DNA from: an uncultured Leifsonia sp.
GTDB lineage: Bacteria; Actinomycetota; Actinomycetes; Actinomycetales; Microbacteriaceae
Length of the DNA stretch: 33,423 bases
Direction: 5' to 3'
NCBI RefSeq assembly: GCF_945957465.1
Contig: NZ_CAMFLC010000038.1
Location: forward strand, 1 to 33,423
Position 1 is the first letter of the stretch, and every line of letters starts with the position of its first letter. Under the pieces are notes generated by a model. The model saw nothing but the letters and a program-made list of their open reading frames with translations. It made no database searches and was not told the origin of the DNA. Shown here piece by piece: positions 1-33,423 of the stretch. Position numbers and translations under genes: made by a program.

Positions 1-473
1 GAGTCGGGCAGGTAGATGACGTCGGCGTCCATGATGAGGAGCGCCTCCATCCAATCCTCGGCGAGCACGCGTTCGATGCCGTGGTTCAACGTGTGCGCCT
101 TGCCCTGTCCGCCCTGCTCGCGGCGCAGCAGGAAGACGTTGCCCGGGTACTGCTCGGCGCGGCTCCGGACGACGTCGGGAGTGGCGTCGGTGCTGGCGTC
201 GTCGACGACGTAGATCCGCAGAGCCTCCCGCGGGTAGTCGAGCTTCATGAGGCGGTCGATGGAGGCGCCGATGACGGCGCCCTCGTTCCACGCCGGCACG
301 ATGATGGCGACGCGCGGGAGGTAGGGAGCGGCCTTCTTGTAGTGGTTGATCCAGGCGTGGAACGGGATCACCACGAAGGTCGCAGCGGCGGCGATCACCG
401 GGATCAGGCCGCTCAGCGCGAGGATCAGGCAGACGACGACGCCGATCCACTGCAGCACGCCCAGCACGTCCAC
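1..473 (-). CDS. Family 2 glycosyltransferase, N-terminal part (runs off the left edge)
   Basis: About 157 residues are visible. A hydrophobic segment (about residues 4-40) is followed by a GT-A glycosyltransferase domain: VAIIVPAWNEG is the usual nucleotide-sugar binding strand, YVVDDASTDAT is the second donor-site motif, and MDADV is the metal-binding DxD. These features fit a membrane-bound family 2 glycosyltransferase that makes a cell-surface polysaccharide or glycolipid. The substrate cannot be read from this fragment. The start is taken as GTG at 473 because a GAGGGGAG-type ribosome binding site lies about 6 nt upstream and the reading begins just before the membrane segment. The DUF2252 gene ends 63 bp upstream on the same strand, so co-transcription is possible. 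The catalytic C-terminal half lies outside the window. Confidence 0.88.
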   Translation of the reverse strand, partial: MDVLGVLQWIGVVVCLILALSGLIPVIAAAATFVVIPFHAWINHYKKAAPYLPRVAIIVPAWNEGAVIGASIDRLMKLDYPREALRIYVVDDASTDATPDVVRSRAEQYPGNVFLLRREQGGQGKAHTLNHGIERVLAEDWMEALLIMDADVIYLPD

Positions 474-536
474 GCGGCTCCCCTCGTCCCCCCACACAAT
501 ACTCGGAGGTTCTGCCCCCGCGGGGCGATGAACCGG

Positions 537-1952
537 CTACGCCGGAACCGGCGCGTCGGCGGCGGCGATCCCGAACTCGCCGTCCGCGACGGCCTGCCGC
601 ACCGTCAGGAGGTCCGCGTGCGCTTGGTCTGCGTAGGCGAGGGCCCAGGCGACGACGGCGTTGTCGAAGGTCGCGCCGCTGCCGAGGTAGCCGGCGACGA
701 ACGGCGCAGAGGGCGACTGCGCGTGGGCGCGCGCGAGCACCGTGCCACAGGCGTCGACGTAGTCGGCGAACGGACGGAAGTCGAGGGTCTCGGTGTCGAT
801 CGAGACGTTCCGGTCGCGGAACTGCCGGATGTAGAACGCGTGCCCGTCCAGGTTGGCGTACCCCAGGAACGGATCGCTGACGGCCTGGAGGACGCGCTGG
901 TTGCCGACCACCCGGTGGCCGTGCTCGTCGTCGTGGGCGTGGTCGTCGAAGACCGGCGAGCGACCGGCGGTGGCGCCGCCGAACTCGACCGCGACCGACT
1001 CGCCCGCCTCCTTCACCTGGAGAACCAGGGGCTCGCCCGCCGGCCCGGTGAGCACGATGATGTAGCACCGCGTGCCCACGCTGCCGACGCCCACCACGCG
1101 CCGCGCGGCGTCCGTCGGGACGTACTGCGAGAGCAGCACCGCGATGTCTGTTGGCACCGTGGTGAGGTAGGCGTCCATGATCTCGAGCACGTTCTGCTCG
1201 GTGGCCTCCGGTACGTGCGCGAGGACCGGCGGGCTCTCGACGATCGTCATCGCGCCGTCGGGAGCGCGGCGCGTGATCTTGCGCACGACGCGTGCGGACG
1301 TCCGCCGGGACGCCGCCTCGATCGCGCGGTCGAGCACCCGCTGGGAGGAGAGGGTGCGGCGGCCGCGGCTCACGTCGGCGCGCAGGTAGTAGCGCTCGAG
1401 GACCTCCAGCCCGGTCATCTGCCGGAGCGCTGTGCGATAGACCGCCGCGGCCTCCAACGCGGCGGTCCGCGTCTTCGACTCGCCGAATCCGCGCTGCCGC
1501 GCGGCCAGCACGACGCTGGTGACGAAACGCTTGACGTCCCACTCCCACGGGCCGTACGCCGATTCGTCGAAGTCGTTGAGGTCGAACACCAGGCTGCGCT
1601 CGGGCGAGGCGTAGATCCCGAAGTTGGCGAGGTGGGCGTCGCCGCAGATCGTCAGGTCGACGCCCGTGCGGGGCCCGTGGCTCAGGTCGACGGCCTGGAT
1701 GGCCGCCGATCCGCGGTAGAACGCGAAAGCATCAGCGGTCATCCGCGCGAGCCGCAGCGGGATCAGCTCCGCGACCCGGTGCTCGTGCTGGCGCTTGAGC
1801 GTGGCGACCGGATCGCGGTCTGCGGCCGGAGCGTACGCGCCGTGCGCACTGCGCGGCACCCGCGAGCGGGCGTCTTTACCGGCGCGGTACAGCTCGGCGG
1901 CGCTGTGGATCGCCTCGTGATCGAAGCGCAGGTGACCTTCGTGGGCCGTCAT
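537..1952 (-). CDS. DUF2252 family protein
   Basis: A 471-residue protein of the DUF2252 family, whose biochemical role is not established. The most conserved part is CGDAHLANFG (residues 103-112), followed about 12 residues later by DLNDFDES (124-131). This arrangement resembles the HGDxHxxN catalytic loop and downstream metal-binding Asp of aminoglycoside-phosphotransferase-like kinases, so a small-molecule or protein kinase-like fold is a reasonable inference but unproven. The start is placed at the ATG at 1952 rather than an upstream in-frame codon at 1985, because GGGGAGGAG lies about 9 nt before it. No signal peptide or membrane segment is seen. It ends 63 bp before the glycosyltransferase and begins 63 bp beyond the FMN reductase stop, all on one strand. 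Confidence 0.85.
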   Translation of the reverse strand: MTAHEGHLRFDHEAIHSAAELYRAGKDARSRVPRSAHGAYAPAADRDPVATLKRQHEHRVAELIPLRLARMTADAFAFYRGSAAIQAVDLSHGPRTGVDLTICGDAHLANFGIYASPERSLVFDLNDFDESAYGPWEWDVKRFVTSVVLAARQRGFGESKTRTAALEAAAVYRTALRQMTGLEVLERYYLRADVSRGRRTLSSQRVLDRAIEAASRRTSARVVRKITRRAPDGAMTIVESPPVLAHVPEATEQNVLEIMDAYLTTVPTDIAVLLSQYVPTDAARRVVGVGSVGTRCYIIVLTGPAGEPLVLQVKEAGESVAVEFGGATAGRSPVFDDHAHDDEHGHRVVGNQRVLQAVSDPFLGYANLDGHAFYIRQFRDRNVSIDTETLDFRPFADYVDACGTVLARAHAQSPSAPFVAGYLGSGATFDNAVVAWALAYADQAHADLLTVRQAVADGEFGIAAADAPVPA

Positions 1953-2015
1953 GACGATCGCTCCTCCCCGCCTCGTGCGTGGCACAAGCCTAGGGGGAGG
2001 AGCGATCGTGCCGGC

Positions 2016-2711
2016 TCAGCTGCGCGCCGGGCCTCCCAGCGAGCCGCCCGCGGCCAGCCGCATCAGGTCGGAACCGAGGTCGATCCCCAGTTCGTTGCCG
2101 CCCGCCGAGCCGAACTCGTGCTGGTAGCTGTCCCACGACGCGTCCTTGATGCGGGCCTCGACGCCGGTCTCCATGAGCACGACCAGCTCGCGTGCCGCGC
2201 GGTCGATCCGCTTGCCGAGCGCGTTGTCCTGCCAGTCCTCCGTTGCGGCGAACACCGAGGTCGGTGCCGTCATGGTGCGCAGGAACGCGAACATCGATCG
2301 CATCTGCTCGTCCACCACCAGGGCGTGCCGCGCCGTCCCGGCCGTCGCGCCGAGAACGACCGGTTTGGCGATCAGCAGATCGTTGTCGAGCACCTGGAAG
2401 AACGACGAGAACAGACCGCTCGGGCCGGCCTTGTAGACCGGAGCCGTCGCGATGATGCCGTCGGCCTCTGCGAGCTTCTCGATCGCCGCGGTGAACTTCG
2501 GGCCGAGGTGTCCGGAGGCCAGGGCGCCGGACAGCTCGGGCAGCAGCTCGCGCAGGTCGAGGTGCTGCGTCTCGACGGTGCGGCCGTCACGCTGTGCCGC
2601 CGCCTCCACGCGCAGGCTGAGCCGGTCGGCGAGCATCTTGGTGGACGACGGGTCGCTGACGCCCGCGTTGACGACGACGACCCGGAAGGGCCGAAGGTCG
2701 GTACTGGTCAT
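2016..2711 (-). CDS. NAD(P)H-dependent FMN reductase, CE1759 family, partner of the luciferase-like monooxygenase
   Basis: A 231-residue flavodoxin-fold reductase. The N-terminus has the phosphate-binding strand (FRVVVVNAGVSDPSST) and the middle has TAPVYKAGPSGLFSSFF, the PxYxxxxSGxxK-like flavin-binding motif of the NADPH-dependent FMN reductase family. It should reduce FMN to FMNH2 in the cytoplasm for the monooxygenase immediately upstream, whose stop codon lies 45 bp before this start. Pairing of a CE1758-type luciferase-like monooxygenase with a CE1759-type reductase is a known recurrent gene pair. The ATG at 2711 has an AAGGA ribosome binding site 6 nt away. The native substrate of the pair is unknown. 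Confidence 0.88.
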   Translation of the reverse strand: MTSTDLRPFRVVVVNAGVSDPSSTKMLADRLSLRVEAAAQRDGRTVETQHLDLRELLPELSGALASGHLGPKFTAAIEKLAEADGIIATAPVYKAGPSGLFSSFFQVLDNDLLIAKPVVLGATAGTARHALVVDEQMRSMFAFLRTMTAPTSVFAATEDWQDNALGKRIDRAARELVVLMETGVEARIKDASWDSYQHEFGSAGGNELGIDLGSDLMRLAAGGSLGGPARS

Positions 2712-2756
2712 GATGTCCTTCTCTCGATGCGCTGATCGTCGGTGTGCTGTGGGCGC

Positions 2757-3944
2757 TCAGAGTGCCGGGTACTCGGCCTGGAACTCGTCGGCCGAGTCCT
2801 GGTAGGGCGAGGCGCCGGTGACGTTGTCGCCGCGGTTGGCGTTGGGGCGCGGCTGCCGCGGGGCGGCGTCGCCGTACTTCGCGCGCACGAGCGACTCGTG
2901 CGTCGGGGCCTCCGGGGTCTCCGGGTCCTTGCGGGCCTCGGTCTCCTTGCGAAGAACCGGAACGACCTCCTCGCCGAGCAGGTCGAGCTGCTGGAGCACC
3001 GTCTTCAGCGGGAGTCCGGCGTGGTCCATGAGGAACAGCTGGCGCTGGTAGTCCCCCGCCCACTCGCGGAAGGTCAGCGTCTTGTCGATGACCTCCTGGG
3101 GGCTACCCACGGTGAGCGGCGTCGCGTCGGTGAACTCCTCCATCGTCGGGCCGTTGCCGTAGACGGGTGCCTCGTTGAAGTACGGACGGAACTCGCTCTT
3201 CGCGTCCTGCGAGTTCTTCGCGATGTACGCCTGGCCGCCGAGGCCGACGATCGCCTGCTTGGCGGTGCCGTGGCCGTAGTGCTCGAAGCGCTCGCGGTAG
3301 AAGGCGATCAGGCGCTGGTAGTGCTCCTTGGGCCAGAAGATGTTGTTCGCGAAGAAGCCGTTGCCGTAGTATGCCGCCTGCTCGGCGATCTCCGGAGTGC
3401 GGATGCTGCCGTGCCAGACGAACGGGGGAACGTCGTCGAGCGGGCGCGGGGTCGAGGTGAAGCCCTGCAGCGGTGTGCGGAAGCGGCCCTCCCAGTCCAC
3501 GACGTCCTCGTGCCACAGGCGGTGCAGCAGGTTGTAGTTCTCGAGGGCGAGCGGCAGGCTCTGCCGGATGTCCTGGCCGAACCACGGATACACCGGACCG
3601 GTGTTGCCGCGGCCGAGCATGAGGTCCATGCGGCCCTTCGACAGGTGCTGGAGCATCGCGTACTCCTCCGCCAGCCGCACCGGGTCATTCGTGGTGATGA
3701 GGGTGGTGGAGGTCGTCACGACGAGGCGCTCGGTGAGGGCGGCGATGTGGGCGAGCAGAGTCGTGGGGGACGAGGAGAAGAACGGCGGGTTGTGGTGCTC
3801 GCCGATCGCGAAGACGTCCAGCCCGACCTCCTCGGCGTGGGTGGCGATCTTCACGATCGCGTCGATGCGCTCCGCCTCGCTCGGGGTCTCGCCCGACACC
3901 GGGTCGCGGGTGATGTCGCTGACGGAGAAGATTCCGTACTGCAT
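2757..3944 (-). CDS. FMN-dependent luciferase-like monooxygenase, CE1758 family
   Basis: A 395-residue TIM-barrel flavin monooxygenase. Recognisable are the N-terminal MQYGIFSVSDIT strand, the FAIGEHHNPPFFSSSP segment typical of bacterial-luciferase-like proteins, and LMLGRGNTGPVYPWFG, a phosphate/FMN-binding region. It uses FMNH2 from the neighbouring reductase and O2 to oxidise an unidentified organic substrate. The ATG at 3944 is chosen over an in-frame upstream codon at 3989 because a GAGGAG ribosome binding site sits about 7 nt upstream and the family begins with this MxYGIF motif. The last 60 or so residues form a charged, proline-rich tail (TEARKDPETPEAPTHES) outside the barrel. A short AT-rich palindrome upstream may be its operator. 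Confidence 0.9.
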   Translation of the reverse strand: MQYGIFSVSDITRDPVSGETPSEAERIDAIVKIATHAEEVGLDVFAIGEHHNPPFFSSSPTTLLAHIAALTERLVVTTSTTLITTNDPVRLAEEYAMLQHLSKGRMDLMLGRGNTGPVYPWFGQDIRQSLPLALENYNLLHRLWHEDVVDWEGRFRTPLQGFTSTPRPLDDVPPFVWHGSIRTPEIAEQAAYYGNGFFANNIFWPKEHYQRLIAFYRERFEHYGHGTAKQAIVGLGGQAYIAKNSQDAKSEFRPYFNEAPVYGNGPTMEEFTDATPLTVGSPQEVIDKTLTFREWAGDYQRQLFLMDHAGLPLKTVLQQLDLLGEEVVPVLRKETEARKDPETPEAPTHESLVRAKYGDAAPRQPRPNANRGDNVTGASPYQDSADEFQAEYPAL

Positions 3945-3976
3945 TGCTGGCTCCTCAGGTTCGTTCTCGCCGTATC

Positions 3977-3990
3977 TATGCAAACGCATA
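3977..3990. promoter_or_regulatory. Palindromic operator candidate upstream of the monooxygenase pair
   Basis: TATGC-AAAC-GCATA is a perfect 5-bp inverted repeat inside an AT-rich island (ATGCAAACGCATATAAC) that stands out in GC-rich DNA. It lies 33 bp upstream of the monooxygenase ATG, where a repressor could block RNA polymerase. On the minus strand TATAT-like sequence overlaps it. No regulator gene is adjacent, so the binding protein is unknown. Confidence 0.4.
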
Positions 3991-4070
3991 TAACGCGACA
4001 GTGCCTCGAGTATTCCCGGACAGCCCCATCATGGACCTGCGCGCGGTGCGGGCGCCGCGCGAGCGCGAAA

Positions 4071-4110
4071 ACGGGCGCACCCCGAGCCCGAAGGCTCGAG
4101 ATGCGCCCGT
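4071..4110 (-). terminator. Rho-independent terminator of the RCC1-like gene
   Basis: ACGGGCGCA pairs perfectly with TGCGCCCGT (9 bp), and an inner CGAGC/GCTCG stem closes around CCGAAG. Reading the minus strand, the hairpin is followed at once by TTTTCGCGC. It lies 45 bp after the stop codon of the gene at 4155-5789. The outer stem sequence closely matches the terminator at 5958-5998. Confidence 0.8.
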
Positions 4111-4154
4111 GCGCAGACGAAGGTCGGCTCTGGCTGCCGACCGTCAGTGTGCGG

Positions 4155-5789
4155 CTAATCCGCCAGGATCGCTGCGTAGGTGTCCATGAAGGTCGCGGCG
4201 ACGGCGATCGCCCGCCGGGGCAGTGGGACCTGGGTCATAACGGTCGTCTTGCCGGCAGTCACACCCGTGCCGAGGCCGCCCGTGTCGTTCGAACCGGCGA
4301 AGTACACCGTTCCGTCGGTCATCAGGAAGAGGTTGCCGTCGCCCCCGCCGCCGATGTCGGCGAGGGTCTTTCCCGCGGGGAGGGAGATCGGTGTCCACAC
4401 GCTCACCCGATCGGCATGGCCGACGCTGCTGCTTCCGTTGGTGTTGTTTCCCGCCGTGTAGATGACGCCATCGGTCGTTCGGGCGAAGAACGACTCGAAG
4501 TCGGAGGAGTTCGCCCAGATCCTGTCCACCTTCTTGCCACCGGGTTGGGTCACAGGGAGCGCCCTCGTGTTCGCGACGTTGCTGAGACCGGGAAGTTGGC
4601 TGTAGCGCGGCTGACCGGCTCCCCAGAGCTTCCCCTCGCTGTCGAGGTAGAGGGTCGTGTCCTGGGTCACGCGCACCTGAACGATGTCGGTCAATGGGCT
4701 GCCGTTGCTCGTGATGGTCTGCGCCGCGAGGTACTGCTTGCCCACGACGCCGCCGCTGCCCATCCCGCCGAAGTTGTTGGAGCCCGAGTTCCACACGGTC
4801 CCGTCATTGAGCAGGTAGGCCGCCCGGTACCAGCCATTGCCGCTGGCCCAGATGATCGACTTGCCGGGATTCGCAGCGAGGATCTGCAGCCCTACCGGCT
4901 TGAGCCCGCCCTTCGGGTTGTCGGCGACGCCGTCAGCGGTGCCGTCATCGAGGGAGAACATGTCGCTGGAGTTCTCGCCGCAGGCGTAGATCTTTCCGTC
5001 CGTGCCCCAGATCCAGGTGGTCTGGTCGTACATGGCCTGAGTGTCGGACGTACGTGCCGCAATCGTGAACGGTGCCGTGAGCGATTCGTTGAGCGCGGGG
5101 CCGATCGGACCGGTTGCCCCAGACGTTCTCGGAGTCAGCTTGCCGAACGGTCCGGACGCGTTGCTTCCCGTCATGTACACGGTTCCAGCGGTTGTGACCG
5201 CCGCGAAGTGCGCGTAGCCGCCGTACACGGAGGTGAACTTCTCCGCAGTCTGCCACGTGAGAGGTCGAGTGGCGGTACCGCTGTAGCCGGCAGCGCCCGC
5301 GGTGTTGTAGCCCCAGCCGAACACGTTGCCCGCGCGCAGCTCCGCGGCGCCGACGTTCAGGACGGCGGTCGTCTGTGCTTCGCCGTAGATCGCCTGGATG
5401 AGGTTGCCGGTCTCCGGCTTCGCGGTGCCGGCGAGGATGCCGGAGACCGTGACGCTGTCGAGGGACCCGCTCGCCGCGAAGTCCTTCGTGGTCGAGCCGT
5501 CGGCGAAGGTGAGGCCGCCGGAGAGGGTGATGGTGATCAGGTCGCCGACGGGAGCCGGCGTGACGCCGTCGGTCGTCGCCGCAATGACGACGTCGTCGAA
5601 GACTCCGCCCGGCATTGCAGGCAGCGGCAGCTTCGTGAAGTCGACCGTGGGCTTTTCGGGTGACACGGGGCTCGACGCCGCAGCGGCGGGAGAGGCGACC
5701 GCCATCACGATGGCGGGCGCTGTCCACGCCGCGGCGCCGACGACCGCGCGTCGGGTCACAGGCGATGTGTGCGGTTCGGGGTTGTTCAT
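4155..5789 (-). CDS. Secreted twin-arginine RCC1-like beta-propeller protein
   Basis: A 544-residue exported protein of unknown role. Residues 1-40 form a signal with a twin-arginine pair (R13-R14, TRRAVVGAAAWTAPAI) and an alanine-rich cleavage region (SPAAAAS). Residues about 45-150 look like a beta-sandwich domain. The rest holds about seven RCC1-type units, each with a core such as VFGWGYNTAG, VYMTGSNASG, IYACGENSSD, VWNSGSNNFG, LWGAGQPRYS, IYTAGNNTNG or VYFAGSNDTG, consistent with a seven-bladed propeller. The ATG at 5789 has GAGGAAA upstream; in-frame sequence beyond it lacks coding character. It follows the related gene at 6014-7459 on the same strand but is separated from it by a terminator. 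A surface binding or adhesion role is inference only. Confidence 0.85.
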   Translation of the reverse strand: MNNPEPHTSPVTRRAVVGAAAWTAPAIVMAVASPAAAASSPVSPEKPTVDFTKLPLPAMPGGVFDDVVIAATTDGVTPAPVGDLITITLSGGLTFADGSTTKDFAASGSLDSVTVSGILAGTAKPETGNLIQAIYGEAQTTAVLNVGAAELRAGNVFGWGYNTAGAAGYSGTATRPLTWQTAEKFTSVYGGYAHFAAVTTAGTVYMTGSNASGPFGKLTPRTSGATGPIGPALNESLTAPFTIAARTSDTQAMYDQTTWIWGTDGKIYACGENSSDMFSLDDGTADGVADNPKGGLKPVGLQILAANPGKSIIWASGNGWYRAAYLLNDGTVWNSGSNNFGGMGSGGVVGKQYLAAQTITSNGSPLTDIVQVRVTQDTTLYLDSEGKLWGAGQPRYSQLPGLSNVANTRALPVTQPGGKKVDRIWANSSDFESFFARTTDGVIYTAGNNTNGSSSVGHADRVSVWTPISLPAGKTLADIGGGGDGNLFLMTDGTVYFAGSNDTGGLGTGVTAGKTTVMTQVPLPRRAIAVAATFMDTYAAILAD

Positions 5790-5957
5790 AGGTTTCCTCA
5801 GATGTGGCAGGTTTGGGGACTGTGTACTCCTCCGTAAAATGTAAAATGAGTTCTGCTGACTAGGGGTTGGATCGACGAGATGAGGGGACGCCCTAGTCCG
5901 TCGTGAGTAGTGGAGCCGGGGTGTCTCATCGCTGAAGGCTTCGGGCCGGATGTGAAA

Positions 5958-5998
5958 ACGGGCGCGCCTCGAGCCGCAGAGACTCGAGGCGCGCCCGT
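5958..5998 (-). terminator. Strong rho-independent terminator, perfect 16-bp stem
   Basis: ACGGGCGCGCCTCGAG (5958-5973) and CTCGAGGCGCGCCCGT (5983-5998) are perfect reverse complements around a 9-nt loop. On the minus strand the stem is followed by TTTTCACATCC. It lies 16 bp after the stop of the gene at 6014-7459 and separates it from the RCC1-like gene. Confidence 0.88.
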
Positions 5999-6013
5999 GG
6001 ATGGCCGAATCGA

Positions 6014-7459
6014 TCAGGCCGAGGGAGCAACCCCGATGATCCAGTTGCCCGCCCAATAGGAGTTGTGCGCGGTGAACCCGCTCGCGCCCTTGATCAACTC
6101 GTACGTGCCATACGCGGGCTTCGAGTCGGCGGCGTTCCACGAGTATGTGAAGTAGACGTCGCCGGACGCGGTCCGAGCGGTCCACGTCCCGGAGCCGATG
6201 ACGACGTCGACGACTTGGCCCTCGGGAATGCCCGCTTTGCGGTAGAAGGGACCGTTGTACGACTGGTACGCGTTTCCGTCGGTGCCGATCGCGTGACGAT
6301 AAACCGAGTCGCCCTCGTAGGTGACGTAGTAGGCGAGAGGAACAGGGCAGCTGACCTTGGTCCACGCTCCTGTCTGGCTGGCCGCGCTAGCGTAGTAGAA
6401 GTTGCCGTCGGCGTCCAGCAGGTTCCAGCGCGTACACTCGACCGTCACCTGCTTCACGACTGTTCCAGCCGGGAGGCCCTGCATGTGCTTCACGAAGGGG
6501 ACCATGCCGATGGATGTGTAGACATGGCCGTCCGTGCCCTTCGCGATGACATATCCGTGGTCGTCGAACGGGTATGCCTGGAAGTCGGCGGCCTTGACAC
6601 CGGGAAGCTGCGTCCACTTCGCCGCGGAGCCGACGGATTTCGCGGAGTTGTAATAGATGTCGCCGTCGGCGGTCCGGACGAACCAGCGGCCACCTCCGCA
6701 CGAGATCTGCACGATGTCGGCCACCCCGGGGGTGGCGACGAAGGTCTTCGCGTCATTCATCTGGTAGTAGGTGCCGTCGACACCGAGCGCCGCGGCGTAC
6801 GCGCCGTTGTTCGGCCGGACTTCGAGCTGTGCGATCTTGCCGGGCGCCTTGGCGGCGGTGTACGTGTCCGGGGTTGCAACCGTGGTGGAGGCGGCGCCGA
6901 TGACGTATGCCACGCCGTCTTGGAGGGCCCAGTAGTATCCCGAGCCGACCAAGACCTGCTGAGCGTCAGAGATGCCGACGTCGCTCATCTTCCAGCCGCT
7001 GGCGGCTTTGGTGGCCGTGTAGAGGGCCATTCCCGTCACCTGGATCGTGATGGTCGCGGTGAGATTCAGCGCAGGGATGGTGGCCGTGATGACGTAGGTG
7101 CCGGGCGTGGCCGGTGCCTTCGCGGTGACGACCGCCTCTCCGAGAGCGTCGGTCACCGTCGAATTGCCCGACGGGAAGGTAAATCCGCCGGAACCGGAGG
7201 AGAACACGGTCGACTTGCTCGAGACGGCGGTGCCCATGAGCGTCGCCACGACATCGAAGGTCGCATTGACGGGGACCTTCGGGTTGGCATCGAGGGTGAG
7301 GGCGTTGGTGGGGGAGGTCGACGCAGCCGCGGCCGGAGAGGCGACGGACAATGCGATCGCGGGCGCTGCCCACGCGGCAGTGCCGAGGACGGTGCGTCGG
7401 GAGAGGGAGGGTGTCTTCTCCGGCGCCGAGGCGCCGTTGGGTTCGAATTCCTGATTCAT
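6014..7459 (-). CDS. Secreted twin-arginine protein with Ig-like domain and tryptophan/tyrosine-rich repeats
   Basis: A 481-residue exported protein without a recognised function. Residues 1-47 are a twin-arginine signal (R21-R22, SRRTVLGTAAWAAPAI, then SPAAAAS) almost the same in design as that of the RCC1-like protein. Residues about 48-140 resemble a bacterial Ig-like or invasin-type beta-sandwich (ATIPALNLTATITIQVTG ends it). The remainder has repeats of about 45-50 residues built around short strands such as YYWALQDGVAYVIGA, RWFVRTADGDIYYNS and HAIGTDGNAYQSYNG, like tectonin or BNR-type propellers. The ATG at 7459 has no strong ribosome binding site. Ig domain plus propeller suggests cell-surface or secreted carbohydrate or protein binding; this is inference. 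Confidence 0.8.
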   Translation of the reverse strand: MNQEFEPNGASAPEKTPSLSRRTVLGTAAWAAPAIALSVASPAAAASTSPTNALTLDANPKVPVNATFDVVATLMGTAVSSKSTVFSSGSGGFTFPSGNSTVTDALGEAVVTAKAPATPGTYVITATIPALNLTATITIQVTGMALYTATKAASGWKMSDVGISDAQQVLVGSGYYWALQDGVAYVIGAASTTVATPDTYTAAKAPGKIAQLEVRPNNGAYAAALGVDGTYYQMNDAKTFVATPGVADIVQISCGGGRWFVRTADGDIYYNSAKSVGSAAKWTQLPGVKAADFQAYPFDDHGYVIAKGTDGHVYTSIGMVPFVKHMQGLPAGTVVKQVTVECTRWNLLDADGNFYYASAASQTGAWTKVSCPVPLAYYVTYEGDSVYRHAIGTDGNAYQSYNGPFYRKAGIPEGQVVDVVIGSGTWTARTASGDVYFTYSWNAADSKPAYGTYELIKGASGFTAHNSYWAGNWIIGVAPSA

Positions 7460-7711
7460 TTCGGAGTCTTTAGCTTTCGGGGGAGGGGTTCTCGATCAAC
7501 AACAATGTGACATTGGTACTCACAGTTCCAAGGCAAGGCTAACACGAAAATGCTTGAGGTAAAACGCTACATTTCTCAAGTTCGCGGGAGCTCTATCGTC
7601 ACGGCCCATTTGATATGTCGCATGCCGTGTTTTCACAGGTCACTGTGAGAACCTGGCTGTTGTGGCGCGGCCGACGGCGCGACGGCCACACCCGACAGAG
7701 AGGCGAGAGCG
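7460..7711. promoter_or_regulatory. AT-richer divergent promoter region with several inverted repeats
   Basis: This 252-bp gap lies between two divergent genes and is clearly lower in GC than its surroundings. It holds TGTGA-N9-TCACA (7506-7524), CTTGAG-N16-CTCAAG (7553-7558 with 7575-7580) and GTTTTCACAG-GTCA-CTGTGAGAAC (7629-7652, 9 of 10 bases paired). The TGTGA/TCACA elements do not have the 6-bp spacing of Crp/GlxR sites, so no known regulator is assigned. Promoters for both flanking genes must lie here, but no clear -35/-10 pair could be fixed. Confidence 0.45.
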
Positions 7712-9847
7712 TTGGCCGCACAAGACCCGACTCAGAACCACCCCGGACCTCAGTCCCGGCCGCGACGGCTTGCGGCGGCTGCGGGCTTTCTCGGGCTCAG
7801 TGCGACTGCCGGCGTGCTCATCAGCGCGCTGGTGGCACCGGTCGTCGCCGTCGCGGGCGTCGCAGCGGAGACGGGCGTCCAGCTCTTCGAGACGATGCCG
7901 GAAGCCCTGACCCCCGACGCGCTCGCGCAGACGACGGATATCTACGCGAAGAACGCGGCCGGCGAGCCGGTGCTGCTGGCCTCGGTCTACGAGCAGAACA
8001 GGAAGAACGTGCCGTGGGAGGCGATCTCCCTCTTCGCGAAAGACGCCGTGGTGTCGACAGAGGACCCGCGGTTCTATCGGCACGGCGGAGTCGACGTCAC
8101 CTCGGCGGTCCGGGCCGCGATCGGCAACGCCGCCTCCGGCGAGGTCGGCTCGGGCGCATCGACCATCTCGATGCAGTACGTCAAGAACATTCTCGTGCAG
8201 CGGGCCGAGGCCATCCGCGACAAGGACGAGCGGGAGGCCGCCTATGAAGAGGCCGTGAAGACGAGCCTGGACAGGAAGCTCCGTGAGATGCGTCTCGCGA
8301 TCAGCCTCGAGAAGAGCCTTACCAAACAGCAGATCCTGCTCGGCTACCTCAACATCGCGCACTTCGGCGGTTCGGTCTACGGCATCCAGGCGGCGGCGGA
8401 GTACTACTTCGGCGTGAACGCGTCCGACCTCACGCTCGCGCAGGCCGCCTCGCTCGTCGCGATGGTCAACGAGCCGAACGGGCTGCGCATCGACGACCCG
8501 GACAACATCGGCGACAACACGTTCCGTCGCGACAACGACGTCCTCCCGGCCATGCTCAAGCAGCGCACCATCACGCAGGCGCAGTACGACGAGGCCATCG
8601 CGACCCCGGTCGAGCCGAAGATCACACCGCCCTCCACCGGCTGCCACGCCGCGAACCCGCTCGGGGCCGGCTTCTTCTGCGATTACGTGCAGCGCGTCAT
8701 CGAGAACGAGAAGGTCCTCACCGACCCGAAGGACGCGAATTACAGCACGCTGACACGCGGTGGCTACGACATCTTCACGACACTCGACCTCGACCTCCAG
8801 GCCGCGGCCGTGAGCGCGGTCGACGAGTACGTTCCGCGCAGCACGGATGTGCTCGACATCGGCTCGTCCCTCGTCACCGTCGAGCCGGGTACCGGAAAGA
8901 TCCTCGCGATGGCCCAGAACAAAGACTTCAACGCCGACCCCGACGCGGCGTCCGCGGGCAACACGGCTATCAACTACGGAGCCGACTACGACTACGGCGG
9001 ATCAAGCGGCTTCCAGGCGGGATCGACATACAAGGTCTTCACGCTGGCCGAGTGGCTCAAGGACGGACGGTCGCTCAGCGACCCGGTCAACGGGGATGCA
9101 CGGCCACTCAACCTGTCCACCTTCAAGGACAGCTGCCAGGGCACGGGTTCCGGTTCGTACTCCCCGAAGAACGACGGAGCGCAGCGCCCCGGCACCATGT
9201 CGGTGCGGGCGGCCACGGCGGGGTCGGTCAACGGCGCGTTCTTCTCGATGGCCCAGAAACTGGACCAGTGCGAGATCCGCAAGACGGCGGAGGCCTTCGG
9301 ACTCAAGCGCGCCGACGGCAAGGAGCTGACGTCCTACGTTTCGGACGTGCTCGGCACCAATGAGGTGTCACCGGTACGGATGGCCTCCGCATTCGCGGCC
9401 ATCGCCAACAAAGGCGTGTACTGCTCGCCGATCGCGATCGAGCGGATCGTGGCGCCGGACGGATCGGATGTGCCGGTTCCGCAGAGTGCGTGCTCCGCGG
9501 CGGTCGCGCCGGAAGTCGCCGCCACAATGGCGTCGGCTCTCGAGAGCGTGATCACCGGAGGCACCGGGAGCGCCTCCAACCCGCGCGACGGCGTGCCCGT
9601 CTTCGGAAAGACCGGCACGACGGACTCCGAGAAGGACACCTGGTTTGTCGGCGCGACCACGACGCTGGCGACGGCTGTCTGGGTGGGCAATGTCACGGGC
9701 GGCGTCTCGCTGCGGCGGTCGAAGGTGGGAGGTATCCAAGCCGACACCCTCCGCCACCGGGTGTGGAAGCAGTACATGACCGCGGCGAACGCCCGGTTCC
9801 CCGGCGGCGGCCTGCCCGAGGCGGTGTCCCGCCCGGTACGGGACTGA
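7712..9847 (+). CDS. Class A penicillin-binding protein (bifunctional glycosyltransferase/transpeptidase)
   Basis: A 711-residue membrane-anchored peptidoglycan synthase. Residues about 20-50 form the membrane anchor. The GT51 domain shows EDPRFYRHGG with the catalytic Glu at 117, and GASTISMQYVKN (148-159). The transpeptidase domain has the SxxK serine motif S438-TYK, SVN (505-507) and KTG (633-635). It polymerises lipid II and cross-links the stem peptides outside the membrane. The reading begins at a TTG at 7712 preceded by a GAGAGGCGAGAG purine-rich stretch; no ATG exists before the membrane segment, which supports this start. A palindrome at 7629-7652 lies in its promoter region. It is a single gene; the EamA gene follows after 56 bp and is probably independent in function. 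Confidence 0.95.
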   Translation: MAAQDPTQNHPGPQSRPRRLAAAAGFLGLSATAGVLISALVAPVVAVAGVAAETGVQLFETMPEALTPDALAQTTDIYAKNAAGEPVLLASVYEQNRKNVPWEAISLFAKDAVVSTEDPRFYRHGGVDVTSAVRAAIGNAASGEVGSGASTISMQYVKNILVQRAEAIRDKDEREAAYEEAVKTSLDRKLREMRLAISLEKSLTKQQILLGYLNIAHFGGSVYGIQAAAEYYFGVNASDLTLAQAASLVAMVNEPNGLRIDDPDNIGDNTFRRDNDVLPAMLKQRTITQAQYDEAIATPVEPKITPPSTGCHAANPLGAGFFCDYVQRVIENEKVLTDPKDANYSTLTRGGYDIFTTLDLDLQAAAVSAVDEYVPRSTDVLDIGSSLVTVEPGTGKILAMAQNKDFNADPDAASAGNTAINYGADYDYGGSSGFQAGSTYKVFTLAEWLKDGRSLSDPVNGDARPLNLSTFKDSCQGTGSGSYSPKNDGAQRPGTMSVRAATAGSVNGAFFSMAQKLDQCEIRKTAEAFGLKRADGKELTSYVSDVLGTNEVSPVRMASAFAAIANKGVYCSPIAIERIVAPDGSDVPVPQSACSAAVAPEVAATMASALESVITGGTGSASNPRDGVPVFGKTGTTDSEKDTWFVGATTTLATAVWVGNVTGGVSLRRSKVGGIQADTLRHRVWKQYMTAANARFPGGGLPEAVSRPVRD

Positions 9848-9903
9848 ACGCGTCGTCCGATTCGCGCCGGTAGGCCGTCGGCGGTGGGCAGTAGCCTCGA
9901 CGG

Positions 9904-10806
9904 GTGAAGGTCGCTCTGCAGTTCATCGCCATGGGCCTCGTCTGGGGTGCCAGCTTCCTGTTCATGAAAGTGGCGCTCGAGGGCGTCGCCTTCGGTCAGG
10001 TGGCATGGGCTCGGCTGATCTTCGGTGCGGTGACGCTCGGGATCATCGTGCTCGCCACCCGAAGCCGCCTTCCGCGGCAGCCCATCGTGTACCTCCACTT
10101 CGTGGTCGTGGCGATCACCTACTGCGTGGTTCCGTTCCTCCTGTTCGCCTGGGCCGAGCAGTACGTGTCATCGAGCCTCGCGAGCATCTACAACGCCGTC
10201 ACGCCGATCACGACGGCGATCCTCGCGACCGCCGCTTTCCGGGTGGAGAGGCTCAACCGTGACCAGGTGCTCGGCGTGCTCGTAGGAGTCGTTGGCGTGG
10301 TCGTCGTGGTCGGCCCCTGGTCGATCGCGGCGCTCTCCGGAAGCGTGTGGGGACAGCTGGCGTGCCTCGGCGCCGTGACCTGCTACGGCTTCAGCTTCGG
10401 CTACATCCGGCGCTTCATCAGCCACCGGGACATCCCCGCCACCACCGTCGCGTTCCTCAACATCGGGCTCGCGGCGGCGATCATGCTCGTGCTCACGCCG
10501 GTCGTGGCACTCTCGCCGATCAGGTTCAGCTGGCCTGTGCTGCTCAGTCTGCTCGCGCTCGGAGCCCTCGGGACCGGCGTCGTCTACATCTGGAACATGA
10601 ACGTGCTGCGGGCCTGGGGTCCCACGGCGACCTCCGGGGTGACCTATGTGACGCCGGTGGTCGGAGTCGCGCTCGGCATCCTCGTGCTCGGCGAACATCT
10701 GAGCTGGAACGAGCCCGTCGGCGCGGTGATCGTCCTCGCCGGGATTCTGCTCACGCAGCAGCGCGTCCGTCTCTTCACGCGCCGACAGGCCGACCTCGTC
10801 ACGTGA
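9904..10806 (+). CDS. EamA (DMT superfamily) permease
   Basis: A 300-residue inner-membrane protein with about ten hydrophobic helices arranged as two repeated EamA domains (about residues 3-140 and 150-290). Typical features are MGLVWGASFLFMK at the N-terminus, the SSLASIYNAVTPITTAIL segment that ends the first repeat, and the matching SGVTYVTPVVGVALGILVLGE in the second. Members export amino acids or other metabolites, but the substrate cannot be deduced from sequence. The start is a GTG at 9904. It is convergent with purL, whose stop lies 22 bp away. Confidence 0.9.
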   Translation: MKVALQFIAMGLVWGASFLFMKVALEGVAFGQVAWARLIFGAVTLGIIVLATRSRLPRQPIVYLHFVVVAITYCVVPFLLFAWAEQYVSSSLASIYNAVTPITTAILATAAFRVERLNRDQVLGVLVGVVGVVVVVGPWSIAALSGSVWGQLACLGAVTCYGFSFGYIRRFISHRDIPATTVAFLNIGLAAAIMLVLTPVVALSPIRFSWPVLLSLLALGALGTGVVYIWNMNVLRAWGPTATSGVTYVTPVVGVALGILVLGEHLSWNEPVGAVIVLAGILLTQQRVRLFTRRQADLVT

Positions 10807-10827
10807 AGCCGCGCTTCGAGCGGAACG

Positions 10828-13146
10828 TCAGGCGACCGTCGGGCCGAAGTGCTCGGGGAGGGTCGAGCGGTGCACGCCGCGCAGCTCCTCGACACCGATG
10901 GTGAAGAGGTCCTGCACTTCGAGGACCGGCTGGGTGCCGAGCTCGGCGTCGGTGACGCCGATGCGCAGGAGAGGAACGCCGCGTCCCTCGCACAGCCCAC
11001 GGAATTTCACGTCGTCCTCGCGCGGAACCGACACGATGACGCGCGCGGTGGATTCGCTGAAGAGCGCGGTCGCCGCGTCGACGCCGTCGCGCTCCTGAAG
11101 CTCGCCCAGCCAGACACGTGCACCCACACCGAACCGCATCACGCTCTCAGCGAGCGCCTGGATCAGGCCGCCGTCGGCGAGGTCGTGCGCCGATGAGATG
11201 AGGCCCTCCTGCGACGCCGCGTGGAGTGCCTCGGCCAGCGTGCGCTCCGCGGCGAGGTCGACCGCCGGCGGGCGGCCGCCGAGGTGGCCGTGAACGGTGC
11301 CCGCCCACGCCGAACCGTCGAGCTCCTCACGCGTGATGCCGAGCAGGTAGATGTTCTCGCCCTCGTCCTGCCAGCCGGCGGGGATGCGGCGGGCGACGTC
11401 GTCGATCACGCCGAGCACCCCGACGACGGGCGTCGGGAAGATCGGGGTGTCCCCGGTCTGGTTGTAGAACGAGACGTTGCCACCGGTGACCGGGACCTCG
11501 AGCTCGAGGCAGGCGTCGGAGAGACCCTCGACCGCCTGCGAGAACTGCCACATGACCTCGGGGTTCTCGGGGCTGCCGAAGTTGAGGCAGTCGGTGACCG
11601 CGACCGGCACGGCGCCGGAGGCGGCCACGTTGCGGTAGGCCTCCGCGAGGGCGAGCTTGGCGCCCTGCTTCGGGTCGAGCTGGCAGTAGCGGCCGTTGGC
11701 GTCGGTCGCGATCGCGAAGCCGAGCCCGCTCTCCTCGTCGACCCGGATCATGCCGGAGTCGTCTGGGAAAGCGAGCGCGGTGTTGCCGCCGACGAAGTAG
11801 TCGTACTGGTCGGTGATCCAGCTCTTGTCGGCCAGGTTGGCGCTGCCGAGGAGGGCGAGCGTCTGCTCGCGCAGCGCGTCGCCGGATGCCGGGCGGGGCA
11901 GCACGGACGCGGAGTCGGCCTGGAGGGCGTCGATCCACGCCGGGTAGGCGACCGGGCGCTCGTAGACCGGCCCGTCGACCGCGACGGTGCGCGGGTCGAC
12001 GTTGACGATCTCCTCGCCCCGCCAGTTGATGACGAGGCGGCCCGTGTCGGTGACCTCGCCGAGCACGCTGGTCTCGACATCCCACTTGGCCGTGACGGCG
12101 AGGAAGGCGTCGAGCAGCTCGGGCTTGACGACCGCCATCATGCGCTCCTGGCTCTCGGACATGAGGATCTCCTCGGCCGTGAGCGTGGGGTCGCGCAGCA
12201 ACACGCTGTCGAGCTCGATGAACATGCCGCCGTCGCCGTTGGAGGCGAGCTCGGAGGTGGCGCACGAGATCCCGGCGGCACCCAGGTCTTGGATGCCCTC
12301 GACGAGCTTGTCGCGGTAGAGCTCGAGGCAGCACTCGATGAGCACCTTCTCGGCGAACGGGTCGCCGACCTGCACGGCGGGGCGCTTGGTCGGGCCGCCG
12401 GCCGAGAACGTGTCGGAGGCCAGGATGCTCGCACCGCCGATGCCGTCGCCACCCGTGCGGGCGCCGAACAGCACGACCTTGTTGCCGATTCCGGACGCGT
12501 TGGCCAGATGCAGGTCTTCATGGCGCAGCACGCCGACCGAGAGGGCGTTGACCAGCGGGTTGCCCTGGTATACCGGGTCGAAGTAGGTCTCGCCGCCGAT
12601 GTTCGGGAGGCCGAGGCAGTTTCCGTAGAACGAGATGCCGGAGACGACGCCGTGGACCACGCGTGCCGTGTCGGCCTGGTCGATCGCGCCGAAGCGCAGC
12701 TGGTCCATCACCGCGACGGGGCGTGCGCCCATCGAGATGATGTCGCGCACGATGCCGCCGACGCCCGTCGCGGCGCCCTGGAACGGCTCGATGTACGACG
12801 GGTGGTTGTGCGACTCGACCTTGAAGGTGACGGCCCAGCCTTCGCCGACATCGACGACCCCGGCGTTCTCGCCCATGCCCACCATGAGGTTCTTCTTCAT
12901 CGTCGGTGAGACCTTCTGCCCGAACTGGCGCAGGTAGATCTTCGACGACTTGTAGGAGCAGTGCTCCGACCACATGACCGAGTACATCGCCAGCTCCCCG
13001 GAGGTGGGGCGCCGGCCGAGGATCTCACGGATGCGCGCGTACTCGTCGCTCTTGAGGCCGAGAGCCGCGTACGGCTGCTCTTTCTCCGGCGTCGCGGCGG
13101 CGTTCGCGACGGTGTCGACGACGTGCTGGATTGAGGTGTCGGTCAC
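10828..13146 (-). CDS. purL: Phosphoribosylformylglycinamidine synthase subunit PurL (small form)
   Basis: A 772-residue ATP-dependent synthetase that converts FGAR, with ammonia delivered by PurQ, to FGAM in de novo purine synthesis. Landmarks are [15 protein letters not shown] with the active-site His62, ESHNHPS (111-117), [13 protein letters not shown] (125-136) and [13 protein letters not shown] in the first half; the second half repeats the AIRS-type fold. The length matches small PurL, which requires PurQ and PurS; both are encoded about 3 kb away at 16202-17157. Translation starts at GTG 13146 with CTGGAG about 8 nt upstream. It follows ilvD on the same strand, separated by a 75-bp palindrome. 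Confidence 0.97.
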
Positions 13147-13293
13147 GCGGGCACTCCAGGCTGCTGGGGGTGGCGGGGATAGGGCAAGTCTACCGGCGCT
13201 CGGGCCCCTGTCGGACGCGCACAGCGGCAGGATGCGGGCTGGGGGAACGGGCTCCGCGGGCTGCCGGATGGAGGCGTATCGGCTGGAGGCGTG

Positions 13294-13368
13294 AGGGGCG
13301 GCCGAAGGGCGCGCTAACGCCGCTAAAACCCGTCTTTAGAGGCGTTTACGCGCCCTTCGGCTGCCCCT
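13294..13368. repeat. 75-bp imperfect palindrome between ilvD and purL
   Basis: The outer arms AGGGGCGGCCGAAGGGCGCG and CGCGCCCTTCGGCTGCCCCT pair at 19 of 20 positions, the exception being a G-T wobble. The inner arms AACGCCGCTAAA and TTTAGAGGCGTT continue the pairing with one mismatch around a very short loop. It lies 22 bp after the ilvD stop and 148 bp before purL. No T-tract follows on either strand, so it is not a standard terminator; it may still end or stabilise ilvD transcripts, or be a mobile palindromic repeat. Confidence 0.75.
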
Positions 13369-13389
13369 CGATCGCCCCTCGGCGACCGT

Positions 13390-15255
13390 TCAGGAGGCCG
13401 GGACCGTTGCGCGTGTGAGCTGGTCGACGTCGCGGGCGGCGCCCTGGTCGGCCGAGAGCGCCATCGCCGCGTACGCCCGCAGCGCGGCCGACACCGGGCG
13501 GTCGCGGTCCAGGGGCCGGTAGCCGCGGCCGGCCTCCAGAGCCTCGCGGCGGGCGTCCAGCACGGCGTCGGGGACGTCCAGGCGCAGCGCGCGCGAGTGC
13601 ACATCGATCGAGATCGTGTCGCCGTCCTCGACGAGGGCGATCAGGCCGCCGGCCGCCGCCTCCGGCGAGACATGCCCGATGGACAGGCCGGAGGTTCCGC
13701 CCGAGAACCGTCCGTCGGTGATGAGCGCGCACTTCGCGCCCAGGCCGCGGCCCTTCAGGAACGACGTCGGGTACAGCATCTCCTGCATCCCCGGGCCGCC
13801 GCGCGGGCCTTCGTAGCGGATGACGACCACATCGCCCTCCTTGACGCGCTTGCCCAGGATCGCCTCGACCGCGGCCTCCTGCGAGTCCACGACCACGGCC
13901 GGGCCGGAGAAGGCGAGGATGCTCTCGTCCACGCCCGCGGTCTTCACGACGGCGCCGTCGGGGGCCAGGTTGCCGCGCAGGATGGCGAGGCCGCCGTCCT
14001 TCGAGTGCGCGTGCGCCACGTCGCGGATGACGCCGGCCGACGCATCCCGGTCGAGCTCGTGCCACCGCTCCGACTGCGAGAAGGCGGCGGACGAACGCAC
14101 GCCGCCCGGTGCGGCGTGGAACAGCTCGATCGCCTCGGGGGAGGCCGAGCCGCCGCGGATGTCCCACTCCGACAGCCACGCCTGCAGCGACGGCGCGTGG
14201 ATCGAGTGCACGTCGCGGTCGAGCAGGCCGGCCCGGTCCAGCTCGCCGAGAAGGGCGGGGACGCCGCCGGCGCGGTGCACGTCCTCCACCAGGGCGGCAC
14301 CGTTCGGGGCGACCTTGGACAGGCACGGAACCCTGCGGGACAGCGCGTCGATGTCGGTGAGGTCGTAGTCGATGCCGCCCTCGCGTGCCGCCGCGAGCAG
14401 ATGCAGGATCGTGTTGGTCGACCCGCCCATCGCGATGTCGAGCGCCATCGCATTGCCGAAGGCGGCGCTGGTCGCGATGGAGCGGGGAAGCACCGACGCG
14501 TCGTCCTGGTCGTAGTAGCGGTGCGCCAGCTCGACGGCCGTCGCGCCCGCCTTCTCGTACAGCGCCTTGCGGGCCGTGTGCGTGGCGAGCGTCGACCCGT
14601 TGCCGGGGAGCGCCAGGCCCAGCGCCTCGGTGAGGAAGTTCATCGAGTTCGCGGTGAACATCCCCGAGCAGGAGCCGCAGGTCGGGCACGCGTTCTCCTC
14701 GATGCGGAGCAGCTCGGAGTCGGACACGGCGTCGTTCGCCGAGTCGGCGATGGCCGAGATCAGGTCGAGCTTGCGCACCGTGCCGTCGACCAGCACCGTG
14801 CGGCCGCCCTCCATCGGTCCGCCGGAGACGAAGACCGTCGGGATGTTCAGGCGCAGAGCGGCCAGGAGCATTCCCGGCGTGATCTTGTCGCAGTTGGAGA
14901 CGCAGACCAGGGCGTCGGCGCAGTGCGCGTTGACCATGTACTCGACCGAGTCGGCGATCAGCTCGCGCGACGGCAGCGAGTAGAGCATGCCGCCGTGCCC
15001 CATGGCGATCCCGTCGTCGACCGCGATCGTGTTGAACTCGCGCGGGATGCCGCCGGCGGCCTGCACGGCCTGCGACACGACGCGACCGACCGGCTGCAGG
15101 TGGGTGTGGCCGGGGACGAACTCGGTGAAGCTGTTCGCGACGGCGACGATCGGCTTGCCGAAGTCCTCCCGGGCGACGCCGGCGGCGCGCAGGAGGGCGC
15201 GGGCGCCGGCCATGTTGCGGCCGTGGGTGACAGTGCGGGAGCGAAGAGCGGGCAT
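13390..15255 (-). CDS. ilvD: Dihydroxy-acid dehydratase
   Basis: A 621-residue Fe-S enzyme of valine, isoleucine and pantothenate synthesis that dehydrates 2,3-dihydroxy-3-methylbutanoate or 2,3-dihydroxy-3-methylpentanoate to the 2-keto acid. Cluster ligands are visible in SNCDKITPG (Cys122) and [10 protein letters not shown] (Cys190, 193, 196). GHTHLQPVG near residue 50, [11 protein letters not shown] and the C-terminal [16 protein letters not shown] are family hallmarks. The length is close to the 616-residue E. coli-type enzyme. The ATG at 15255 lacks a strong ribosome binding site. The gene diverges from an MmyB-type regulator across a palindrome at 15300-15326 and could share control with it. 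Confidence 0.97.
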
Positions 15256-15297
15256 GGTCTCATGCTGCGGGTGCGTTGCCGTGCCCGGAAGACGCTG

Positions 15298-15326
15298 CTG
15301 ATACTAGTAGTGGGAGCACTAGTATC
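15298..15326. promoter_or_regulatory. Palindromic operator overlapping the regulator promoter, leaderless start likely
   Basis: GATACTAGT (15300-15308) and ACTAGTATC (15318-15326) are perfect reverse complements around a 9-bp spacer. On the plus strand CTGATA (15298-15303) and TAGTAT (15320-15325) are spaced 16 bp apart like -35 and -10 boxes, and the GTG of the downstream regulator begins 6 nt after the -10, as expected for a leaderless transcript. The symmetry places a second TAGTAT facing ilvD. Binding here by the MmyB-type regulator itself is the simplest reading. Confidence 0.65.
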
Positions 15327-15331
15327 GACGC

Positions 15332-16123
15332 GTGGATGCGGACGGAGCACGCGCGGAGCTAGGGCGGTTCCTGCGCAGCAGGCGCGAGCAGGCCGCGCGT
15401 GCCGACTACGGCCTCCCGCCCGTGGGCCGGTCGCGCGACAGAGGCCTCCGCCGTGAGGAGGTCGCCTACCTCTCCGGCGTCAGCGTCACCTGGTACACCT
15501 GGCTGGAGCAGGGACGGCCGATCAACCCGTCGCGGTCGGTGCTCGACGCGGTGGCGCGCACGCTGCGGCTGTCGGCCTCCGAGCACGAGTACCTGCTGTC
15601 GCTCGCCGGTTTCGGCCTCCCGGCGCCGATCGGGACGAGGCCCGTGGAGGACGCGCCGGCCCACGTTCAGCGCCTGCTCGACGCCCTCGGCGACAACCCG
15701 GCGTTCGCGCTGGCCCCGGACTGGGGCATCGCCGGCTGGAACACGGCGTACACGCGGTTGTACCCGAACGTCGCCCGGGCGTCGCGCGAAGACCGCAACC
15801 TCCTCTGGCTCGCCTACACCGACCCCGCCGTGCGCGAGCTGTTGCCGGATTGGGAGGAGACCAGCGCGCGATTCCTGGCGGAGTTCCGCGCCGAGACGGG
15901 TACGCGCGCGGGCGACCCGGCGGTGCGCGCGCTGGTCGCGCGGTTGCGGGAGGCGAGCCCGGAGTTCCGGGAGGCCTGGGACCGCTACGACATCCGGGGC
16001 TTCGCGTCGCGCGAGCGCCGGTTCCGGCACCCCGAGGACGGCGACGTGCGCCTCGAGCATCACCAGCTCACGCCCACCGACCACCCCGACCTCCGCGTGG
16101 TCGTATACACGGCCCTCGGCTGA
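15332..16123 (+). CDS. Helix-turn-helix regulator with MmyB-like ligand-binding domain
   Basis: A 263-residue cytoplasmic transcription factor. Residues about 8-75 form an XRE-type helix-turn-helix (LGRFLRSRREQA, then RGLRREEVAYLSGVSVTWYTWLEQGR, characteristic of this actinobacterial family). Residues about 105-260 match the MmyB-like ligand-binding domain (AFALAPDWGIAGWNTAYTRLYP; LTPTDHPDLRVVVYTAL at the end), which in relatives can bind fatty-acid-like ligands. The GTG start lies just after a perfect inverted repeat, consistent with autoregulation and with a leaderless message. Such regulators often control a neighbouring oxidoreductase, but here the divergent neighbour is ilvD. Confidence 0.9.
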   Translation: MDADGARAELGRFLRSRREQAARADYGLPPVGRSRDRGLRREEVAYLSGVSVTWYTWLEQGRPINPSRSVLDAVARTLRLSASEHEYLLSLAGFGLPAPIGTRPVEDAPAHVQRLLDALGDNPAFALAPDWGIAGWNTAYTRLYPNVARASREDRNLLWLAYTDPAVRELLPDWEETSARFLAEFRAETGTRAGDPAVRALVARLREASPEFREAWDRYDIRGFASRERRFRHPEDGDVRLEHHQLTPTDHPDLRVVVYTALG

Positions 16124-16142
16124 GCAGCCGTCGATTCCGGAG

Positions 16143-16192
16143 CCGTGTACGCCCGAACACGGTGTGTCGCGTGCAGAACTCCGGAACGGAGT
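16143..16192. terminator. Two small hairpins in the convergent gap between the regulator and purQ
   Basis: CCGTGT-N8-ACACGG (16143-16162) and ACTCCG-GAA-CGGAGT (16178-16192) are perfect 6-bp stems in the 78-bp gap between two converging genes. Neither has a clear T-run, so terminator function in both directions is plausible but not certain. Confidence 0.45.
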
Positions 16193-16201
16193 GCGGGGGG
16201 A

Positions 16202-16900
16202 CTACGCCTCGACGAGGGCGGAGCGGATGACGCTGGTGAAGAAGGTGAGACCGCCGGTGCCCGAGCGCATCGCGTGCGCGGTGTCGGGGCCGAAGCCGGG
16301 CTCGACCGCGTGCTCGGGGTGCGGCATGAGGCCGACGACGTTGCCGCGCTCGTTGCGCACACCGGCGATGTCGTCGAGCGAGCCGTTGGGGTTGACGCGC
16401 GTGTAGCGGAACACCACGAGGCCTTCGCCCTCGAGCCGCTTCAGCTCCTCGGCCGAGGCGATGAAGCCGCCCTCGCCGTTCTTGAGCGGGATGATGATCT
16501 CCTGGCCCTGCTCGAACCCGCTCGTCCACGGCGTGCTCGTGTTCTCGACCACGAGGTGCTGGTCGCGGCGGATGAAGTTGCCGTGGTCGTTGCGGATGAG
16601 GCCGCCGGCGACGAGGTGCGCCTCCGCCAGCATCTGGAAGCCGTTGCAGATGCCGAGGACGGGCATCCCCCGGCCGGCCGCGTCCACGACCTCCGTCATG
16701 ATGGGCGAGAGGCTCGCGATGGCGCCGCAGCGCAGGTAGTCGCCATAGCTGAAGCCGCCGGGCAGCACGAGCGCGTCGACGCCCTGGAGGTCGTGGTCGC
16801 CGTGCCAGAGCGCCACCGGCTCGGCGCCGGCCAGCCGGACGGCGCGCAGGGCGTCCCGGTCGTCGAGCGAGCCGGGGAAGGTGATGACGCCGATCCGCAT
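16202..16900 (-). CDS. purQ: Phosphoribosylformylglycinamidine synthase subunit PurQ (glutaminase)
   Basis: A 232-residue class I glutamine amidotransferase that releases ammonia from glutamine for PurL. It begins [14 protein letters not shown]; the nucleophile Cys lies in [14 protein letters not shown], and the catalytic His-x-Glu is in [15 protein letters not shown] near residue 200. Translation is coupled to purS: the purS TGA and the purQ ATG share one base (TGATG). purL is not directly downstream as it often is elsewhere but lies beyond the regulator and ilvD. Confidence 0.97.
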
Positions 16901-17157
16901 CAGGCGTCGCCCTCGGGGTAGTGGATGCCCACGACATCCTCGATGACCGAGTTGGAGAGGATCTCGTTCGCGATCTCGGTGACAGCCGCCTTGGTCGCGT
17001 CGTCGATGGGGCCGTCGACGGTCAGCTCGAAGCGCTTGCCCACGCGGACTCCCGAGAACTGCCCCTTGCCGATGCGGGCCAGGGCACCGGCGACCGCCTT
17101 GCCCTGCGGGTCGAGCAGCTCTGCCTTCGGCATGACTTCAACAACGATCGTCGACAA
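16900..17157 (-). CDS. purS: Phosphoribosylformylglycinamidine synthase subunit PurS
   Basis: A small subunit of about 85 residues that bridges PurQ and PurL in the FGAM synthase complex. [21 protein letters not shown] at the N-terminus, [10 protein letters not shown] in the middle and the final [12 protein letters not shown] are typical of PurS. The best start is TTG at 17157, preceded by CGGAGA about 7 nt upstream and giving the usual family length; an in-frame GTG at 17175 would add six residues. It is first in a purS-purQ operon with a 1-nt overlap. Confidence 0.93.
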
Positions 17158-17246
17158 GGGTGATCTCCGCTTCACTCGCGCATCCGGGGCCAGCAGCGAT
17201 TCTACCGTCCCCGCGACACCGCCAGGACGACGGTGGCGAACGGTGC

Positions 17247-18140
17247 CTAGGAACCGGGCGTGCCGGGGTCGCGGGCCTCGGCGCCGGCCGCGGTCGCGAC
17301 GCGCGAGGCGAAAGCGATGGCGCGCGGTCCGAGATCGCGGTGGAGTCGCGCGAAGAGGGCAGCGGAGGCCTCGCCGGGCCAGCCCGGCGGAAGTGCGCCG
17401 GCGGGGAGGCCCGGGTCGCGGTAGGGGATCACCCGCCACTCGTCGAGCACGCGGATCCACAGTGCGAACGCCTCGGCGTCAGAGGTGCCGTCGGCTCCGT
17501 CGTCGGCCCTGCCGTCGCTCCTGCCATCGGCCCTGTCGTCGCCGGGCGCCGTCGCGCTGCCGAACCGCGCGATGAACGAGTCGTGGAGCGCGCGGATCGC
17601 GTCCAGGTCGTACCAGCGGGCGACCCCGGCCGCGACGTCGGCGGGCCGTGCCCCGACGAAGAGGTCGGCGCCGAACTCCGCCGCGACCTCGGCGAGCTCG
17701 GGCTCGAGGCGCTCGGGGCCGATCCACAGGCCGTCGGCGACCGTGCCGCAGCCGAGCGCGGCGAGGCGCCGGCGCAGCTGATGGCGCTGCGCCCGCTGAT
17801 GTTCGGGGAAGGAGAACGAGACGAGGCACCAGTGCGACGCGGAGGCGGGCCGGCCGAAGATGCGTGCGTCGCCGCGCTCCAGCATCGGCACGGCCTCCGG
17901 GTCGAGGGCGTACCCGGCGACGGTGCCGCGCGGCTCCCGGATGAGGACGCCGCGCGAGCAGAGCCGGGCCAGGCTGGAGCGGGCGGTCGCGGCGGGGAAA
18001 CCGAGTGCTCCCATCAGTTCGACGGCGCCCGCCGCGCTCATCCAGTCGCCGATCGGACGCAGCGTACTGCCGACGACCGTGCGCAGCAGGGCGGTCGCCG
18101 ACCCGCTGCGCGCCTCGAGGTCTTCGCGGATCGCGGTCAC
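17247..18140 (-). CDS. PaaX-like transcriptional regulator
   Basis: A 297-residue GntR-like regulator of the PaaX family. The N-terminus carries the winged helix (VVGSTLRPIGDWMSAAGAVE, then FPAATARSSLARLCSRGVLI), and the middle has the PaaX-type segment HWCLVSFSFPEHQRAQRHQL. Relatives repress aromatic catabolism genes and respond to CoA thioesters or other pathway intermediates. Between the domains is a low-complexity Asp/Gly/Arg linker (about 17496-17545). It is the last gene of the kynA operon, starting with a GTG that overlaps the kynU stop by 4 nt, so it probably feeds back on this operon. The much longer open frame in this reading is not coding beyond 18140. Confidence 0.85.
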   Translation of the reverse strand: MTAIREDLEARSGSATALLRTVVGSTLRPIGDWMSAAGAVELMGALGFPAATARSSLARLCSRGVLIREPRGTVAGYALDPEAVPMLERGDARIFGRPASASHWCLVSFSFPEHQRAQRHQLRRRLAALGCGTVADGLWIGPERLEPELAEVAAEFGADLFVGARPADVAAGVARWYDLDAIRALHDSFIARFGSATAPGDDRADGRSDGRADDGADGTSDAEAFALWIRVLDEWRVIPYRDPGLPAGALPPGWPGEASAALFARLHRDLGPRAIAFASRVATAAGAEARDPGTPGS

Positions 18141-19465
18141 TCGTGGATCAGCTCCCCGAGGACGTCGCGCACGGCGGCCAGGCCGACGGCGACCTCCTCG
18201 AAGCTCGTGCTCAACGGCGACAGGCCGATGCGGAGCCCCCCCGGGTCGCGGTAGTCGGGGATGACGTCGCGCTCCCAGAGCCGGGCGGTGACCTCCCTCA
18301 TCGCGGGGTGGTTCAGGGTGATGTGGCCTCCGCGCCGCTCGGGGTCGCGGGGGCTGGCGAGGGCGACGCCCAGGGGGGCCAGCCAGGTCTCCGCGAGCCG
18401 CACCGCGAACTCGGTGAGCGCGACCGACTTGTCGCGGATCGCCTGGATGCCGCACTCGCGGATCATCGCGACGGTGTCCTGGAGGGCGAGCATCCCGACG
18501 ATCGGCGGGGTTCCGGAGAGGAAGCGCCGGAGGCCGTCCGCCGGCTGGTACTCGGGACCCATCAGGAACACGTCGCGCACCCCCATCCACCCCTGGATCG
18601 GCTGGACCAGCCTGCTCTGCAGGCGTGCGTTCACGTAGCCGAAGGCGGGCGAGCCCGGACCGCCGTTGAGGTATTTGTACGTGCAGCCGACCGCGAGGTC
18701 GACACCCCACGCGTCGAGCTCGACCGGCACGGATCCGGCGGAATGGCAGAGGTCCCACAGCACCAGAGCCCCGGCGTCGTGCACGATGCGCGTGATCGCC
18801 CGGGCGTCCGCGAGGAACCCCGACCGGTAAGCGACGTGACTCAGCACGACCAGGGCGGTCCGCGGACCGACCGCCGCGGCGACCTGCTCGGGCGTGACGC
18901 CCGCTTCGGTGTCGGCCTCGATCCAGACGAGGTGGAGACCGCGCTCGCGCGCGATCCCGTCGAGCACGTAGCGATCGGTGGGGAAGTTGTCCGTGTCGAG
19001 CACGATCTCGCTGCGTTGGGGTAGCGAGTCGACGGCAGCACGAGCCAGCTTGTAGAGCAGGACGGTGGTCGAGTCGCCGATGAAGACCTGCCCCGCGGCG
19101 GCGCCGAGGGTCGTCGCTGCGAGATCGTCGCCGATGCGGAAGGGGAGCTCCATCCACTCCTCGTCCCAGCCCCGGATGAGTCGGCCGCCCCAGGCGTCGA
19201 TCACGAAGCGCTGGAGGCGCTCGACGCTCGCGATGGTGGGCCGCCCGAGCGAGTTGCCGTCGAAATAGGCGCGGACGGGCTCGGGCACGGCCAGGTCGCC
19301 GGGTACGGGAGGGGTGGCGGCGGCTGTGCTCGGCGTGACGCCGACGAAGCGCTCGCGGTAGTGCGCGAGCGGGTCGGCCGCGTCGAGGCCGCGGGCGGCC
19401 GCCATGGCGTCGCCGTCGAGGGCGCCGTCGTCGGCGAACGGGTCGTCGGTCGGGGTGTCGGTCAT
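18137..19465 (-). CDS. kynU: Kynureninase
   Basis: A 442-residue PLP enzyme that splits L-kynurenine into anthranilate and L-alanine. The PLP lysine is Lys264 in GCTYKYLNGGPGSPAF, and the cofactor-nitrogen Asp is in LWDLCHSAGSVPVE (Asp238). YFDGNSLGRP near residue 68 and FLSGTPPIVGMLAL are also kynureninase signatures. The N-terminal 30 residues are acidic and not part of the usual fold. The ATG at 19465 has AGGAG upstream and overlaps the amidohydrolase stop by 4 nt. Its product anthranilate is not obviously degraded by genes in this window. Confidence 0.96.
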   Translation of the reverse strand: MTDTPTDDPFADDGALDGDAMAAARGLDAADPLAHYRERFVGVTPSTAAATPPVPGDLAVPEPVRAYFDGNSLGRPTIASVERLQRFVIDAWGGRLIRGWDEEWMELPFRIGDDLAATTLGAAAGQVFIGDSTTVLLYKLARAAVDSLPQRSEIVLDTDNFPTDRYVLDGIARERGLHLVWIEADTEAGVTPEQVAAAVGPRTALVVLSHVAYRSGFLADARAITRIVHDAGALVLWDLCHSAGSVPVELDAWGVDLAVGCTYKYLNGGPGSPAFGYVNARLQSRLVQPIQGWMGVRDVFLMGPEYQPADGLRRFLSGTPPIVGMLALQDTVAMIRECGIQAIRDKSVALTEFAVRLAETWLAPLGVALASPRDPERRGGHITLNHPAMREVTARLWERDVIPDYRDPGGLRIGLSPLSTSFEEVAVGLAAVRDVLGELIHE

Positions 19466-20724
19466 GGGTGCTCCTGTCGGAGGGTTGTGCGGTCGGTGGG
19501 AGCGGCCGCTGTGTTCGTGGCTGCTGTGCCGGTCTGTGTCGCGGTCTGCGTCGCGGGCGCAGGAGCCGGGGAGGCGAGGTCGGAGACGAAGAGGCCGCGT
19601 GCGGTGGCCAGCCAGCCGGGGAGCCGGCCGGGGTCGGCGGGGGGAACGGAGGGGATCCAGGCGATGCGAGGGCCGAGCGCAACGGTCGCGGCGGCGCCGG
19701 CGCCGGCGGCGGAGGCGGAGGCGGAGGCGGAGTCGGCGTGGGTGGGCGAGCCGGCGATCGTGCGGATGAGCGCGGGACCATCGAGGCCCGCCTGCCGGAT
19801 CGCGGCGAGCTCGCGCGCGTTCACGCCGACGGGGAGGTCGCCGTTGCCGAGGTCCGTGCCGTAGAGCACCCGTCCGCCGCGGGCGGCGAACCGGCGCAGA
19901 TTGTCGACCGCCAAGCGGAAGCTCGCGGTGTATGTGCCCCAGCCGTGGATGTCCAGGGTGCTGATCCACGACATCCCCGCTTCGGCCGCTTCGGCCAGGA
20001 GGGAGTCGTCGAGGCGTTCGGAGAACGGCGTGTGGGCGAGCTGGTCGACACCCGCTCGCACGGCGCGGGCGGCCTGGCCGGCTCCCTGGGTGTGCGCGAC
20101 CACGGGGAGACCGGTTGCGTGTGACTCCTCCACAATCGCACTCAGAGTCACGTCGTCCACCGTTTCGCCGGCATCGCTGTTGAGCGCGACCTTGATGCGG
20201 GAGGCTCCGGTCATGACCTGTTCCTGCACCGCGTTCACCGCCTCCCGCGGTCCGCCGACCTCTTTAGACGCACCGGGCGGGGCCCACCCCGCTGTGACGG
20301 GGTAGCCGCCGGGAGCGGTGAGCAGGGCGCCGGCGATGGCGATCGCGGGACGGTCGGGACGGTCGGGCAGCCAGCCGGCGGCGACTGCGGGGATCCAGCC
20401 GAGGTCGACCGCGTGGGTGATACCGCCGCGGAAGAGGGCGGCAGGGTCGCTGAGACCGAGATGTGTGTGGTGGTCCGTGAGCGACGGGATGAGCGTGCCG
20501 CCGAGGTGCAGGACGCCCGGCGCGTCGATCCGTTCCCGGTCCACAGGGCTGGCGCCTCGGCCGACCGCGTGCGCGGCGCGGTCGGCGGTGATCGCGTGCA
20601 GGATCCCATCGCCGATGGAGAGCGCGGTCGGGCCGGCGAATCCGTCGCCGGTCCAGAGGGCGTCCACGGTGACGAGGTTCGGCCGATCGGCGGGCGGAGG
20701 CGCTGCGGATCCGTGGTCGTTCAC
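19462..20724 (-). CDS. Amidohydrolase-superfamily enzyme in the formamidase position of the kynurenine operon
   Basis: A 420-residue metal-dependent hydrolase of the imidazolonepropionase/dihydroorotase-like superfamily. The full set of metal-site residues is visible: HxH at His86/His88 (LTDHHTHLG), Lys178 ([13 protein letters not shown]), His211 (VVAHTQGAG), His231 (QLAHTPFSE) and Asp291 ([10 protein letters not shown]). It starts with a GTG overlapping the kynA stop by 4 nt and ends overlapping kynU by 4 nt. The position suggests hydrolysis of N-formylkynurenine to kynurenine, a step otherwise unassigned here. That is inference, since known formamidases are of the KynB or alpha/beta-hydrolase type. 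The last 75 residues or so are Ala/Ser/Thr/Pro-rich low complexity, including an SASASAS run encoded by GGAGGC hexamers at 19711-19732. Confidence 0.85.
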
Positions 20725-21581
20725 TCCGGCGCGCCGATCTCGGTGCGCACGGCGAAGAGCTCGGGGAAGAAGGTGAGGTCGAGGGCCTTCTGCAAGAAGC
20801 TCACCCCGCTCGAGCCGCCGGTGCCGATCTTCATGCCGATCGTGCGCTGCACCGTCTTGAGGTGGCGGAAGCGCCAGAGCTGGAAGTTGTCCTCGAGATC
20901 GACCAGCTCTTCGCAGGCCTCGTATTCGCTCCAGTGCTCCGCGGCGTGATCGTAGATATCGCGGAAGACCGGGACGAGGTCCGGGCTGAAGACGTGGGCG
21001 TTCGTCACGTCGCGCTCGAGCACCGATCGCGGCACGGCGTGCCCGGCGCGGGCGAGATAGCGCAGGAACTCGTCGTAGACGCTGGGTGCCTCCAGCAGGC
21101 CGGTCAGCAGGGCGAGGGCGGCGGGATCGTCGCGGAACACGGTGAGCATGCGCCGGTTCTTGTTGCCGAGGACGAACTCCACAGCGCGGTACTGATACGA
21201 CTGGAAGCCGGACGAGTTGCCCAAGAATCCGCGGAACTGTGCGTATTCGGTCGGCGTCAGCGTCGCGAGCACCGACCACTGCTCGGTGAGGGTCTTCTGG
21301 ATGTGCTTGACGCGCGCGATGCGCTTGAGCGCCGGCGGGAGCTGGTCGGCGCGGAGCAGATCGCGCGCGTCCTCCAGCTCGTGGAGCACGAGCTTGAGCC
21401 AGAGCTCCGTCGTCTGGTGCTGGATGATGAAGAGCAACTCGTCGTGGTGCTCGGGAACGCTCACCGGCTTCTGAGCGCTGAGCAGGGTGTCGAGGTCCAG
21501 ATATGACCCGTACGACATCCGGTCGCGGAAGTCCGTCACGATGTCCGGATCGAACTCGCGCGTGTTCTCATTGGCCGTCAT
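20721..21581 (-). CDS. kynA: Tryptophan 2,3-dioxygenase
   Basis: A 286-residue haem enzyme that opens the indole ring of tryptophan to N-formylkynurenine. His55 in [14 protein letters not shown] is the distal residue and His240 in [15 protein letters not shown] is the proximal haem ligand, the same numbers as in the well-studied Xanthomonas enzyme. [11 protein letters not shown] near the C-terminus is the substrate/haem loop. It is the first gene of the four-gene operon. The ATG at 21581 has no ribosome binding site but sits 6 nt after a CAGAAT -10 box, which points to a leaderless mRNA. Confidence 0.97.
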
Positions 21582-21587
21582 GTTGCG

Positions 21588-21616
21588 ATTCTGCGTCGAT
21601 CGTCACGAAAGTGCAA
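21588..21616 (-). promoter_or_regulatory. Probable kynA promoter giving a leaderless mRNA
   Basis: On the minus strand TTGCAC and CAGAAT are separated by 17 bp, and the kynA ATG follows the -10 after only 6 nt with no purine-rich site between. TGTTGC (21581-21586) and GCAACA (21613-21618) form a weak symmetrical pair spanning the promoter, a possible site for the PaaX-like regulator. Confidence 0.5.
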
Positions 21617-21763
21617 CACCTGGTTTCGGATGGAGGGCCGTGAGCCTCTCCGGCACCCGCGCGTCCGCGTCCGTTCACCAGCCGGTTACCCGGAGTTGCC
21701 GTCATCGTCGTCGCTGCCTCCTAGCGTGGAGACGCTGCGTCGGGACGCGGACGGGAGACGGGC

Positions 21764-22921
21764 ATGGGCAGGCATTACGACCTCGCGATCGTCGGCGGCG
21801 GGATCGTCGGTCTCGGCCATGCCGTCGCGGCTCTGCGCCGCGGTCTGACCGTCGCCGTCGTCGACCGGGCATCGGGCGTGAACGGCGCCTCCGTGCGCAA
21901 CGCCGGTCACCTCGGCATCACCGGCCAGGAGGGTGAGGCGCGTTCCTACGCCGACCTGGCGCGCGAGCTCTGGTTGACGCTCTCGGTCGAGACGGGGTTC
22001 TGGTTGCGCGAGTCCGGAGCGGTGGTGGTCGCTCAGGCACCGGACGAACTGGCGGTGCTGGAGGAGTTCCGCGACCGGCGCGGCGGTCACGACGTGCGGA
22101 TGCTCACCCCCGCCCAGGTGCGCGAGCGGATCCCCGCGGGCGACGGTGTCGCGGCCGGCGGCGCCTTCCTGCCCTCCGACCTCCAGGTCGATCCGCGCGA
22201 GGCCGCCCCCGCGATCGCGCGCTGGCTGGACGCGCACGGGGTCGACTTCTTCTGGCAGACCGCCGTGACCGGCGTCGAGACGGGACGCGTGCACACGTCA
22301 CGGGGCCGGGTGTCGGCCGACGCGGTGGTCGTCGCCGTGAACCAGGACGTCGATCGGCTCTTCCCGGGGATCGCGGAGACGCACGGCATCCAGCGCTGCG
22401 GCCTGGACATGATGCTGCTGGAGGCCGAACTCGACGAAGCGCTCGCCGCACCGGTGCTCACCGGATGGTCGCTCGTGCGTCTCCCCGGTTTCGCGCACAC
22501 CCCCAGTGCTCAGTCGCTGCGTGAGCGGCTGGCGCTGGAGGATCCGGTGCTGGCCGCTCTGGACACCGACCTCGGCTGCGTACAGCGACCCGACGGGTCC
22601 CTCGTCGTCGGCGCGACCCGCACTCGCGGCGACGACGTCCCGCCGTTCCAGTCGGAGGTCGCCTTCGAGCTGCTCCTCGAGCGCACCCGCGCGCTGTTCG
22701 GTCTCGGCGTCACGCGTGTTCTGGAGCGGTGGCAGGGTATCGACGCCGTGGCGCCCGACGACTTCCTCGTATCGTCGCCGGCGCCGTCCGTCCGGGTCGT
22801 CTCCGTGACGGGGGGAGCCGGTATGGCCACCGGGCTCGGCCTCGCCGACCGGGTCGTCGACGAGCTCTTCTCGACCGCGCCCGGCGTCCTGACCGCAGCA
22901 GGAGCCGCCCGCTCCCGCTGA
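21764..22921 (+). CDS. FAD-dependent oxidoreductase of the TIGR03364 (phosphonate-associated) family
   Basis: A 385-residue DAO-type flavoprotein. The FAD-binding GGGIVG (residues 11-16) follows YDLAIV, and VTGGAGMATGLGLADRVVDEL near the C-terminus completes the dinucleotide site. NGASVRNAGHLGITGQ and FLPSDLQVDPREAAPAIARWL match the TIGR03364 group, which occurs with aminophosphonate catabolism genes and is expected to oxidise an amine substrate. The ATG at 21764 has a GGGAG about 7 nt upstream. It is the first of three co-directional genes and diverges from kynA across 182 bp. No phosphonate transporter is in the window, so the substrate remains inferred. Confidence 0.85.
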   Translation: MGRHYDLAIVGGGIVGLGHAVAALRRGLTVAVVDRASGVNGASVRNAGHLGITGQEGEARSYADLARELWLTLSVETGFWLRESGAVVVAQAPDELAVLEEFRDRRGGHDVRMLTPAQVRERIPAGDGVAAGGAFLPSDLQVDPREAAPAIARWLDAHGVDFFWQTAVTGVETGRVHTSRGRVSADAVVVAVNQDVDRLFPGIAETHGIQRCGLDMMLLEAELDEALAAPVLTGWSLVRLPGFAHTPSAQSLRERLALEDPVLAALDTDLGCVQRPDGSLVVGATRTRGDDVPPFQSEVAFELLLERTRALFGLGVTRVLERWQGIDAVAPDDFLVSSPAPSVRVVSVTGGAGMATGLGLADRVVDELFSTAPGVLTAAGAARSR

Positions 22922-23021
22922 CCTCGCCGGCGCTCCCGCCGACCCTGTCCATCCGCCCGCGAACACTCCACCCGACCACTCCAGTCGCCGACCTCGACGA
23001 CCGCTCCGAAAGGCCCCCGCC

Positions 23022-24038
23022 ATGTCCCCTGAAGGACTCATCACGAGCGAGTTCGACGACGCCGCGATCATCGACGCCGACATCGCTGCTCCCGCCGACG
23101 ACCTCGATGACCTGGCCGACCTGGAGGTCGTGGTGCTCGACCTCACGGGGACGACCGTGGTCGACGACGGGCTGGTCGAGCGCGCGTTCGAGCGTGCGGC
23201 CGATGCTGCGGGCATCGCCGGGATGGACGACGAGCTCGACCGCGCCGTCGCGTTCCTTCAGGCGAGCGCCGGCCGATCGACGATCGCGGTCTTCCGCGCC
23301 CTCAGTGACGACGAGGACCAGGCTCAGCACGCCGCCGCCGTCTTCGAGTCCGCCTACGCCGAGCTCGCCTCCCACGGCGGCGTCCGGGCCGTAGCGGGAG
23401 CCGAGGAGCTCATCCGCCGGTTGCGCGCCATCGGTGTCTCGGTCGTGCTGACCGCCGGCCTCTCGCGCGCCACGACCGACGCGGTGCTTGCCGCCGTGGG
23501 CTGGCGCGGGCTCGCCGACCTCACCCTCACTCCCGAGGATGCAGGCCGCGGCGGACCCTATCCCGACCTCCCGCTGACGGCGCTGCTGCGTGTCGGCGCG
23601 TCGAGCGTCGACGGAATGGTCGTCGTCGGCGACGCCACGGCCGATGTCGCCGGCGGCCTGGCCGCCGGAGCGGGCCTCGTCGTCGGTGTGCTGACCGGGT
23701 CGGACGACGAGCGCGCACTCTCCGAAGCCGGCGCCGACGCCGTGGTGGCGAGCGTCGCCGACCTCGGCGAACTGCTGGGCCTGGAGGCGCTGGAGGGCCC
23801 CGACGCGCTGGAGGGCCTCGACGCGCTGGAGGGCGCGGACCGCCTCGACGACGTCGATGACGACGACGATGACGAATACGAGGAGTACGCCGACGTCGAC
23901 GAGGTGACCGACGTGGACGAGCCGGACGCCGACGGAGCCGACTTCAGCGACCTGGACGCGCTCCGCGACGCGGGGGACGTCGATGATCTCGACGAGACGG
24001 GCGCAGACGACCGGCCGGAGGGGCAGACGCTGCGGTGA
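23022..24038 (+). CDS. Phosphonatase-like HAD hydrolase with acidic tail
   Basis: A 338-residue haloacid-dehalogenase protein of the TIGR03351 phosphonatase-like type. Motif I is VVVLDLTGTTVVDDG with nucleophile Asp40, motif II LTAGLSR (Thr144), motif III GRGGPYPDL (Arg176), motif IV VGDATAD (203-208). The protein contains no lysine at all, so it cannot form the Schiff base that true phosphonoacetaldehyde hydrolase (PhnX) uses; it more likely cleaves a phosphate ester or an unactivated product. An acidic N-terminal extension (residues 1-33) and a very acidic C-terminal tail of about 90 residues are unusual. The tail begins with three 18-bp repeats at 23781-23834. Its TGA overlaps the next GTG. 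Confidence 0.85.
   Translation: MSPEGLITSEFDDAAIIDADIAAPADDLDDLADLEVVVLDLTGTTVVDDGLVERAFERAADAAGIAGMDDELDRAVAFLQASAGRSTIAVFRALSDDEDQAQHAAAVFESAYAELASHGGVRAVAGAEELIRRLRAIGVSVVLTAGLSRATTDAVLAAVGWRGLADLTLTPEDAGRGGPYPDLPLTALLRVGASSVDGMVVVGDATADVAGGLAAGAGLVVGVLTGSDDERALSEAGADAVVASVADLGELLGLEALEGPDALEGLDALEGADRLDDVDDDDDDEYEEYADVDEVTDVDEPDADGADFSDLDALRDAGDVDDLDETGADDRPEGQTLR
23781..23834 (+). repeat. Three in-frame 18-bp tandem repeats in the HAD tail
   Basis: Units at 23781, 23799 and 23817 each encode a variant of LEALEG, PDALEG and LDALEG, the last two being nearly identical at the DNA level (gacgcgctggagggc core). They mark the start of the acidic extension and suggest growth by slippage. Confidence 0.85.
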
Positions 24039-25198
24039 CGATCAAGGCAGTGACCCCACGCGTCGTCGAGCCGCCGGCGAGCCTGGGCATGGGGGTGAGC
24101 GTGTATCCGTCGGCCACCGCGATGGTGTGGCCGGGCCCGGGGCACACGCACGAAGCGGTCGCGGTTCCCGGCGTCCGGCTGGCGCCAGGCGACGCCCTGG
24201 TGGAGGTGGAGCTCGCGACGGTCTGCGGATCCGACGTCGAGACCGTCCTGGGCCGCCACGCGGCCTCCACCCCGCTGGTGCTGGGCCACGAGCAGGTGGG
24301 TCGCGTGATCGCGCTCGGCCGCGGCGGCGCCAAGACGACCGACGGCAAGCGGGTGGCGCTCGGCGAACGCGTCGTCTGGTCTGCGGCCGTTCCCTGCGGC
24401 CGGTGCGCGCGGTGCCGGCGTGGCGTACCGCAGCAGTGCATCAGCCTCCAGAAGTACGGGCACGAGCGCATGCGCCGCGGGTGGGAACTGTCGGGCGGCT
24501 TCGCGACCCACACGCACATCCTCGACGGCACTCCCCTCGTCGCGGTGCCGGAGCACCTGCCCGCCGAAGTGCTCGCGCCCGCGTCGTGCCCCACCGCGAC
24601 CGTGGCCGCCGCCCTCGAGGCGGCAGCGGCGATCGTGCCGCTCGAGGGCGCGCTGATGGTGATCGCGGGCGCGGGAATGCTCGGGCTGACCGCCGCGGCG
24701 ATGGCGACGCAGGCCGGAGCGAAGGTCGTCGTGAGCGACCCGGTCGCCGAACGCCGCGACACGGCGCTGCTGTTCGGCGCGGTGGCGGTGGCCGACCCCG
24801 CCGCCGCGCCGGGCTCCCGTTCCGGGCTCCCGCACGCGCTGACCAAGGCCGGAGGCCGCGCATCGGCGCCGTCCATCGCACTCGAGTTCTCGGGGACGGA
24901 GTCGGCCGTGCGCTCGCTGCTCTCGGTCGTCGACATCGGCGGCGTGCTCGTGCTCGCCGGGTCGGTGTCGCCCGGCCCCGAACTGCCGGTCGTTCCCGAC
25001 GTGCTGGTGCGCCACCTCCTCACCATTCGCGGCGTCCACAACTATGCGCCGCGGCACCTGGAGCGGGCCGTCGGCTTCCTCGCCGGTCACGGCACCACAT
25101 ACCCGTTCGCGCAACAGGTCGGCGCCGTGTTCCCGCTCGCCGAAGTGGACGCGGCGCTGGCGAGCGGCGGGTTCCCGCGGGTGGCGGTGCGGCCGTAG
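24035..25198 (+). CDS. Zinc-dependent alcohol dehydrogenase, phosphonate-associated type (TIGR03366-like)
   Basis: A 387-residue medium-chain dehydrogenase. Catalytic zinc ligands are Cys64 (VCGSD), His85-Glu86 (LGHEQVG) and probably Cys185; structural zinc ligands are Cys121, 124, 127 and 135 (PCGRCARCRRGVPQQC). The NAD(P)-binding glycine motif GAGMLG is at 212-217. The family is recurrently found with TIGR03364 oxidoreductases and phosphonatase-like hydrolases, and should oxidise or reduce the alcohol/aldehyde product of the pathway. Its GTG overlaps the HAD stop by 4 nt, so the two are translationally coupled. It converges on rsgA with only 7 bp between stop codons and no visible terminator. 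Confidence 0.88.
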   Translation: MTIKAVTPRVVEPPASLGMGVSVYPSATAMVWPGPGHTHEAVAVPGVRLAPGDALVEVELATVCGSDVETVLGRHAASTPLVLGHEQVGRVIALGRGGAKTTDGKRVALGERVVWSAAVPCGRCARCRRGVPQQCISLQKYGHERMRRGWELSGGFATHTHILDGTPLVAVPEHLPAEVLAPASCPTATVAAALEAAAAIVPLEGALMVIAGAGMLGLTAAAMATQAGAKVVVSDPVAERRDTALLFGAVAVADPAAAPGSRSGLPHALTKAGGRASAPSIALEFSGTESAVRSLLSVVDIGGVLVLAGSVSPGPELPVVPDVLVRHLLTIRGVHNYAPRHLERAVGFLAGHGTTYPFAQQVGAVFPLAEVDAALASGGFPRVAVRP

Positions 25199-25205
25199 CC
25201 GGGGG

Positions 25206-26237
25206 CTAATGTCCGCGAACCTTGCGGAACTCTCTCGCCATGCGGGAGTACTCGACCGATTTGTCCCGTCGCTGTGAGGGACCGGAGTCGAGTTCTTTGA
25301 GGTAGGCAAGAAACCGCCGGTATCGGTCGACCGGGATATCGCCGCGCTCGACCGCGTCGCGGAGGGCGCAACCGGCGTCGCGCGTGTGCCGGCAATCGCT
25401 GAACCGGCACGCGGCCGACACATCCCAGACGTCCTCGAAGAGTTGCCCGAGCGCACCGACGGAAGCGATGCCGATCTCCCGAATGCCAGGAGTGTCGATC
25501 ACGGAGCCGCCGATACCGGGGAGGGGGTAAAGCGTTCGTGCCGTGGTCGTGTGCCTCCCCTTCGAGTCGCGCTCCCGTACAGCACCGACGTCGGCGCGGG
25601 CGTCCTCGAGCAGCCAGTTCAGCAGCGTCGACTTACCCACGCCGGAGTGCCCGATCAGCATCCCCGTTCGCCCGTCGGACAGCGCCGCGGCCAGGTCATC
25701 GCGGCCGAGATTCGCTGTGGCCGAGACGAACGACGCGTCGATTCCCGGGGCGGCGAGCGTGATGGCAGCTTCGATCTCGGCGCGTCGCTGGGTGGAGGCG
25801 AGATCGCACTTCGTGACGACGAAATGGGGTGCCGCCTGGGTGTCCCATCCCACGGTCGCCAGCCGCTCGATCAGGCCGACGCGATGAGCGTTCCGGACAT
25901 CCACGACCAGCAGGGTCACGTCCACATTCACGCCGAGGAGCTGTGGCGTGCCATCACCGCGGACGCGGACGACCTCGTTCGCGCGTTCGAGACGGTTGGC
26001 GACCTCACCCTTCTCGTCGAGCCACACCCAGTCGCCCACCGCGAGGCCTGGATCCGAGCGCGTCGTCGACTCGACGGAGTCGGTTCGCAGGACGAGAGCG
26101 GAAGCGCGATCGATGCGGACGATGCGGGCGAGTGCACCTCCTGGGGCAGGCCCGGCCGAGGACGCGCGACGCCGAACGTCGTCCGTGCAGCCGAGAGTTC
26201 GTGCGTAAGGGCCCATGTCGTTGATCGACTCAGTCAC
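25206..26237 (-). CDS. rsgA: RsgA-type circularly permuted GTPase, last gene of the peptide operon
   Basis: A 343-residue GTPase of the RsgA (YjeQ) family, which acts in late 30S subunit maturation. An N-terminal OB-fold (ALARIVRIDRASALVL) is followed by the permuted G motifs in the order G4 TKCD (142-145), G1 GHSGVGKST (196-204), G2 GRHTT, G3 DTPG (248-251), then the zinc site Cys277, Cys282, His284, Cys290. All functional residues are present. It starts at a GTG overlapping the M16 peptidase stop by 4 nt. The usual actinobacterial rsgA lies next to aroA, so this is probably an additional copy. In this operon it may give ribosome-linked immunity or control; that is inference. Confidence 0.9.
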   Translation of the reverse strand: MTESINDMGPYARTLGCTDDVRRRASSAGPAPGGALARIVRIDRASALVLRTDSVESTTRSDPGLAVGDWVWLDEKGEVANRLERANEVVRVRGDGTPQLLGVNVDVTLLVVDVRNAHRVGLIERLATVGWDTQAAPHFVVTKCDLASTQRRAEIEAAITLAAPGIDASFVSATANLGRDDLAAALSDGRTGMLIGHSGVGKSTLLNWLLEDARADVGAVRERDSKGRHTTTARTLYPLPGIGGSVIDTPGIREIGIASVGALGQLFEDVWDVSAACRFSDCRHTRDAGCALRDAVERGDIPVDRYRRFLAYLKELDSGPSQRRDKSVEYSRMAREFRKVRGH

Positions 26238-27481
26238 GAGGGATCCTCTGCGGGGAACGCCGCATGCGTAAGAATCTCCGTCTCGTTCTCGAGCATGCTC
26301 GCGGCCAGGGAAGCGACGTCCGTGGTACGCACCGAGCGGATCAGCCGAAGCAGGTCATCGAGCCGTGGGACGTGCCCCAGATAGTGGATCGACGAAGCGA
26401 GCGACCGGAGCCTCCCAACCTGATCGGCATGCGCTATCTCCGTGGAGCACGCTACATGGCGGATGGCATACTCGAGCTGCTCGTGCGAGAACCCGGATGA
26501 AGCGACCTTCTCCAGCACGACTCGAATCCGCGACAGCACTTCGTCCGCCCGGTCGGCGGACGTGGAAGCACTGATGGTCAGCATGCCGCTTGTGCCGAAG
26601 CCCGTGTAGAACGCCCGCGGCGAGTAGACCAACTGGTTGTCGACCCGGAGCTCGGAGACCAGCAGCGATGCGAAGCCGCTGGCCAGCAGCGCCGCGAGCA
26701 CGACCGCGCGAACCCTCGTACTGTGGCCTGCGGCCGGGGCGTGAAACGCCCAGACGACCGGTGAGAGGGTGGCATGCTCGCCGCCGCGGACGGCCACCGA
26801 ACGCTTCGGCTTCGCGTCAGAGCGCGGAGCCGGGGCCGGTCGGTCGAGGTTCGTGGAGGGCCGAGTTCCGAACGCCTCGCAGACCAGAGGCAGCAGCTCC
26901 CGGTGGCGCCGTGGTCCGACGATGCAGAGGTCCATGTTCGCCGGGCGGTAGTTCGCTGACCAGTACGCGGCGACCTGTCCGCCATTCAACCGCGCGATGT
27001 CGAGGTGCGTGCCGCCCGGAGCGAGCGCGAGGGGCGTGCCCTGGAATAGTCGTGACTCCGCCGTCTGCAGTGCCGCGCGCTCGATGTGGTGTCGAATACC
27101 ACTGAGCTCGGCGAGCACGGTTCGCTTCTCCGCATCCAATCGTGCGCGCGTCATGTCCGGTCGAGACAACGCCCCGCGAAATGCCCGGAGGGCGAAGGCC
27201 AGGTCGGAACTGCGGACGCGCACTGTGTACTCGGTCGAGTCCTTCCCCGTCACAGCCATCGGCTGAGCTCCGACCGTGTCGAAGTCGGATGCGAGGCCCG
27301 TGCGTGAGTCTTCCGAGCCTCGTGCCAGCGTCAGATGCTCCACCAGGTGAGCGGCTCCGCGCGTGTGCTCACCTTCCACCGCGGAACCAGCGCGCACCGC
27401 GAGACTGATCGCATCCACCGGAAGGTTCGGCATGCGGGCGGAAGCGAAGCGCATTCCATTCGTGAGCGTGGTGATCGGCAC
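26234..27481 (-). CDS. M16 family zinc metallopeptidase
   Basis: A 415-residue insulinase/processing-peptidase-type protein with both halves in one chain. The inverted zinc motif HLVEH (His45, Glu48, His49) and the distal ligand Glu125, 76 residues later, are intact. The second half has the substrate-binding RVDNQLVYSPRAFY region. Peptidases of this family trim small peptides in other peptide systems, for example AlbE/AlbF for subtilosin and PqqF for PQQ. No signal peptide is seen, so it should act in the cytoplasm on the operon's own precursor or degrade it. The GTG at 27481 has GGGAG upstream. It lies 10 bp after permease 2 and overlaps rsgA by 4 nt. Confidence 0.9.
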   Translation of the reverse strand: MPITTLTNGMRFASARMPNLPVDAISLAVRAGSAVEGEHTRGAAHLVEHLTLARGSEDSRTGLASDFDTVGAQPMAVTGKDSTEYTVRVRSSDLAFALRAFRGALSRPDMTRARLDAEKRTVLAELSGIRHHIERAALQTAESRLFQGTPLALAPGGTHLDIARLNGGQVAAYWSANYRPANMDLCIVGPRRHRELLPLVCEAFGTRPSTNLDRPAPAPRSDAKPKRSVAVRGGEHATLSPVVWAFHAPAAGHSTRVRAVVLAALLASGFASLLVSELRVDNQLVYSPRAFYTGFGTSGMLTISASTSADRADEVLSRIRVVLEKVASSGFSHEQLEYAIRHVACSTEIAHADQVGRLRSLASSIHYLGHVPRLDDLLRLIRSVRTTDVASLAASMLENETEILTHAAFPAEDPS

Positions 27482-27491
27482 GAGACTCCCG

Positions 27492-28277
27492 TCAGTAGAG
27501 GTCGAGTGCGTCGCGCCTCTTGGCGACCCGCTCGAACAGCTTCATCAGCACGAGAGCGACAGCGACCCAGACCGCCGCGACGCAACCCTCGAGCGCGACC
27601 GAGACCAGCGCCGTCCGAACCGTCTCCCCATCGAGCATCGCCCTCACCGCATCGATGGCGTGAGTGGTGGGCAGCGCGTCTCCCAGGATCCGCGTCCACT
27701 CGGGCAGCGTCGAGCGATCGATGTTCGCGCCGGAGACCACCATCGTCAGCAGGTACGCCGCCGTGGCGATCTGAAAGATGTCGCGATAGGCAAGACCGCA
27801 CGCGCTCAGGGCGAGCCCCATCGCGGAGCACGACACCGCCGCCACGATGATCGCCAGCATGTAGAGAAGAAGCTGGGGCGGATCGAGTGGCCGAGAGACG
27901 AGCGCCAGCCCTACCACGGAGGTCAGCGAAGCCACGATGAAACCGCAGACGACGCCGGGGAGCATCCGACCGACGAAGACGGCGACCCGGGAGCCGGGGG
28001 AGCCCAGCACCATGCTGAGCGTCCCGAACCGGCGCTCGTCGGCGATCACACTGACCATTCCGGCTATTCCGGCCGTCGCGGCGACTTGGATGCCGTTGCC
28101 GACGATGAAGAAGGCCGGGTCCTGATAGGCGAGAGCCTGTCCCAGCGCCACGAAGAACAGGATCTGCAGCGTCGGCGTCAGCAAGAGCGACGTCACGAAC
28201 AGCCCCGGTGTGTTCCAGGCGAAGAGCGCGCGGAAGCCGAGCAATCCCGAGATCCCGATCGTACGCAGAGGTGTCAT
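27492..28277 (-). CDS. ABC-2 type permease, second membrane subunit
   Basis: A 261-residue integral membrane protein with about six hydrophobic helices. It begins MTPLRTIGISGLLGFRALFAW, and has the ABC-2 cytoplasmic coupling segment ADERRFGTLSMVLGSPGS and the GLALSACGLAYRDIFQIATA region usual in drug and peptide exporters. The ATG at 28277 overlaps the stop of permease 1 by 4 nt; open reading frame further upstream is not coding. With the other permease and the ATPase it should form a heterodimeric exporter. The adjacent peptide and peptidase make the peptide the likely substrate. Confidence 0.88.
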   Translation of the reverse strand: MTPLRTIGISGLLGFRALFAWNTPGLFVTSLLLTPTLQILFFVALGQALAYQDPAFFIVGNGIQVAATAGIAGMVSVIADERRFGTLSMVLGSPGSRVAVFVGRMLPGVVCGFIVASLTSVVGLALVSRPLDPPQLLLYMLAIIVAAVSCSAMGLALSACGLAYRDIFQIATAAYLLTMVVSGANIDRSTLPEWTRILGDALPTTHAIDAVRAMLDGETVRTALVSVALEGCVAAVWVAVALVLMKLFERVAKRRDALDLY

Positions 28278-29023
28278 CGCAGTCTGAGGGTCCCTCGCTT
28301 GCGAGCCAGCAGGTCGATTCGACGCATGAGCACCACGCCGACGGCGAGATAGATCATCGAAAGACCCAGAGCGTTCCCGGCTTGGGCGAATGCGGGCTCG
28401 CCTGTCGCAGCGCGGTCGACGACTTCCATCGCCCAACCGAGTGGCAGAAGCTTGCCTGCCGCTGCGATCGGTGGCCAGAGGGTCGCCGCCGGGACGAGCA
28501 CGCCGCACACCAGCCAGATCGGATACTCCATGACGTTCGTGATCTCGATCGCCTTGCGTGTGAGGACGTAGAGTCCGGCCAGGAGCACGCCGATCGACGT
28601 GAGTGAGACGAAGGTCAATGCCAGTCCTCCCGACATCGAGCTCCAGCTCACGCTCTCGAACCCGAGCTGCAGGACGAACCTCGCCCAGAGCCAAGCGGCG
28701 ACCGTGGAGTACGCGCCGAGTGACACCGTCGCGGTGGCGAAGCCCAGGACCGGGGCGACCAGGCTGCGTGGCGAACCAATCAGGAATTCGAGGGTGCCGC
28801 TGAACCGCTGCATGAAGAGTGCCTCGGCAGCACCGAACAGTGTCGTGGACCACGCGCCCATGAGCCCAGCGCCGACCACGATGCGCAGGCTCGCCTGACC
28901 GCCCGCCATGAGCACGGCGATGGAGCAATATGCGATCGGCGTCAGAATCGCCATGCCGACGAAGAACGGCGAACGGGACAGCAGCCTCAGCTGAAGCCAC
29001 CAGGCCGCGAGGTAGAGCCTCAC
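28274..29023 (-). CDS. ABC-2 type permease, first membrane subunit
   Basis: A 249-residue membrane protein with about six helices, paired with the next gene. It shows RLYLAAWWLQLRLLSRSPFF before helix 1, the coupling segment MQRFSGTLEFLIGSPRS, and an amphipathic region ending with AGKLLPLGWAMEVVDRAATG. It starts at a GTG overlapping the ATPase stop by 3-4 nt. It is similar in layout to permease 2 but clearly divergent in sequence, indicating a heterodimeric pore rather than a recent duplication. Confidence 0.88.
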   Translation of the reverse strand: MRLYLAAWWLQLRLLSRSPFFVGMAILTPIAYCSIAVLMAGGQASLRIVVGAGLMGAWSTTLFGAAEALFMQRFSGTLEFLIGSPRSLVAPVLGFATATVSLGAYSTVAAWLWARFVLQLGFESVSWSSMSGGLALTFVSLTSIGVLLAGLYVLTRKAIEITNVMEYPIWLVCGVLVPAATLWPPIAAAGKLLPLGWAMEVVDRAATGEPAFAQAGNALGLSMIYLAVGVVLMRRIDLLARKRGTLRLR

Positions 29024-29979
29024 CTGATTCCCGCCTCGACGATCGAGACGTAGGCGTCTTCGAGCGTGGGCTCCCGGTCGAACGCGCGCCCGATCCGGTT
29101 CCCGTCCATCCGGGAGATGATGTCCGCGACCGACATGTCGCTTTCCGGCTCGAGTCTGACGATCACACGCACGGTGTCGCCGGAACTCGCGTGCTCGACA
29201 GCCGACACCGTCGGAAGAGTGCGGATGAGGCTGATCGCCTCCGCCGGATCGTCGTACGCCTCGACTTCGAGGATGCGCCCCAGGGAGACGTCCGCTTTGA
29301 CCTGTTCCGGTGTGCCCATCCGAAGGATCTCTCCTGAGGAGATGATCGACACCCGGTCGCAGAGCTCGTCGGCCTCCACCATCGAGTGAGTGGCCAGCAG
29401 TATGGTCTTGCCTCGCTCGCGCAGCTCGCCGGCAAGCTCCCGGAGGGCCCGTGCCGCCACCGGATCGAGCCCCGAAGACGGTTCGTCGAGGAAGACGACG
29501 GCCGGGTCGTGGATCAGCGCGCGGGCGATGTGCAGTCTCTGCTTCATGCCGCGCGAGAACGTCTCCACGCGCGCTTTCGACTTGTCGGCCAAGCCGACGA
29601 GTTCGAGCAACTCACTCACTCGACCCCGGATGCGCCGCGGGCTGACGCTGTACAACTGCGCTGCGAACCTCAGGTTGTCGGTGGCGGACAGGCGGTCGTA
29701 CAGTCCACGCTCTCCGCCGAACGCGACTCCGACCTGGCGCCGTACCTCCTTCGCATCGGTGACGACGTCCAGGCCGTTGACGTTCGCCGTCCCCGAGGTC
29801 GGGGTCAGGAGGGTCGCGAGGATGCGCACGAGAGTGGTCTTCCCCGCCCCGTTGGGGCCGAGGATGCCGAATATCTCCGCGTCGGGAATGGAGAGGGTGA
29901 TGCCGCGCAGCGCCTGGACGGTGGGTGCACCTCTGGCTCCCTCATAGCTCCGTGTCAGGTTCGCTATCTCGATCGGCAT
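29020..29979 (-). CDS. ABC transporter ATP-binding protein (exporter)
   Basis: A 319-residue DrrA-like ATPase. Walker A is GPNGAGKTT (41-49), the signature is FSRGMKQR (141-148, a variant of LSGGQ), Walker B is VVFLDEP (161-167) and the switch His is H198. The Q-loop region reads VGVAFGGERGLYDRLSATDN, the pattern of the ABC-2 exporter subgroup. A C-terminal domain of about 90 residues follows. It energises the two permeases downstream. It begins one base after the stop of the helical-repeat gene, so expression is coupled to it. Confidence 0.93.
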   Translation of the reverse strand: MPIEIANLTRSYEGARGAPTVQALRGITLSIPDAEIFGILGPNGAGKTTLVRILATLLTPTSGTANVNGLDVVTDAKEVRRQVGVAFGGERGLYDRLSATDNLRFAAQLYSVSPRRIRGRVSELLELVGLADKSKARVETFSRGMKQRLHIARALIHDPAVVFLDEPSSGLDPVAARALRELAGELRERGKTILLATHSMVEADELCDRVSIISSGEILRMGTPEQVKADVSLGRILEVEAYDDPAEAISLIRTLPTVSAVEHASSGDTVRVIVRLEPESDMSVADIISRMDGNRIGRAFDREPTLEDAYVSIVEAGIR

Positions 29980-29980
29980 C

Positions 29981-31237
29981 TCAGGCTCCTGGCATTTCGG
30001 TGGGCAGCCAGAAATTCGCTGGCAAGGCGGACACCCGCTCGGCGTCCTTCTCTCTTCCGAGTTCGATGTAGCAGCGGATGAGCATCTTCCTCACCTGGTC
30101 GATCACGAACGGGTCGTACTCGGCTCGGAGGCGCTCGTGCGATTCGAGAAGCGGTGGAAGCGCCGCGGCCGGGTCGTCATTCTGGATATGGACATAGGCC
30201 AGAGTCGAGAGAGAGGTGTGCAGCGACCCCGGGTCGTTCTCGCGTGAGAAATCGACCAGGATCGTCAGCTTCTCGATGGCTGAGACAAATGTATGAGCAA
30301 ATATATCGAGTTGGATGAGATTCAGCCTAGCCATCCACTCGTAGCGTCGTGCTTCCTCCGAGCCGATCGCATGCGCGGCGGTGCGGTGGCCGTTGCCCTG
30401 TTCGAAATGCGCGATCGCGCGTGTCACAGCGGCATGTGCGGCCTTCGGATCGCGCCGGCGTACCGCGAGCAGCGCACGGAGGTTCCAGAGCATCCCGAAG
30501 CCGACGGATTTGTCGTCGCGATGCGCCGACGCGTGTGAGAGATCGGAGTCGAGGGCGTCGATCAGGTCTTCGGCCGCATCGATGTTCCCCTGGCGTTTCG
30601 CCCGCAACGAGGCCCAGCGCAGTCCCGCGAAGGTGCGTTCGATCGGATCCGGCATTCCGGCGAGTGCGATTGCGAAGAGATCATCGCTGGCTGCGCTCTC
30701 CCGGCAGAGGCCGAGGACCGAGGCGGCGAGCGCGTACGTCATCGTTTCCCGCTGCGACTCCGCCCCTGCCTTCCGATGGGCGTGTACCGATCGAGCGACA
30801 TCGAGCGCGTCTTCCCAGCTGCCGAACGCATTGACGTACTTCAGCAGGGCGACGTATGCCGCTGCTTCGGATTGGAACGGAACGGAGCGCGTGCGTCTGC
30901 TGATGGACCCGAGGCCGAGGGTCTCGCGAAGCGCCACGGATGTCTCATTCGCGCTGGAGGCTCGATCGAGGTGGTCGGTGAGGGTTCTGCGGAGTTCTGG
31001 CTGCTGAGCGATCAGAGCGTCCACGTTCAGCTCGAACATGGCTCGTGAACTCAGATCGCGTCGGAGGCGCAGGTCGGTCAGCGGGGCATGGTCGCGCCTG
31101 GCCGCGAGGAGGAATGCGTTGCCCTCCAGCGCGACATGACTCATCACGCTCTCGAAACGCGGGTGTACCACGCCGGGAGAGTCCGCCGATGCCGACGCGA
31201 GGAGGTCGGCGACGAAGGCCGTCGTAGTGTCGATCAT
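29981..31237 (-). CDS. Helical (TPR-like) repeat protein of unknown function, partner of the peptide
   Basis: A 418-residue cytoplasmic protein with no recognised enzyme motif, signal peptide or membrane span. From about residue 115 onward it looks like a series of paired helices of TPR type (for example EAAAYVALLKYVNAFGSWEDALDVARSV, split here as repeats with the usual small-residue/Ala pattern; RAKRQGNIDAAEDLIDALDSD; ALLAVRRRDPKAAHAAVTRA; TLAYVHIQNDDPAAALPPLLE). The ATG at 31237 begins MIDTTTAFVADLL; an in-frame GTG at 31291 is less likely. The ribosome binding site is weak, so it may depend on read-through from the peptide gene 67 bp upstream. A TPR protein next to a small peptide recalls Rap-Phr pairs of Firmicutes; a peptide-recognition role is inference. 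Confidence 0.7.
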   Translation of the reverse strand: MIDTTTAFVADLLASASADSPGVVHPRFESVMSHVALEGNAFLLAARRDHAPLTDLRLRRDLSSRAMFELNVDALIAQQPELRRTLTDHLDRASSANETSVALRETLGLGSISRRTRSVPFQSEAAAYVALLKYVNAFGSWEDALDVARSVHAHRKAGAESQRETMTYALAASVLGLCRESAASDDLFAIALAGMPDPIERTFAGLRWASLRAKRQGNIDAAEDLIDALDSDLSHASAHRDDKSVGFGMLWNLRALLAVRRRDPKAAHAAVTRAIAHFEQGNGHRTAAHAIGSEEARRYEWMARLNLIQLDIFAHTFVSAIEKLTILVDFSRENDPGSLHTSLSTLAYVHIQNDDPAAALPPLLESHERLRAEYDPFVIDQVRKMLIRCYIELGREKDAERVSALPANFWLPTEMPGA

Positions 31238-31258
31238 TCGGAAGGCTTTCGCATGGGC

Positions 31259-31289
31259 GAGGGGGCAGCGCGGTTTAAGCCACCCCCTC
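31259..31289 (-). terminator. Hairpin between the peptide and the rest of its operon (attenuator candidate)
   Basis: GAGGGGG (31259-31265) pairs perfectly with CCCCCTC (31283-31289) across a 17-nt loop, 15 bp after the peptide stop. No strong T-run follows. Such a hairpin would let the short message accumulate over the downstream genes, as seen in other peptide operons. Confidence 0.55.
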
Positions 31290-31304
31290 ACTGAAGAGGT
31301 CGGA

Positions 31305-31406
31305 TCAGAACATCGCCGCGCCGTGGTTCCACCCGGCGAAGAGCGAGGCCACGAAGCCCTGCGTGTTGCTCATCTCCGAAACGACTGCGTCGTAGGTCTC
31401 GTCCAT
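31305..31406 (-). CDS. 33-residue precursor or signal peptide, first gene of the operon
   Basis: A small gene supported by a near-ideal ribosome binding site (TGAGGAG, core at 31415-31420, 8 nt before the ATG at 31406) and by its place at the head of a seven-gene export/peptidase operon. The first half (MDETYDAVVSEMSNTQ) carries four acidic and no basic residues. The second half is hydrophobic, with FVASLFAGWN at 18-27 and a single His as its only ionisable side chain. This two-part design is typical of leader and core in ribosomally made peptides. There is no Cys, no double-glycine site and no signal peptide. With no modifying enzyme in the operon, an unmodified or only trimmed product is expected. 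No known peptide family was recognised. Confidence 0.75.
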   Translation of the reverse strand: MDETYDAVVSEMSNTQGFVASLFAGWNHGAAMF

Positions 31407-31823
31407 GCGAATGACTCCTCAGTGTTGTCGACGACCGAAGGCGGACACCCCGGTTCCTCGACCGTAGGAGGGCGGATCGCGCCGACCGGATCGAATGGAG
31501 AAAGGGACGTAGCTGCGACGCGGAGTCACGTGAACCAACCGCCCGATTCGCGGGACTTACTGTTCTAGTTCGAGGGTGTCGACGAGTTCGCCTGGTTGTA
31601 GTGCGAAGCACGGCCTGATCGTTCCCGAGTGTTCTCGCATGTTCGGTTCCGCAGCCTGGGATCCGCCCGACCGTGAGGACTCCCGTGATCGGGACCTCTG
31701 TCGCCCCGACCACCTCCCAGGCCCCAGCCGACGACCACCCGCGCCCGCCGGAGCCGCCGTCACCTCGGATGCCGCTGCGGCACCGCACTGACCTTCGCCG
31801 CGGAGCCGTGCCAGGCTGGAGGC
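31407..31823. other. 417-bp divergent intergenic region
   Basis: This gap must hold the promoter of the peptide operon (minus) and of the glycosylase-fold gene (plus). Apart from the peptide ribosome binding site at 31415-31420, no convincing -35/-10 pair, hairpin or RNA gene was found. A 27-codon minus-strand frame (31557-31640) is present but lacks a good ribosome binding site. Confidence 0.5.
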
Positions 31824-32435
31824 GTGTCCGAAGACCCGCTCGCCCGCTTCTTCGACCTGCTGCGCGCGCTCCCCGAGCCGGTGGACGCCGAGGCCCTCTA
31901 CGGCGACGACGCCGAGGGGCGCCGACGCGAGCGCAACCTGCGCCGCTATTTCGCGATGCCGCGCGCCTCCGTGCTGTTGCTCGGCGAGGCGCCGGGATGG
32001 CGGGGGATGACGGTGACGGGCGTGCCGTTCGTGTCCGCACGGGAGGCCGATGCCGGCGTGGTGCCGGGGCTCGAACTGCCCGAGCATCCGCAGGCGCCGT
32101 GGGAGGCCTCCAGTCGTGTCGTGTGGGCGACCCTGCGCCAGTGGAAGGGGCCGATCCCGCTGTCGTGGCCGGTGTATCCGCTGCACCCGTTCGTCGCGGG
32201 CGACCCGCGCAGCAACCGCACGCCGCGGCCGGCCGAAGTGCGCGCCGGGGCGCCGGTCGCGCTCGAGCTGATCCGTGCGCTCCGCATCGAGACGGTGGTC
32301 GCCGTCGGGCGCAAGGCGCAGGGGGCGATCGCGTCGGCCGGGCTCGGGGCGCCGGCGATCCGGCACCCCGCCCAGGGTGGGGCCGCGTTGTTCGCCGAGC
32401 AGCTGCTCGAGCTGAACCGGAGTGGTCGGCTCTGA
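31824..32435 (+). CDS. Uracil-DNA-glycosylase-superfamily protein
   Basis: A 203-residue protein of the uracil-DNA glycosylase fold. VLLLGEAPGWRGMTVTGVPF (50-69) is the superfamily motif I region (GEAPGxxG...G.PF), and VAVGRKAQGAIASAG followed by IRHPAQGG is the second active-site loop (HPS-like). It may excise uracil or act on another damaged base, but the family is varied and several branches have no proven activity. The GTG at 31824 is supported by immediate onset of coding character. It is divergent from the peptide operon and 112 bp before the padR gene. Confidence 0.78.
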   Translation: MSEDPLARFFDLLRALPEPVDAEALYGDDAEGRRRERNLRRYFAMPRASVLLLGEAPGWRGMTVTGVPFVSAREADAGVVPGLELPEHPQAPWEASSRVVWATLRQWKGPIPLSWPVYPLHPFVAGDPRSNRTPRPAEVRAGAPVALELIRALRIETVVAVGRKAQGAIASAGLGAPAIRHPAQGGAALFAEQLLELNRSGRL

Positions 32436-32491
32436 GCGCTCCGCTGGTCGGGCACTGAGCTCGCCGCTTGCATCGCCGTCCCTCCCGGCGT

Positions 32492-32511
32492 ATTATTCCA
32501 CGTGGAATAAT
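32492..32511. promoter_or_regulatory. Perfect 20-bp palindrome, probable PadR operator
   Basis: ATTATTCCACGTGGAATAAT is an exact dyad in an AT-rich patch 36 bp upstream of the padR start. Its size and position fit a dimer-binding site for the regulator encoded next to it, controlling padR and the MFS exporter. Confidence 0.75.
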
Positions 32512-32547
32512 CCTTTCCGATCAATCCACGCCGAAACCACGGGATCC

Positions 32548-33129
32548 ATGCCGCAGACGCCCTCGCTCACCCCCCTCGCCGTCGCCGCGCTCGCGCTGCT
32601 CGCCGAGGGGCCGACGCACCCGTACGAGATGTATCAGACGCTCGTGACGCGCTCGGAGGACCGGCTCGTCAAGGTGCGTCCCGGGTCCCTTTATCACACG
32701 GTCGACCGGCTGGCCCGACAGGGTCTGGTGCGGGCGACCGGCACCGAGCGCGAGGGCAACCGCCCGGAGCGCACCACCTACGAGATCACGGAGGAGGGCA
32801 CCCTCGCGCTCGGCGAACGGGTCGCGGACATCATCGCGAAGCCGGTCAACGAGTTCCCGGAGTTCCCGCTCGGCCTCGGCGAAGCGCACAACCTGCCGCT
32901 CGAGACCGTGATCGACCTCCTGCGCAAGCGCATCGGCCTGCTCCGAGCCGATATCGCCCTGCTCGATGACGGCATCCACCGCGTCAGAGCGAAGGGGCTG
33001 CCCGCCAAGTACTGGCTCGACGTGCGCTATCTGCGCACCATGGCGGAGGCCGACGTGGCCACGCTCGACGCCCTCATCGACGACCTCGCCTCGGGAGCCA
33101 TCTCGTGGGACGAGGAGAAGAAGCACTGA
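32548..33129 (+). CDS. PadR family transcriptional regulator
   Basis: A 193-residue regulator. The N-terminal winged helix is classical Pad[26 protein letters not shown], then [19 protein letters not shown] and [14 protein letters not shown]. The C-terminal half (about 110-190) is the helical dimerisation domain. The ATG at 32548 is chosen because upstream in-frame sequence is not coding and contains the palindromic operator. It precedes an MFS drug-exporter gene by 13 bp, a common arrangement in which PadR represses the exporter until a toxic ligand binds. Confidence 0.93.
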
Positions 33130-33142
33130 GAGAAAGAATCAC

Positions 33143-33423
33143 ATGGAACGCCAACTGAAGCCCTGGCCCGCCCTCTGGGCGCTCGTCATCGGGTTCTTCA
33201 TGATCCTGATCGACACGACCATCGTGTCGGTCGCCAACCCGTCGATCATGAAGGGCCTCGACCTCGGGACCGACTACAACGCGGTCATCTGGGTCACCAG
33301 CGCCTACCTGCTGGCCTACGCCGTCCCGCTGCTGATCACCGGTCGTCTCGGCGACCGCTTCGGCCCCAAGAACATCTACCTGATCGGCCTCGTGATCTTC
33401 ACGCTGGCCTCCGCCTGGTGCGG
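33143..33423 (+). CDS. MFS drug exporter of the DHA2 (EmrB/QacA) type, N-terminal part (runs off the right edge)
   Basis: About 93 residues are visible. The first helix contains [13 protein letters not shown], the DHA2 form of motif D, and the loop after helix 2 has [16 protein letters not shown], the MFS motif A. It should export toxic compounds by proton antiport. It follows padR by 13 bp and is probably repressed by it. The rest of the gene lies outside the window. Confidence 0.92.

Follow-up and report, generated by a model that had tools for sequence, protein, structure and literature searches.

What could a short peptide, an exporter, a zinc peptidase and a ribosome-assembly GTPase be doing together in one operon? 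The question is raised by a stretch of 33,423 nucleotides from contig NZ_CAMFLC010000038.1 of an uncultured Leifsonia sp., referred to here in its whole length as the window. The seven frames concerned all lie on the minus strand, where the first-pass annotation had placed them (Table 1), and its description of a one-strand operon with the last six genes tightly packed was borne out: from the TPR-like gene to the RsgA gene, neighbours are separated by a 1-nt gap, a 4-nt overlap, another 4-nt overlap, a 10-nt gap and a 4-nt overlap. Domain scans gave 104.9 bits to ABC_tran in the ABC protein, and 63.3 and 28.8 bits to ABC2_membrane in the two permeases (cut-off 26.9). As had also been claimed, the operon contains no known modification enzyme: when the seven genes were scanned against Pfam and NCBIfam, none proved to be a radical SAM, YcaO, Lan or lasso enzyme. 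In the same scans, the peptide and the TPR protein fell into no named family above cut-off. PADLOC, run on the six larger proteins, returned only unspecific ATPase matches for the ABC protein, and none for the other five.

Table 1. Features of the operon and of the DNA around its first gene (window coordinates).
Feature	Position	Strand	Basis
33-aa precursor-type peptide MDETYDAVVSEMSNTQGFVASLFAGWNHGAAMF	31305..31406	-	found in 5/28 congeners; f20 homology; purifying selection
Shine-Dalgarno-like GAGGAG ahead of the peptide	31415..31420	-	read from the sequence
Hairpin with a 13-bp stem in the peptide-TPR intercistronic stretch	31257..31291	-	folding; comparable stems at 7 other loci
418-aa TPR-like protein, proposed to bind the peptide	29981..31237	-	homologues; low-confidence helical-repeat model
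ABC transporter ATPase, DrrA-like	29020..29979	-	domain scans
ABC-2 permease 1	28274..29023	-	domain scan
ABC-2 permease 2	27492..28277	-	domain scan
Single-chain M16 zinc peptidase containing both the active and the C-terminal domain	26234..27481	-	domains, zinc site
RsgA-type GTPase, additional to the housekeeping copy on contig C51	25206..26237	-	domains, tree

Is the 33-aa frame, then, a genuine gene? Comparison across genomes indicates that it is, and that the peptide is under purifying selection. A peptide profile matched five of 28 congeners with E 2e-19 or better, all remaining matches having E 0.07 or worse; the same five carry the TPR protein, whose homologues also occur in other families, and among the 28 the frame is confined to operon carriers. 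Mean pS in the core codons is 0.47 versus a pN of 0.19 (10 non-independent pairs). The DNA 5' of the peptide is poorly alignable, with nine of 325 columns invariant, three of them being the ATG, and neither a clear common element nor a sigma-70 site was found upstream. By eye, the N-terminal end of the peptide looks acidic and unlike a signal sequence; the C-terminal half is the most conserved part. Relatives in other genera have a W-x-H motif near the C-terminus and lie upstream of homologous TPR genes; the window peptide is also homologous to the peptides of a family designated f20 (hhalign P 1.2e-6).

Nine loci of the exporter type were compared. All have the ABC ATPase and two permeases, in one case across a contig break, and six have RsgA, one of them across the same break. 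The peptide is present in eight (G000, G025, G019, G014, G018, G716, G1145 and G116); in the ninth, G269, the TPR protein, ATPase and permeases are present, and no W-x-H frame was found within 600 nt upstream. The first-pass annotation had named absence or non-conservation of the small frame in homologous operons as an outcome that would count against it; the frame is conserved in such operons, and this check did not refute the proposal.

Between the peptide and the TPR gene lies a hairpin. The window stretch folds at -26.2 kcal/mol (z -2.39, with 5 of 200 shuffles as good), and stems of 11-18 contiguous pairs, differing in sequence, follow the peptide in all eight peptide-bearing loci. Shuffled controls covered six of these, with z from -1.30 to -4.09, L098 and L128 being folded without shuffles; the hairpin of L011 is weak (17/200 shuffles as good). 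The GTG at 31291, from which the TPR gene had been read at first, is the first base of this hairpin, and the start is better placed at the ATG at 31237. The order of short frame, hairpin, exporter and ribosome factor would suit an attenuator, in which ribosomes stalling on the small frame, taken as a leader peptide, control an antibiotic-resistance exporter with RsgA. However, the U-run terminator and competing antiterminator that mark such a device were not recovered: no U-run terminator was found in the window stretch, and pairing between the hairpin's 5' arm and the coding region of the peptide does not exceed that of shuffled sequence, 17-54 of 100 shuffles being as good over eight loci (the coding stretch of L075 was slightly out of register). 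Moreover, the homologous f20 peptides occur without hairpin or exporter, and the distance from W-x-H to the stop ranges from 0 to 5 residues. Control by attenuation seems highly improbable.

The peptide-TPR pair is the most widely recurring part of the locus, even where the exporter is missing. In f20, a LuxR-type response regulator stands in place of the exporter; receiver and LuxR-type domains were found in the gene after the pair (two proteins scanned), and the regulator begins with the same N-terminal sequence, judged by eye, in 10 of 13 f20 loci. Two of the 13, L061 and L067, have no such peptide. The f20 peptide is conserved over its whole length, in L070 and L072 its gene runs up to or into the start of the TPR gene, and no exporter is near the pair in the loci read (L076, L077 and L079). 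These three features would agree with an intracellular microprotein, retained in the cell, where it would serve the TPR protein as subunit or regulator, with the ABC-2 transporter exporting another compound. Yet the hairpin separating the two genes in exporter-type loci suggests unequal amounts of their products, and the operon holds no biosynthetic enzymes for another cargo; we consider this reading improbable, less strongly so than attenuation.

The main rival is a pheromone system, in which the exported peptide re-enters the cell, the TPR protein is a Rap/RRNPP-like receptor without DNA-binding domain, the M16 peptidase matures or destroys the signal, and RsgA is the regulated output. In Bacillus, response regulators are targets of Rap proteins, and the gene next to the f20 pair encodes receiver and LuxR-type domains; the conserved C-terminus would also suit a signal. 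By the criteria of PMC10075063, an RRNPP system joins a propeptide of 10-100 aa to an immediately neighbouring gene for a 250-500-aa receptor with TPRs, the propeptide being exported by Sec or PptAB and the receptor homologous to Rap, NprR, PlcR or PrgX. Here, a peptide of 33 aa adjoins the gene of a 418-aa TPR-like protein, so both sizes are within these limits. The TPR protein has no significant sequence match to Rap (RapH, E 0.65), and TPR families of Pfam match it only below their cut-offs. Its structure, predicted from the single window protein, consists of helical repeats and is poor (mean pLDDT 53.5); the structure matches are weak evidence, the best being proteasome and eukaryotic TPR chains, with Rap and NprR chains also listed. 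On balance, a pheromone is rather unlikely.

At the class level, the TPR protein had matches in 14 of 394 genomes, one being the genome from which the window comes; the other 13 matches, partial and with E 3.6e-9 to 8.7e-6, were taken as generic TPR proteins. A single-protein contig scan gave one poor match of 24% identity, which was discarded. In plasmids, the TPR protein had no match and permease 1 matched five weak records. On chromosomes, the operon is patchy and occupies several sites. Two species, G000 and G025, carry it at one site, flanked by ADH on one side and UDG on the other but facing opposite ways; at 21 of 25 UDG loci, ADH instead lies no more than 1.5 kb from UDG. GC content is 0.635-0.687 in the operon bins versus 0.717-0.756 in the nearest flanks; it was set aside as a sign of transfer, as window bins 3001-10000 are equally low (0.643-0.680).

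The M16 protein scores 60.8 bits for Peptidase_M16 and 97.5 bits for M16_C. All four operon M16 proteins have, without variation, HxxEH, a Glu 76 residues past the second His, and the R/Y pair, in agreement with the intact zinc site noted earlier. A second M16 occurs in exactly four of the 28 congeners, those whose operon carries it, and four of the nine exporter-type loci have one.

The GTPase scores 129.5 bits for RsgA_GTPase (cut-off 30) and 139.4 bits for TIGR00157 (cut-off 100), matches solved RsgA structures (6h4d, E 2e-32), and has the motifs expected of RsgA: GHSGVGKST, DTPG, TKCD, GRHTT and a CX4CXHX5C zinc knuckle. Among six operon-type RsgAs, the strict G1 pattern fails in G014 (GKSA), and TKxD fails in G019 (TKVE) and G1145. 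A second RsgA is confined to four of the 28 congeners, precisely those that have the full operon, and the tree separates operon RsgAs from the housekeeping RsgA at 100/100. RsgA also lies 3' of permease 2 in G716, and after permease 2 in G1145 on a contig beginning with the ABC gene; the G1145 genome has three RsgA matches versus two in each of two sister genomes. RsgAs of the same lineage occur outside any such operon in G1145 (contig C90), G1143 and G1147, so the lineage is not tied to self-protection. RsgA is a recurrent accessory from a separate, non-housekeeping lineage. Neither RsgA nor M16 is needed everywhere, both being absent from G018. The proposed operon is real, M16 in it being optional and RsgA an accessory.

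Export of the peptide is the most economical reading, and to that extent the earlier proposal of an exported antibiotic or signal stands, with the small frame kept in homologous operons. We put at just under an even chance that the locus is a cassette moving by horizontal transfer, whose products make, bind and export a short peptide, with RsgA as the producer's ribosome-side self-protection. The hairpin would let the peptide exceed the other proteins in amount, the TPR protein would bind it around W-x-H as chaperone or regulator, and the ABC-2 transporter would export it. M16, where present, may remove the acidic N-terminal half or degrade stray peptide, and the RsgA copy may protect 30S assembly in the producer, in which case the peptide would be a ribosome-directed bacteriocin. 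Against this reading count the conserved C-terminal half, unlike the variable core of many RiPP families, the window operon without a modification enzyme, and the operon RsgAs with altered motifs; the f20 pair, with a response regulator and no exporter, fits signalling better. In G116, one of the nine loci, a 2-oxoglutarate oxygenase (2OG-Fe(II)) gene directly upstream of the peptide is a possible modification enzyme. It is unlikely, somewhat more so than a pheromone, that the W-x-H peptides form a new family hitting the small ribosomal subunit or RsgA, with the operon RsgA paralogue as immunity and the TPR protein as peptide holder. If true, this would be a bacteriocin or RiPP class defined by ribosome-biogenesis self-resistance, and the G116 oxygenase would be a maturation enzyme.

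A lineage-separate second RsgA travelling with a peptide exporter makes a ribosome-assembly GTPase testable as peptide immunity, which few systems do, and the peptide-TPR pair, linked to an exporter or a response regulator by lineage, is a candidate peptide-receptor pair outside Bacillota. Literature on RsgA in connection with RiPPs, self-resistance or bacteriocins, on actinobacterial TPR/peptide systems and on M16/ABC/TPR clusters, with subscription journals mostly outside coverage, contains no title or abstract describing the present combination. In the part of PMC9290621 seen, rsgA has a single entry, among the protein-synthesis hit genes tabulated in the berninamycin section, which is weak context.

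How does the cassette compare with known systems? Subtilosin-type sactipeptides (alb genes) join an M16 peptidase, an exporter and a short peptide in one operon, as the cassette does; however, its operon has no radical SAM enzyme, which sets it apart from radical-SAM RiPPs in general, and its peptide has no Cys. Class V lanthipeptide clusters (cacaoidin, lexapeptide, pristinin) likewise have a small precursor, ABC/ABC-2 transporters and, beside them, M16 as proposed leader peptidase, according to the parts of PMC8068269 and PMC7794033 consulted. Their dehydration/cyclisation and decarboxylation enzymes are absent from the seven genes, the peptide is unrelated, and RsgA and the TPR family are not among the cluster genes described in those parts. 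With RRNPP/Rap-Phr systems of Bacillota, the cassette shares the small propeptide gene beside a TPR-like protein of 250-500 aa, to which the f20 relatives add a response regulator; it differs in its phylum (judged from gene content), its dedicated ABC-2 exporter and RsgA, the lack of a significant sequence match to Rap and of a Sec-type signal (by eye). Finally, the operon RsgA resembles the small-subunit biogenesis GTPase RsgA/YjeQ/EngC in having a zinc knuckle and GTPase motifs in circularly permuted order, but it is a second copy in a mobile operon, of a lineage apart from the housekeeping gene with its basic C-terminal tail.

The window corresponds to contig C38 (genome size 4.06 Mb), and all seven frames of the minus-strand operon described in the first-pass annotation were found there, packed as claimed (see the table). 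The ABC ATPase, the two ABC-2 permeases, the M16 peptidase and RsgA were each confirmed by Pfam and NCBIfam, and the M16 zinc site is indeed intact, with zinc ligands and an R/Y pair invariant across four operon copies. The name of the TPR-like protein was borne out only in part: it touches TPR families, but all its scores are below the Pfam and NCBIfam cut-offs. The start at 31237 is preferred to that at 31291. The peptide has no match in Pfam or NCBIfam. The GC content of the operon is below that of its nearest flanks, yet not below that of window bins 3001-10000. Elsewhere in the window, two adjoining secreted-looking frames (4155-7459) have similar twin-arginine-like N-termini (SRRTVLGTAAWAAPAIALSVASPAAAAS, TRRAVVGAAAWTAPAIVMAVASPAAAAS), and a phosphatase-like frame (23022-24038) carries a long Asp/Glu-rich C-terminal tail.

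Genes of the window operon (minus strand) and peptides encoded upstream of TPR genes
Feature	Coordinates	Sequence
Window peptide	31305-31406	MDETYDAVVSEMSNTQGFVASLFAGWNHGAAMF
TPR-like protein	29981-31237	
ABC ATPase	29020-29979	
Permeases	28274-29023, 27492-28277	
M16 peptidase	26234-27481	
RsgA	25206-26237	
Congener G025 peptide		MNENYDEIVAEMSDAQGFVASLFAGWNHGAAMM
Congener G019 peptide		MNYDEITVEMSNEQGYIATLFAGWNHGAAMY
Congener G014 peptide		MTEFDLDSISKEMNDGQGFVATLFASWAHAMKM
Congener G018 peptide		MEHSYEDIVAEMQDPQGFVASLFAGWNHGAAMF
G716 peptide (outside genus)		...TFASTLSAWAHQSPR
G1145 peptide (outside genus; start codon uncertain)		...TFAVIPAGWNHGAKI
G116 peptide (outside genus)		MSVETIKAELKESDETVRDLSMPWAH

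Homologous operons had been named as the test of the small frame, and the frame is conserved in them, immediately 5' of the TPR gene in 5/5 genus loci. The TPR protein matched 5 of 28 genomes of the genus; a peptide profile recovered the same five at E 2e-19 or better, scores fixed by construction because the profile was made from these five peptides themselves, while the remaining matches were at E 0.07 or worse. What counts for the reality of the frame is therefore its common position in five genomes and the absence of a match from the other congeners. In the core codons of the peptide, the synonymous difference is 0.47 against a non-synonymous one of 0.19.

In the window (24035-32435) and in G025 (L010:3685-12625), the operon is flanked by the same two genes, ADH and UDG, and points in opposite directions; in the other three operon-bearing congeners it is at other sites. 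Among 25 UDG loci of the genus, 21 have ADH within 1.5 kb and no operon gene detected, and two show neither ADH nor operon. In L010, an additional small frame for a membrane protein sits between the peptide gene and ADH.

TPR profiles were run against the order (396 genomes), the family of G716 (221) and the window's family (398); this added G716, G1145, G116, G269 and 13 genomes of family f20. In f20, a 34-aa frame (e.g., MEPMNVDQIVAWLKLNPQLRVAECLAAWTHGDIR) precedes the TPR gene in 11/13 loci, and its profile aligns with that of the genus peptides over 31 columns (hhalign P 1.2e-6, probability 90.8; both profiles shallow). W-x-H at or near the C-terminus is common to the genus, G716, G1145, G116 and f20 peptides. 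The f20 gene after TPR encodes a receiver + LuxR-type protein (two scanned; 10/13 loci by eye), and three larger loci (L076, L077, L079) showed no exporter in the vicinity of the pair. The f20 trio in these and 10 further loci resembles a chromosomal peptide-sensing locus.

Nine loci of the exporter type, with a TPR gene, ABC ATPase and two permeases, were compared. The ATPase and permeases are present in all nine (in G1145 on a separate contig), and the peptide gene in eight, G269 being the exception. In each of these eight, the stretch from the peptide stop codon to the start of the TPR gene holds a stem of 11-18 contiguous pairs, and the stems differ in sequence (z -1.30 to -4.09 against dinucleotide shuffles in the six loci tested). 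M16 occurs in 4/9 loci and RsgA in six, namely four congeners, G716, where it is immediately 3' of permease 2, and G1145, whose contig C10 opens with ABC-permease-permease-RsgA. Neither was found after permease 2 in G018. The G116 contig stops ~250 nt past permease 2, and its genome has one RsgA match, as does a sister genome. A 2OG-Fe(II) oxygenase gene in G116 (L128:275-955; 33.1 bits against a cut-off of 27) stops 36 nt short of the downstream W-x-H peptide and encodes a possible maturation enzyme. Near the start of the G716 TPR gene (L075, about 3590-4750) stands an in-frame TGA, which may reflect a sequence error, a later start or gene disruption.

Each of the 28 congeners has an RsgA scoring 138-155 bits; four have a second above cut-off, which is the operon copy, and M16 follows the same pattern. 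G716 has two RsgA matches, and G1145 three versus two in each of two sister genomes. In a midpoint-rooted tree of 24 RsgA proteins, the nine non-housekeeping ones form a separate group (100/100), in which the four genus operon copies cluster (97/91) and G716 pairs with G1145 C10 (99/95), beside three chromosomal copies outside such operons. The operon copies have a basic C-terminal tail, absent from housekeeping RsgA, and mostly intact motifs, with exceptions in G014, G019 and G1145. Genomes of genus g171 carry a second chromosomal RsgA of this lineage outside a peptide operon (L144:1222-2475, L143:1132-2310, L149 near 9232-10278).

The strongest case for a ribosome-related effect comes from the recurrence of RsgA. 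We give nearly even chances to peptide export with self-protection, in which the peptide would be made in excess over the other products through the hairpin, bound by the TPR protein, trimmed by M16 and exported by the ABC-2 transporter, while the operon RsgA would protect 30S assembly. TPR repeats often serve as scaffolds for peptide binding. The single-sequence TPR model is poor (mean pLDDT 53.5) and its matches mixed, including kinesin light chain, LGN, Rpn6 and Rap/NprR receptors; it therefore supports a predicted helical-repeat fold, no more. That the peptide is a pheromone appears less likely; the strongest argument for signalling is the f20 arrangement.

Among the papers that our literature searches listed, none gives an account of a cassette combining peptide, TPR, ABC-2 and RsgA. 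The peptide-TPR pair lies within the size and adjacency criteria for RRNPP systems in the available text of PMC10075063; as to homology with RRNPP receptors, the match to RapH is at E 0.65. Unlike lanthipeptide clusters, the operon has no lanthipeptide enzymes among its seven genes. Its M16 and ABC transporter genes stand side by side, as in class V lanthipeptides, where, according to the accessible parts of the reports, M16 leader proteases (Cao15, LxmP1/LxmP2, SprP) adjoin ABC transporters (PMC8068269, PMC7794033).
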